Shown: one piece after another, positions 1-64,000 of the stretch
Layout of the letters: the number at the start of each line of letters is the position of its first letter
Position numbering within the stretch: position 1 is the first letter of the stretch
Source of the DNA: Diphasiastrum complanatum
Taxonomy: Eukaryota > Streptophyta > Lycopodiopsida > Lycopodiales > Lycopodiaceae
Direction of reading: 5' to 3'
Length of the DNA stretch: 64,000 nt
Assembly: GCA_029204225.1 (NCBI GenBank)
Contig: CM055109.1
Span: forward strand, 49,190,599 to 49,254,598
The notes under the pieces: model-generated
What the model was told of the DNA's origin: nothing
The model's database searches: none
Seen by the model: only the letters and a program-made list of their open reading frames with translations
Made by a program: the position numbers and the translations under genes

Positions 1-855
1 TTTAAACTAACAGCAGACTACAGAAGGAATATTGTGGCTCTTTCTCAATTGGACATTACAAAATATAGTCTAGATAATAGCCAAGAGGAGCAAGCTGGCT
101 AGCGACCTAGAGGAACCTCCAAAATTTGTGTCTGCAACATTTCTTCCAGAATTTTGGCCAAAATGCCTCTATTATAAAGGAAAAGGGGCAAAGTGTAAAG
201 TGTAATAGACTATGTATTGTGCTCTTTCACCATCCTTGGATTCATTAAAGATAAAGAGGTAAGTTTTCATCCTCGCCTATTGATAATAGATTGATTAACT
301 CTCATCCTAAATGGACAGAAAACTCAAGCATAAAATTCAGAATTGCCAACATAGGCAAGAAAAATTCATCAAACATTTGGAGGTCTACTTACCAAAGTAC
401 TACCACTATTCAATAGTTACAACTAGATTGAAATTGACTAAATTGGAATGAAGATTCACATAAACTTCAAAAATTCAAAACTTTCTGGAAAACATTTAAA
501 TCAAGCAAAGTATCAACAAAGAAAAAATTCATAAGTAAATAGCAAGGATGATGTGCTTTCACGTTTCAGCATAATTGCCATAAACTACCTTAAAGTTGCT
601 AGCATATCCCCTACTTTCCATAAATTATCTCATTAAATGATGTATTTGAAAACTTGTAACAATCTAACCTAAAATTCTTCTAAAACACCATAAAGAAAAA
701 ATGAATAAAACGTCAAATAAAATGACAATGTAACCCTTAACTGCCCAGTCATAGGTGCCTGCATTGTACACTTTGTAATCAACAGATGTAAGGCCAATAA
801 ATGCTCAAGCCATGCATACACCAATGCACACGCACGAATACATGCATCACCATCA
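1..855. other. AT-rich stretch, no gene seen
   Basis: No open frame of useful length, recognisable domain or RNA gene is visible here on either strand. The composition is AT-rich with short homopolymers, as in plant intergenic DNA. Confidence 0.5.
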
Positions 856-1009
856 AGGCATTTTTATGATAGCAAGGTGCTCTCCTTTATTCGAATACTC
901 ACCCAATGCTTTTGTTGTTATTACTTTTATAGGAGCTATGACGTCATTCTTCGCGGCAACCATTGGAATATTACAAAATGATTTAAAAAGGATCATAGCA
1001 TATTCGACC
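856..1009 (+). pseudogene. nad5: Nuclear copy of a mitochondrial nad5 fragment
   Basis: Translation of about 50 codons reads [14 protein letters not shown], then [20 protein letters not shown] and KRIIAYST. This is the conserved membrane core of NADH dehydrogenase subunit 5 of respiratory complex I. Homology begins abruptly at the GIFMIARC part and stops just after AYST, where the normal continuation (a Cys-Ser-Gln-Leu-Gly-type stretch) is replaced by unrelated sequence. A mitochondrial gene fragment this short, flanked by AT-rich nuclear-type DNA and retroelements, is best read as a nuclear mitochondrial insertion with no function. The reading frame inside the fragment is still open, so the transfer may be fairly recent or the piece is simply short. 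A chimeric assembly join is the main alternative. Confidence 0.85.
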
Positions 1010-2356
1010 AACATCATGTCAAAATAATTAGTCGTAAAAACTTCTTAATGAAAGTGTGGTCATACCAGCTGCACTCCCAGTGGTATGGTCATACCACTAC
1101 CAAAAATTCACTGTATAAGCCATTCCCCAATAAATTGAAAGATAGCAATGATCAAGAACATAGCTGAGGAAATATTGTGGGACTCTTTATATGGGCCTGG
1201 TGGGTAAATCTGGTTCACCCCTTTCTACCTCAACGAAACTGAGGATAAACAGAAATATTTGCCATGAATGAGCACTTCGGTGAAGCTAAATAATCAATCA
1301 AAATGGTTACTAGACTGCCCATATCGGCAAACAGAAATAATGGGTAGTGTTATATAGGCATTGAGGGAAGAAATCCCAGAGGGCTCACCATCACGAGAAA
1401 TAGTGACACCGCCCACTTCCACGGCAGAAGCCGCTGTAGACAACAACCTTTTGGAGGGATTGTCCCACCGCACACTGCTGGCCCTGGCCCTGGCCTTTGT
1501 CCCATTCCGCTGCAACTGCTTCAGACATCTGAGGATGTGCTTGCCGCTGCTCCACGACCACCACAGATCCCTCCTCCTCCCATTACATGCACAGCAAAAG
1601 CAATTGCTGGAGCAGTACAGAACTGTTGCTGCTGGTGCCGCTGCCGCTGTTGCTTTGTTAGCGCAGAAAAGATCAGTCGAGGAGAGGAGCGACGAGGAGT
1701 ATCTTTTTGCTTTGTTAGTGCAGAAAAGACGAGTGGAGAGAAGCGACCAGGAGGTGTAGGCCATCGCCATAGAGTCCAAGAATTTCTCTTTAGTGTTTTT
1801 TGTCAAGGATCATTCTTTTACATTTGTTGGCCTGGCTTATTGACACGGGCTCAGAAGCTAACCCCCGCACACATAGCTTCGCGACATGTGCATGACGGGC
1901 AGAGAAATGGGCAGTGGAGTACGCAGTGGAGTACGCAGGCGCCCAGGGAGCCTCAAAAACCGGGACGCACTCAGCCCCAACAGTCAGGATATACAAGCGA
2001 ACTAGCAACGCAATTTTGTTCTCTACCAGCATAGGAGGACGCAAAAGTAAAAGCGAGCGAAACTATTAGGATGATTAATGAATTTGATTAACATGTGATG
2101 TCCAGCGTAAAGAGCATAACAAAAGCATGGGAAAAGCTCACAAAAGTAACATGAATTAAAGCCAGCAAATATTCGCAAGTGTAAAATGAATTAAAGCCAT
2201 CGAATATTTACAAGTGAATGATACTTTGAAGTTTTCTGATATGCAGGATCATCGTTTAAGGTACCAATGTTTTCGGAACCCGAAGGGTGACCAACCAAGT
2301 TATTGCAAAGTTTCATGTTCTGAGATTTGTACATCTTGATATAAAAGTTCTCTAAT
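1010..2356. other. No supported gene; short local repeats
   Basis: Several overlapping open frames exist between 1294 and 2044 on both strands, but none resembles a known protein and they shadow each other. A near-palindrome built on GTGGTATG/CATACCAC lies at about 1060-1100. A sequence of the form TTTGTTAGNGCAGAAAAGA occurs twice about 57 bp apart (near 1655 and 1712). Two copies of a roughly 30-nt ATGAATTAAAGCCA-type repeat lie near 2150-2215. The GC-rich block 1370-2030 could be part of a decayed retroelement LTR; this is unproven. Confidence 0.4.
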
Positions 2357-2541
2357 CTATTTGCAATTGAATGATTTTTCTAGTATTTCTACATGAAATA
2401 GCAATTTCTTGGGTGGCTTTCGAGTGTGCTCTTGCACACGCCTATGGAAGTTGGTGGTTTGTCCAATGTAAACCATCTTGCCGACACGTGATGCTATTTT
2501 GTATAGTGTGATGTGCTTGTTCGCACCCTTTTCGAAGGGGG
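2357..2541 (-). pseudogene. GIY-YIG nuclease domain fragment
   Basis: The minus strand reads ITLYKIASRVGKMVYIGQTT followed by NFHRRVQEHTRKPPKKLLFH and VEILEKSFNCK, then a TAG stop. The order LYKI, VYIGQT, then an Arg-rich helix with HRR and EH matches the first half of the GIY-YIG endonuclease fold: two short strands with the Tyr pair, then the catalytic-helix Arg and His. The expected later catalytic Glu segment falls after the stop, where the same strand continues with further stops. It lies downstream, in minus-strand order, of the helicase pseudogene at 3822-5354. The two may belong to one decayed element, but the intervening frames are too broken to prove it. Homology is judged by eye. 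Confidence 0.6.
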
Positions 2542-3821
2542 AGGCGAGGGGTCTGCAAGAAAGATGTCATTTCCATTATCAAGTACTTCATGGTGGAAAA
2601 AGATTTGTGTTGAATTGAAGAACACAGATTGTAGTTGTGTATGCATACCTTTGTACTGGAAGATGGTGGTTGAGTTATTTGTTACGAGATTTGGAGATCC
2701 ACGGGCTGCTATTTGTCAGTATGCAATGGATATTTAGATGGACAATAAGCTGCATGTATAACATAATGTAATTTAGAGTCACTGAAAATGACAAACTTGT
2801 GAATCAATTGTTGCAATGAGTGGTGTGTCAAGGATCTCTCTCCCAAGGATTTTCAACACAAAATCAATGGAGATTGGGCCATTAATGAGGCGCGCCCCTG
2901 TTTCTGAGATGTGCCCAAGCTGCCTGCCAAGATCACTACTAATAGCATTCAATTCCACACTGGTCATCCCTCTCCAGTCAGAAATTGCGATATTATATCC
3001 AAAGTACAAATCTCGGATCGCATAATATCATTTGTCAGAGTGGGCTTTAAAATGCTGAATAGCAGCTCGATTTGTTTGTATTGAGGCTGGAATTGAAATC
3101 GCAAACAATTTGTAAAATGCTTTAGAAATCCTGGAAACACAACATAGAAATCATGCCATTTTCGTAAGTTGAAAATGCCAATAACAAATGTCAAAAAAAT
3201 GTGGACAAAAATAAAACAAATACAGTTTTGTACCTTCTATAGGATCTCCATGATGTTGATGCACATAAGCTTCTCTAGCATGTTTCTGCGTTGTAATAAA
3301 GGTGCTCATTGTGTAGCTACTGAGGAAGCCGTTTTTGTATTCGCTTCGGTTCAATCCCACATGCATTCAAAAGGAACATTTGACGTGTGGAGGAATAAAT
3401 ACGTACCGCTCTGAAGCCACACCTACTGATGTTTTTGTTTCCTCTTTCAGTTTGTGAAATAGCTATCAAAGAATTTGAGAATATCAATCATTGCAACAGA
3501 ATAGAATACAAAAAAGTTATGCCTATATTTTTTGGGACATTGCATTACATGAAAGAACATAATGGAAATGATGTACCTCTTCCGCCTCCATAATCTCATG
3601 TGCTGCCATGTTGATGACATGTTTTCAAACAGAAGGAAAAAATTGCAAAACATGTGCTTTACATATGGTACAAGAAAAATAAATTTTAAAAAATGCACAA
3701 ACCTGATTCAATTTTATGAAAGGCAAAAAGTTGAAGTTGTATTGATAGAGAGAAATCACATTAACAAAATGTTTTGTTGAGTTACAATAGGTGATATTGG
3801 ATCGAAATCATCAGGAGTCAA
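2542..3821 (-). other. Decayed minus-strand coding remnants, unrecognised
   Basis: Between the helicase and the GIY-YIG piece, the minus strand keeps patches of protein-like sequence. The clearest runs from about 3060 to 2779 and contains LYFGYNIAISDWRGMTSVEL and later GREILDTPLIATIDSQVCHF. I do not recognise a family. The patch could be the C-terminal part of the same ancient gene as the helicase, interrupted by stops and introns. Other open frames here (3151-3780, both strands) are AT-rich and look accidental. Confidence 0.35.
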
Positions 3822-5354
3822 TTTACGTGTGATAAATTTGTGTTCTCGTTTGATGACCTGAGACAACATCACAAAATGTTTTCTGAATGTCAAGTATGGC
3901 AGTGTCATGGATCATTGTGCCTTGGGATTTATGGGTTGTGATAGCATATGCCAATGTCAGTGGGAAGGTACATTTGTAGTTGATTTTTCAATCAAATCTA
4001 ATTTTGCGCACTGTGGATGGAGTAACTTTTATTTTTCTATTGGTTGCATCAAGTTTAATCGAAATAGAGTCTATTTCCTTAGCGTTTTTGGACCACACGA
4101 AGTCTTTGATTGTTCCAGTTGCTCCATTCACAACTCCGTTTTGTATGTCCAAATTTGCAAGAATCATGACATTTGCATTCTTCGCAATTTCCTCCAATTG
4201 GTGGAATGTACAATCTTCAAGCCATGATTTCAATTCCGTCTTGTCTGCTGCATTTGTTTTCATGGGCACTTTTGTAATGTCATTTTCTCAAAAGATTTTT
4301 TGCAATGCGTATTTGTTATATTTTCTTGCATTTTCTTTGTGTGTACATATGATTGTAACATCAGAGTTGATTATTTGCAAGATTTGATCTTCTAGAACAA
4401 TTTGTGTGTTCAACGTATTGTCGATCTCTTGCAATGTTGGTTTTCGAAATCTTATTGTTTAAAAAATGATAGGTATAAGATGTCAGATGAATGTCTAATT
4501 GAGTAGCTCAAATGCATTTGAGTGGCCATTTTCCAATATATAGATGTCGAAATGTGTGGAGCATAGATTTTCTGCTCGATGTTTGCACATTGTTGGCAAT
4601 TGTGCGTGATCACTGACTAATAATAAAAAAAAAATTTTAAAAGACACATTGCATGGATTGGATTTTATTTGATTTATTTGAGACACAACAAGATGCAAGG
4701 TTTGTGTGGTCATCATGGACATCTCGTCAATAAAATAAAATCAGTGGCAAGTATTGTTCTGAAACGTATGTCAATTGGCATTAAATTCCGTATATATAAG
4801 CCATTGACAGGGATGGAAAACATGTTGTGCATTGTTGTTGCACATTTGTTAAGTCTTGATGCAGCGGCACCAGTAGTAGCACAAAGCAATACAGATCTAT
4901 TCGCTTTCTCAAGCGAGTATGCTAGATACTTTACCAAATGTGTTTTTCCACTTCCAGACGTACCTGAAAGCACAAAAATACCCGAAGTCTCTAACATCAA
5001 AAGTGAATAGATATTTTCATATTCAATTGTCAATGAGGTATTTCTAAAAGATTCAAATTCGTGTAAAACACCCAATGCATCCTTGATATTTTTTGCCAAA
5101 GATGTCACGTTGTCGTCTGCTTGTTCAAAGACAACTTGAAATAGTGGATCACGATAAAATGATTTGTGTTGCAGTAGAATGTTCATGATCTGTTGTCGTT
5201 GCTCATCTTGAAGCATCTGTTTGTTTGTATAGTTGTCAATATGGCATTCAATATCTCTTTCATTTCGAATGATATCACGTAGTATGCATTCCGTGTAATA
5301 CGAGTCATCTGTGGAGACAAAGCTCAAAGCTCTCTTTCTTTTCAAAACTCGCAT
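3822..5354 (-). pseudogene. PIF1-like DNA helicase, broken
   Basis: The order of motifs on the minus strand is that of superfamily 1B PIF1 helicases, the type carried by Helitrons and by large DNA viruses. From 5354 the frame reads toward Walker A (GTSGSGKTHLVKYLAYSL), then motif Ia (LLCATTGAAASRLN). A frameshift near 4735 precedes Walker B (FIDEMSMM). A probable small intron or insertion, with a T-rich tract ending in AG, lies near 4620-4670. Motif III is SDHAQLPTM at about 4600. Next come ICTHKENARKYNKYALQ, then VMILANLDIQNGVVNGATGT at about 4150, and motif VI, FPLTLAYAITTHKSQGTM, at about 3925-3980. Stops and frame changes mean no intact enzyme. A nuclear host PIF1 paralogue is possible. 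A mobile-element helicase is more likely in this setting. Confidence 0.8.
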
Positions 5355-6364
5355 CTTTCTAGCAATATATTAAAAAAAAATCCTTCAGTTTGATATGCTG
5401 GATGGTAATTTGTGGATCTGACTATTCTTTTGTTTTTGTATAGATAGTATCCTAGCTGGTCAATATATAGCTATTTTTTAAGAGATCTTTTCTTTTTAGT
5501 CACAACGAATTGATGCCAATAGTTACAAAAAGTAATGGTTTCGAGGACTTCAAGCCTATAGGTGTAGATATCGATTGGATGCAGTAGGATTGTGTTGTTA
5601 AAACTCATATATTTGCGACACAATTCTTGTGGAGAGCTATCGATGTACTAGATTGCTTCGCTTCTCTTGATGATAGGGATTTGCAAACATATGAAGCTAA
5701 TTTTTGGTAATGATATTGGTTTTGTCAAAACATAACTAGATATCAATTTCAACACATTTTCATCTGATTGGTTCAATTATATTCTTTTGGCATCAGCTGC
5801 ATTCAGATTCAATGGTCCCATAGGTTTTGATTTCATTGCATATTTTAAAACATAGTATGACCAACCTGTGTTTTTGTGGCTAATACTAACAAATAAGCAA
5901 TAATGAACATGCCACAGTAAAATTGATGAAAAAGAGACAAGAGGAGGCTCAAGCACCTTCCCTCAAGCTATGCACCTTCCCAAAGGGAACACAAATGAAA
6001 TAGAGAGCAAGATAGCTTAATCTCAAAAGTGTTATTTACAATGCAAATACCTCTCCTTTTATGGCAAGGAGGGTCTTCCATAAGTGTCTACTAACTTATG
6101 GGACTAATCTGTTCCTAGCCTTTCTAAAACTTCTAACTTAGGATTTAGAACTTCAATTTTCTTAACTTAGGAAAACTTAAGATAAAATATTTCTAATCTT
6201 AAGTTTCCTAAGTCTAAGTTCTAAATCTAAGTTTAAGCCATTTTAGTATTATTTAAGCTTCTACTCATGGACTTACAAAACACATGCCATGGCTTGAGGT
6301 TTATTGACAGATACTCATACGTGGTCTTACAAAACACATGCCATGGAGTTTTATTATTATTTTT
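5355..6364. repeat. Intergenic DNA with a CTTAGG/CTAAG foldback
   Basis: No gene seen. At 6134-6232 two arms are nearly reverse-complementary. The left arm has AACTTAGGATTTAGAACTTC and AACTTAGGAAAACTTAAGAT; the right arm has AATCTTAAGTTTCCTAAG and AAGTTCTAAATCTAAGTT. They enclose about 10 AT-rich bases and could form a long hairpin, as in a MITE-like foldback. The phrase CTTACAAAACACATGCCATGG occurs at about 6270-6290 and again at about 6326-6346, a short direct repeat flanking a TATTGACAGATACTCAT segment. Confidence 0.45.
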
Positions 6365-7360
6365 TTATTTTCTCTGTGTTAGCACAATTGCTAACACCAT
6401 TTCTTCAGTATGAAAAAAGAGTAGGAAAAAACCTTTCATCACCGCCAATGACAACAAACAACCAACAAAAAATAATTGCTTCAAATGTAAAATGACAGAC
6501 TCAACAAAAAACTTAACAAACATTCGATTGTTTGTGGTTGGCTCCAAGGTCACCATCAATTCATCTAGCTTGTCTGGATCAATGCTCAAGTTTGTAGAAA
6601 AAATTGAAAGCAAATTCTTTGAAATAAGTTCTTTCGTTAACTCCTTATAAATTGCTTTTGAGTGATGTGCTTTATTTTTGGAGGCCTTTTTCATTACTAG
6701 AGTGTCAATTCTCTACATGTTTGTGTATGACCTGCGAGTACCAACTGGATGCTCATGATAGCCCACATGTATGACCATCCTTGTGTATCGAATGTCAGTT
6801 GGAATGCAGTAATAAATCTTAGCAGAACAATGCTTGATACAACAAACAAGATGATTGCAATGGTGGCACCTCAAACTTCCCATTCCAGTTGGAACTAGGC
6901 CAAACGGACACCTTGTTCTCACTGTCCCATTGATATTGTGAATTTTTCTTCTTGAATGATTGCCAGTAATTGCAGTTGTTATTTTGACATTTAAACAATC
7001 CTACACAAGAAGACACTCGCACTACACCTGGAAAACACTGCATGATAGAGGTAGTGTATCGAACCCAATTGTGGCAGTCATAAAATCTCTACATTCCCTC
7101 CATTCTTGATAGTCTTGAAGGTGAAAATTCGAACATGCAGTTGCCATTGTACTCTTTCGATAACTCATCCACCAAATTGTGGACTTGACTGTCCTCAATC
7201 AGTCTTCGAAGTTTGCTTGCAACTGGTAGACTCAGAAAGAGTTGCAATCGACAAACTTGATGTGGAAGGATTTTTTTTCTTTGGCATTGAGGTCATTTGA
7301 AAGATTTTCCTGCTCGTCCTCACTTGTAGTGGCAATCGTTAGATCTATTTGCTGATCCAT
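6365..7360 (-). pseudogene. Cys-rich protein remnant upstream of helicase
   Basis: An ATG at 7360 on the minus strand opens MDQQIDLTIATTSEDEQENL with an acidic start, then frameshifts. Downstream patches include CVGLFKCQNNNCNYW, GSLRCHHCNHLVCCIKHC and KIYYCIPTDIRYTRMVIHVG followed by YHEHPV. A final patch, KASKNKAHHSKAIYKELTKE, ends near 6365. The CxxxxC and CxxC pairs followed by HEHP look like metal-binding elements of a mobile-element-encoded protein. I do not recognise the family. Its position just upstream of the helicase on the same strand suggests one multi-domain gene or element. Several frameshifts make it non-functional as read. Confidence 0.4.
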
Positions 7361-7880
7361 TGTTTAAGAGAAATAGAAGTTATCTTACCAGACAATTAGA
7401 AATTGTTGTTTTACTCAACATTATCTGCTATGTACAAGTTTAATTTTATATCAGATCTGCAGTAGGTATATTAGTCACCTTAATAATCTTATGAGGGCCC
7501 AGACCTATAATTAGACATAAGAGCACTTGCATGGTGTTGACTACTATAATGCAAGAATAGGAGGTCAATAGCTTATATTTGGATTGCCAAGGGCAAGTGT
7601 CGCTTTTTCCCATCAGAAATAAAAAGTGGATGAAGATGGCCAACAATTATTCAAAACATATTCATCTTTAGGGGCCATCAAGGTTAAGAAGCCAAGTGGA
7701 TTTTTTCTATTCGACCAATGGCATGCTTTGATGCATTGGTATGGTTTTTAACTCCAAAGCATGTTTCCTTACAAGCTACTTTAATGCAATTACGTCCTCT
7801 ATAGATTATATAAATTAAATAACATAGGTATATAACATATAGAATATATAAGGTATAAGGTATATACATAAGTTATGTAC
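7361..7880. other. No gene seen; AT-rich
   Basis: No coding or RNA feature is supported. A block rich in TATA-type steps lies at about 7795-7870 and leads into the tandem repeat array. Confidence 0.4.
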
Positions 7881-9360
7881 CATCAAGGTATCAGCTCAGC
7901 ATACCTTCTTGGATTGATCGTTGGCTATCAATCCGAGAATGTTTTTTTTTTTTTCACAAAAATAATTTCGCTTTTTGCTTGAAGACGATTGGAGATCATA
8001 ACTCGACCTGCGCACTGAGCTTGCATAAATACAGATCTCAAAGTATCGACTGCAGTATCGATCAGGGTGAAGCATTGTGGTGCATTATCATGGTCTGAAC
8101 AATGAGCGAACATTCCCCATTCACGCCGAGTAGCTAGAAATCAGTATGAGGTATCACGTCAGCGTACCTTCTTGGATTGATCGTTGGCTATCAATCCGGG
8201 AATGTTTTTTTTTTTTTGTCATAATGATAATATCAAATATATGCTTTAGGGTCTGTTTGAAGACTGTTTGCTTGAAGAGTTGTTTTCTTGTGGATGATTT
8301 GTTTTCTTGGAGATGACTTGCTTCTTGAAGAGGAATTGAAAACTTTTTTCTTGAAGACAATTTGCTGGAGATCTTAACTCGGCCAACGCACATCTCGACA
8401 TACTCAGCCTACGCATATACTGACCTTAAAGCATTATCGTGTTCTGAACAGTAAGTGAACATTCCACATCAACGTCGAGTAGCAAGAACTCAGCATACCT
8501 TCATGGATTGATCGTTGGCTATCAATCCGGGAATGTTTTTTTTTTTGGTCAAAATGATAATTTCAAGTATATGCTTTATAATTTGTTTGAAGAGGAATTG
8601 AAAACTTGAAGTATATGCTTGAAGAGGAATTGAAGACGATTTGCTTCAACTTTTTGCTTGAGATCTTAATCTCGGGCTACGAACATCTTGACCTACTCAG
8701 ACAACGCAAATCAAACATATCTACTTCAATATGAAAGAAGACCTCGAAGTATCGACCACAGTAGCAACCAATGTGGAGCATTGTTGCGCATTATCATGGT
8801 CTGAACAGTAAGTGAACATTCCCCATCAACGTCGATTAGCAAGAAATCAGTACGAGGTATAAACTCAACATACCTTCCTAGATTGATCGTTGGCTATCAA
8901 TCCGGGAATGCTTTTTTTTTTTTGTCAAAATGATAATATCAAGTAGATGCTTTAGGGTTTTTTGAAGACTCGGGCTACGCACATCTCGACCTACTCAACC
9001 AGCACAAATCAAACATATCTACTTCAAGCTGCAAGAAGACCTCGAAGTATCGACTACAGTAGGAATCAGTGTGTAGCATTGTTGCGCATTATCGACTACA
9101 ATAGCAATCAGTGTGGAGCATTGTTGCGCATTATCGTGATCTGAACAGTAAGTGAACATTTCCCATCAATGCCGATTAGGAAGAAATCAGTACGAGATAT
9201 AAACTCAGCATACCTTCTTGGATTGATCGCTAGCTATCAATCCAAAAATGCTTTTTTTTTTTTTTGTCAAAATGATAATTTCAAGTATATGCTTTAGGAT
9301 TTGTAGATCATGAAAAAAAAAAAAGGCTAGCCTGGATTGATAGTCAGTGATCAACCCTGT
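7881..9360 (+). repeat. Degenerate tandem array of hairpin + T-run units
   Basis: The phrase GGATTGATCGTTGGCTATCA, continuing ATCC, occurs at 7911, 8174, 8505, about 8880 and (mutated) 9220, with a weaker version near 9336. Units are spaced 263, 331, 375 and 340 bp. Each phrase is an inverted repeat (GGATTGAT ... ATCAATCC, 8-bp stem, 8-nt loop). It is followed by a short G-rich spacer (GGGAATG or similar) and a run of 10-13 T. Other shared words are CAGCATACCTTC upstream, and ATCTCGACCTACTCA and GAACAGTAAGTGAACATTCC downstream. The array resembles a minisatellite or tandem SINE tails. A hairpin followed by T-run could terminate RNA polymerase III transcription from plus, or be a decayed poly-A tail read from minus. 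Confidence 0.7.
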
Positions 9361-9904
9361 CTACCTTTTTGAAACGCATGATATCATATGCAAACTCTGG
9401 ATTTTTATCAACTCAGCCACACTAATTTGAACCTTTCTAAAATGTAGGAATTCGAGTGTGGTAGGCTTGGCTTCAAAAATGTTATTTTCTTGGTTTTATG
9501 TTAGGGGAGCCTCTGCGGCCATATATACTCATCTTCATAAAACTTACGAAGTAGAACCTTTGTTATGTTGTAAAAGATGCTACTATCTAGATTGTATATG
9601 TAAGGATGTGATCTCATACGATGATGCATGTTGTCAAAGAACCATGAAAAAATAATGTCTTTTCTTTTTTGTGATTATGATGAATGTGCAGGAATAACTC
9701 ATGGCACCAAGGCTAAGAAAATAATGGGGATCGACTGACCTCAATGCTTCTACTCAATCTATAAATCTCAATGTGCACGAATCAGTTCTGGCAAGTGAGA
9801 TAGGTGGCTAGTTTATAACATGTAACCCATATGACAATATTAACTTTCTATGCTATTTAACTTACTCTTTGCTATTTAGTTTTTTGTAATTTTGTGAATT
9901 TTAG
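9361..9904. other. No clear gene; possible 5' exon material
   Basis: An open frame at 9458-9655 has some Cys residues but no recognised domain. It could be an early exon of the spliced gene that follows at 9905, or chance. Confidence 0.3.
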
Positions 9905-11957
9905 GTGATTTTGGAAGGGCTGCCACAAACGCTGGTAGAAGAGCTGGTGCAAGTGCCATTTTCTGAGGTTGCACATGAGACCGAAACATTAAAAAATGGT
10001 TGCAATGCCTGAACCTGAGTTGGAAGAAAAAAATGATGCAAATCGAAAAGGAAGGAAGAGATTGGGAGACGAGATAGGAAAGTTTCCTATGTCTTTCTAT
10101 TTGGATATGCTTTTTGTTACATTATCTCGTTTCAAGGTTTTGTGTGCATCTCCTTTGCCTTTGATTCCATTGTGTCGTATTTTTCCACATAAGGCCATTC
10201 GAACTGTGAATAGGCAGCAACTGAAAATGAAAGATGTATCAAAGTGGGATGGTTACAAGTGATATGCATGGTCAGATGTTTGTTTGCTGGGACGAAAATC
10301 ATAGGCTTTTAACTTGGATGGAGGTTATACATGAAGAATTTGAATCTGATATCAGTAAGCATGTTTGCGTTCAAGCTAGTTTCATTCAGCCAGATGCTCA
10401 GACATGCATGACGCTATTGTCATCTATGAATTGTATTAATAGGTATATGAAACCTTCTGCCATTCAGGAGAGTTATATTATATTCTGACTACAAATTTTA
10501 GAGTTTTTCAACATTGGATTTTTACTTATGTTTCGTTTGGGTAGGTTGAACGAAATTGGTGTGGTCAAGACTGAATTGGGAGATCAGCTTTATAGCGTCC
10601 GTCGACTTTGTGAATGTTCGATAGAATACTTTACAAGTACCTTTTCTGAAAGTGAGTTGGCGAAAGTGGAAAGCCTTAGGGCCATTGAGGTGAAGCGTGG
10701 AAATTTGACTCGCTTTATGCTAGCCCGTACTTTATATGAGGTATGCCTTTTAGACTTGTCTAATTCCAAAAAAGTTCCCTGATTTAAAATGGTTGCATTG
10801 TTATTCTTTCATTTGTTTTGTGCAACGAAAAATAATCTGTCTCGTATCTTTCATCATGCACATAATGATATAAATGGGGACTTGGCTGAAGCACGTCAAA
10901 AGTTTAATTCTGGACTGGACAAAGCACACAAGACTTTGAAGGAGGCGGAGGCAGCGGTGCACACCAAGTGGAATACAAAAATGGGTAAGATGCTTGGTAT
11001 CGTTAATCCATCGCTTGGCCCAGACTCGTTTGACTTAGTTACGAGCATTGAGAATTCAGAAATGGGTATTACTCTTGGCCTTAAAAAACTGCACCATCTT
11101 CAATGTTCCACAGTTGCAAATGAAGCCAAGTGTAAGTGGCTAAAGTGGTGCATGGGCTCGATATCTGGACAGTTTGGGATTCCAAAAGACTGATAAAGAT
11201 TTCCGACTGTGGGTAACCAAGGAAACTTGGCTGGAGCACTTACTAGATATGGCTATAAAAGTACTTCAAAAATGTTTGGCATTGAGTGAGTACCAATTCA
11301 AATCCAATCTCTCAGTTCGAGTTCAATGTGATGCTTTCCTTTGATTTTAGCGTAATCCAGCTTGATAATTTATTTGTGATGTGTAGGGCCATTGCATATC
11401 GAGGATGCTAAGTCACTCGAAGATTATTTTACAGACTTTAAACTACAATACAGAAAGAAGATGTTTGTGACAATTGAGCCAGATATGGAGTTGTCAAAGG
11501 GGGCAAAGGAGCAACCAGACATTAGGGGTAGTGCCAAAAGAGTGGTTTGGAGGTGACATGAACTGAAGTTTTACTTTCTTTATAGCAATACTTTGGTTTT
11601 GGTTTGATTGATCTTTTGTAGTGGTAGAATCACTAAAATGTTTGCAGGTATGTTGCCCACCTAGTCAGATTAGATAAATTGGACAAGATGCCCTCGTATT
11701 TCATGCTTTGGACTCAACGAGAAGACAAGGATACTTGTATGTATAGCGACCTTTACATTTAGTGAATGAAAAATTGGGAACAATCCATGGTGGATTGATT
11801 TTCCAGAAAATTCATGTCCTTCTGATAAGAAAGAATTTTATAGGTCGCATTCAAGAGGCACTTTGGACCCTCCTGCAGCTGAAGTTGAGGTACATAATAT
11901 AGAGATTGAGATGGGATCTGTGATTGAGACAAGATTGAATGATATTGATGTCTCGCT
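9905..11957 (+). pseudogene. Multi-exon gene of unknown function, cut by a copia LTR
   Basis: Coding patches alternate with AT-rich introns bounded by GT..AG. Examples are an exon from 9905 after TTTTAG, coding stretches around 9996-10262, 10528-10740 and 10870-11195, and exons at 11387-11552, 11648-11736 and 11807-11957. Peptides include GDEIGKFPMSFYLDMLFVTL, LGDQLYSVRRLCECSIEYFT, EARQKFNSGLDKAHKTLKEA, EDAKSLEDYFTDFKLQYRKK and YVAHLVRLDKLDKMPSYFML. I recognise no family. The coiled-coil-like KFNSGLDKAHKTLKEAEAAV stretch is the only structural hint. The last exon is interrupted at 11958, after ETRLNDIDVSL, by the 5' LTR of copia element 1, and no downstream continuation was found beyond that element. 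The gene is therefore probably dead, or itself part of a captured transposon. Confidence 0.5.
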
Positions 11958-12879
11958 TGTTGGATTTATATCCTTTACTCTCCAAAATCCTTTGTTTATC
12001 TGCCTTCATTCATGTTGTTGCATTTTTACTCATGTTGTCGCACAGTCTACATATTTACTTGTAAAACAAGATAGGCGAAAAACGCGACTGTCTGCATAAA
12101 TATAAGTAAATTTCCACAGGCAAAAAAGACGAAACTGTGTTTTTACACGTGATTTGTGACAAGCGAAAAAGACGACACTACCCTACAAATGCCAAAGGTG
12201 TCCTAATAGAAAAGTGAAGCTACCCTGTAAATCAAATTTGAAGGCATTTGTCAAAATGTCGCATTTTTCGCATTTTCATCAACGTTTATTTCAGCGAAGG
12301 TTGATGTCGCGGCCTTCTTAGGCTCATCCCATGCATTGTGCAAACATATTTGACAACAACAACAGCCACCCATGATCTCCCACGGACAGCACATCCACTT
12401 TGTACTTTCTTCATCTGCACACCTGTAAAAATTATGTATATATATTGGATACCATTTGCGTATTCAGTGTGTGTGTGTAAAATATAGCATGTATCAGAAG
12501 CATATCAGAGATAGACGAAGTAGATGCTTTCGCACATCGATTCTTTGTATTGTCAGTAATAGGTTTATTCTTTTTTACAGATTGAATTAGTTTTGTGAAG
12601 CACGCGGTTTCATCTGCTATTGTCTTGTGCTCACCTGCGTTATTGACCTGTATATTTTGCTATACTTAATCTGATACAGCTCTGTTTGTTCTGCGTTCAG
12701 ATTTGCATCAATTTTGCAATGCTTTTATACATTCTATCTGACTCTCTTATTGCTTAATCTTGTATTCTGTTCTTCGAAGAGTGAGATAGCTCATTCCGCT
12801 GTTGTGCACAAACACTTTCCATTCATGTTTATTTCTTTTTGAGCTATTTTTGTTTCTCACACACCCTCTTTCTCCAACA
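11958..12879 (+). repeat. 5' LTR of copia element 1
   Basis: The LTR begins TGTTGG and ends CCAACA, a 6-bp perfect inverted terminus. It is 922 bp long. A second copy of its first ~530 bp lies at 17058-17590; both share CACAGTCTACATATTTAC, CGACACTGCCCTACAAAT-like and CATCCACTT words with scattered differences. A primer-binding-site-like TGGCATTAGAGC follows immediately at 12880-12891. That is two substitutions from the initiator-Met tRNA complement TGGTATCAGAGC typical of plant copia elements. Confidence 0.85.
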
Positions 12880-15800
12880 TGGCATTAGAGCTATTTTTAA
12901 TAGCCTGATAAGCTTCCATAGTAACAAGACTCTACTAGCCGATAGAGTAATTGTCTTTTTGTTCTGTAATTAAGCACAAGATTTTCATACTTAAGTCACT
13001 GATAGTTATTCCTATCACCTAGACTAATCTTTCACCTGGATTTCCAAGGGAAAGCCAGTCCTATCATGGACAAGCTTGATGGAGCCAATTACCATTTGTG
13101 GAAATTTAAAATGAAAACAGTGCTAATGGCTAAAGAATTTTATAACGTTGTTATAGGTGCAGAAGGGAAACCCGAAGCTGACAACACAACAATCGCTAGA
13201 TGGAAGCTGAAGGATGGAAGGGCTCTCACGCTGATCATCCTCAACATTTTGGATACCCAGATCGGCCATGTATCCGAGGCCCAAACATCCAAAGAAGTCT
13301 AGGACATTTTGAGCACATTATATAAAGTGCGAGATATAGCTTCCAAGCCACATCTTAGGAAGAAATTTTACTCCCTCAAGATGGCAAATGGTGATTCCCT
13401 ACAGAATCACATCAACTAGTTCAAGAACCTGCTGAAGCAAATGGCCGCTGTTGGATCTGTCATAGACGATCAAGACGCAGTGATGCAATTGCTTACAAGC
13501 TTGCCAAGCTCATACGATAGTTGGGTGATGATCATCACGACACATCCAAAACTGACTCTTTCAAGAGTCATTACAATGTTGTTGCAAGAAGACACGTGGA
13601 GGAATGAAGTCTCTAGTTCCTCAGCTGATTCTCACGCCTTGTACACCAACAAGAGCACGACTAAGTAGTAGAAGAAGAAAGGCCCGAAGCAATCAAAGCA
13701 AGACTAGAAACCAGCATAGCACAAAGAACAGTCGAATCTGTAGACAAAGAAAAAGCTGTTCTGCAAATATTGCAAGCGAAATAACCACGAAATTCAAGAC
13801 TGCCGGATACTACAATCTAATAACAACATCAAGGGACAGTCGAATCAAGTGGCAAATGCAGCTACAAAAGCTCCACAATCTATTCAAGAAGCGGATCATG
13901 ATGCCTTCATGACCAGCCATCAAGGAGCATCCAGTGACAATTCTTGATTTATGGATTCTGGTGCCACTCAGCATATGATCAACCTCATTGGCTGTTTCGA
14001 GTCTTATACACCTTATAGTACCAGCAAATATGTTCACCTTGGCGATAATAGCACACAAGCTATTAAAGGTGAAGGTACTGTGAGATTGAGCTTTGCAAAT
14101 GATCAATCTAAGCTACTTTCTAAAGTTTTGTATGTACCCAATTTATCTACGAATCTGCTCTCTATAAGCAGAATCACAAATCTAGGACATAGAGTAGAAT
14201 TCGAATGTGATTAGTGCAAAGTAGTTGATAGGACAGACTAGCACTCGAAAAGAGACATGGATACTTGTATAGATTAAGTCATTGTTTTTCTGCCTCTAGT
14301 CAGGCGTTTAGTACTTCTACTCATGCAGATAAAAGTTTACTTTGGCATTATACACTTGGTCACTTAAATCATGCTGCTGTAAAACAAATGTCTAGACAAT
14401 CTATTGTTCTTGATCTAGACTATCCTCGTGATAAAGTCGAGTTACCTGTCTGTCAGGACTGTCTAGTTGGTAAACAAACTAGAAAACCATTTAGATCAAG
14501 CCATCAACATACTGTTAGAGGATTGTTAGACATTGTACATTCAGACATTTGTGGCCTGATGAAAAATCCTTTACTGAAGGATGCAAAGTATTTTATAGCT
14601 TTTATCGATGAATTCTCCAGAAGGACTATGGTGTACTTTATAAAAAAGAAATCAGAAGCTTTCAATTGCTTCAGAATCTTCAAGGAGCATGCAAAAAAAG
14701 AGACTAGAAGGACGATCAAGGCCCTAAGATTAGACGGTGGTGGAGAATATATCTCTATCGAGGTTAAGGAGTACTAACAGAGCCAAGACATTGAGGATCA
14801 ATTCATCACTCCTTACAGTCCTCAGTCAAATGGCTTAGTCGAGAGGAAGAACTGTACTCTAAAATTAGCCAAATGTATGCTAGCGCATGCATCGCTGCCC
14901 AAGAGCTTCTGGGCCGAAGTTGTCTCCACTGCAGCTTACGTCCAGAATAGATGTTCGACCAAGGCCCTCTCAAGAAAGACACCCTATGAGGTGTGGACAG
15001 GCTCTAATCCTTATGTGAAGAACCTAAGAGTGTCCAGATGTGTTGCCTACGTGCATATTTTGAAAGACACGAGAAAGAAATTTGACTTCCAAGGTTTCAA
15101 GACCATCCTAATTGGATATACTTCATTTGATAATACATGTAAGTTGTATGATCTCGATACCCAATAAGTCTTGTACAACAAGGATACAGTCTTTATCGAG
15201 GATCAGTTCGTCGACATCAAAGGCAAGAATATTGTTCCAAGAGAACCTCCATCACCTGCCATTGACATGACAATCAGAGCTTTGGGCTCAAGCATGTCCA
15301 TTGTCGATCCACTATTTGACAACGAATCAGACAAAGACGTTGTTGCTACCCAGCAACAAGTTCCAAGAGTGGTTCATCAGTCGATTCCTCCTAGAAGATC
15401 AAGCCGAGTGCGCACACATCCCACAAGGTATACTCTTGAGTCTGCATGTCTCTTGATACAAGAACCGACAACAGTCGAAGAGGCACTTAGCCAACCAGAC
15501 TCTGATCTCTAGAGAGAAGCTATGGACATAGAGTATTCCTCTCTGATCAAGAACCAGACGTGGTCACTAGTCAAGGCTCTTATTGGCTACAATATCATTG
15601 ATTGCAAATGGATCTTCAAGATCAAGTATAGTGCCAGTGGAACAATTGATCAAAGGAAGACAAGATTGGTAGCACGAGGATTAACTTAGATCCCCAACGT
15701 CGACTACAGCGAAACTTTCAGTCCAGTAGTCAAACATTCGTCGATCCGAGCTCTCTTATCATATGTTGCAGCTGTCAACCTCGAAGTGCATCAACTTGAT

Positions 15801-17057
15801 GTACAAACAGCTTATCTGAATGGAATTATACAAGAATACATCTACATGATCTAGCCCCAAGGATATTTTCTGGAAGGTACGAAGAATCATGTCTGTAAAC
15901 TCCATAAAGCACTCTACGGCTTGAAACAGTCCGCCAGAGCTTGCTTTCAGAGGATCAACACATTCCTCATCGAACAAGGTTTCCAACCAAGCACTACTGA
16001 TTGCAACATCTATTCCAAGTCGGTTCAACAACCCTTCATTATCATCACCTTATATGTTGATGATACATTGCTTTTCAGCAACAATACCAATTTGGTCAAG
16101 GATTCTAAACAAAGGCTGTTTTATGAGTTCGACATGACTGATCTGGACGAAGCTCACTTTTATTTTGGCATTCAGATCCACAGAGACAAAGCGAGACGAT
16201 TGATCTATATCACTCAACAAATGTATCTTCACAATGTTCTTAACAGATACAATCTAATGAATTGTAAGTTAGCTCACTCACCGATGAATCCAGGCCTGCG
16301 TTTGTCAAAGGACCAATGTCCCCAAACCAAGTAGGAAGAGGACCAGATGAGAGAGTATCCTTATCGATCGATACTTGGATCTCTCATGTATGCAATTGTC
16401 TGTACAAGACCTGATATCTCTTTTAAAGTAAGCTCACTCAGCTAATATATGGCTAATCTTGGCATTACCCATTGGAAGGCTCTCATAAGAGTCATGAGGT
16501 ATATTCGAGCTACCATGGACCAGTGCATCTGCTATGGAGAAGTCAGCAATGACAATCTTCATCAGCTCAGTGGATATTCTAATGCAAGTTGGGGAGGAGA
16601 TGTAGACAATCATAAGTCCGCATCTGGATTTACATTCTTCTTCAACAGCGGTCCTATCTCATGGAACAGTCGTAAGCAAACCTCTATCGCTCTTTCTTCT
16701 ACAGAAACTAAATACATTGCTGCTTCTCAATCTATCAAAGAAGCATTCTAGTTGAGAAAATTACTGTCAAACATTAATTTGTATCAGTACAACCCACAAT
16801 TTTATTATGTGATAATCAGAGTGCTATTGCCTTATCGGCCCACCCTAGATTTCACTCTAGGAGTAAGCACATTGAAATCAGATATCACTACATCAAGGGC
16901 GAGGTTCTCAACAAGGAGGTGAGCTTAACGTACTGTAGAACACATGACATGGTTGCAGATATTTTCACGAAGGCATTAAGTGTTAATGCACACAACCAGT
17001 TTTGTGCATTGCTTAGTCTGAAGATCAAGGCATCCACGGATCCAGATTAAGGGGGGG
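12880..17057 (+). pseudogene. Copia element 1 gag-pol, many in-frame stops
   Basis: This is a Ty1/copia polyprotein. Gag starts at 13066 (MDKLDGANYHLWKFKMK) and its zinc knuckle CKYCKRNNHEIQDC is at 13762-13803. Protease has FMDSGATQHM at about 13950. Integrase follows one frameshift near 14240-14265, with WHYTLGHLNH, CQDC, VHSDICG, RLDGGGEY and GLVERKN. RT has LVARGL, YGLKQSARAC and YVDDTLLF at about 16050. RNase H has SSTETKYIAAS. The primer-binding site is at 12880 and the polypurine tract (AAGGGGGGG) at 17049-17057. More than 15 stops interrupt it, almost all TAG or TAA where Gln or Trp is expected. It inserted into an exon of the unknown gene to its left. Confidence 0.9.
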
Positions 17058-17590
17058 TAGTGGATTTATCTCCTTTACTCTCTTAGATCCTACGTTAATC
17101 TGCCTCCATTCATGCTGCTGCATTTTTACTCATGTTGTCGCACAGTCTACATATTTACATGTAAAATAAGATAGGCGAAAGATGCGACTATCTGCATAAA
17201 TACAAGTAAATTTTCACAGGCGAAAAAGGCGAACTGTGTTTTTACACGTGATTTGTGACAGGCAAAAAAGACGACACTGCCCTACAAATTCCAAAGGTGT
17301 TCTAATAGAAAAGCAAAGGTACCATATAAATCAAATTTTAAGGCATTTGTCAGAGTGTCGCATTTTCGCATTTTCATCAACGTTCATTTCAGCAAAGGCT
17401 GATGTCGCGGCCATCTCATGCTCATCCCATGCACTGTGCAAACAGATTTGACAATGACAACAATCACCCATGATCTCCCACATACAGCACATCCACTTGG
17501 TACTTTCTTCATCTGCACACCTGTAAAAATTATGTATATATATTGGATATCATCTGCATATTCAGTGTGTGTGTGTAAAATATAGCATGT
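17058..17590 (+). repeat. 3' LTR of copia element 1, truncated
   Basis: This stretch aligns to the first ~530 bp of the 5' LTR at 11958 and starts right after the polypurine tract. Similarity ends at TATAGCATGT, where the LTR of copia element 2 begins. About 390 bp of the LTR are missing. Element 2 inserted into or recombined with this LTR. Confidence 0.85.
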
Positions 17591-18086
17591 GTTGAGCACC
17601 ACAATTTCTCATGGGCACTAAACTTTCCCGAGCACCGCCCAAACTAAGTTTAAGAACATAGCCTTTGTTGGAATTAAGCATCACTCCAACTCACCCGAAT
17701 TCGAATCTCCAAAATTTGAGTCATCAGAACACGAATCATTCAAGTTTGTCCTGAGCACCAGTACACTATGTAATATACACACACTCTCTCTACGACAACT
17801 TTGCAGTCTTACTCTTTGAAGTCGAGAACGGCTGTGCATCAACCAACTGGAGTAGAAGCGGGATCGATGACGAACTCTTCAAGTTCAAAATATTCGACTA
17901 CATCCTCTTCGATCACCTATGAACTCAAAGTCTTTGAGTTCGAGATCCACACCATCCACACGGCCCTATCCAAATGCAGACCACGTCACAGTTCACTTTA
18001 GCAGTTTGGTAAAGATCTTGTAAATTTCTCTATGTTGAAACTGTGCTTTCTATTCCGCACCTAATCTATTTGAGAGCATCCCAACA
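17590..18086 (+). repeat. 5' LTR of copia element 2
   Basis: A 497-bp segment starts TGTTGAGC and ends CCCAACA, so TGTTG...CAACA are inverted termini. It is followed after AAG by TGGAATCAGAACC (18090-18102), a diverged initiator-Met tRNA primer-binding site, and by a gag start codon 74 nt further on. No second LTR copy was found in the window, so the boundary calls rest on termini and context. Confidence 0.65.
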
Positions 18087-18159
18087 AAGTGGAATCAGAA
18101 CCATCGTTCCAAACTACTATTAGTATTTAAAATTGTTTACTACACTTAGATCATTCATC

Positions 18160-18382
18160 ATGGAAGGAACATCTTCAAAAATGTGCCTGATCAACAAGTT
18201 TAATGATGATGACTTCCACATGTGGAAGTTCAAGATGAAGATGATACTCACAGAAAAAGAACTCTGGGAATACGTCAACGGTTCAATAGCCAAGCCAATT
18301 GAACCTAACATGCTGACCACCTGAGAAGCTAAGGATGGCAAAGCACTTGCCATTGTATCTCTGAACGTTGAACTTCACATTT
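18160..18382 (+). pseudogene. Copia element 2 gag fragment
   Basis: From the ATG at 18160 the plus strand encodes MEGTSSKMCLINKFNDDDFH and MWKFKMKMILTEKELWEYV, the typical copia Gag N-terminus (F-x-W-K-F-K-M). A TGA at 18322 interrupts it, with in-frame Gag-like sequence (EAKDGKALAIVSLNVELHIS) continuing. At about 18382 the plus-strand gag stops abruptly and minus-strand pol of copia element 3 begins. This is a recombination or insertion junction with the two coding strands opposed. Confidence 0.8.
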
Positions 18383-20615
18383 CTACTCGACACGACTTTC
18401 TTCGTGGTTGGGTTGTAGAGTCTGTAGACTTGTGATCCATTCGAGTATCCGACCATGATTGTTTGCTCCAACTTTTTGTCGCGCTTGCTTCTTTGTTCCT
18501 TTGGTATGTGCTTGTATGCTGCACATCCAAATACACACATGTATGACAGATCAGGCTTTCTATCTGTCCACATTTTGTACGGTGTTTTGTTTTTCAGGAC
18601 TTTTGTTGTTGATCTGTTTTGCAGGTGTACCGCTGCAGTTATTGCCTCAGCCCAAAATTGACTTGGCAATCGAGCCTGTGCCATCATGCATCTGGCTCCT
18701 TCGACTAGTGTCCTATTTCTTCTTTCTGCGATACCATTATATTTGGGTGTGTACGCAGGAGTGAATTGATGCTCTATTTCTTGTTCTTAGCAAAATCTTG
18801 AAAATTATGTGCTCTTGTACTCACCTCAATTATCAGACCCGATGATCTGAATCTTCTTCGAGGTGTGTCTTTCTGCAAATGCCATGAACTTTTTGAAAGA
18901 CAAACACTTCATATTTTTTCTTCAAGTAATAGATCGTCATCCGGCTGTAGTCATCAATGGATGTCAAGAAATACCTCGATCCTGAGAGCGAATCAACTTT
19001 CATCGGTCCACAAACATCTGAGTGGACGACCTCAAGGACTTCTTTAGCTCTTCTTCCCTTGTACATGAATGGATTCCGATGTTGTTTCCCTTTCCGACAG
19101 GCTTTGCAGAACTCAGTATCGGGTCTGGATATTTTCAGACCTGTGACTATGTCCTTCTTGCTCATGTCGTAGAGGCTCCTCATGTTCAGATGATACATTC
19201 TTCTGTGCCAGATTTGATCTTCATTTTCTGATGCATTTAGTATGCTATTAGAATTGCTGATTGTTTTGGATTGGTAGAGATTGTCTTCTCTGCATCCAAC
19301 TGTCAGCAACTTGTTCATTGTTTTCTCGATCATCCGGCATACATTGCCATCAAATAGAACTCAAATTCCAATATCTGTCAGCTTGGAGACTGATAGTAGA
19401 TTTTTTCTTAATGAGGGTACGTAGAGTTCTCTTGGTAACTCTGCTTGTCCCGACAATGTTCATAGTTGTAGAGTTCTGATGCCCTTGACATCGTGTTGGT
19501 TCCCATCACCTAGAATCACTGCTCTGTTATTTTTGAGTTCTCTGAAGTCGATCAAGATTCTTTTGTTGCAAGTAATGTGTGAGGTTGCTCCTAAATCAAT
19601 GACTACGTTGCAGTCTTGTTTAGTGTAGCTTGTCGAGGCTTCATCGAGTATCGTGAAGGCCTTATTACTTTTATCTGCATCTCTCGATGACTCTGTAACA
19701 TTCGCCTTATCAGCTTTGTTTTTTCTTTTCGGGTTGAATCTGCAATCATATGTAGAGTGTCCCTTTTCTTACAGTGCATGCAAGGTATTGTCGGGTTAAA
19801 CTAGCATTTGTTAGCTGCATGTCCCGGCTTGTGACAGTGATCACAGGAGGATGTTTCTTGGTTGTCATTGCCTCTGCTCAAAGACTTTGTATTTGCCTTG
19901 TCGAATCTAGATCTGGGTTTGTTCTTCTTCTTTCTTTTCATGAAAAGGGCCTTCCTCTAGTCACTGTTTCCTTCTCCTTTGTTCCTCATCAATCTCTCAT
20001 CAGCGACAAGATTGATTGCTCTTTCGAATGTCATATCTGGTAGGCTCAATATGAGCATTCTCAATGGTTGATAGGACATAGGTAGGGAATTCATGAAGTG
20101 CATTAGCTGTTGTGGTGCTAGGACCTGGTGTTCCTGTCCTGAGGCAACAAGTTGAGCGAAGATTGTTCTGATCTTCTCAACATGCTGATCCAACTGATTG
20201 CCATCCCATTGCATAGATTGCAGCTGATTGTGAAGATGCATCATTGAAGTGGCAGTTCTCACTTCGTACTTCTACGTTAGTCTTTCCCATGCTTCATGGC
20301 TGCTCTCACAGTCTTCAATTTGCATGAGTATTTCTTTGTTAATGGACGAAATGATCATCACCATTGCACGTTCATCTTTTATGATCCACTTAGCTCTCCT
20401 TGGGTCTCCCTCTGGAGGCTGCACCTCTATGAGTTTGGTTATCGACCAGATGCCTTCACCCTTCAGAAGTGTTTTGATTTTGAATTTCCATACTATGTAG
20501 TTTTCACCATCAAGACTAATTGCTATTCTCATCTGGATCGTTGTAGCCATATTGTGTTGTCTTAGAGAATCACTGCTCGGATTTCATGTAGTGATAACCC
20601 TGCGCTCTGATACCA
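18383..20615 (-). pseudogene. Copia element 3 gag-protease-integrase, 3'-truncated
   Basis: Minus-strand Gag opens at 20550 (MATTIQMRIAISLDGENYIV, WKFKIKTLLKGEG) and continues after a stop at 20262 (QSMQWDGNQLDQHVEKIRTI, RAINLVADERLM). Integrase lies at 19333-18833 with a zinc domain (IWHRRMYHLN..., CKACRKGKQ), VVHSDVCGPM and SIDDYSRM. A later piece, 18687-18383, reads QFWAEAITAAVHLQNRSTTK, CVFGCAAYKHIPKEQRSK and VGYSNGSQVYRLY. The polyprotein stops there without RT, at the junction with element 2. The primer-binding site on minus is a perfect TGGTATCAGAGC at 20615-20604. Confidence 0.85.
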
Positions 20616-21360
20616 TGTAGTGGAATTTTGACTTTGTTCGTTTCTGTGTTTTGTTTCAGGATCGTAAGCAAGCGACTACAGATCACAGATCATGACATAA
20701 TCAATCGAGAAGATGACACGACAAAGAAGAAGTGGATGAGAGAACAATTGTATTTTCTATATCTCGTTTTCGGGTGAGTTGACCAGTGTCTCGCTCGTTG
20801 GCGGCATGACGCTCACCTCAAATCGCTGTGTTTTGCTTGTTGGCAGACTTTCATGCACATATCTACCCTCTATCTTCATGTCTCGTCCTCTATTTTTCGT
20901 GTTAATCAAAAAGTGTATTTATCTCCACTATGTGTAGTTTACGAGATAGTTCATCAGACAATTACAAGACAAGTTAATGCTAATTAACTAGTTAGTTATT
21001 CTCTGTTGTCGTTGTCTATGTTAGCTGAGCGTGAAGTACAATACACCACACTTGTCGAGCTGCCAGCTGGCAACGTGAATTGTTCTCTTTTGTTTTGTGT
21101 CTTCGTCGAGTGTGTTCGTCACTTGGTCGTCGGGCTGAATCTCGAATAATTTTTTTTCGGTCTTCGAGGTATGTTCATCATTCATTTCGCTTTGCTTCGG
21201 GGTATGTTTGCCCTTTGCTTCGTCTCGCTTCATCAACTTCGTGACAAAGTTGGAGGAGTTCACAATTTTTTACGAGATTCTCATTCCAATGACAATAACT
21301 TCTTACAAGACTCCATGCACAAAATGCGCGCTCCCTCATCAATTATGTTAGTCACTAACA
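20616..21360 (-). repeat. Probable 5' LTR of copia element 3
   Basis: It abuts the perfect primer-binding site at 20604-20615. Read on plus it begins TGTAGTGG and a plausible end is CACTAACA at 21353-21360, roughly inverted termini. The sequence just beyond 21360 resumes RT of copia element 4, so element 3 appears nested inside element 4. No second LTR is present, so the right border is an estimate. Confidence 0.5.
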
Positions 21361-23154
21361 CTGATCACCAGTATATCGAATCGACTATCCTCCTGGGAGT
21401 TTTGCATTCGAGTATGTTGAAGTCTTCAATTATTATTTTTATATACTTTTGTTGGTGAAGATACAACTTGCCACCTTCAAAGTCTCTTTCGATCTGTAAG
21501 CCTAGATAGATTTTTGCTTCTCCTAGGTCAGTGATCTCAAATATTTCAGAAATGTCTCTTTTGACATTTGAAATCAATTTATATATTTTTTATTTTTGAG
21601 AAGATAAGCGTGTCATCAACATAAATAGCTAGAATGATAATTTCATCTTTGACATGTTTGATATAGACATTTGACTCAACAAATAAAGGTTCAAAGCCTA
21701 AAGAACGTAGTGCTTCATCCTTCTTTCTATACCATTGTCTGACTGCTTGTTTTAGACCATAGATGCTTTTATTCATGTGACATCTGAATTTTGGATATTG
21801 TTGGCTTATAAAACCAGGTTGATCCATGAATAAATCTTCTTCTAATTTTGCATGCAAGAACGCAGTTTTCTCATCTAGAATATGGATGAGATCATGAGCC
21901 ACTGCATAAGCGAATAACAAGCAAATTGATGTGTGTTTGACTACTGGTGAGAAAGTATCAATGTAGTCGATTCCATATTTTTGTGAAAAATCTTGTGCAA
22001 CCAACCTTGCTTTGTATTTGATGTTATCTCCATCAGGACCTGTTTTGATATTGTAGATCCATTTGCATTTAATTGGTTTTCTTCCATCAGGTATAGGTGC
22101 AAGTGTCCATACATTGTTCTTATACATCCATGACATTTTGTCCTCCATTACTTGAATCCAATGATCTTTATTTGGTCCATCAATAGCTTCCTCGAATGTT
22201 TGAGGTTCATCTATGAAGCCACAAAATTAGATGACTATATTTGTTGAAACATCATGACCAAACCTTACTGGTGGTTTTTTTTGTCTATCAGATCTTCTCA
22301 CAGTTTGTATAGGTTTTGAATTCAATTCTGTTTATTTGGGTTTGACCTAGTCTGCTTGAATTCAAACTGGTGATTCGAGTCTTTCAGGTACTCGATCTTG
22401 AACTCTCTCTAAATCTGGTAATTCTTGTTCATCATCTGCTTGCTTTACTTCTGTCGTTGGTACTCATAATAAGTCTTGAGAATTTCATAGCCGACTAAGT
22501 CATTGTCTGCTATGTACTTTGACTCATTGAATTTGACATCTTGAACAACTTTTATTCTGCCAGTTTCGAGTATATAGACTCGATAATATGACAAATGTAA
22601 CTCGAATCCTACCAAAAAACCTTGTTCTATTCTTTTATTGAGTTTCTTTCTCAATTTGTTTGGTATGTGCATGCATAAACTGCACATCCGAATGTTCAAA
22701 CATGAGCAAGATTTGGCTTCGACATAAACATCTTTATGAAAGGTGTTCGATTCATTTTGTCTTTAAGACAAGATTTGCAGGTAGTTCGAATATCTCGACT
22801 CTTGATTTTCACTTCTTCGATTCTTTGACTCTTGTTGGCTTGGTACAAGGCTTTCATGTTCATGTGACATAACCTCTTGTGCCACAAAATATCTATCGAT
22901 TCTTGAGTTTGATTTGCTTGTTCGATTCGAGTTCGAATGTTCAAGTGATACAAATCACCTTCTCTGTTACCTTTAGCAACTAGGTTATCAAAATCTTCAT
23001 CAAACAATTTACAAGAGTCCCTTGTAAAGGTTACTGACATTCCTGTATCGACTATCTTTGCTACGGATAGAAGATCTTTATCAAGAGTAGGAACATAGAG
23101 AACTTCCTCATGAAATTTTAGCATAAGTGATGAAAATCCCAAAATAGGCTCCAA
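21361..23154 (-). pseudogene. Copia element 4 protease-integrase-RT fragment
   Basis: In minus order, protease-end and integrase sequence lies at 23154-22696 (VLYVPTLDKDLLSVAKIVDT, LWHKRLCHMNMKAL, CKSCLKDKMN). An integrase C-terminal piece is at 22699-22445 (SLCMHIPNKLRKKLNKRIEQ, GFLVGFE). RT spans 22148-21579 and 21577-21365, with WTLAPIPDGRKPIKCKWIYN, ARLVAQDFSQKYGIDY, DTFSPVVKHTS, SIYGLKQAVRQWY, IYVDDTLIFS and GEAKIYLGLQI. RT breaks off after LECKTP, exactly where the copia element 3 LTR begins. RNase H and both LTRs are missing. Confidence 0.85.
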
Positions 23155-23289
23155 AAATGACCAGGGTTAAGCTTTTGAGATAAATTTGGACTTAACCAGA
23201 AAATGCTTGAGGTTAACTGGATTTCTCCAGCATACAATAGGCTTCGGCATGTCTTGCAGCTCCGGGACTTGTTGGCAGAGCCGGTGTAG
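23155..23289. other. Short unassigned spacer left of the telomeric seed
   Basis: About 135 bp join the copia fragment to the telomeric dimer at 23290. Nothing recognisable was found. It contains GGGTTAAGCTTTTGAG at about 23164, a partial echo of the PLE terminus GGGTTAAGC. Confidence 0.35.
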
Positions 23290-23303
23290 TTTAGGGTTTA
23301 GGG
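23290..23303 (+). repeat. Interstitial telomeric dimer (TTTAGGG)2
   Basis: This is two perfect plant telomere repeats, with the G-rich strand on plus. They abut the 3'-truncated end of the diverged PLE reverse transcriptase to the right. The complementary CCCTAAACCCTAA supplies the last codons and stop of that ORF. Orientation matches the other PLE-telomere junctions in the window. Confidence 0.9.
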
Positions 23304-24070
23304 TGAAGCCAGATTGAGGCGTGTTCGAAAATGTAACCATTGTAGGAGCAAATGGGTATGCCGACTAGAATAGGTTTATGAATTTTGGGAAGAAGATAAA
23401 ATGTACAAGCTCTAAAATCTTTTTCAGGAATTTGGAGAATGTTTTTTATTTCTTCTTCAGTCAAAATTGCAGAGTGTTTCAAACATGCCAACTGGATTCT
23501 GTCAAACAATTCTACCCAAGGAATTTCAGAAACAGAGAGATAGACCTTGTTATCTGAGAGTTGGGAGAGACCTTCCTTTTCATACCAAGTTTGGTTGAGA
23601 ATAACAAGTCCTAAATTTTTATCAGCCGGTTTGATGATAATGGAATTATCAGAAACTAGATGTTTAAGGGCTACTCTGAGTTTTCTTGGTAGGTAAGGTT
23701 TGTGAGTCCTTGGAAGGGAATCAATGAGGTCTGTGAAGAACTGTTTACCGATGTCTAAGATATTTTCAAGAACGGAAAATTTGTTAGGAGGTTCCCAAAG
23801 GCCACTAGAAATTCTAAATGGCGAGAAGCTATCTTCAGAAGTCTTGAAAAAGTATCTGAGACGAAAAGATCTACAAAGTTGTAGATAGCTAGAAAATAAA
23901 TCAGAAGATGGAGGGCACAAAGGATGAGGAATGTAGTTCAAGCCTAAACCTAAAAGCTTCTTCTCATCGTAAGAAAGTATTCTATCAGAGAGATTATGAA
24001 TAGCAGTATTAGTTATTCTATAATCTACTTCAAACGAAGATTTCTTACTGAAGAGTAGAAGAGTGTAAAG
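23291..24070 (-). pseudogene. Diverged PLE (family D) reverse transcriptase, 3'-truncated
   Basis: Minus-strand sequence aligns over its length to the N-terminal 40% of the complete Penelope RT at 56359-58218. Matching blocks are FEVDYRITNTAIHNLSDR, KKLLGLGLNYIPHPLCPP, SIIIKPADKNLGLVILN, YLLPKIHKPILVG and GYIFEHASIWLH. After IWLH the frame runs straight into the telomeric CCCTAAACCCTAA, so the palm motifs with the catalytic Asp residues are absent. There is no ATG at the expected place just after ORF1 and the copy is not functional. KPADKNLG and YLLPKIHKP are diagnostic of PLE rather than LINE RTs. Confidence 0.9.
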
Positions 24071-24078
24071 TTTTGGGT

Positions 24079-25265
24079 CTAGAACCGGGAGCCAGAAGAG
24101 GGACCTGCAATGCCTTTTCCTTTCTCGCGATGATGAGGAGGAACGTAAACAATTGCGGTATTTTTCTGAGCTTTGGATTGATGTTGTTGATGACTGGATC
24201 CCCCAGATTTCTGGATGGATTGGCTTCTCTTTGAAGAGAAAGTACGACCAGCAGAACGGAAAGTCGTCCTTCCTCTCTGTTGTTGCTCGTTTTTTGGCCC
24301 ATTTTTTGGTTTTGTCTTCTGATTTCGATTCTGTTGAGGCTGCTTCTGTTGCGGCGACTTGTTTTGTTGAGGTTTCGTCGCAGGAGCAGGAGCAGGAGTA
24401 GTTGCGCGCTGATTTGTTTGCTGCAACTTTTGTGGTTGTCGCTGTTGTTGTTGTTTGAGTTTCAGCTGTTTCGCAACCTCCAGACGGATGAGCTCTACAA
24501 CGGAGTGTTCTTTGGGCAACGTGTCAGCATCATCCATGGCATGATCTCTTGCTTCTTCTCGTGCAGCAAAAGTTGCCCTTTTGGCAGTTTCTTTAAGGTG
24601 CGAAGAGAAGAGGTAAGAGTTCGAGAGATTGAGGAACTCCGTGGTCAGCTTCTGTTCCCAGAAAGCTGCAAGAGAGTTGGTGTTGATGATGGAACCGACT
24701 GGTTGTACTTCTTCGATCGGTGCCAGCAGGTCTTTCAACTTGTCGCTGAAACTTACAGAGACGTTCGTAAGTGACGATTTTTGCGCGTTGCTCATGGTTT
24801 GGAAAGCGTCGATGTATGCACTGAAGCAGTCCATACGGTACTTCTCTGTGATCTCTGTTAGTTTGGAGGTCAAGAGATTTTGCGCTTCCAGGTGTGGCAC
24901 TTGAATTTTAGGAGCGGCAATCTTGAAGCTGTGAGGGACTAGACCTTCTTGCTTCAAAGAAGTGAACTTTTTCAGCGTCGCTTCTGTTTTTGCAGCAAGA
25001 AGATGCTGCTTCTTGAACCTTTCAAAGCTCTTTTTCGCGAAGCCGGTGATCTCCACAGTAGCAAAATGTCTGTAAGACTTGTTGCTGAATTTGTTTGTGG
25101 ATGTTCCGGTGCAGGTTGCGGGGCATTCTGTTGTTGCGGTGCAAACTGCGGAGGCGGCGCTTCTTCTAGAGAAGCTTGTCCGATGTATTGTGTGAGTAGC
25201 TGATGTGTTGTTGCTTCGGTAAAGTCAAAGTGTGTTCTTTTGCTAGGGCCAGCTTGAGACGCCAT
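24079..25265 (-). pseudogene. Family D PLE ORF1, one frameshift
   Basis: The ATG at 25265 opens MASQAGPSKRTHFDFTEATT, then a Gln/Pro/Ala-rich stretch. A frame change near 25060 passes into a frame open to 24079 (EITGFAKKSFERFKKQHLLA ... SGSRF, stop). The middle has amphipathic helices (ALKKFTS-type, AARRE-type). The C-terminus is very basic and Gln/Asn-rich (QQQRQPQKLQQTNQ, QQNRNQKTKPKNGPKN). This is the same architecture as ORF1 of the tandem units at 58218-60251, though little primary sequence is shared. It sits directly upstream of the RT on the same strand. A nucleic-acid-binding Gag-like role is inferred from composition only. Confidence 0.75.
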
Positions 25266-25275
25266 GGTAGAGTTC

Positions 25276-25285
25276 AGGGTTTAGG
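25276..25285 (+). repeat. Telomere-like boundary between two family D PLEs
   Basis: AGGGTTTAGG lies 10 bp upstream of the ORF1 start codon of copy D, on plus with G-strand orientation. To its right begins sequence typical of a PLE 3' region with a hammerhead. It occupies the same place as TAGGGTTA between the tandem units at 55488 and 60263. Confidence 0.7.
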
Positions 25286-25761
25286 ACAGCGGAACAAGGC
25301 TAGCAGTGACACTAAGCAAAAGAAATAAACGTTTCTTGAACAGAAAGAATACAAGATTTTATCTAGAAAAGATAAAGAACTGAAGCATTCAAGACAAGAA
25401 CGATATGAAAGATGGAGCAGAGACAGATAACGTGAGAAACTGAATCTCTATTACAAGAGGTGTTTAATTCCAAACTAGTTTCGCTTGATCGCTCAAGCTC
25501 ATCAGTGGAACACCGTAAAGAGTGAGTTTTACAAAGGTTTTCTGTCTCATATATACTCCAAGTGAGCGAGACTGGGATTGCTTACGTGGCACGCTGATGA
25601 CAAGGCCCCACTTTCCAAGAACGGGAACGGTGGTAATAGCCGTTGTACCAGTGGCGCTAAAAATTTCGAAAAATTAAGCTAGAGACCTGATTTTTGGTCC
25701 TGAACTGTCATAACTTGCTCAAAACACATCAGAATTACATGCGTAATGGCTCTAAACCACT
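25286..25761 (-). mobile_element. PLE copy E: 5'-truncated 3' region with hammerhead
   Basis: This is non-coding DNA between the telomeric motif at 25276 and the telomere tract at 25762. It contains a hammerhead ribozyme at 25459-25514, about 175 nt from the inferred 3' terminus (25286). That spacing is close to the spacing in unit B once the (CT)n tract is subtracted. I interpret it as the last ~475 nt of a family D-like PLE added distal to copy D, 5'-truncated and then capped by telomere repeats. Apart from the ribozyme core and the motif at the terminus, similarity to unit B is low. Confidence 0.65.
25459..25514 (-). ncRNA. Hammerhead ribozyme (PLE type), copy E
   Basis: Minus-strand order is as follows. 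Stem I 5' strand GGUG+UUCCA is at 25514-25506, core CUGAUGA at 25505-25499 and stem II GCUUGA at 25498-25493. The tetraloop is GCGA and stem II closes with UCAAGC at 25488-25483. Core GAAA is at 25482-25479, then CUAGUU with cleavage expected after U at 25473. Stem I 3' strand UGGAA, bulge UUAAA and CACC end at 25459. Stem III is the minimal self-complementary ACUAGU, which can pair in a dimer. The whole invariant core is present. Family knowledge: minimal type-I hammerheads occur in PLEs and retrozymes. Confidence 0.9.
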
Positions 25762-25976
25762 GGGGGGTTTAGGGTTTAGGGTTTAGGGTTTAGGGCTTAA
25801 GACGTAGGGTTTAGGGTTTGGGGTTTAGGGTTTAGGGCTTAGGGCTTAGGGTTTTAGGGTTTTAGGGTTTTTAGGGTTTAGGGTTTAGGGTTTAGGGTTT
25901 AGGGTTTAGGGTTGAGGGTTGAGGGTTGAGGGTTGAGGGTTTAGGGTTTAGGGTTTAGGGTTTAGGGTTTAGGGTT
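25762..25976 (+). repeat. Interstitial telomeric tract (TTTAGGG)n
   Basis: About 215 bp of plant telomere repeat has its G-strand on plus, so its original distal end points right. Variants include four consecutive TTGAGGG (25912-25939), several CTTAGGG, and units with an extra T. The last repeat runs without a break into AGCAACTAAGAGAA, the 3' terminus of the tandem-array PLE family. Confidence 0.95.
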
Positions 25977-26232
<256 letters not shown>

Positions 26233-26278
26233 CAACTGAACTGCAATTACGTGAGGTAATGGTCCATTGGCCGAGGCT

Positions 26279-26912
26279 AATCACTTCGGGGCCCTATATT
26301 ATGCAAAATAATATAGGGCCCAAAATACCCTTAAAATCATGCGAAAGGCAATTACGTGATAAGTAATGGCCATTGGGAGGGCCATTACCATAAATAATCC
26401 TGGACAGATCACGTGAAAGGCAATTATGTAGTAGGTAATGGCCATTGGGAGGGCCATTACGATTTGATGATATTTTCTAGGGTAAACTTATTTATTGGGT
26501 ATAATTGACGGTTGGGGATACTCTCAGGTCCGTCTTTATTCTCCACCCCCGAAAGACCAGAGCCGTCGTGCTTTAATGCAATTCTGCGCAGAAAGCCAAC
26601 AACAGCCGACTAAAGCCACAGTCGAGGCTTGAAATGAAGACTACAGCCTTTACAAAAGAACACCAGAAACGATAATGGCCCTCCCAATGGCCATTACCTA
26701 CTACGTATTTGCCTTTCGCGCAATCTGCTATCCGGGGACCGGATTATTTATGGTAATGGCCCTCTCAATGGCCATTACCTATCACATAATTGCCTTTCGC
26801 ATGATCTGTCCGAGGACCAGATTATTTATGGTAATGGCCCTCCCAATGGCCATTACCTACTACGTAGTTGACTTTCGCGTAATTTTAAGGGTGTTTTGGG
26901 CCCGAAGTGATT
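26279..26912. mobile_element. Foldback MITE with CACTTCGGGCCC ends
   Basis: The left end reads CACTTCGGGGCCC and the right end GGGCCCGAAGTG. The internal arms are long imperfect reverse complements: ACCCTTAAAAT with its partner ATTTTAAGGGTG, and several copies of TAATGGCC...GGCCATTAC. These phrases occur twice in the left arm (near 26367 and 26437) and three times in the right arm (near 26673, 26751 and 26832). The centre (about 26462-26670) is unrelated single-copy sequence. No ORF is supported. A target-site duplication is not clear, so the superfamily is unassigned. Confidence 0.75.
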
Positions 26913-26949
26913 TTTTTATTTTTATATTAATATTTTTGCCTGGGTGCGA

Positions 26950-27090
26950 CAGCCTAGAGAGAGAGAGAACATGGAGGGAGAGTGAGAGAGAGAGAGAGCG
27001 GAGATAGATAGAGAGAGAGAGAGCGTGCGGAGTGAGGGAGAGAGAGAAGAGAGTCCGGAGGGGGAGAGAGTGTGCGGCGAGAGAGAGCGA
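26950..27090. repeat. GA-rich low-complexity block
   Basis: Interrupted GA/GAGC repeats. Open frames here encode Ser/Leu or Arg/Glu runs and are not genes. Confidence 0.8.
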
Positions 27091-27583
27091 GAGTTGGGAA
27101 CAACCTATAGTTTAGCCTTACAATTTGACAGCCATATTGACCGTCAAAAGCCACTTTGGTCGTAAAGTAAAGACATCCTAAAAATTTGGCCGTCATAGCA
27201 GACAGGCACTTACAATTCCAAAACGTCAATTTGACATGCATTTTTGTTTTTTTTTGCTTGCATAGATTCACAATAAATATATTATACACATCATTTGAAA
27301 CTTTAAAAAAATTTCAGCACAAACTTTAACATTCATAATTCAACTTTTAGCTCTTCTAACTTGGCGGCTCATCTTTAAAATTTGTACCCATCTCTAAACT
27401 ATCAAATGTCATTTCAAATTTGAAGGTCAAATGATTTTTCAAACCCTTACTAAAAAAAAAGCATCACACGCAATCTAGACTGTCAACGCAATCTAGACCG
27501 TCAAATTGCAAGGCTAGTTGGGAACAAGAGTGAGAAAGCATTACCAAGAATCTCCAAGCATTACCAAGAATCTCCCACATCAC

Positions 27584-27585
27584 TC

Positions 27586-27616
<31 letters not shown>

Positions 27617-27860
27617 CGCGAGCGAGCGGGCGTGGGGAGGGGAGAGGGAGAATCTCCCAGCAGCAGCAGCACTCAAGAGAGAGAGACAGCGCGCGAACTC
27701 AAGAGAGAGCGAGCGAGCGAGCGAGCGGGCGTGGGGAGGGAGAGAGAGAGAGAGAGAGAGAGCGCGCGCGCGCCCAGGGAGAGAGAGAGAGAGAGAGAGA
27801 GGGAGCCCCCAGGGAGAGAGAGAGCAACGAGGGAGGGAGAGAGCATCGAGGGAACGATTT
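27584..27860. promoter_or_regulatory. GA-rich block upstream of MAK16
   Basis: About 280 bp of GAGA-type repeats with GCGC-rich islands end some 275 bp before the MAK16 start codon. GAGA-rich DNA is common in plant core promoters and 5' leaders and could serve here. TATATATT at about 28029 is a candidate TATA element or part of the leader. This is inference from position and composition; a simple-sequence repeat without function is equally possible. Confidence 0.4.
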
Positions 27861-28133
27861 CAGGCGTTGAGAAGGGCTCTTCGACGCGCTGGACACACAA
27901 AGAAGCAGCCTCGGTTCAACGCGCAGAGGGTCGCGCGACGTCCATCTCCCTTTTTCTTTGACAACAGCCATCAACAGCCATTTCACATTCATAAGGGTAT
28001 CTCATTAGTCCCCTTATCTAGTTGTGTTTATATATTCATCGTCGAAATCTCTTCCTTGTTCTTGTTGTATCGGGATTTTCCTTTGCTTTGCGATCAGACC
28101 GTGCTTACCTTTCGCCCGGTAGGTCAAGCGGTG

Positions 28134-31100
28134 ATGCAGCACGATGAGGTTATCTGGCAAGTCATCAACCACAACCATTGCAGCTTCAAAGCCAAGTGAG
28201 TGAGCCAGTCCTTTTTTTGAATTTGAAGTAGGGGTTTACGTGTTTGCGGTTTTGATTTTGTATATCTAAGGCCGAAGGCCCGGGTATCTCCCCACACATG
28301 GGCAGGGAATCAAACCTGAGTGGGCAAGCCCAACCCAGGCACGCCACCAGTAGTGTTTGCAGAGCAAGAAGTAACCCTAATTATACGTTTGCTATCATGT
28401 TGCGATGGCGTATAGAAGGATGAGAGATGTTAAGCCCACCCAATTGGATGCGAACCGTGTGCAAAAATTGCAACTTGGAGATTTTGGAATGTTAGTGATG
28501 GAGACAGCAAAATCCGAATGTGCTTGAAAAAATTTAAAAGCGATGGGTTTAGAACTGCATTGTCCCTTGGATTGTGTTATAATCTTCTTTGTTCCGTTCC
28601 TTCAAGTTTCCTAATTAAAGGTTGCAGCCATAGAATTAATGAACCGTTAATGGTTCAGTACGGTTCTCAGAACCGTACGGTACGGTTCACAATTTTTTTG
28701 GTGGGGAACTCTGTGAACCGTGGCATAATCATTTAATTTTTGTCCCATGTCCAAATCTAGCTATGAGGGGTTTTGGGAGGAAAATTAGATTAATTAATTA
28801 ATCAATTTTAAATGAACCGTACCACGGTTCAAGGAACCGTGGTACGGTTCCTGCCACGGTTCCCAGAACCCACGAACCGTGGCTTCTATGGTTGCAGCCC
28901 ATATGTGAAATTCCTCCTTTGCAACGGTGTTTCAGTTGGACAAAGATTTGCTCTCTGCATAATTTTAATGTTTGTTTTAGGTTTAAAGGATTCAGTTTTT
29001 AAACCCTTACTCGTGGGTATTTTGGGTCCTTATATGCATCTAATTAGGTGTCATGTGAGCACTGCAGGACTCAGACACAAAATTTCTGTCGCAATCCCTA
29101 TAATGTAACAGGGTTATGTAATAGAAGCTCCTGCCCTCTCGCGAACAGTCGATATGCGACCATTCGAGAGCATGATGGTATGTAAAATCTCTTCTTTACA
29201 TTATTCTCTTCCCAAGTTGTTTTCTTTTGCCCAGCATGGCGGTTCAAATCTTTTGCAGCACATGCCGCAGAGTAACAGCGAATCATGATTTCAAGCCCTC
29301 TGAATTGATTTGAGATATGGATTTTTTTTTCAAAGAAACCTTCAAAATAGAAATTGATGATTTTTGCATTTTGTTTTTGAAGAAATTAGGTTTTTTCTGA
29401 ACAGTTTTGCAATACGATGACTCAAATTTAAATTTTTTTTGAACCAAATCGAATCAATATGATTATTTTCAATCCGAATCGACTTGTGACTATGTTGCAG
29501 CAGCAGTTGTAAGTCAATTCACAACCTAAAGAGAAGTTTTTTTTTCCAGGCAAAGGTTCTGTTTATGAATATGGCAATAAATATGTTTGGATATGTAAAC
29601 AAAGTGACATTTTCTTGCTCTTGAATAATCAAGAACATCCAGACTCCAGAGTATCAAGTACTTGATGATTGAGGGCAAGATGGTGTTCTATTACCATGAC
29701 AGAACTTCTTTTCAGGGTTAATATCCCAGTGCTGCAAACATTGAAAATCTTCAGATTAGTTTTTTGTGCTAACTGAATCAAGCTTTTTTGTATACGTTAA
29801 TCAATTTGTTGTTGTTGTGCCATGTATTGAAGGTCAATTGTCATCATATTTAAGACTTGGATTTTCAAGTTTTGTGCATAACCTTCGGCTGTATTAATTT
29901 TGATGGCCAGGTGTCTTATATTTGTACATGAAGAGCATCGAAAGAGCTCATTCACCCAAAGACCTGTGGGAGAGGGTAAAGCTTTCGAAAAACTATGGAA
30001 AGGCTTTAGAGCTTATTGACAAGCACTTGGTATTTTACTTTGAGGCCAGTTGTCTTTTATTATTGTGTGAGAGCATGGCCTTAGCTATGAACGTTTTACA
30101 TTTCTTCTAACGATGAGGCAAAATTTTGATACTTGTGATTCTTAAAGAGGTATATTGTTGAATTGGCTTATTATGTATCAGGAGTATTGGCCAAAGTTTC
30201 TGGTGCACAAAAACAAGCAACGACTTACAAAGATGATGCAGTATCTTATCCGAATGCGAAAATTAACACTGAAAGCAAGGTAAATTGTCTTTGACTTGTT
30301 TGAATTTGCTTCTTTTGCACTCTTTTGTTTAAGTCTAATACTTTCAGAATATTTTGGTCCCTTTTTGTATCTACTCAAACAATCTTGTAGGCTGTAACTT
30401 CTGTGTCAGTTGTGGCCATGGCTAAGCAGAATGTAAATAATTTCCACATCTGTTTGACCTTTATTAAGTGGAAAAGGGGCTAGTAAGAAAATGAAATGTT
30501 ATGCTTGTGAAACTATGTTTGTCCCGCCATCCATGGAGATTTATGCCTAGTGATGGCCTCCTCAAAGTTTTATTCTTTGCATGTGTACGGCAATGGCTTT
30601 GCTTTCTTGTTTCTTTTTATGTTGGAATCATTCTAAATTCCTAACTCATTCTTACTAGTTGCCACTAAGTCGGAAACTAGGTCATTATGAACGGACTACG
30701 TGAAAATTTCACGTTCGGATTTGAACTTGTTACAAACAGAGCACTTTGAAAATCTCAGATTTTTGAATGCTGTTTTATTTTGTGATTTGTTTAGGGAAAA
30801 GGAACATAGTATTACTAGTGGAGCAAGGTTTTGCCCTTGTTGGAAAAATCAATTGAGGATACATTACCAATTATTACAATCAAATGTTTCTACTTAAAGC
30901 ATTAGTGTGTCATGAATCATGAGCATTTCAATGTTTGTTTCCTCATAATAGAATGCCCTACCTAACAGGGTTGGCTTAGTTGGTTAGCTCGGGATCCCAA
31001 GTTCAAGCTCCCTTTGGAAACCACAATGCATAATCGAATGTCCTAAGATCTTTTGAAAATGCAATGGATAATAAAGCCTCATAACTTTGTTAGCATACAT

Positions 31101-34100
31101 TCCCCTAGCTGATTTGATATCCTTCAACAAAAATAGAGTTCAAACTGAAACATGGAGCAACCACCTGGATTTGTGAAGAAGGTGAAGAATCAAAAGTTTG
31201 TCTTTTGTTCAAAAAGTATCAAGTCATCCTTTCCACCAAGTTGTTCCTGTGAACGACAAATGTGAAAAACTGATGAACTTGAGGTAGCTCCAGCTGATAG
31301 GCATTCTGATGGAGTTTCTTTACTATACGGATTGGCCCTGCATAACAAGGTGATAACTTAGGACATTTCCCAGTCTTTAATACCTTAGAGTCTTTTGGGA
31401 TTCTAAGATATACCAAGCCCCCTCCTCATAGACCCTAGGTTGTCGCTTTTGATTAGCGTAAAACTGGGCTCTATCCTGAGCCGTTTTTACGTTCTCGCGA
31501 TCATGTAGGAAATCTACGCAAACTCAATCATTGGAAGGTACCTTTCCCAATCAGACTATCTTCTGGAAACATATGCCCGAAGCATATCTTCCATAGACTG
31601 GTTCGTCTTCTCTGTCTGACCATCCGATTCAGGATGATCTGATGACCCCAAACTTAAAGTGGTCTCTAATTTCTCAAAGACCGCTTGCCAGAATTTGTCA
31701 GTGAACTTTGGATCTCGATCACTAACAATGTCATTCGGCAAACCAAACAACCTGAGCAACTTTTCAACGAAAAGCTGAGCAAGTTTAGAAGCTTTGACGG
31801 TTTGCTTAGTTAACTGCGCCATTTTAGTTAACCTGTCAAGTATTACCCAAAGGGGCATCAGTAAACCAGCTGCCTTAAGTCTTTCAGCTTTATTAACTTG
31901 GCATTGTGCACACTTGCGAACATATGCCTCCACTTGACTTTTTAAGTTTGGCCAGTAAAAGTTCCTTTTTACTAAGTTAAGCGTCCTTTGTGAGCCAGGG
32001 TGCCCTGCACACGGGTTGTCATGACATTCATGCAGGATTTGGGCGCTTATATCATCATTTTCTGGCACACAAACTTTTCCATTCCGGAAAAGCAACCCAT
32101 TTCTAATGGAATAGTCTCTTTGCGACTTGTCCTGAGGAGAAGTCTTGGAATCCTGCATTCCAAGCCCATCACTAGATCTAGAAGAACCTGCCAGGACGTC
32201 TAGCCAAATACGACCGAAGTACCTATCGGTCTTACACAAATCTCTTAAGGACAGATACAACTCAGATTGGATCTCAGAAAAGCTTAACCGATTAACCTCT
32301 CCAATCCGGCTTAAGGCATCCGCGACACTATTAGAAGTACCCTTCCGGTACTCAATGTTATAATGAAATTCTTGGAGCATTTATGACCATCTTGCCTTAC
32401 GACCCCTAAGGTCGACCGCATCGTTAATATACTTTAACGCTTGATGGTCAGTAACTATGGTAAACTGGGAGCCATACAAATAATGTCTTCAAACCTTCAG
32501 GGCATGAATAACAACAAAAAGTTCCTTGTCATAAGTGGATACCACCTTTGAGCAGGGTCCAACTTCTTGCTTTCAAAAGCAACCGGTCTACCATCCTGAT
32601 ATAGGACTGCGCTTATAGCATAGTCACTGGCATCCGTTTCAAGTACATACGGCTTGCTAGGATCCACTATGTGTAGAATAGGCGCTGTAGTTATACTGTA
32701 TTTGAGGTTCTCAAAACTCTGATTCAACACTTCAGTCCAAGTAACTGGAGGACTGAACTTACTGTGTCGGCTAAGTGTTTTAGCCCCTCTGAGGACATTC
32801 GTCAAGGCCAATGCAATTAATGCATAGTTCAAGATGAATCTATGAAAAAACCCTGTAAAGCCCAAAAAGGACTTACCTCCCGGATGGTATTAGGGATAGG
32901 CTATTCACGTATTTGTCGGACTTTATTTGGGTCAATTTCCAACCCATGGTCTAAAATAATGTGACCAACGTATAACATCTTTTTTTGGAAGAACACACAT
33001 TTGGACTCCTTGGCAAAAAGCTTCTCCTGTCTAAGTAACTTTAAGACAGTTCTGAGATGCTCCTCATGCTCCTCCAAGGTCTTACTATAGATGAGAATAT
33101 CATCCAAGTACACTATCACGAACTTTCCCATATATGGGCGAAGAAGATCGTTCATCATCTGCTGGAAAGTCACTGGAGCATTTGTCAAGCCAAATGGTAA
33201 AACCAGAAACTCATAATGGCCGTACCTAGTTCTAAATCCGGTTTTTTCAACATCCTTAGTCTTTATGCGAATCTGATGATACCCTGATCTCAAATCGATT
33301 TTGGTGAAGTACTTTGCACCATGCAATCGATCAACCAGCTCATCCATTCGCGGCAAGGGATAATGGTTTTTAGTCGTTAATTTATTTAACTTTTTAAAAG
33401 TCCACACATTTTAGGTTATTAGACATTAATTCCATTTGGAGATTGTAAAATTGCAAACTACGTTCTTCATGGTAAGTAAAATCTTTTCACCAACCTAAAT
33501 AAGAACTGCAATCAACAACATCCATACATTTAACTGTTTCCAAAGCAGAAAGCATATACGGAGTAGAAATATCAACCTTTCCATTTAATTCTATGAGTGA
33601 GCCGTCATGCAAGAACGACAAACTGTGAGTTACATAGTTTTTCTTCATAGACTCGTTCCTCTCATAGAACCACTCCTTTCCACGTATTACATCTACCCTA
33701 TCTAGATTCATAATGTGAAAGTCTAAATTATCTTTATAGGCTTGAATCTCAATTGGTAGACGTGGGACTATCCGGTCCCATACTTGGCTTTCCGCTCCCA
33801 TTGCCAGCTTCACTGTGTAGTGGTGGTCACTTTGCCTTGTTTCCACCTTAGCTTCTGCAACAAATTAGCGTTAATAAAGTTATATGTGGAACCATCGTCA
33901 AATAAAACTGTTAAGGCTTGGCCACTCAAAACCCCCTTCATCCGAATGAGGTCATGAGGGCCAAAAACAGCCGTGTTAAAACAACAATGCTCACACCCAG
34001 AATTACCAGCAAAGGAAAGATCTACACTAGATATGCTAGAGTTATCTGGCGTCTTAAAAGATGCACCTTTAGCTTTCGTTTCTTTGGACATTCCTTTGCG

Positions 34101-37076
34101 ACTTGACCTGGTTCCATGCAATTGAAGCATAGATTGTCGCTTCTAGCTTTCATAAAGGTTTCCTGGTCCAAGGTAGATCTTTTCTTTGACTTACTTGAAC
34201 CTGAAGACTCATCCTTCGCCTTATCTTTCGATTTCTTTGGAAAGAAAGGCTTCTTACCCTTTATGTCAGGCAAGACACCAGTCTCAGGCTTGTGGCCATC
34301 ATACGAGTATCATCGTATATTCTGGCGAAGCGAACAACATCCTTGAGGGCAAGAGGCTGGTTAATCCTGACCTCTAGCTGATAGTCTCTTGGCAACCCAA
34401 GTATAAAATGCAACTTTACTAGTAAAGGATCTATTCTAGTTGCAAAACGAGAATAGACTTCCTGAAACTCTTGTAAATACTGATCCAGGGGCCGGTTCCC
34501 CATATGGATCGTTGCATATTGACGGTAAAATTCAAAATCATCAAGAATAGGAAGGAAGGTTGCCATAAAGGCCTTACAAAAATCCTCCCAATTCCTAGGA
34601 ACTTCAGGCTTACCCTTGACATCTTGCCACTAGGTACATGCTTTACCTTGCAGGTACATGACGGCGAGATTGATCTTATTATCTTCGGATGAATTGTGCA
34701 TGGAAAAATGCGAATTCCATCGATCCAACCATTGCAAGACCGCCTCTGGGGTTCTATCCTTCTTTTCCCAAGCAAAAACTTCAGGAGTGAGCAAGGGTTG
34801 ATGCACCAGTTGCCTTAGCTGCGTCAATTCCTTCAGCTCCTGCTGATCCCAACTGTGTTTAGCTTGCATATCAACAATCTGTTGCTGTAGATTGTTGATT
34901 GCAAGCAACAAAGCATCAGGGTCTAAGACAGAGGTAGATACAGTAACCTCCTTAGCAGGGGACATAGGCTGTGTGGTATGATTAGGATCCATTTTACAAT
35001 AAGAGAGGTGAATTAAGAAAGAGATGATAGAATAGAATCAAAAGATACTCAAGGAAGGTAGATACAAGGCTACTCTTGCTGTCTCTTCACAAACCAAATG
35101 CTATTGTCCATGGCTGCCATAAGGAATAAGAGAGAGCAAAGAGAAGGATGCACCACCACCTCCACCTCTTCTTCTCAAGAAAACTCAAGCATAGGAGAGG
35201 CATGCCTCCCTCTCCATGCTTACCCACAGCCTGCCAAGTGGCCATGCTTTGCCACCTTGGCTCCACAGTAGCACGCTGGCCACCCACCAGAATTCTGGCC
35301 AATAGGCAGCCAGACCCCCCTCCTCCCTCATCGCTGGTTTTTTCTCTCTCCTCTCAGCGAACAGACCCTTTCCAGGCCTTCGCTGCAAATCAGCGGCACT
35401 AGAGGACAAAAAAAACCACTTTTTTAATGCGATGGGGTCTCTGGAATACCTGTCCACCTAACTGAGTCTGAGCGGAAATGGATTCCGCTGCGTGCCACCA
35501 CCTTTCCGAACTTGGAAAGTGACACGTGGCAGCATGCTGAGGCCCTTAACTGTTTTTTTTCTTAAATTCCATTCCAAAAAACAGCGGAAAGAAGAACATG
35601 AAAAGGTGCATAAAAAATGCATTTTAAGCCCGATTTGAATTTCGTCAAAAGCACCGAAACTTACAAGAAATCTACTACGGATCAACGCACCTGCTTTCAG
35701 CATGCAGCGGCTGTGACTTAGCCATTTACAATTAAATAATTACAATTTACCATTTACATTGGGCAAGGGATTCAAAGTATATGTGACACTCCTCCTGAAT
35801 CACTTGCGCGATGTGTGAGTAGATGTACTCACCTGTAACATCAAACAAATTGCAATGAGCATTGAGACTAGCACCAAATTTTAATTGAGCAACGACAGTC
35901 GACTCACGAGCATCAAAAACTAAAATGATTAAAATTCTATTTAGCAATGAGCATGGAAAGCCAATACATGTCATGAACTCGTTACTCACCTGAAACAATG
36001 GTGCCAGGTGCCGATGTGTCAATGGCTCTCAAGAACATGGTGCCCACATAGGAAGACACTAGACTATTAATGATATGTCACCTCATGGTGCCACTCCAAC
36101 CATCAGTCATGATGGTGCACTCGAATTGGTTCCACGATTCACGAAGGGGCTCCAATTCTTTGGTTACATCTTGAACATCCCTCATCAAATGTGTGTTGCT
36201 TAGGGACTCCATGCCAGGTCCATATTGCAGCAACGCTCTCTATCATCTCCCCCCAAGCAGGAGTCTTCGCTAGATAGAAGGGGAGATCACAACAGTAGAA
36301 GAATCTTTTGATAGCCACATTTGCCCTATGCTTGTTGTCATCCCAAAATGACTGCACATAATATTCTCTACCAGTAGCACCTCTGTGGGGGGGTCTAGAA
36401 CTAGAGGGGCCAGCTACATCTACATGTGCGTGTAGATGTGCAGGCCTTTGGCTCCATCTCATCCTGGCCCGAGGTGGATGCATGATGCCCAGCAGCTGTT
36501 CCTATTGCAACAATAGAAATAAAAAATACAGTCTACAAGTGACAGTCACATTCATCATGCACATTGCAGAATTCAGAATTCAAAAGCAAAAGTTTATAGA
36601 ATCAGATAACAAGTGTATGTATTATGGTGCTCACCTGCAGTGACCGTCAAAAAAATGATCTCTCTCTGAATCGCTCTTGGTCTCGCAGTCGTGCTCGATA
36701 GCCCTGGAGGTGCATGTGGGCATGCTCTGATCTCATAGCCGCGGAAACAAAGGAGATGCGCTCGAATGCGCACTGGACGGCCTGTGTAGCTCACTCGACA
36801 ATAATTGCGCATCCATCTTTTTGTACTTGAGCTACCGTATCCTGAAGCAATTGTGACATGATCCCATACAGGATCTCTATTTCTCACCATGACTCTCAAC
36901 TCCTAACTCAAGTTTCAACTCCTAACTCTCCTAACTTCTGACACTCCTCTCACCTCTATTACCTAAGTTCCAACTCTAAACTCTACCACCTGAGTCCTAA
37001 CATTGAATAACTCTATTGAAGTCTAACTAAAACTAAATTTACAATTTCACACACACACCTCTCGCCTAAACTCACA

Positions 37077-37119
<43 letters not shown>

Positions 37120-39168
37120 CTCCTCCTACTATTCTCTCTCTAAGGCTCTCCTAACTCCTAGCTCTAGCCTCTCTCCTTCATTCACCTAATAGTAGTTGCT
37201 AATACTACTAAACACCTAACACCTCTCCTCAAGTTTCTCCCTTTGAAAGAGGTGCAAAAAGAGAAAACCTGAATCGCAACTGAATTGGGGCCCCGGGGTT
37301 TAGCAAAGAAATTTCCAGTCCCGATTCTTTCCGAGTCGAATCGGGACCGAACGATTCTTTGACGAATCACGATTCGTCAGCCAATGAATTGTTTGTGGAA
37401 ACACTATAGCAGGCATCTCTTGACAACCAATCATGCTTTGCACTTTTTCAAATCGTCCCCATTATACTTGACTTTTTACACCTGTTTGCTGCCTATCCAT
37501 GTGCATGCAACCTGCAGCTAGTGGGACCAATTCTTGACTGCCTGCATCTCATCATCGATCATGGTCTCCTTCCATTCTTTGTAGTAGGATTTTCTAACGC
37601 AAAGCACGTTGGAGACCTCTTTGTCTTCTCTGACATCTATGTTTTGAAATTTCTCTTTCAAGAGGTCCTCTACCTTCTTCGTTGGCTGCTTTTCCTGAAC
37701 ATCCCGACTGTTCTCTTCCCTGTTGAGAATCAGAATACCTATGGTATCTGAAGCCTCTTTCCAGACATGCTCCCCTTCTGGAGTTTCACACAGTTCCTCC
37801 CCCTTCTGCGTCAAAAACCTGTCTCTAGAAATTGTCAGCTTTTTGTCTTGATGATCAAGTTTGGCTTTGTTTGGTCCGGCATATGACCAAAGGCTTTCTA
37901 ATCGAATACCCTGTGGTGGCTTGTTATGGATATCCTGTCCATATGGTGGCTCCTTTTATTCATATGTTTGTGGACTTAACATGCATATATATTGATTTCA
38001 CTGACTAACATTGATCGCAGGGAATAAGCTTTTCTTGAGTTTTTAATCCTTATTCACTGAAAGCTGTGATCTGATTCAAGTTCTTTGGTGTTTTCAGAGA
38101 AAAAATTGTGACAGTCCCAGCAAAGCAAGTTAAAAGGGAGACTCGAAGGGAAGCAAAAGCTGAAGTTGCTGCTGTGCTAGACAAAGTAATTAGCATATAT
38201 ATTTACATTGTCTTAGGATATCCTAGTTTTTCTTGTAGTACTTAAAAAGTGTGGTTGTACTCGTAAAGTGATCCTCTCTTTTCAAAAGTTTGTGCCCGTG
38301 TGACTGCTGATTTCTGATATATTTCAGTATAGGCGATTGAGAAGGAGCTTCTTCAGAGATTGCGAAGTGGCACTTATGGTGATATATATAACTTTCCAGT
38401 GAAAGAGTATGAAAAAGTGTTAGCCATGGAGGACATGGAAGCTGCTGATGAGGAGGAAGAGGATGTTGAGGTATGATTTCACTCTACCATATGAAACTTC
38501 AAAATGTTCACGTTATTGCAACCATGCAAGTTCAGTGTAATTTTGATGATTATATACCATTGCAAATTTTTCTTCGATCGCAGGAAGAGGAAGCTGAAGT
38601 CGTGTATGTAGAAGGGTATGAAATGGAGGAAGATGACATCGAGGATATTCCTACCATTTCAACTAGAAGTCAGCTTGATAACAACAGTAACGATGATGAC
38701 GGTGAGTTACACCAGAAATACGAGTACTTGCCATTCCTGCCCCATATTTCATGGGACAAATTTTGATGCTGGACCCACCCAGAAATGATTTTCTTGATTT
38801 CTTAAATTTGCTAGGAAGTTATGTTCTGAAATGTCATGGAATTCTAGGGGGTGATTTGAATGAAGAACTCAAAGCACAACATACTCAGTTCCAGAAGAAG
38901 CACATTGCAAATAGAGGTTCCCCGGCCTTGGAGGATGGAAAAGGTGCAAAGAGAAGGAAAAGGCAACCACATGTTGAGGTATGTCTATTATCTGTTGTGC
39001 CTGTGTAGTTAGTCCCTTGCTGAAGTATTCTTCTGAGATGTCAAAAAGTAGGATTTTTCCTCTTTTGGTTAATCAGTCTACACTTCTCAGATTTTCCCTG
39101 TTGATGCCATCCTGTAGATTGAGTACGAAGAGGAGTACGAACAAGCAGCACGATCAGCCGTTTTTTAA
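28134..39168 (+). CDS. MAK16: MAK16 ribosome-biogenesis protein, nine exons
   Basis: MAK16 is a conserved nucleolar factor needed for 60S (25S/28S rRNA) maturation. Exons: 28134-28195, 29068-29177, 29911-30029, 30182-30279, 38098-38185, 38333-38470, 38584-38701, 38848-38978 and 39118-39168, all with GT..AG introns and consistent phases. They sum to 915 nt (304 aa plus TAA), a normal family length. Diagnostic peptides are [89 protein letters not shown] and [13 protein letters not shown]. The Cys residues of the N-terminal ribosomal-L28e-like/MAK16 domain are intact. An acidic stretch ([23 protein letters not shown]) and a basic patch (GAKRRKRQ) precede the C-terminus. No stop or frameshift was found. 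Intron 4 is 7.8 kb and full of transposons; the gene is presumably still functional. Confidence 0.95.
28265..28352 (-). mobile_element. tRNA-derived SINE (Au-like) in MAK16 intron 1
   Basis: The minus strand reads CTGGTGGCGTGCCTGGGTTG, then GGCTTGCCCACTCAGGTTTG and ATTCCCTGCCCATGTGTGGG. GGTTTGATTCCC is a good RNA polymerase III B box and the TGGCGTGCCTGG part sits where an A box should. The following CCGGGCCTTCGGCC is typical of plant Au-type SINE bodies. Only the 5' part was recognised. Confidence 0.65.
28630..28889. mobile_element. MULE-type MITE with 10-bp target duplication
   Basis: A 260-bp element lies in MAK16 intron 1, flanked on both sides by GGTTGCAGCC (28620-28629 and 28890-28899). 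Its ends are inverted (ATAGAA ... TTCTAT). The interior holds many copies of GAACCGT/ACGGTTC arranged as nested palindromes, for example ACGGTTCTCAGAACCGTACGG and GGAACCGTGGTACGGTTCC. A 10-bp duplication fits the Mutator superfamily (9-11 bp). There is no coding capacity. Confidence 0.75.
30968..31060 (+). mobile_element. tRNA-like SINE head in MAK16 intron 4
   Basis: GGGTTGGCTTAGTTGGTTAG contains an A-box-like TGGCTTAGTTGG (30972-30983), followed about 17 nt later by AGTTCAAGCTCC (31000-31011), a B-box-like element. The spacing is short for a tRNA and the body is not recognised, so this is a probable SINE fragment. Confidence 0.45.
31219..34992 (-). pseudogene. Ty3/gypsy element gag-pol in MAK16 intron 4
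   Basis: In minus order, Gag begins at 34992 ([20 protein letters not shown], then [16 protein letters not shown]) and continues at 34566-34261. A zinc knuckle reads [14 protein letters not shown], with Gln in place of the expected His. Protease has [12 protein letters not shown] (DDG rather than DSG). RT lies at 33407-32901 with [20 protein letters not shown] and [11 protein letters not shown]. RNase H is at about 32865-32500 ([20 protein letters not shown]). Integrase is at 32380-31556 (zinc domain [26 protein letters not shown]) and its tail at 31416-31219. A deletion in integrase joins GLLMPL to [10 protein letters not shown], removing the first catalytic Asp. Stops and frameshifts confirm decay. 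It lies antisense to MAK16. No LTR pair was identified. Confidence 0.9.
34993..35746. other. Flank of gypsy element, possible LTR remnant
   Basis: No gene seen. This is where the 5' LTR and leader of the gypsy element should lie, but I could not pair it with a second LTR to the left of 31219. Open frames here are short and unrecognised. Confidence 0.3.
35747..36899 (-). pseudogene. hAT-family transposase remnant (BED + DUF659)
   Basis: On the minus strand, 36899-36600 resembles a BED zinc-finger region ([35 protein letters not shown]) in which one Cys appears lost. At 36483-36139 comes [20 protein letters not shown] followed by [10 protein letters not shown], matching the start of DUF659. 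Then [19 protein letters not shown] and, after a [23 protein letters not shown] carry the DUF659 signature TIMxDGWS. The last piece ([16 protein letters not shown]) lies after an intron-like gap at about 35850. The C-terminal hATC dimerisation domain is missing. It lies within MAK16 intron 4. Confidence 0.75.
37080..37120. repeat. (CA)n microsatellite
   Basis: A run of CA dinucleotides in a CT/CA-rich block within MAK16 intron 4. Confidence 0.9.
37521..37814 (-). pseudogene. Possible copia RT N-terminal scrap
   Basis: A minus-strand frame ends [22 protein letters not shown] (split for reading). This resembles the W-x-x-A-M-x-x-E-(M/I)-x-A-x-x-x-N-x-W entry to copia reverse transcriptase. The upstream part is charged and unrecognised. 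Its short length and the lack of further RT motifs make this tentative. It lies in MAK16 intron 4. Confidence 0.4.
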
Positions 39169-39960
39169 TAATCATGCCAACCTCGATCAGGTGTCTATTG
39201 TAGATTTCAAAGCATTTAAAGCTGGCAACTTTGAACTTGAAGAACCTGGGCAACTGAGAAACTGTGCTGCTGTCTGATCATGGTTGAAGTGTGACAGTGG
39301 CTATATTGACCATTAGGATATGAAACAAGAACTCTACAGCATGCCGGTATCCGTTGCCCCTTGCGCTTGATGCAAAGGTGGTTTATGTTTTGAGTCTGCA
39401 CAAGCAGATAGAGTTGGAATGCCAGGGAACATTGGTGCATATTACTTGCAATCAGTTTTGACTTCCTGTTAACCTGGTGACTCAAGCATTAAAGCATATG
39501 TTCAAGTTTGGCATACGACATGCTCGAGTTTGAGAACAACTGCAGCCTTGTGTATGATGAATGCATTCAAGTTGTCAGGGCTTTAGGATTTCAATTATAA
39601 GAGCTGTAAGGGCAGGTTGCTACTTTTTTATATGCGAGTGTGCTTTAAAGTTGATGTGAGACAAGCTGCAAGATTGGGGACTCTGTGAGTCTTTTTAGTC
39701 GACCAGAGTTTTGGATCTCACTCCCACCCTTCGTATGCAAGACAAGTTCCACTTTGACATAACAACCAAACACTACATATGAATTTTATGTTTACATTGT
39801 GCAACCCATTCTTCATGTGACTGTTATCTCTATTGTTCTTTGACGTATGAATGTTCGTTCTTGATTGAATCTTGTATTTGCAACTATGAACGGATTTTCA
39901 AGGGGAAAAGCTGTTCCTACCTATAATTATGTAATCTGCTAATAAATGTTCGTCAACGCA
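39169..39960 (+). other. Putative MAK16 3' UTR with poly(A) signal
   Basis: AATAAA at 39941-39946 is the first convincing canonical poly(A) signal I noted downstream of the stop codon. It would give a roughly 0.8 kb 3' UTR. Earlier non-canonical signals are possible, since plants use them commonly. Confidence 0.4.
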
Positions 39961-41169
39961 GTGCTTGTAAAACCTTCTTGGAGATTAATCTATATTTCAC
40001 AACTTTGTAAGGTAACAGGTCATAGAATTGGTTGCCGACAAAATTCTACAACTCAAGATTCTTCCCAATCAAACTCCTTCAGAGACTAGATTCTGCTAAT
40101 GAACATTGCATTTGTAAAAACACTTAGGCTTTTGTTGGAGGAAGCTTGGGCAAGGCATTATGCTCATAGCAGGCTCGACAGCTTGTGTGGACAAGGCATT
40201 ATGCCCATAAAAGTCCACGCAAGAAAAAATAACAAGAGCCCTCCTACTGGTTAGTGCTTACCACCAGCTAAAGCTCCTAGGTAGGGGGCTTTATGTCCCT
40301 TTAGGCCCTGCCCTTGGGCAAGAACTCAAATGTTTCGTGGACCTTTTTGAAATGCTTCTAGAAACAGGAAAGAATTAAGGAGACACTTTTAGGATTTATT
40401 TATTTTTAGGATTTTATTTCTAGCCTTTTACTATGGCATAAACAAGTGCTTTTTTAATGCTTAGGTTGTAGACAATAATTAATCAACATTTCAATTTTGA
40501 ATCTTGACATGAGAGTTGAAATTTTGGAGTCCCACCTATTGTCATGAATGATGATCCATAAAAGATACTAGATAGTACATACCAATGTTGCATAATAGTG
40601 TTTTGGGACAACTGTCTTTTTTTTTTTTTTTTTTTTTTGGCAATATGGGGTTCAAATTGTAGGTTTTTTATAGGGGTATTTGATGGTAATTTTACTCTTT
40701 TTTCAAACACTATAGGGACCTTTTTTTTTTTTTTTTTAAGGTACCATTAATTGTATCGGCGCTATGTTTGTTGGATATTGTGCAGATTGTACAATTGGTA
40801 GTGAAATTGTTGGAAAGCCAATGATTTATTGGTCATATTGACATGTCACGAAACATCGTGATTTCTGTTCAAACTTCAGATGTCCCAAAATTGTCGCGAA
40901 CAATTCGCGAAATGTTCTAGATACTATTTCAAGCTCAGAGACTGTCATCTGTCACAAGCAATTTGCGAAACACAAAAATGTCACGAAGGGACAATTATCG
41001 TGAATAATTCACGAAACACGAAGCTGAGAAGAAGAGACAAACTATCGCAAAATATTCGCGACCAAAATTTATTCGACCTTGGAAACAAAGCGTCTACCAG
41101 AATGTCAACAATTGTAAATGGTCATATCTATTGTTACAGAATATCAAAGGCCAAAAGATCTATCATGTG
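39961..41169. other. Intergenic DNA, poly-T tracts and TCGCGAA-type palindromes
   Basis: No gene seen. T-runs lie at about 40617-40639 and 40722-40738. Between 40848 and 41060 there are many short palindromic words (TCACGAAACATCGTGA, TCGCGAACAATTCGCGA, ATCGTGAATAATTCACGA). They resemble a decayed LTR or MITE. Confidence 0.4.
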
Positions 41170-41640
41170 ATAATATAAATACATGTGCACTACTCGTTGT
41201 AAAAAAAAAAAAAAAACCCATTCAATCAGAGACGCAACAGCGAGATAAGACAACAAGAGATGTATATTGATTCAGATTCAAAATTATAAAAATTCATTTT
41301 TTGATCAATAGTTTCTTATTGTCTAAAATTGTCTTAAGTTGTCTCTCAATTCTGCATATTATTTTCTCACGAAAATTCAATCAAAGCAAAAACTGTTCTA
41401 TTAGTACATAGATCAGATATAAACCCAACTGAAGACACTGATATTGTTTAACTTATTCGAACTTTAATTGTGTTCTCCGTGGAAGAATAATTACTATTAT
41501 GCTTATATAAAATACATGTAGCAATATAAATACATGTGCATTACTTGTTGTAACTAACTCATTTAATTAGAGACACAACAACGAGATAAGACAGCAAGAG
41601 ATGTATACTGATTCAGATTCTGAATTATAAAAATTCGTTT
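41170..41640. repeat. Direct repeat of ~120 bp, spaced ~348 bp
   Basis: The segment from AATATAAATACATGTGCACT to GATTCAGATTCAAAATTATA (41172-41297) recurs with few changes at 41523-41636. Shared words are GAGACACAACAACGAGATAA-like and AAGAGATGTATA. The first copy contains an extra poly-A run (41201-41216). This could be overlapping ends of a small solo-LTR or TRIM-like element. Confidence 0.6.
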
Positions 41641-42757
41641 AAAATTGTCGATGTTCGGAAAAGCTAGTGAAATTGTCGGAGTTACAAATGCGTCTCTTCA
41701 TTTGTAGAAATCGTTCTTCACTATTCCAAATACAAAAACCATTAAAAGAACCAATAAAGAATGTGTACAATTTTGTCTTGTTCATAAGAATAAGCTACCA
41801 TTAAATGTCATGTAAAGTTTTCTAGATGGTGGTTGAATTGTTCATAAGCTTTAATTTCGACAACTTCCCCCTTTGCCAACAACATGTAGCTGATTTTAAA
41901 GCTGCCAACAGCTCGCTGATTGGGCATAGCAACATGATCACACTGAATAGCGTGCATGGCCACTGTTAAAACTCTGAACTCCCAACTTTCTCCATCGACA
42001 AGTACAAGACAGTCATTGTTGATTGGTAACTGAAAGTACAATTAGTTAGAGATTAGTTACGGCTTAATTCATTTCTTGTTGACTAGTCTAGGATTAGGTT
42101 AAAAGAATAGGATCAAAAGACGAAGTAGTATAAAGGTGTGGCATGCACACACAGAATAGGGAAAGAGAGTGGTTCAGTGCGTAGCAACAAGGCATTGTGT
42201 GTATGTCTCTCGTTTTGGGTTCTGCAGAATATAGTGGCTTCTTGTTCTATGAACTAATGCTTTGCATTCACCCTATTGCATGTTTCCATGTGTTTCCATC
42301 TGATGTTTACTCTCAGTATACAAATCAATTTGTCAGTAGAACACATGCATGATCATGCAGGTTTACATGAATTTGATTATGTAAAGCTCATCATTTCATA
42401 GTCAGGGACACCAGCTGTTAGGAAGTTTTCCATAACTTGAAACAGTACTTCGAGCCAGGCTCCCTACAAAACTTGTTTTGCAAGGGAGCTATTGGAGAAC
42501 TTGCTTGCAGATATCTTGAGACACACATTAGTTCTGACCTGAAACATATTAGTTGGGGTTGTTATCTATGTTTGAGAATTAGTAGCCAAGCATACCAAGA
42601 ATTTATGCAACAATGGATATGTAGGCTAGGTTATGTATTTAGGAGATGACTTTATCAAAGATAACATTATGAAGTAGGTTAGATTTTGCATAGAGAAGAA
42701 TTAGTCCAAATTTATTCAAACTCAGAGACTCAGTATACATACAAGTAGTGTAGCTAG
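41641..42757. other. No supported gene
   Basis: A minus-strand open frame at 42041-41808 (LVLVDGESWEFRVLTVAMHA...) has protein-like composition but no recognised family. A TATA-like TATAAAGG at about 42129 suggests an old LTR promoter. Nothing is firm. Confidence 0.3.
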
Positions 42758-42799
42758 GTGAACCACAAGAGTCTAATGCATAAGAAAAATTACTTATTG

Positions 42800-43262
42800 T
42801 GTATTTTGACATTTCCATTAAGATCTACCACAAGTGGTTGGAGTGTGCCTTGTGAGTGTGAAAAACACTTTGTTGAGTGTTTCATGCCATCAAGTGTGCT
42901 GTTGGATGCTCTTGAAAGCTTCTTTTTCACTTGGATATTAACTCAAGTGAAGAACTTGTGTGTAATAAATATTGTACAATTTTTTTATTTGACACTCTGT
43001 GTACGCCTTCTCTAGTTGACTTGGATTTATTTTCTCTAACATTTTCAATGGACCAAAATTGGGTGTAATTATCTTAAGAGCATTGTATTGGGTGCAAATA
43101 TATTTTGACATTTCCATTAAGATCTACCACAAGTGGTTGGAGTGTGCCTTGTGAGTGTGATAAACACTCAACAAAGTGTTTCATTTTTTGTAATGCCATC
43201 AAGTGTGTTTTTTGGATGCTCTTTGAAAGCTTTCTTTTTGACTTGGATCTTAACTCAAGTGT
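42800..43262 (+). repeat. Tandem duplication, ~150-bp arms 300 bp apart
   Basis: The stretch TTTTGACATTTCCATTAAGA ... GGATGCTCTTGAAAGCTTC at 42804-42940 recurs at 43104-43258. The second copy carries a 13-nt insertion (TTTTTGTAATGCC region) and single-base differences. No coding potential is evident. Confidence 0.75.
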
Positions 43263-43787
43263 GACCCCCTCTTTGACTCCTTTTTTAGCATTTGACTTCA
43301 ATTTTATTTTTTCAATGGCCTGAAATTGAGTGTAATAAAAAGAAGAATGGTTTTCTATTCAATCTCAACACTCTTATCCAACCTGGAGTCATCGAAGGCT
43401 TACATATTCTTTGGTTTTTCATACTCCACACTATTAATCAACATCAGATCTCGATGTTGATAACAAGATATTATAAGACTCATCCATCTTAAAAACATTT
43501 AAATGTAAATTGTTATTTTATTGAAAGGAAACGTCATGATACTAGGATATTATAAGCATCATCCCTCTTAAGAACATCTAAATGTATATTGTTATTTTAA
43601 GTGAGAAGAAATGTCATGAGTTGTTGCCCTCTTTTATTATAAATACTCTTAGCTTACAAGTGTTTGAATTCTAATATCTAAAACCATATAATCTTAAGTT
43701 GGGACATGGGTCCCCTTCAAGGCCTTCTACCCCTTCACATCTCTAGGAGAAGGTATGTATCTCATGTAGCCCCTTTGTCTCTTTAAT

Positions 43788-44615
<828 letters not shown>

Positions 44616-45443
44616 TTACGTTATTACAATAGATGCTTTGAGAGTATAATTGTTAAATAACTTTACTCTGAAACCTTCAGATTTTTGGTCATATTGATGA
44701 GATCTTTGAGCAAATTGTGTTTGGTTGGACTTATTTTCCACATTTGAAACATGAATGATATAAACAACTTTCAAATCCTTTGTGAGTTCGAGGTTCATGG
44801 CGGGATCTTTCGCGAGCAGGGTTCTTGTCATCTGGAATGATCTGGATAAGGCTCTCAATAGGTACGTGAGCTGCTTCTTAGCTGACACAACATTCTCTGA
44901 TCCAGAGTTATGTAGTGACAGAAACAGATCTTTCATCTTTCTTACGAAAGAAGTGACGTCTTTTCCATCCCACTGCAAATTCGTCAACTAATCTTCCAGC
45001 ATTATGATTTGACTTCTTGATGTCGTTTGAAATCTGGTGAGTAATGCATCCCACATCTCCTTAGCTTTGGAGAGTGTAGTCAGGTCAAGTGTGGGACTAT
45101 CTTCGATGGAAGATGATAGCAAGGCTACTGCCTTGTCATTTTTCTCCCTCCATTCGCATAGCTCCTTGTATGTTGTCGTAGGCATTTCTTATGTGCCATC
45201 CACCCAGGGGACTCAGTCCTTCACCCTTGAGTATCAAAGATGTCTTAACTTTTCAGACTAGAAAGTTAGATCCTAAGGAATCAAGTATTGTGCAGATCTT
45301 GCTCTACATGCTGCTGATTGAAGCCATTGCTTCTTGGAGTCTTTTCTCTTGTTGATGTTTGTTTGTTTGAATGCTTGGCCTCCTGGATCTGCTAGCTTCT
45401 TGGCTATGTCAAAATATGACAAGATGACCGGGTCTGATACCAC
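44616..45443 (-). pseudogene. Copia element 5 gag fragment
   Basis: Minus-strand Gag starts near 45420 (SDPVILSYFDIAKKLADP). It continues at 45185-44990 (LCEWREKNDKAVALLSSSIE, LDLTTLSKAKEMWDALLTRF) and 44987-44760 (LQWDGKDVTSFVRKMKDLFL, SLHNSGSENVVSAKKQLTYL). These are hallmarks of the copia Gag family (W-x-A-L, L-x-x-L). The primer-binding site TGGTATCAGACC lies at 45442-45431 on minus, overlapping the region where Gag would begin. Gag is cut at about 44640 by sequence resembling the RT-like element. Confidence 0.75.
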
Positions 45444-46139
45444 TGATGAGAAATCTGGTTCGTGTGTCACGATTTGGGTTTTGCAGTCGCGAAGCTTTCA
45501 CGAAGGAACCACGATCCTCTTGCGACTCGGATGGAGTTCAGATGCGATCGCTGGACACTGCCAGTTGAATCACTCCTACAATCCTCCAGAATGTAGTTAG
45601 GCTCTACTGATCTACGTTTATAAAATTAATGCAGCATTCAACATAGTTTCAACCAAGGTACGGAATTAAAATGAACGAGAAAAAAAAAAACTTAGACACA
45701 CGATTAACAACAGAAGCATTTGCATACTAGATCAGACACAACAAGAGAAATTATCTATATTGAACTTCCTCTGCTTTCTTCAAGCACTGCATGCAAATCC
45801 ACGCAGTGCGTTGGAGTGGGAGAAACACGGTTCTCTCACGAGTAATCGTCTCGCTTTACTAGCGGACAATTGGATCTCTATGGATCCTGATCACAGAGCT
45901 CGTCTCGCACGCATGCGGACTTGTTGTTTGTATTTCGTCCTGATCGCTTACTAACATCAGACTATTACATTACACTGTATGTGTATTCTGTTGATCTATA
46001 TGTCAAGTATCATCCAATAAGTATGGTCGCTCTATGTGAATCTAAGATTAGAGTGATTAAACATCTACAACTATCAGGGAATTACAGGAGTGGCAGATTA
46101 GCCACGACCTAGAATGTGTCTGCTGACATCATTCCATCA
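45444..46139 (-). repeat. Probable 5' LTR of copia element 5
   Basis: It abuts the primer-binding site with a 1-nt spacer. Read on plus it starts TGATGAG and a plausible terminus is CCATCA at 46134-46139, so TGATG...CATCA are inverted ends. No second LTR was found; the right border is inferred. Confidence 0.45.
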
Positions 46140-46900
46140 GATCAGATATCTATACTTTTGGGTACTTGCATGATCTTGTTGGTACTTTTTGGAGCATACA
46201 GGCAGGAGAAGGTTTCATTTCCGTCGTTGGTTTTGTTTTTGTCATTTGCCTTCTCTCGTACTGAATCGCAAAAGATTCTCATTCGTGAATCTTTCGTGTT
46301 CGCGAACCGTTCGCCTTCGTCTGCTTTGACTTTTGTGTTCACGAACCTTCATCTTCGTTTCCTTTGACTTTCGTGTTTGCGAAACTTTTCGTGCTTCATG
46401 TCTCCAAATATTTGAGTTCACGAATGTCTTCGTCAAGCTGAGGGTTGAAAGCTAGCAAGGCTTTGTAATTAGAAACATTTTGTTTCTTCATGATAGGGAT
46501 GGTTTGACGTACTTTTTGTAATTGTAATCAAGTTGGTAAGGCAGTGAATCTTGTTTCGGACATGGATAACAACTGATGCTCAACTATGACAACTATTTTT
46601 TTCACTTTACTAAATTGTGCGGTTTTGTTGTGGGATGGTGGTAGGTAACAACTGGGTGTCCTAAAACTTGCTTCGTTTTCTGGTACTCTGTATTGTAGAC
46701 TTTATACGGCTATATTGTAACCTATTATGCTATAATTGAAGTTTCAAAGGGTTTGGTCTTGACTTGTCAAGAGGGACTATGTGATGTTCTGTTACTCTCT
46801 CAAAGCATCTTTTTAAGATGCCAGTTCGACTACCTTTTGGCCAAGGTAGTACCAAACCTTTACCTTTACTTGTATTTTATGGCTAACAAGGTTTGTTTTA
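46140..46900. other. No gene seen; TTCGTG/CGCGAA-rich
   Basis: The stretch 46240-46440 repeats TTCGTG, CGCGAAC and TTTGACTTTCGTG words, resembling the palindromic words at 40848-41060. It is possibly related LTR debris. Confidence 0.35.
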
Positions 46901-49500
46901 TGATGTAGTCCACATGATGGTTCTAGGAGGCTATTACTCTTGGTTATGGGGAGCTCCTTCCTCCTCCTTACCCTTTTATTCAGACTATCATTTGTTGCAT
47001 GAAGAAAGCTGTTGATGTTCACAAAATCATTACTTCTTATGATAAAGCTACTTGTGATGCTGCTGGACCTGTTGATAAGATCTTTTGCCTTGTTGACTGG
47101 ATGACTACTATGGATTGGATCAAATTATAGATGGATTTCATTCAAAAGAAAAAACTGTTAAGCATGGTTGAAAAATCTATATGGATCTCTCTAACTATGC
47201 TGAACATATTGCTGTTGAAGAAAGTTTCTACAATTTACATATTCGGAAGATTTTTGCCTGTTTGGAAACAGAAAATGGTGACCTTTTTGTTGATACTCCT
47301 ACCCTTATTGAACCTCCTACCTCACCTCATCCTTTGATGTGGTGACAATGTAAAAACAATTCTTCTATCATCTGGTTTGATCACGCTATCTGGTATATGA
47401 TGAACAACCTTGCCAAATTGTTTCTCGGTGCACCTTTACAGAATCAACTCAATGCCTTTTTTCTTTGGCTTCGTAAGCCTGCTAGAGATGTTGTCAAATC
47501 CCACCTTACCTTTATGTACATCAGACAACACATAATTGAAGCTTCCATTAAACTCTCCCTTAACCCGACCAAGCTGCTTGCTCACCTTGGCGATGCTGAG
47601 AATATACGAGAAATCGAATGCCTTCTTAGAAAGCCTAGCTTCTCTACCTTATAGGATAAGTACTTCTAGAATACAAGCAGAAAAACAGGTTCCTTCAATT
47701 TAAATAATCCAAGTTCAGTCATCACAAGCAGTGTCAACAAGAAGAGGGAATACTTCCCAAGTAGAGGCAATGAAGGACAGAGCAGTGGTGGAAAAGGGGA
47801 TCTGTCTATCAAAAAGATTGATCCAAGTGCAGCAAGATATTGAAGAGCTTTTTGGAGGTCATTGCAGTTGGTAGGCAACAACTTTTGGTGAGAAGAGATA
47901 AAGTAAAAATGTTTTTACATTTACGTTACTATAATAGATGCTTTGAGAGTATAAACATAAAACAATTCTATTATGATACTTTGCTTCATTTATTTGGCTA
48001 CATTGATGACATCTTTGAGGAAATAATGTTTGGCTGGACCCTTTTTTCCGCATTTGAAACATGAACGATATAAGCCCTTTCAAGTTTATTGTCATTTTGA
48101 TATTGATCATATTCCACTTTGTATGTGCTCAAATTCTAAACGTTTTAAAGAGTTTATTGACAAATTTTGGGCATGTTATTTCTATGAATACTAGAATTAT
48201 CTATAGTAAACTTTTAAGAAACGACCTGAACAAAGGACTTAATCATATTCCGCTACGTCAGTCTAATATTAATGAGGTCTATTTGGAACTTTATCATGGA
48301 TGGTTAAAATTGGCTACTTTCTTACCCTGTTATCAGAATGTGGATCATAATATTATTGTGGAACATGCTCTATTTTGCAAGCTTGCTGTGACAAATTTTT
48401 TAAAGAAGACTAGATGGCTGCATGAATTTTTTTTTTGCAAAGATGGATTTGAAGAATGCTATTTATGAACGTGACTGGATCACTGCCTTCCTATATGTGA
48501 ACGAAATAGCCCAGCATAATCCTTGTTTCATGTGGATGAATTTTGTCAGGACCTTGGCATTGCAAAGATTATTTGGTCTAGATTTTGCTCCTTTTCCAGA
48601 CATTGAAAACAATAACATTGATAATGCTTTGACGGTTACTAGGCATACTTTTTCTAATAAACTACCAGATGCCTTATTGGGAAGAAGAATTACCTTTTCT
48701 ACTTTGCACTTTTAAAGCACACAAAAATACTTTCAGATGGATTACAAATGCACATGACCACTATTTTTCAAAGGTGGCCACATTTCTTTCTGGAGCTCTT
48801 CGTATTCTGTCTCCACTCATGGAGGGGATAGGCCATAAGGCACATTCATTACCTAAATGTAGATACCAACCTATTCTGGCAGCATGACTCATCTACTGAT
48901 TTCTATCTTAATGTGCCAAACACGATCACTTTTATGTGGTCTGTTGATATCTCTAAGTGCTATGAAAACATCCCTCTTAATGGCCCGGATGGACTTAAGA
49001 CTATTATACGAAAATTGATCTTGTACGCTTTCAAATTCAGTAAGAACGAATTTCTTGCCTATAAGTGGAACTCTGATTATGAGAATGTAAGTGGAAATGG
49101 ATTAGCACACCAACATGTAAGTGGACTCTTATAGACAAGTTACTACTTTGCCAATGGAATGATTTACTGATTGACCATTGCATTGTTAGACTCGGAAACA
49201 AAGCTTGGAGATAGATTTTTGGTATACCCATGGGCTTTGTGTGTTCAATTCTTAGCATCCCAAAACGTTCCTGAATCTTATACAAATAGAGTGGGTTTTC
49301 TCGGCTTCTTGTTCCACCTAGTAGGCAACGTCAAGGGAAGCTTGCAGAAATAGATGGACCTTTGACTGCTAGATACGAAGCGCGGATCGCCCAGGCAAAT
49401 TACATCTCCATAAAGGGTGCCACTCTATGGTTGTTTCGGATGCATACCATTCCGAACGTCAAACCGATGGTTGTCATTGATTTTTTAATCTTATTGTAGG
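46901..49500 (+). pseudogene. Unclassified reverse-transcriptase-like element, decayed
   Basis: Plus-strand patches read as protein in changing frames. They include PPPYPFIQTIICCMKKAVDV, KLFLGAPLQNQLNAFFLWLR, NFGHVISMNTRIIYSKLLRN followed by DLNKGLNHIPLR, and LELYHGWLKLATFLP. Near 48931 comes FMWSVDISKCYENIPLNG, which fits RT palm motif A with its catalytic Asp. Near 49214 comes IFGIPMGFVCS, which fits RT motif B. The final patch is GKLAEIDGPLTARYEARIAQ. The LNKGLNHIP block recalls the N-terminal G-L-x-F-I-P block of PLE RTs. The expected motif C (xxDD) was not found. I cannot place the family. An inverted partial copy lies at 52522-53372. Confidence 0.5.
47656..48502 (+). repeat. Inverted duplication, left arm
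   Basis: It is near-identical in reverse complement to 52522-53372, from ATAAGTACTTCTAGAATACA to CTTCCTATATGTGAACG. Differences include small indels and substitutions. The arm carries part of the RT-like coding remnant (KGLNHIPLRQSN, LYHGWLKLATFL). Confidence 0.85.
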
Positions 49501-50674
49501 GTCTTCAATCCAAGGGTTAGTTCATTGGATAGGCACCTAAGTATGCGTAGATGCTACTTCTAGTTAGTTCCCTACTTTTTGTCTAACTCTACCACTACTA
49601 AAGCTACTTTCACTAACTCTACTCCTCTAAACTACCTTCATCATGATTGTAGGTGAAAGGAAAGGGAAGGTTAGAAGAGATTGAGAAGAGAAGAGGGAAA
49701 GAGAGAGATAGAGGGTGAGAGTGGAGGTTAGCTCAAATGCTCCTTATGCTTGCTAATGGAGAAACATTAACTAAGACAACCAATAAACATGGAAATGGAA
49801 AGCAATGAAAACACAATCAAAAGCGTAAGCACGTAGTGAATAGCAAATGAGGATGTTTTTCTCCAAAAAGTGATAGAGTTTCCTCCTTCTCATTAAGCAT
49901 GGAAATAGAGTACAAATGGTGCCTTTTTATAAAATGGGGAAGGCTAATATTTACATTAGTCCTATCCATTCATCTTGGACCCAACTTGATCCAAGGGTCC
50001 ACAAAAAGTACATTGGAAATCACAAGACTCATGTGAGTCCAAAATTGGACCCAACTCTAAAAAGTAAACTCTAAGTTTAAAATTGACTTTGGGCCTCAGG
50101 TTTTAATTTCAATTACAAGGGGGCCAAGTCTTATTTACAACTCAATTTGCATGCTCATTGGGCCATGAGCTTATACGCGCATGATGTCATGCCCTCGCAA
50201 CACATTTTATTGGCCAATATTATTTATTTACAATTCGTCGGAAATACTCCCAACAGGACCTACGACCTGAAGTAGTGCCGGTCCCTCGGCATTCTGCCGG
50301 TTTAGTAAAGAGTCTTCTTGGACCGCCTCTAGTGGATTAGGTAGCCCATGACGTCTTCCATGAAATTAATGCGGTCCAGTTTCTTCAAGTCCTTGGGCGT
50401 GTGAAGGGACTTGTGGACTCCTGTCAGCCAGTCTTGGTCGACCCACACTTGGAATCTGCGCGTCCAGGGATCGCCAAGGAATGCAGTTTGGTAATAGACT
50501 CGAGCGGCTGGCAGCTGATCTTCGACTTTGTCGGAGACAAGCGCCTTATTAGGATCAAAGACCTGGTTGAATCTTGATGAATCTAGCTTGATTTGGCTTG
50601 ATCTTCCTAGATCTAGTTATGATGGCCTAGCAAAATAGCTTTTCGTCACATGTCACCACCAACCTGGATATATC
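49501..50674. other. No gene seen; likely gypsy 3' flank
   Basis: The part 50250-50670 is more GC-rich and probably belongs to the gypsy element whose integrase ends at 50675, as its untranslated or LTR side. No recognisable coding sequence. Confidence 0.35.
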
Positions 50675-52210
50675 TCACTGCGGTGGCCAGTACTTGTGCA
50701 ATTGGCTACCGTTGACGGGTGTATCGAACGGTGTCCCATCTAGCTTCTCTAGATTCACGGCTCCATGATTAAGAATTCCTTTGATCTGATAAGGACCTTT
50801 GCTTGTGAATTTTAGTTTTTCCTTGATCGCCTTGGTTTCATATATCAGGACCAAATCTCTGGAACGAAGATCCTTCTTTTGTAACCTGTGATTGTGCCAT
50901 GCTTTGTGTCTTTTCTTCTCAACTACCAGTGCATGCGCAACTAGTAAGCGTGCTTCATAGTGTTTATGCAAAGCTTCGTGGCGTAGTTGTAGATATTTGG
51001 ATTCATTAAGGCGTTGTGTTGCGGCAATCCTTAATGAAGAGACTAAAAACTCTATTGGCATTACAATGTCCTGACCATATACCAATTGGGAAGGTGTTTG
51101 ATCAGTGCTTCCCTTATATGTTGTCCTAAATGCCCATAGAACAACATGCAACTAGTGTTCCCAATCTGATCTGCTAGCTTCAACTGTTTTCGTGAGCACG
51201 CTACATAGGATCTTATTGGATGATTCTGTTTGTCCATTACCGCGAGGATAATAAGGCGTACTGGTTCTATGGATCACGAAGAATTCCTCCAACAAGACCT
51301 TGATGGTCTCATTGATAAAATGACTTTCACAATCGCTGACTATCTCCACCGGACATCCAAAGTGCACAATGATATTTTCATAAAGGAACTTGGCAGTTGT
51401 CCTAACATTAGCTACTCTTACTGCCTTGGCTTCGACCCGTGGCTACGATTATGTATCGAGCCTGGGTACTCCTTGCTGCAAGGTGAATTGGACCAATGCA
51501 ATCCAATCCCCACTTTTTGAATGGTGCTTGGGCTAAGACCAGGTGCAGTAGATCATAATTCAATCTCGTTGGTCTCCTTGCCCTTTGGCACACATCGCAC
51601 TTCCTCAGGTATTCCTCCGTATCCTTATGAATTGTTGGCCACCAACATCCTGATTGCAGAATCTCGCAAACTGTAATGTCGGATGCAAAATGGCCTCCAC
51701 CCGTGTCTTCATGTGAAAGCAAAATGATTTGGGTGGTCTCATGAGGAAGAATACATCGTCGAAGAATCCCATCTGGTTCTTTTCGGTATAATTGGCCGGC
51801 AATCAATTGATAAGGTCTAGCTTTCAAGATCAAGTTTTGCTGATCCTCCTTTGGTAGTGATTTGTCTGTTTGGCCCCACATTAGATATTCAACAATGTCA
51901 GCAGCCCATTCTGGTACTGTGTCCACGTAAAATAAGACAGCATCAGCCAGCTCATCGTCAGGTTGGATTGCAACCTCCTTTCCCTTGATTTGCAAGACAC
52001 GATCTGCCATGTAGTGTTGTTGTTCCTTGCAGACTACTATCCAAAAATCAAACTCCAACAACAGAAGTAGCCATCTGGTGATTCTCCCTGAGTTGCAAGT
52101 TTTGTTAACGAGATAGAGCAAGGGTTGATGGTCCATATAAAAAGCAAAATGTGTGGCCATCAGGTAGTGCCGAAATTTCTTAACCGCATAGATCATTGCC
52201 GACGCTTATC
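50675..52210 (-). pseudogene. Ty3/gypsy RNase H-integrase fragment
   Basis: The minus strand starts in RNase H (IYAVKKFRHYLMATHFAFYM, DHQPLLYLVNK). It continues through a linker to the integrase zinc domain (HEDTGGGHF..., CDVCQRARRP) and the first catalytic block (KKWGLDCIGPI). A break near 51408 separates 51367-51152 (CPVEIVSDCESHFINETIKV, STPYYPRGNGQTE). After a stop comes 51151-50675 (LWAFRTTYKGSTDQTPSQLV, YGQDIVMPIEF, KGPYQIKGIL), the integrase C-terminal part. Catalytic Asp and Glu positions are recognisable (LDCIG, SDCES with Asp, GQTES). Stops make it non-functional. It lies between the two arms of the inverted duplication. Confidence 0.88.
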
Positions 52211-52521
52211 GCTCTGTGGTCAAATAATTCATCTCTGTATCACTGAGCTATCGGCTTGCAAATCGGATTGCATGTCAAACTAGACATTGTCAACATTATT
52301 GCATATCATACTAGACCAACTAGACTTTATGCATGTCACTGAAATTTGATCTACCTAACCCAAACTAGCCCTATTCTACAAGGATATGTGCTCAATTCAC
52401 ATACCTTGGATATGTACAAAATATTTACATGGGTAGGATCTCCCAAACATTAACAACAGATGATAGATATGTTTTACAATTTTTAACAAATCTTTCACAG
52501 GCTTTATCTACTCCGTTCACA

Positions 52522-53372
52522 TATAGGAAGGTAGTGATCTAGTCACGTTCATCAATAGCATTTTTTAAATCCATCTTTGCAAAAAATATTCCATGTAGCA
52601 ATCTAGTCTTCTTTAAAAAGTTTGTCTATGTAAGCTTGCAAACTAGAGCATGTTCCACAATAATATCATAATCCACATTCTAATAACAGGTAAGAAAGTA
52701 GCCAATTTTAACCATCCATGATAAAGTTCCAAAGAGATCTCATTAGACTGACATAGCAGAATATGATTAAGTCCTTTGTTCAAGTCGTTCCTTAAAAGTT
52801 CACTATAAATAGTTCTAGTATTCATAGAAATAACATGTCCAAAATTATTGTCAATAAACTCTTTAAAACATTTGGAATTTGAGCACATACAAGGTGGAAT
52901 ATGATCAATATCAAAATCACAAAAAACTTGAAAGGGCTTATATCATTCATGTTTCAAATGCAGAAAAAAGGGTCCAGCCAAACATAATTTCCTCAAAGAT
53001 GTCATCAATGTAGCCAAATAAATGAAGCAAAGTCTCATAATAGAATTCTTTTACGTTTATACTCTCGAAGCATCTATTATAGTAACGTAAATGTGAAAAC
53101 ATCTTTACTTATCTCTTCTCACCAAAAGTCGTCGCCTACCAACTGCACTGACCTCCAATAAGCTCTTCAATATCTTCCTGCACATGGATCAATCATGGTA
53201 AAAGTTCAGCTTTCTGATAGGAAGATCCCCTTTTCCACCACTGCTCTGTCCCTCATTGCCTCTACTTGGGAAGTATTTCCTCTTCTTGTTGACACTGCCT
53301 ATGATGACTGAAGTTGGATTATTTAAATTGAAGGAACCTATTTTTCTGCTTGTATTCTGGAAGTACTTATAG
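52522..53372 (-). repeat. Inverted duplication, right arm
   Basis: Reverse-complement partner of 47656-48502, carrying NNFGHVISMNTRTIYSELLR and LELYHGWLKLATFLP on minus. The central spacer of about 4 kb contains the gypsy fragment. Confidence 0.85.
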
Positions 53373-53469
53373 CTATGAATAGAGCCACAGCTGATCTAGA
53401 GCTAAGCTATGAATTATTACAGAAGCAAGACTTAAGCTATGAAAGCAGCACATAAGCAAGACTTAACCC

Positions 53470-53880
53470 TAAAAAGCGGTACTGATTACGAATAGTCAAC
53501 TTATTTAAAGCACAGTAATCAATTCAAAGACGTTTGGTACCATCTTTCTTACTAACAAGGAGTACATGGGCACCGAAAGGGCTGTGACTAGGAACAATGA
53601 GACCTTGATCTAACAAAGTAGTAATATGGAACTCAAGCTCATCACGCTCAGATCGAGACATACGATAAGGGGGATGGGAAGGAGGAGTAGAACCAGGATG
53701 CAAGTCAATATGATGGTTCACATCACGCAATGGTGGTAGCGTCGTAGGTTCTGAAAAGACAAAAACATACTGTTGTAATAAGTCAGAGATCATCTGAGGA
53801 ACAGCTACTAGAGTAGAAACTGGAGGAACTGGTATAGTCCGCTGAACACATAATAAGGCTGCACAATGAGCCTTCGACAG
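53470..53880 (-). pseudogene. Ty3/gypsy RT N-terminal fragment
   Basis: The minus strand reads AHCAALLCVQRTIPVPP, then VFSEPTTLPPLRDVNHHIDL, HPGSTPPSHPPYRMSRSERD, SPFGAHVLLVSKKDGTKRL, and past a stop IDYCALNKLTIRNQY. These are the standard first blocks of gypsy reverse transcriptase (LPPxRxxDHxIxL, YRMS, SPFxSPVLLVKKKDG, RLCIDYRALN). It ends abruptly at TTTTTAGGGTTAAG before YPLP. Confidence 0.85.
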
Positions 53881-53892
53881 GCTGCGGATAAA

Positions 53893-54268
53893 CTCTCATG
53901 ATGTGTTCTTCAAGTCTAATGTCAAGTGGAAGTGACAAGGATTCATGGTGGATAGATAGTGGATCTAGTTCACACATGACTAGTCACAAGGAGTTCTTTA
54001 CTTCTTTGATCTCTTATGTTGGAACCAAGAAAGTCGTTCACATGCCAAATGGTGGTGAGTGTATGATCAAAGGTATTGGCTCAATTCCTATTTGCCTTTC
54101 TACTAATAGGAATGTAAGGCTTGATGGTGTTCTTTACATTCCTTCACTTTCAAGGAATTTGCTAAGTGTTGGTCAAATGTTAAAAAAAGGGTACAAGGAT
54201 GTTTGCTTCATTACTAAGGGAGATGTCTTGATTGCTAGGGGCAATAGACAAGGTAGACTTTACAAGGT
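53893..54268 (+). pseudogene. Copia element 6 protease fragment
   Basis: A plus-strand frame reads KDSWWIDSGSSSHMTSHKEF, then VVHMPNGGECMIKGIGSIPI, RLDGVLYIPSLSRNLLSVGQ and ARGNRQGRLYKVE. This is the aspartic protease (DSGSSSHM) and following segment of a copia polyprotein, with no stops in this piece. It is fused at both ends: to a gypsy RT fragment on the left (opposite strand) and to PLE copy A on the right, with a short AGAG overlap at 54269-54272. Confidence 0.88.
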
Positions 54269-55476
54269 AGAGTTTCCGTGGCCGAATCCAAAATGCTTTT
54301 GATACTCAAAAGATCTTTTTCTTTTACCTCAAGGAGAGCAAGGTGAAGACCGTTGCGGAATTTTAGAGTCAAATCCCGAACTTTTGATTCTAAAGCCTCT
54401 TGATGAAAATCGGAACCCTGCAGCTTTGGGAAAGCAATGCGGCAAGAATGAGGCGTTTCACCGGCGACAAGTTGGCTCTTAAGCTTTTCAATGGAAGCAT
54501 GAAGGCTGTGGTATTTACGGAAATCCCGCTTATAGGTGGCCATTGAATCTTTCAGAATGGATTGAATTGCAGAAGAAAAGGACGGATGCTCCAATTCTTG
54601 AAGAAACTGGTTCTTAGGCAATTGCAGAGATGGCAAAGAAGCGGGATTGACAGCGGGATTGGAAGAAGATGGAGCGGAAAAAACTTGCGGCGAAGCAAAA
54701 AGAGGAGCGAGCTGCTGTAACAGAGAGGGGTTTTGTTGCAGTAGTTGCTGTAAAGCGGCAAGAGCGGCAGCGGACGGTGGTGGCGGTACGGTGGCAGCGA
54801 ATGGCGACGGTACGGCGGCGTCGGGCTGCGGCAAACCAGCGGCTGTGGCAGCGAAGGCAGCGGAGCTGGCAGCGGGATCAGGGGCAGCGGCAGCAGCAGC
54901 AGCAGACTGCTGCGCAGCAGCAGTCTGTACGGACTGCTGTACGGACTGCTGCTGCGCAGCACTGAAAAAATGTTGCTGCGCAGCAGCTTGCAGCGCGGCG
55001 GCAGGCTGGAACGCAGCAGCAGGCTGGAACGCGGCGGCAGCGAGCTGGAGCGAGGAGGAGGAGGCAGCGAGCTGGAGCGAGGAGGGGTAGCAAGCGGCAG
55101 CGGACTGCTGCGCAGCAGCAGAGGGCGGCGGAAGGACCTGCGCAGCAGCAAGAAGAAGCTGCGCAGGGTTTTGCAGGGGAGGCGCATCCTGAGCAGGCGG
55201 TAAGGCGGCAAAAGCGGCCTGATCCGGGGGCGGAGGAGCGATGAATCCCTGAAAAGAGGTGCTCAGAGCGGGCAGCGATGGCTGAGGATGATCAGAGGTA
55301 GAAGCAGCAGCAGCATTAGCCATTTCTTCCTCGGAAAGCAGCATACCGGCAGCACGAGCTTGAGCATACAAAATGATCTGTTGTTGTTGCCAGAAATCAG
55401 GAGCTTCTTCCATAGCTGAAGAGGGAGTTCTCGAACGCTTCCGGGGTCTCACAGAATCTTCTTCGCTAGCTATCAT
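54269..55476 (-). pseudogene. PLE copy A: ORF1 5' part, truncated
   Basis: From ATG 55476 the minus strand encodes MIASEEDSVRPRKRSRTPSS. It remains identical in translation to ORF1 of unit B for about 400 residues, up to SILDSATETL. There the copia protease fragment replaces the rest. ORF2 and the whole 3' region of this copy are absent. The 5' end is intact and joined head-to-tail with unit B through TAGGGTTA at 55488-55495. Its truncated 3' side carries no telomere repeats, so this break is probably a later DNA-level rearrangement. Confidence 0.92.
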
Positions 55477-55487
55477 AAAGACACGAA

Positions 55488-55495
55488 TAGGGTTA
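55488..55495 (+). repeat. Telomere-like octamer at PLE unit boundary A/B
   Basis: TAGGGTTA lies 11 bp upstream of the copy A ORF1 start codon and immediately next to AGCAACTAAGAG, the 3' terminus of unit B. The same terminus is joined to genuine (TTTAGGG)n at 25976. I therefore read this octamer as a remnant of telomere sequence (or the element's own telomere-complementary end) marking the join. Confidence 0.75.
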
Positions 55496-55622
55496 AGCAA
55501 CTAAGAGAAATATGTAGCAGTAGAGAAGAAGATAAACGATACAATGAACGAATCAGAGTAGTAAACTAAAGAGAGACGGATCATGACAGATCTTAATCAC
55601 ATGTAAAGCGAGTGAGAGGAAG

Positions 55623-55726
<104 letters not shown>

Positions 55727-55776
55727 TAGAGAGAAGAGACACTTTTGCACACAAATGAAGGGAAAGTACTGATCAA

Positions 55777-55824
55777 TAGCAAAGCCAGACTAGTTTCGCT
55801 CGTGAGAGCTCATCAGTGGCGCTA
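55777..55824 (-). ncRNA. Hammerhead ribozyme (PLE type), unit B
   Basis: On minus: stem I 5' strand UAGC+GCCA (55824-55817), CUGAUGA (55816-55810), stem II GCUC (55809-55806), loop UCAC, GAGC (55801-55798), GAAA (55797-55794), CUAGUC, with cleavage expected after C at 55788. Then comes stem I 3' strand UGGC, bulge UUU and GCUA (ends 55777). All core nucleotides are present. Stem III is the palindromic ACUAGU, so an efficient fold probably needs a dimer or multimer, as known for minimal PLE hammerheads. In a tandem transcript it would release unit-length RNA. Confidence 0.93.
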
Positions 55825-55926
55825 AGGAAGAGGTGGACAGACCCCACACTCTCCAAAAGTACTAACTACAAGTGAGAGCAAAAGTGAGCCAATGTATGGC
55901 TTTTATACTAGAAGAAATGGAATAAT

Positions 55927-56345
55927 CCCTGAGCATATGCTTCCAAGGGTCCAAAGTGCTAGTAGGCTAAAGTGCAGGTAGGGCTAAAGTGCTAGTAGGC
56001 TAAAGTGCAAGTAGGGCTAAAAATGACCGTTTGGGCTTAAAAAGTGACCGACGGAAATAACCGTTAGGTCGAATGTAGCCGACGGAGCATGAGAAGCACA
56101 AACTGCAGAAATAGCTAATTTTTTCAAATTTTTTCTAAGACTAGCAGTACCAACCAATGCCGATGATGCAGAAAAAACTGCTAAAAATAGGCATGGGGCA
56201 AAAATAGCTAAACTACCTGAAAAAGCAGTAAAACCCCGAGCTAATGCTTCAAGGGGTGAAGATTACAATGGAAAGAGTAAAACCCTGAGCAAATGCTTCG
56301 AAGGGTGAACAATACATAGTAAAACCTCGAGCCAATGCTCCGAGG
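55927..56345 (-). ncRNA. Four repeated hairpins in PLE 3' region, unit B
   Basis: Plus coordinates are 55927-55949, 56234-56256, 56283-56305 and 56325-56345. Each has the form CCCN-GAGC-NAAT-GCTT/C-N-NGGG. Outer stems are CCCT/AGGG, CCCC/GGGG, CCCT/AGGG and CCTCG/CGAGG; the inner stem is GAGC/GCTT or GAGC/GCTC with a four-base loop. Paired changes keep the helix. Three of them start within 14-130 nt after the ORF2 stop on the sense strand. A 33-bp tandem repeat (55953-55985 and 55986-56018) sits between the first and the others. A role as RT or ORF1 binding site is inference. Confidence 0.7.
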
Positions 56346-56358
56346 GTGAGGAAGTACA

Positions 56359-58218
56359 TCAGTGAAATCTACTGTGAACCAAGTAACCCTGTAAGTTACG
56401 AGCCCGGAGCCAACAGATGATAGGCCGTCCGAAAAGTGTCGATAACTGCGGATCTTTCAGGAATGCGTCCGAGAGTTTAGGGTTTAGGAATGCCCCAAGG
56501 TTTAGAGCCTGAGTAAAAGGAGAGTGCTCAAGCTTCAGCACCAGGGGGGCCCGCCGAACTCTAGGAGGACCAGGAAGACATGCATCGAGAAGAGTAGATC
56601 TATCACTGTATGAAGCAGCAGCAGCAAAGCAAAGCAGGATGAAAGCTCTGGGATAGCCACGAGCACGCAAGCGCTGATAAAAGCTGTGTCGAAGAGCAAG
56701 AAACCCATCCAAGGTACTTTCTCTGAGAATATAACGCTGAAGCTCGCCAAGAATGAAAGCACGCTTCTGGTGACGCGGGTGGCAGGAAGACCAAGGTAAA
56801 TACTGATACTTGTTAAGGCTCTTCTGATGACAACTGGAAGAAAGGATACCAGAAGAGCGAAAAGCAGCATCCTTCGAAAAACAAATGTCGAGGATATCTA
56901 TACTGAAGTCCGAAATCTGCCAGTGTATATGAATGGAGTCCACCAAGGAATCATACCTAGAGAGCCAATGCTCAAGAGAAGTGCGAGAACCCTGCCAGAT
57001 ACCAAAACCATCGTCGATGAAGCGCCTGAAGTAGATAGGCCAGGAGGAAGGGGTCGAAGAAACTGCCAAATCATACTCCAAACTGCAAAGGAAGAGACAA
57101 GCGTAGACAACTGCAAAGCTGGTACCCATAGCTGTACCTCTGACCTGAAGCCAAAAATCTGCATCAAACTGAATGTAGTTATGCTCAAGGACTAAAGAGG
57201 CAAGATTGAGAACAAGTCTTTCCAAAGGAACAGAGGAAAGCCTGCCAGCAATCATAGACTGAAGACGTCGAAGACCCTCCTGAGTAGGAATACTCGGATA
57301 CAGAGATTCGATGTCAAATGAAAACAGCAGAATGTCCTGACTAAACTGCCTAGAAGATAAGTCTCTCAGAAGAGCACGAGAATCCACAAGGTGATTAGTC
57401 TCCGACAAAAGAATAGGAAGTAGCTGATAATGAAGCCATCTGGACGCATGCTCAAAAATGTAACCAATGCTAGAGCAAATAGGACGACCCACCAGAACGG
57501 GCTTATGAACCTTCGGAAGAAGATAAAATAAGCAGGCACGAAAACCAGTAGCAGGCACAAAAAGGATAAACTTAAGAGTAGCAGAATCAATAGTGCCTAA
57601 AGCATGAGCAGGAACAACTAAAGATTCAAGTAAACTCCATAAGTAAGACCAAGGGATGTGCGGAACAGAGAGATAAACTGAGGTATCGTGAAGATGCCTA
57701 TATGCTTCAGAAACATACCAAGATCTGGAGAGAATGGTAACCCCTAAATTCTTATCAGCAGGTTTAATGACAATAGACTCATCAGAACGAAGCGAGCGAA
57801 GAGCTAGCATAAGCCTACCATGAAGAAAAGGAGAAAAAGAGTTTCTGGAGACAGCAGAAAGGCGAGAAAGGATAATATCACGACCCATAGAAATAATACT
57901 CTCAAGTTCAGGGTTTAGGTCGAAATTACTCCAGGAAAGGTTAGGAATACGAAAAAGAGGAGTAGAATCCACACTGTTTCTAAAATGAAAAGACAAGCGT
58001 AAAGTACGAGCAAACGAATCAAAAGCAGAAAGAACAGAGTCATGAGAAGGAGGAGAGGGGTGAGGAATAAACCCGAGACCATAACTGAGAAGCTTCCTCT
58101 CATGGAAGGAAAGAGTGCGATGAGCCAGGTTATGAATAGCAGTATTGGTGATTCTGTGATCCACCTGGAACGTCGAGAACCTCCCAAAGAGAAAGACTGC
58201 ATAGCCATGTCGATCCAT
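56359..58218 (-). CDS. PLE ORF2: Penelope-type reverse transcriptase, no endonuclease
   Basis: 619 aa from ATG 58218, whose A is also the last base of the ORF1 TGA stop (TGATG). The N-terminal PLE block has HRITNTAIHNLAHR and LLSYGLGFIPHP. Next comes IVIKPADKNLGVTIL at ~150, then FYLLPKVHKPVLVGRP at ~231. Palm motif A is SFDIESLYPSIP at ~300, motif B RGTAMGTSFA at ~360, and motif C FRRFIDDGFG (Asp-Asp) at ~397. The thumb-end block FGRPIICWLRARNLQGYLV closes the protein at its C-terminus. Nothing follows that resembles GIY-YIG, so the protein lacks its own nuclease. It presumably copies the element RNA from an existing 3' end such as a telomere. All catalytic Asp residues are present and the frame is intact. 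Confidence 0.95.
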   Translation of the reverse strand: MDRHGYAVFLFGRFSTFQVDHRITNTAIHNLAHRTLSFHERKLLSYGLGFIPHPSPPSHDSVLSAFDSFARTLRLSFHFRNSVDSTPLFRIPNLSWSNFDLNPELESIISMGRDIILSRLSAVSRNSFSPFLHGRLMLALRSLRSDESIVIKPADKNLGVTILSRSWYVSEAYRHLHDTSVYLSVPHIPWSYLWSLLESLVVPAHALGTIDSATLKFILFVPATGFRACLFYLLPKVHKPVLVGRPICSSIGYIFEHASRWLHYQLLPILLSETNHLVDSRALLRDLSSRQFSQDILLFSFDIESLYPSIPTQEGLRRLQSMIAGRLSSVPLERLVLNLASLVLEHNYIQFDADFWLQVRGTAMGTSFAVVYACLFLCSLEYDLAVSSTPSSWPIYFRRFIDDGFGIWQGSRTSLEHWLSRYDSLVDSIHIHWQISDFSIDILDICFSKDAAFRSSGILSSSCHQKSLNKYQYLPWSSCHPRHQKRAFILGELQRYILRESTLDGFLALRHSFYQRLRARGYPRAFILLCFAAAASYSDRSTLLDACLPGPPRVRRAPLVLKLEHSPFTQALNLGAFLNPKLSDAFLKDPQLSTLFGRPIICWLRARNLQGYLVHSRFH

Positions 58219-60251
58219 CAAGGGCCACCAGAAGAGCTTCCGAGAACGGTGCCCTTCATGACTGGAGAACGGTTCCTTGGTGAAGCTGGATTTTGTCCCT
58301 TGCCACTGTACTGAAATCTCTGAGTGTTCTGCCTTTGATTTTCTTGCTTTCTTTGATTTCCTTGCCTTCTTTGATTTCCTTGTCTTCTTTGATTTGCCGT
58401 TCGATTTCGATTTTGATTTTGACCTTGCTCTTGCCTCGGAATTTGGTTTGACCAGGAAACTCTCTTTTGGGGAGAGGGTGTCTTGGTTTTGAGAGAACCA
58501 GGAAGAGGTAAAAGGGGGCCTAAGGTGCTCCGGGAAGATGAATGCAATGCAGCGGAAGGGGTGGGAGCAGTCCCATTCCTGCGAGGCCCGTTTCCCTGAC
58601 GAGAAGGGCTAGGAGAAGGCTTGCGACGTGAAGAAGGAGGAGTCGTAGAGCGGCCTCGATTCTTAAGGATAGGAGTGGGAGAAGAGCTTTGGGGCTTGCC
58701 TAAAAGTCTGTTGATCTCCACTTTTAACTCTTTAAGAAGGTCTTGCTTGACAGAGAGGGTAGCTTTTTTAACGAGCTCGGAAACACCAACATCAGAGGGG
58801 ATGGATTGTGCTTCAGTCATGGCTTCATCACGGGCAAGGTTTCTATCTTTCAAAGCATTCTCTTGAACAGCAGAAGAAATGGCAAAATCGGAATGGAGAG
58901 TATAGACAAAGAAATCCCAGGCGTTCATGGCATCTTGAAGGAGAGACTCAAGGGCCAAAGAAAAGGTGGAAGAGCCAAAATGAGAGAGTAAAGGGTCAAC
59001 GGGAGGGCAAGACTTAGTTTTTACTTCCAAAAGACGAAGTCTGAGAGTTTCCGTGGCCGAATCCAAAATGCTTTTGATACTCAAAAGATCTTTTTCTTTT
59101 ACCTCAAGGAGAGCAAGGTGAAGACCGTTGCGGAATTTTAGAGTCAAATCCCGAACTTTTGATTCTAAAGCCTCTTGATGAAAATCGGAACCCTGCAGCT
59201 TTGGGAAAGCAATGCGGCAAGAATGAGGCGTTTCACCGGCGACAAGTTGGCTCTTAAGCTTTTCAATGGAAGCATGAAGGCTGTGGTATTTACGGAAATC
59301 CCGCTTATAGGTGGCCATTGAATCTTTCAGAATGGATTGAATTGCAGAAGAAAAGGACGGATGCTCCAATTCTTGAAGAAACTGGTTCTTAGGCAATTGC
59401 AGAGATGGCAAAGAAGCGGGATTGACAGCGGGATTGGAAGAAGATGGAGCGGAAAAAACTTGCGGCGAAGCAAAAAGAGGAGCGAGCTGCTGTAACAGAG
59501 AGGGGTTTTGTTGCAGTAGTTGCTGTAAAGCGGCAAGAGCGGCAGCGGACGGTGGTGGCGGTACGGTGGCAGCGAATGGCGACGGTACGGCGGCGTCGGG
59601 CTGCGGCAAACCAGCGGCTGTGGCAGCGAAGGCAGCGGAGCTGGCAGCGGGATCAGGGGCAGCGGCAGCAGCAGCAGCAGACTGCTGCGCAGCAGCAGTC
59701 TGTACGGACTGCTGTACGGACTGCTGCTGCGCAGCACTGAAAAAATGTTGCTGCGCAGCAGCTTGCAGCGCGGCGGCAGGCTGGAACGCAGCAGCAGGCT
59801 GGAACGCGGCGGCAGCGAGCTGGAGCGAGGAGGAGGAGGCAGCGAGCTGGAGCGAGGAGGGGTAGCAAGCGGCAGCGGACTGCTGCGCAGCAGCAGAGGG
59901 CGGCGGAAGGACCTGCGCAGCAGCAAGAAGAAGCTGCGCAGGGTTTTGCAGGGGAGGCGCATCCTGAGCAGGCGGTAAGGCGGCAAAAGCGGCCTGATCC
60001 GGGGGCGGAGGAGCGATGAATCCCTGAAAAGAGGTGCTCAGAGCGGGCAGCGATGGCTGAGGATGATCAGAGGTAGAAGCAGCAGCAGCATTAGCCATTT
60101 CTTCCTCGGAAAGCAGCATACCGGCAGCACGAGCTTGAGCATACAAAATGATCTGTTGTTGTTGCCAGAAATCAGGAGCTTCTTCCATAGCTGAAGAGGG
60201 AGTTCTCGAACGCTTCCGGGGTCTCACAGAATCTTCTTCGCTAGCTATCAT
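58218..60251 (-). CDS. PLE ORF1: Ala/Gln/Pro-rich protein with basic tail, unit B
   Basis: 677 aa from ATG 60251. Residues ~10-20 (RPRKRSRTPSS) look like a nuclear localisation signal. Residues ~55-300 are Ala/Gln/Pro-rich low complexity, including AAAFQPAAAFQPAAALQAAA and LQQLLQQNPSLLQQLAPLF. Residues ~300-530 look globular and helical (FLQELEHPSFSSAIQSILKD, EKDLLSIKSILDSATETLRL, FSLALESLLQDAMNAWDFFV). The last ~140 are Ser/Pro/Arg then Arg/Gln/Asn-rich (NRTANQRRQGNQRRQGNQRK). No known domain is recognised. Position and composition suggest an RNA-binding, Gag-like or telomere-targeting partner of the RT; this is inference. The longer frame using upstream TTG/CTG codons is not needed. Confidence 0.88.
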   Translation of the reverse strand: MIASEEDSVRPRKRSRTPSSAMEEAPDFWQQQQIILYAQARAAGMLLSEEEMANAAAASTSDHPQPSLPALSTSFQGFIAPPPPDQAAFAALPPAQDAPPLQNPAQLLLAAAQVLPPPSAAAQQSAAACYPSSLQLAASSSSLQLAAAAFQPAAAFQPAAALQAAAQQHFFSAAQQQSVQQSVQTAAAQQSAAAAAAAPDPAASSAAFAATAAGLPQPDAAVPSPFAATVPPPPSAAALAALQQLLQQNPSLLQQLAPLFASPQVFSAPSSSNPAVNPASLPSLQLPKNQFLQELEHPSFSSAIQSILKDSMATYKRDFRKYHSLHASIEKLKSQLVAGETPHSCRIAFPKLQGSDFHQEALESKVRDLTLKFRNGLHLALLEVKEKDLLSIKSILDSATETLRLRLLEVKTKSCPPVDPLLSHFGSSTFSLALESLLQDAMNAWDFFVYTLHSDFAISSAVQENALKDRNLARDEAMTEAQSIPSDVGVSELVKKATLSVKQDLLKELKVEINRLLGKPQSSSPTPILKNRGRSTTPPSSRRKPSPSPSRQGNGPRRNGTAPTPSAALHSSSRSTLGPLLPLPGSLKTKTPSPQKRVSWSNQIPRQEQGQNQNRNRTANQRRQGNQRRQGNQRKQENQRQNTQRFQYSGKGQNPASPRNRSPVMKGTVLGSSSGGP

Positions 60252-60262
60252 AAAGACACGAA

Positions 60263-60270
60263 TAGGGTTA
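60263..60270 (+). repeat. Telomere-like octamer at PLE unit boundary B/C
   Basis: TAGGGTTA lies 11 bp upstream of the unit B ORF1 start codon and immediately next to the AGCAACTAAG terminus of unit C, exactly as at 55488-55495. Confidence 0.75.
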
Positions 60271-60397
60271 AGCAACTAAGAGAAATATGTAGCAGTAGAG
60301 AAGAAGATAAACGATACAATGAACGAATCAGAGTAGTAAACTAAAGAGAGACGGATCATGACAGATCTTAATCACATGTAAAGCGAGTGAGAGGAAG

Positions 60398-60487
<90 letters not shown>

Positions 60488-60537
60488 TAGAGAGAAGAGA
60501 CACTTTTGCACACAAATGAAGGGAAAGTACTGATCAA

Positions 60538-60585
60538 TAGCAAAGCCAGACTAGTTTCGCTCGTGAGAGCTCATCAGTGGCGCTA
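60538..60585 (-). ncRNA. Hammerhead ribozyme (PLE type), unit C
   Basis: Identical 48-nt copy of the unit B ribozyme, with cleavage expected after C at 60549. It lies between unit C ORF2 and unit B ORF1. Cleavage here and at 55788 would free an RNA spanning all of unit B coding sequence with a (CU)n-containing leader. Confidence 0.93.
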
Positions 60586-61119
60586 AGGAAGAGGTGGACA
60601 GACCCCACACTCTCCAAAAGTACTAACTACAAGTGAGAGCAAAAGTGAGCCAATGTATGGCTTTTATACTAGAAGAAATGGAATAATCCCTGAGCATATG
60701 CTTCCAAGGGTCCAAAGTGCTAGTAGGCTAAAGTGCAGGTAGGGCTAAAGTGCTAGTAGGCTAAAGTGCAAGTAGGGCTAAAAATGACCGTTTGGGCTTA
60801 AAAAGTGACCGACGGAAATAACCGTTAGGTCGAATGTAGCCGACGGAGCATGAGAAGCACAAACTGCAGAAATAGCTAATTTTTTCAAATTTTTTCTAAG
60901 ACTAGCAGTACCAACCAATGCCGATGATGCAGAAAAAACTGCTAAAAATAGGCATGGGGCAAAAATAGCTAAACTACCTGAAAAAGCAGTAAAACCCCGA
61001 GCTAATGCTTCAAGGGGTGAAGATTACAATGGAAAGAGTAAAACCCTGAGCAAATGCTTCGAAGGGTGAACAATACATAGTAAAACCTCGAGCCAATGCT
61101 CCGAGGGTGAGGAAGTACA

Positions 61120-62979
61120 TCAGTGAAATCTACTGTGAACCAAGTAACCCTGTAAGTTACGAGCCCGGAGCCAACAGATGATAGGCCGTCCGAAAAGTGT
61201 CGATAACTGCGGATCTTTCAGGAATGCGTCCGAGAGTTTAGGGTTTAGGAATGCCCCAAGGTTTAGAGCCTGAGTAAAAGGAGAGTGCTCAAGCTTCAGC
61301 ACCAGGGGGGCCCGCCGAACTCTAGGAGGACCAGGAAGACATGCATCGAGAAGAGTAGATCTATCACTGTATGAAGCAGCAGCAGCAAAGCAAAGCAGGA
61401 TGAAAGCTCTGGGATAGCCACGAGCACGCAAGCGCTGATAAAAGCTGTGTCGAAGAGCAAGAAACCCATCCAAGGTACTTTCTCTGAGAATATAACGCTG
61501 AAGCTCGCCAAGAATGAAAGCACGCTTCTGGTGACGCGGGTGGCAGGAAGACCAAGGTAAATACTGATACTTGTTAAGGCTCCCTTTATGACAACTGGAA
61601 GAAAGGATACCAGAAGAGCGAAAAGCAGCATCCTTCGAAAAACAAATGTCGAGGATATCTATACTGAAGTCCGAAATCTGCCAGTGTATATGAATGGAGT
61701 CCACCAAGGAATCATACCTAGAGAGCCAATGCTCAAGAGAAGTGCGAGAACCCTGCCAGATACCAAAACCATCGTCGATGAAGCGCCTGAAGTAGATAGG
61801 CCAGGAGGAAGGGGTCGAAGAAACTGCCAAATCATACTCCAAACTGCAAAGGAAGAGACAAGCGTAGACAACTGCAAAGCTGGTACCCATAGCTGTACCT
61901 CTGACCTGAAGCCAAAAATCTGCATCAAACTGAATGTAGTTATGCTCAAGGACTAAAGAGGCAAGATTGAGAACAAGTCTTTCCAAAGGAACAGAGGAAA
62001 GCCTGCCAGCAATCATAGACTGAAGACGTCGAAGACCCTCCTGAGTAGGAATACTCGGATACAGAGATTCGATGTCAAATGAAAACAGCAGAATGTCCTG
62101 ACTAAACTGCCTAGAAGATAAGTCTCTCAGAAGAGCACGAGAATCCACAAGGTGATTAGTCTCCGACAAAAGAATAGGAAGTAGCTGATAATGAAGCCAT
62201 CTGGACGCATGCTCAAAAATGTAACCAATGCTAGAGCAAATAGGACGACCCACCAGAACGGGCTTATGAACCTTCGGAAGAAGATAAAATAAGCAGGCAC
62301 GAAAACCAGTAGCAGGCACAAAAAGGATAAACTTAAGAGTAGCAGAATCAATAGTGCCTAAAGCATGAGCAGGAACAACTAAAGATTCAAGTAAACTCCA
62401 TAAGTAAGACCAAGGGATGTGCGGAACAGAGAGATAAACTGAGGTATCGTGAAGATGCCTATATGCTTCAGAAACATACCAAGATCTGGAGAGAATGGTA
62501 ACCCCTAAATTCTTATCAGCAGGTTTAATGACAATAGACTCATCAGAACGAAGCGAGCGAAGAGCTAGCATAAGCCTACCATGAAGAAAAGGAGAAAAAG
62601 AGTTTCTGGAGACAGCAGAAAGGCGAGAAAGGATAATATCACGACCCATAGAAATAATACTCTCAAGTTCAGGGTTTAGGTCGAAATTACTCCAGGAAAG
62701 GTTAGGAATACGAAAAAGAGGAGTAGAATCCACACTGTTTCTAAAATGAAAAGACAAGCGTAAAGTACGAGCAAACGAATCAAAAGCAGAAAGAACAGAG
62801 TCATGAGAAGGAGGAGAGGGGTGAGGAATAAACCCGAGACCATAACTGAGAAGCTTCCTCTCATGGAAGGAAAGAGTGCGATGAGCCAGGTTATGAATAG
62901 CAGTATTGGTGATTCTGTGATCCACCTGGAACGTCGAGAACCTCCCAAAGAGAAAGACTGCATAGCCATGTCGATCCAT
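61120..62979 (-). CDS. PLE ORF2 reverse transcriptase, unit C
   Basis: 619 aa, translation identical to unit B ORF2 except one spot (CHKGSLNKY versus CHQKSLNKY, at plus 61580-61586). That spot reflects a cluster of four base differences. All RT motifs (KPADKNLG, LPKVHKP, FDIESLYPSIP, GTAMGTSFA, RFIDDGF) are intact. The start again overlaps the ORF1 stop as TGATG. Confidence 0.95.
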   Translation of the reverse strand: MDRHGYAVFLFGRFSTFQVDHRITNTAIHNLAHRTLSFHERKLLSYGLGFIPHPSPPSHDSVLSAFDSFARTLRLSFHFRNSVDSTPLFRIPNLSWSNFDLNPELESIISMGRDIILSRLSAVSRNSFSPFLHGRLMLALRSLRSDESIVIKPADKNLGVTILSRSWYVSEAYRHLHDTSVYLSVPHIPWSYLWSLLESLVVPAHALGTIDSATLKFILFVPATGFRACLFYLLPKVHKPVLVGRPICSSIGYIFEHASRWLHYQLLPILLSETNHLVDSRALLRDLSSRQFSQDILLFSFDIESLYPSIPTQEGLRRLQSMIAGRLSSVPLERLVLNLASLVLEHNYIQFDADFWLQVRGTAMGTSFAVVYACLFLCSLEYDLAVSSTPSSWPIYFRRFIDDGFGIWQGSRTSLEHWLSRYDSLVDSIHIHWQISDFSIDILDICFSKDAAFRSSGILSSSCHKGSLNKYQYLPWSSCHPRHQKRAFILGELQRYILRESTLDGFLALRHSFYQRLRARGYPRAFILLCFAAAASYSDRSTLLDACLPGPPRVRRAPLVLKLEHSPFTQALNLGAFLNPKLSDAFLKDPQLSTLFGRPIICWLRARNLQGYLVHSRFH

Positions 62980-64000
62980 CAAGGGCCACCAGAAGAGCTT
63001 CCGAGAACGGTGCCCTTCATGACTGGAGAACGGTTCCTTGGTGAAGCTGGATTTTGTCCCTTGCCACTGTACTGAAATCTCTGAGTGTTCTGCCTTTGAT
63101 TTTCTTGCTTTCTTTGATTTCCTTGCCTTCTTTGATTTCCTTGTCTTCTTTGATTTGCCGTTCGATTTCGATTTTGATTTTGACCTTGCTCTTGCCTCGG
63201 AATTTGGTTTGACCAGGAAACTCTCTTTTGGGGAGAGGGTGTCTTGGTTTTGAGAGAACCAGGAAGAGGTAAAAGGGGGCCTAAGGTGCTCCGGGAAGAT
63301 GAATGCAATGCAGCGGAAGGGGTGGGAGCAGTCCCATTCCTGCGAGGCCCGTTTCCCTGACGAGAAGGGCTAGGAGAAGGCTTGCGACGTGAAGAAGGAG
63401 GAGTCGTAGAGCGGCCTCGATTCTTAAGGATAGGAGTGGGAGAAGAGCTTTGGGGCTTGCCTAAAAGTCTGTTGATCTCCACTTTTAACTCTTTAAGAAG
63501 GTCTTGCTTGACAGAGAGGGTAGCTTTTTTAACGAGCTCGGAAACACCAACATCAGAGGGGATGGATTGTGCTTCAGTCATGGCTTCATCACGGGCAAGG
63601 TTTCTATCTTTCAAAGCATTCTCTTGAACAGCAGAAGAAATGGCAAAATCGGAATGGAGAGTATAGACAAAGAAATCCCAGGCGTTCATGGCATCTTGAA
63701 GGAGAGACTCAAGGGCCAAAGAAAAGGTGGAAGAGCCAAAATGAGAGAGTAAAGGGTCAACGGGAGGGCAAGACTTAGTTTTTACTTCCAAAAGACGAAG
63801 TCTGAGAGTTTCCGTGGCCGAATCCAAAATGCTTTTGATACTCAAAAGATCTTTTTCTTTTACCTCAAGGAGAGCAAGGTGAAGACCGTTGCGGAATTTT
63901 AGAGTCAAATCCCGAACTTTTGATTCTAAAGCCTCTTGATGAAAATCGGAACCCTGCAGCTTTGGGAAAGCAATGCGGCAAGAATGAGGCGTTTCACCGG
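62979..64000 (-). CDS. PLE ORF1, unit C (partial, 5' end outside window)
   Basis: The C-terminal ~340 residues match unit B ORF1, including the helical middle (SILDSATETLRLRLLEVK), the Ser/Pro/Arg segment and the NQRRQGNQRRQ tail. The frame is open to the window edge. The apparent internal start near 63908 is only a TTG inside the longer frame. Confidence 0.88.
   Translation of the reverse strand, partial: GETPHSCRIAFPKLQGSDFHQEALESKVRDLTLKFRNGLHLALLEVKEKDLLSIKSILDSATETLRLRLLEVKTKSCPPVDPLLSHFGSSTFSLALESLLQDAMNAWDFFVYTLHSDFAISSAVQENALKDRNLARDEAMTEAQSIPSDVGVSELVKKATLSVKQDLLKELKVEINRLLGKPQSSSPTPILKNRGRSTTPPSSRRKPSPSPSRQGNGPRRNGTAPTPSAALHSSSRSTLGPLLPLPGSLKTKTPSPQKRVSWSNQIPRQEQGQNQNRNRTANQRRQGNQRRQGNQRKQENQRQNTQRFQYSGKGQNPASPRNRSPVMKGTVLGSSSGGP

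Follow-up and report, generated by a model that had tools for sequence, protein, structure and literature searches.

Introduction

HeT-A/TART and SART/TRAS are telomeric non-LTR retrotransposons that reside at chromosome ends and use a different class of reverse transcriptase (RT). The RTs of telomerase (TERT) and of Penelope-like elements (PLEs) share a common ancestor, and how the RT of a retroelement could become or replace a telomere-making enzyme is an old question. In the parts of the reports compared here, endonuclease-deficient, EN(-), PLEs are described as having a TERT-like RT without the GIY-YIG domain, priming at exposed chromosome ends and telomere repeats on truncated 5′ ends; the telomere-associated ones comprise Athena of bdelloid rotifers and elements of fungi, protists, Selaginella and conifers (PMC3846280, PMC12477314, PMC9033089). 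Terminons, the giant Athena-based elements of Adineta vaga, form head-to-tail arrays with 5′ telomere repeats, reverse-complement telomere letters on the 3′ side and a hammerhead, according to the sections of the report compared (PMC6431247). Poseidon/Penelope of Anolis (PAc) forms tandem repeats with pseudo-LTRs, with reverse transcription beginning at an internal position of the RNA, a short way past the pseudo-LTR/ORF junction (PMC11167929). PAc possesses GIY-YIG and cuts AT-rich DNA, to which the start site is not homologous (PMC11167929).

The element described here lies in a 64,000-nucleotide stretch of Diphasiastrum complanatum DNA (the window). It resembles EN(-) PLEs, as far as the sections compared describe them, in its TERT-like RT, the lack of GIY-YIG and the telomere repeats on truncated 5′ ends. 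It departs from them, relative to an incomplete body of literature, in that the telomere complement at the pseudo-LTR/ORF1 join is copied through tandem arrays, that a telomere string in the RT gene is the preferred 5′ end, and that both string and join motif occur in two families. Like the Terminons, as partly compared, it is arranged head to tail with telomere repeats at 5′ ends, a telomere complement on the 3′ side and a hammerhead-like motif; unlike them, its unit is 4.8 kb long and shows two ORFs and no accessory gene, and the telomere complement does not follow immediately downstream of the hammerhead-like motif, the distance being 300 nt in family 1 and 188 nt in family 2. With PAc it shares tandem copies with pseudo-LTRs and a proposed internal RNA start, whereas it lacks GIY-YIG and would start copying at a site that matches the telomere primer.

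Results

Structure of the array

The head-to-tail array is real, and the element is a PLE lacking an endonuclease. As the original prediction had it, three same-strand copies recur with a period of ~4.77 kb, with in-register starts at 54269, 59044 and 63805 (spacings of 4775 and 4761) and 100% identity over the reported stretches; the coding strand is the minus strand.

53892 to 54266, plus strand: copia-type pol remnant, left of copy A
54269 to 55487, minus strand: copy A, 5′ part alone (unit 1-1219), left edge abutting the copia-type pol gene
55488 to 60262, minus strand: copy B, complete 4775-bp tandem unit, the reference unit
60263 to 64000, minus strand: copy C, from the unit 3′ end to the window edge and continuing beyond the window

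Copy A is missing its 3′ side, and the break adjoins copia-type pol (Pol_BBD, E 3.6e-25), not telomere. The array sits at the right-hand extremity of a chromosome-scale contig, which continues for 9.5 kb beyond the window. These 9.5 kb comprise the remainder of copy C, a further full unit and the greater part of one more, and the contig ends before a terminal telomere appears.

55488 to 55495, plus strand: octamer TAGGGTTA at the A/B join; the coding strand holds AACCCTA, one telomere repeat complement
60263 to 60270, plus strand: octamer TAGGGTTA at the B/C join

The octamer was correctly placed at both joins, 11 bp from the ORF1 start. It occurs 5 times in the window against 1.23 expected, a count reached by 1 of 100 shuffles, and the two joins represent one repeated sequence rather than two independent observations. 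Since it is invariant in all 27 tandem joins read, the octamer is copied with the element and is not the scar of each priming event, as had been proposed, and the 4.77-kb units of the array therefore need not be separate additions. The scar reading also disagrees with the finding that bodies flanking the octamer are usually near-identical, whereas divergence is usually greater between elements that have a telomere tract between them. The claim of an octamer at every boundary thus holds for tandem joins only; at the element boundaries proper there are telomere tracts, tens to hundreds of bp in length. Separate additions are those parted by such tracts, and the most likely reading of the units in the window is a single copy of several units, or else a local expansion at a later time; the C18 array itself may have expanded locally.

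Coding capacity and selection

58218 to 60251, minus strand: ORF1 of copy B, 677 aa, with a low-complexity A/Q/P stretch and a basic C-terminus
56359 to 58218, minus strand: ORF2 of copy B, 619 aa RT of PLE/TERT type, no endonuclease domain found
61120 to 62979, minus strand: ORF2 of copy C, 619 aa

A separate ORF1 precedes the RT, and its stop overlaps the ORF2 start (TGATG) in copy B. The RT is of PLE/TERT type with intact catalytic residues, and the predicted lack of GIY-YIG was borne out: PF01541 was found in neither ORF, while the control P0075 matched it. No Pfam family exceeded the cut-off for either ORF. The best 14 VIA rows and the best 6 Foldseek rows for the RT were telomerases, and the RT grouped with Selaginella and Cryptomeria proteins. 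A single-sequence look-up against solved structures returned no match, and the alignment profile gave weak matches to other kinds of RT (best E 9.9e-06). ORF1 had no database relative at E <= 0.001 and matched family 2 ORF1 weakly (26%, E 4e-7); Rfam microRNA matches over its low-complexity part fell far below cut-offs and were rejected. The only other ORF of at least 150 aa in the 4775-bp unit is out of frame within ORF1. Of 21 bodies, 19 carried a full-length ORF2 and only 14 a full-length ORF1 (663-677 aa). Comparison of the C7i body with 18 others gave dN of 0.005-0.009 and dS of 0.033-0.042; judged from such sequence comparisons, the RT is under purifying selection.

3′ ends and genomic distribution

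The last 28 nt of the element occur 72 times in the genome. Flanks were readable for 57 of these (15 remained unread): 30 stand on TTTAGGG repeats, 27 represent the 4.77-kb tandem join and none adjoins other DNA, so the check for termini lying mostly on non-telomeric DNA was negative (0/57). This count takes in copies keeping the last 28 nt; those without a 3′ end, such as copy A, fall outside it. Hence, among last-28-nt copies, all 30 readable non-tandem 3′ ends lie on telomere repeats, and they do so in few registers at one fixed point (TTGC|TTAACCC, TTGC|CTAAACCC and TTGC|TAAACCC, plus TTGT or TTTT variants). One example is found in the window.

25765 to 25976, plus strand: interstitial TTTAGGG tract, leading straight into a family 1 3′ end
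25970 to 26230, minus strand: family 1 3′-terminal fragment on this tract

On the 23 large contigs, 34 of 47 matches, each tandem copy being counted singly and so not independent, lie less than 50 kb from a contig end (0.07 expected); these 34 are spread over 12 of 46 contig ends, and 30 of them point outward. Thirteen matches are farther than 50 kb from ends, and of the 8 read, 6 are on telomere tracts and 2 are tandem. The counts of 3′-end/telomere joins, tandem joins and family 2 seeds all derive from the loci read.

These data bear on the direction of growth. The chromosome end is best read as lying to the right of the window array, yet the old terminus had been placed on that side; a copy lengthens the TTTAGGG strand rightward at its 3′ end, the contig ends to the right and near-end matches mostly point outward, so growth runs rightward and the old side is the left. 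Of the original scenario of serial addition at chromosome ends, the attachment of an EN-deficient PLE to telomeric ends and its serial accumulation stand; the octamer scar and the direction of the end do not.

5′ ends and a telomere string in the RT gene

56475 to 56488, minus strand: telomere seed CCTAAACCCTAAAC of copy B, unit 3775-3788, ORF2 codons for LNPK
61236 to 61249, minus strand: telomere seed of copy C
55488 to 56488, minus strand: copy B, unit 3775-4775, the pseudo-LTR portion, which longer insertions elsewhere carry a second time at their 5′ end

All 12 readable telomere-joined 5′ ends in normal orientation abut telomere repeats. Six lie at the 14-nt telomere string at unit 3775 within the RT gene (5 of 11 when two mirror copies on C16 are counted once), and the other six at 6 different sites (units 3053, 3548, 3826, 4280, 4644 and 4651). 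The seed runs in phase into telomere repeats in 6/6 cases, and the seed plus a further repeat has 7 genome-wide matches, 6 of which are these very 5′ ends. None of 300 first-order Markov shuffles contained a telomere match as long as the string (maximum 12). At the string, one C9 body is longer than its neighbour by exactly two repeats and shows no substitution against it; slippage could also account for this. Inverted telomere repeats were seen at the 5′ ends on C14 and C3 (which share a flank), on C15 and in a C13 fragment, and telomere repeats were absent from 5′ ends on C7 at 3227 and, at its left end, at about 4500, and at window position 26230.

LNP occurs in 10 of 119 aligned rows, the relatives being P0004 and P0009 (Cryptomeria), P0007 (Selaginella), P0001, P0003, P0006, P0008, P0012 and P0014, and could be conserved for protein reasons. 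A second LNP, at unit 2344, is encoded by a 10-nt telomere string and bounds 0 of the 12 5′ ends. The in-gene telomere string as preferred 5′ end is new here; the literature searched, which fell short of some primary papers, held no description of a telomere string in a PLE RT gene serving as a 5′ end, and unpublished status is not claimed.

Family 2 and the hammerhead-like motif

23101 to 25762, minus strand: family 2 PLE, broken, ends approximate, RT about 47% identical to family 1
25276 to 25285, minus strand: CCTAAACCCT, family 2 pseudo-LTR/ORF1 join
23289 to 23304, minus strand: family 2 telomere seed ACCCTAAACCCTAAAC, LNPK codons
25479 to 25505, minus strand: family 2 hammerhead-like core
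55784 to 55820, minus strand: minimal hammerhead-like motif of copy B, with cleavage proposed at 55788, which leaves 300 nt to the 3′ end
60545 to 60581, minus strand: minimal hammerhead-like motif of copy C

The telomere string occupies the same LNPK codons in family 2 as in family 1, and a family 2 copy on C5025 has its 5′ end at the string, adjoining telomere-type repeats. On C11 a weak family 2 observation of 13 nt was made at the edge of the stretch examined. The pseudo-LTR motif is a hammerhead-like candidate for a minimal type I hammerhead. The family 1 motif scored 20.2 bits against Rfam HH9 (E 0.4), below the gathering threshold of 52, and the family 2 motif had no Rfam match; family 2 retains the core and can form both stem I and stem II from other letters.

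Divergence between bodies

Insertions combining a single pseudo-LTR with 1, 2 or at least 3 bodies were seen. Most insertions contain bodies differing at 0-6 positions; C13 (2-18), C10 (5-7) and the second insertion on C16 (4/1984) depart from this pattern. Across telomere tracts, bodies differed at 25/4517, 34/2439, 13/4137, 41/1302 and 7/2429 positions, and pseudo-LTR pairs at 0/766 (C1557), 4/767 and 6/764. The pseudo-LTRs on C3207 and C7 differed from their own bodies at 5/764 and 4/756 positions; these values and those of the pseudo-LTR pairs also depart from the identity pattern. Differences along the C13 array are nearly additive; C16 carries mirror-image arms and C5025 a similar inverted pair.

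Discussion

We propose, with a probability of roughly 0.7, that an EN-deficient PLE extends chromosome ends by telomere-primed copying of its RNA and regenerates a telomere-like DNA end. A transcript of tandem copies would start near unit 3775, giving an RNA 5′ end, which we infer, of CCUAAACCCUAAAC, and would continue through the pseudo-LTR and at least one body. A TTTAGGG telomere would anneal through its 3′ overhang to UUAACCCUA at the pseudo-LTR/ORF1 join, from which the TERT-like RT would copy the RNA outward, the start being internal to the RNA as in the Anolis PLE. A complete copy would leave a DNA 3′ end of GTTTAGGGTTTAGG, to be lengthened by telomerase or to prime on a new RNA. RNA read-through into a neighbouring telomere tract would supply a C-rich 3′ tail as well, so use of the 7-mer is putative. 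In a fuller version that we advance only tentatively, the element may be a self-renewing telomere extender whose RNA bears a telomere complement at each of its two working points: copying would start at AACCCUA in family 1 or CCUAAACCCU in family 2, and the 5′ end would be CCUAAACCCUAAAC, encoded in the RT as LNPK.

The clustering of 5′ ends at unit 3775 can be read differently. The telo-box AAACCCTAA of plants occurs near start sites, and the in-gene CCTAAACCCTAAAC might be a promoter element, with 5′ ends gathering at the transcription start and the telomere likeness a by-product; we consider this somewhat unlikely. It accords with unit 3775 being the 5′ end of insertions made of one pseudo-LTR plus bodies, which would be the RNA 5′ end, whereas the in-phase junction of string and telomere repeats in 6/6 cases and the two extra repeats on C9, for which slippage is also possible, point to the behaviour of a telomere end. 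The promoter reading and telomere-primed copying are compatible. A lower, small probability attaches to recombination, in which one or a few founding insertions were carried from one chromosome end to another, telomere repeats mediating either break-induced copying or unequal exchange, the in-gene string being a recombination site and the 4.77-kb arrays products of unequal crossover. It would suit the near-identity of neighbouring bodies in most insertions, the nearly additive differences on C13, the perfect 14-nt telomere-repeat match at the preferred 5′ end, the inverted arms on C16 and C5025 and the abutment of copy A on copia DNA without telomere repeats. RNA copying, on the other hand, predicts the several 3′ registers at one point, the 5′ truncations scattered on telomere repeats (the six sites from 3053 to 4651), the purifying selection on the RT and the predominance of one orientation at chromosome ends.

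Rolling-circle copying, in which the hammerhead would cut tandem RNA into 4775-nt units that form circles and the RT would start at the telomere complement, run for more than one round and end near 3775, appears very improbable. The hammerhead-like motif in both families, the make-up of the insertions and the identity of bodies within several of them are consistent with it; later mutation would be needed to explain the differences between pseudo-LTR and own body on C3207 and C7 and among the C13 bodies, if these came from one circle, and insertion in vitro was unaffected by hammerhead mutants (PMC11167929). In view of the pseudo-LTR/body and C13 differences, circular-RNA copying as a general model was not favoured. 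An assembly artefact, with misjoined reads producing the tandem units and the telomere tracts, is hardly credible: several contigs do end within arrays, one of them in the GA run, and mirror-image arms occur, but many contigs show the same joints, with tract lengths and side sequences that differ.

In one plant, a PLE without an endonuclease, its RT kept intact by selection, thus lies near 12 ends of chromosome-scale contigs. Because telomere tracts separate additions, these can be read one by one. The two telomere-complementary strings yield direct, cheap predictions for the start and the end of copying, and the telomere-like letters at copy starts and many copy finishes mean that an addition can leave an end that looks telomeric. 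If telomere letters also encode the LNP of the nine relatives, this device predates the lycophyte/conifer split. If the self-renewing extender holds true, each finished DNA copy has TTTAGGGTTTAGG-3′ as its terminus, which either telomerase or the next element RNA could use, and since finished copies would end telomere-like, chromosome ends might in principle be lengthened by arrays even in the absence of telomerase.

Array and unit architecture

The head-to-tail repetition claimed in the original prediction was borne out, with three copies (A, B and C) of family 1, the endonuclease-deficient Penelope-like element (EN(-) PLE), lying on the minus strand at spacings of 4775 and 4761 bp. The window covers bases 49,190,599–49,254,598 of contig C18 (49,264,098 bases; 1.74-Gb genome), and the array continues to the contig end, the remainder of copy C being followed by a complete unit and then the greater part of a further one; there the contig breaks off within the array with no terminal telomere. 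Each unit, numbered along the coding strand of copy B, comprises ORF1 (677 aa), ORF2 (619 aa; reverse transcriptase, RT), with a start codon that shares bases with the ORF1 stop (TGATG), and ~870 bp of 3′ sequence containing a GA run. Copy A retains unit 1–1219 only, its left side being joined to a copia pol gene.

Further features of the window
23.1–25.8 kb: broken PLE of a second family (family 2), RT about 47% identical to family 1
31556–32380 and 51408–52196, minus strand: LTR retrotransposon integrase gene remnants (Integrase_H2C2)
55625–55739 and 60400–60500: GA run of the 3′ region, its length varying among units that are nearly identical elsewhere

Contig C9 also terminates in this GA run, and contig C2821 (L057, L058) carries a deletion derivative without most of unit 1–635 (ORF1), as two tandem repeats.

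Readable non-tandem 3′ ends lie on telomeric DNA

A genome-wide search for the final 28 nt of the element gave 72 matches at ≤3 mismatches (reversed control, 0). Among the 47 matches on the 23 large contigs, 34 lie <50 kb from an end (expected 0.07), of which 30 are oriented outward, tandem copies being tallied singly and hence not independent. The four others comprise three at the C16 end, all in the same arm of a mirror-image stretch, plus a single C14 match; TTTAGGG repeats terminate both contigs. The near-end matches occupy 12 of the 46 contig ends, a lower bound because five of eight additional left ends (200 bases each) read N; the remaining three were non-telomeric DNA. All genome-wide results come from one assembly, in which some blocks are N.

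Flanks were readable for 57 of the 72 matches, a tally covering copies that retain the last 28 nt: 30 adjoin TTTAGGG-type repeats, 27 form a tandem join and none has another neighbour. Within this tally every non-tandem 3′ terminus sits on telomeric DNA, as predicted, and the mostly non-telomeric neighbours named as contrary evidence were absent. Telomere-joined 3′ ends share one fixed element end point and show several registers (TTGC/TTAACCC, TTGC/CTAAACCC, TTGC/TAAACCC, and TTGT or TTTT variants; slash, join), which implies several priming events or lineages. A primer ending in TAGGGTT and pairing with AACCCUA, the tandem-join sequence, would yield TTGC/TTAACCC, and each of the remaining registers would arise from pairing that is shifted upstream by a few bases and includes a single mismatch. 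Inverted tracts, (CCCTAAA)n, a CTCAC-like spacer and (TTTAGGG)n, were observed beside element 3′ ends (L020 about 9055–9070; L023 about 9221–9230; an internal C10 site and the C14 end).

Telomere tracts mark separate additions

Each of the 27 tandem joins has AATAGGG followed by TTAA, and the octamer join is unchanged in the diverged C9 subfamily and the C2821 deletion form. Bodies (unit copies) were compared with one another or with the pseudo-LTR (unit 3775–4775) within insertions, and across telomere tracts.

Differences within insertions and across telomere tracts
Within, low: C18 0–6; C17 0–1; C9 0; C1557 0; C2821 0–2; C515 0
Within, C16 first insertion: 0 on both arms
Within, higher: C13 2–18; C10 5–7; C16 second insertion 4/1984; C3207 5/764; C7 4/756
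Across tracts: 25/4517, 34/2439, 13/4137, 41/1302, 7/2429, 6/1489
Across tracts, pseudo-LTR pieces: 4/767, 6/764, 0/766

The constant joins, together with these differences, argue that the octamer is part of the element and copied along with it; judged by sequence, it is telomere tracts, not octamers, that mark separate additions. The earlier reading of the octamer at every boundary as a mark of each addition was accordingly abandoned.

On C16 (51415000–51441102; L017–L019), mirror-image insertion arms, with 0/4518 and 3/4475 differences, are followed by about 1.4 kb of terminal TTTAGGG repeats; they would represent either a fold-back duplication or an assembly fold-back.

A telomeric seed inside the RT gene

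Longer insertions begin with unit 3775–4775, followed by one body (C7, C16, C3207), two (C17) or at least three (C1557). Among 12 telomere-joined 5′ ends in normal orientation, six lie at unit 3775 (C17, both C16 arms, C7, C1557, C3207), or 5/11 when the C16 arms are counted once, a proportion biased by locus discovery via full bodies and 3′ ends; the other six lie at unit 3053, 3548, 3826, 4280, 4644 and 4651. Outside the 12, inverted telomere repeats adjoin a C13 fragment and the 5′ ends at unit 143 (C3, C14) and 49 (C15), these ends being located at L021 4276–4316, L023 4508–4548 and L024 about 5487; the C3 and C14 ends share the same flank and are probably one duplicated locus. Telomere repeats were absent at the 5′ ends at unit 3227 (C7), about 4500 (C7 left end) and within the GA run (window 26230). 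A 262-bp element piece (L013 615–876) lies reversed, with a TTTAGGG tract on either side, and its end at 4161 is also an internal deletion point on C5025.

Unit 3775–3788, the seed, reads CCTAAACCCTAAAC, and a 14-nt telomere match occurred in 0/300 first-order Markov shuffles (maximum 12). The seed plus a third repeat was found genome-wide at seven places, namely the six seed 5′ ends and one C9 body, whose seed is longer by exactly two repeats with 0 substitutions against its neighbour in the aligned rest and whose ORF2 is shortened to 582 aa. Internal seed strings were unchanged in 37 of 38 inspected. The seed encodes LNPK, and 10 of 119 alignment rows share LNP: the query itself plus nine relatives (three named: one Selaginella, two Cryptomeria). 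Another three Cryptomeria proteins are gapped at this site.

Family 2 carries CCTAAACCCT directly before ORF1 and a seed, ACCCTAAACCCTAAAC, at its own LNPK codons. The reading frame of the window copy jumps there from codon about 268 to 568, and the 5′ end of the C5025 copy lies at its seed, adjoining telomere-type repeats; being 96% identical at the seed break, the two copies may be related. A family 2 piece on C11 ends in CTGTCCTAAACCCTAAA at the edge of its sequence stretch; the 13 nt visible suggest that telomere repeats may adjoin its 3′ end at the position of the window copy's pseudo-LTR/ORF1 join. The 212-bp TTTAGGG tract beside the window copy leads directly into a family 1 3′ end.

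A hammerhead-like motif

The Rfam match was weak in family 1 (20.2 bits, E 0.4) and absent in family 2, which also carries a hammerhead-like core. Visual inspection showed a complete core, CUGAUGAG...CGAAACUAGU, and, in both families, base pairing of stems I and II that differ in sequence between the families; minimal type I hammerheads without helix III are described in PLEs and Terminons (PMC7761336). The telomere complement of Terminons adjoins the 3′ hammerhead (PMC6431247), whereas here the proposed cleavage points precede it by 300 nt (family 1) and 188 nt (family 2), so cleavage is not the source of the observed 3′ end. On the right C16 arm (L019 about 4646), the coding strand ends a few nt past the proposed cleavage point and TTTAGGG follows directly up to the contig end, resembling a healed broken end.

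Activity and implications

Of 21 bodies, 19 have a full-length ORF2 and 14 a full-length ORF1 (663–677 aa). With C7i, the most diverged body, as reference, 18 non-independent comparisons gave dN of 0.005–0.009 and dS of 0.033–0.042. Reverse transcription starting inside the RNA has been demonstrated in vitro for one PLE (PMC11167929), and the stated view of EN(-) PLEs (PMC3846280) is priming at exposed ends with telomere addition at 5′ ends. To these known schemes we add a proposed seed at the opposite terminus of the RNA.
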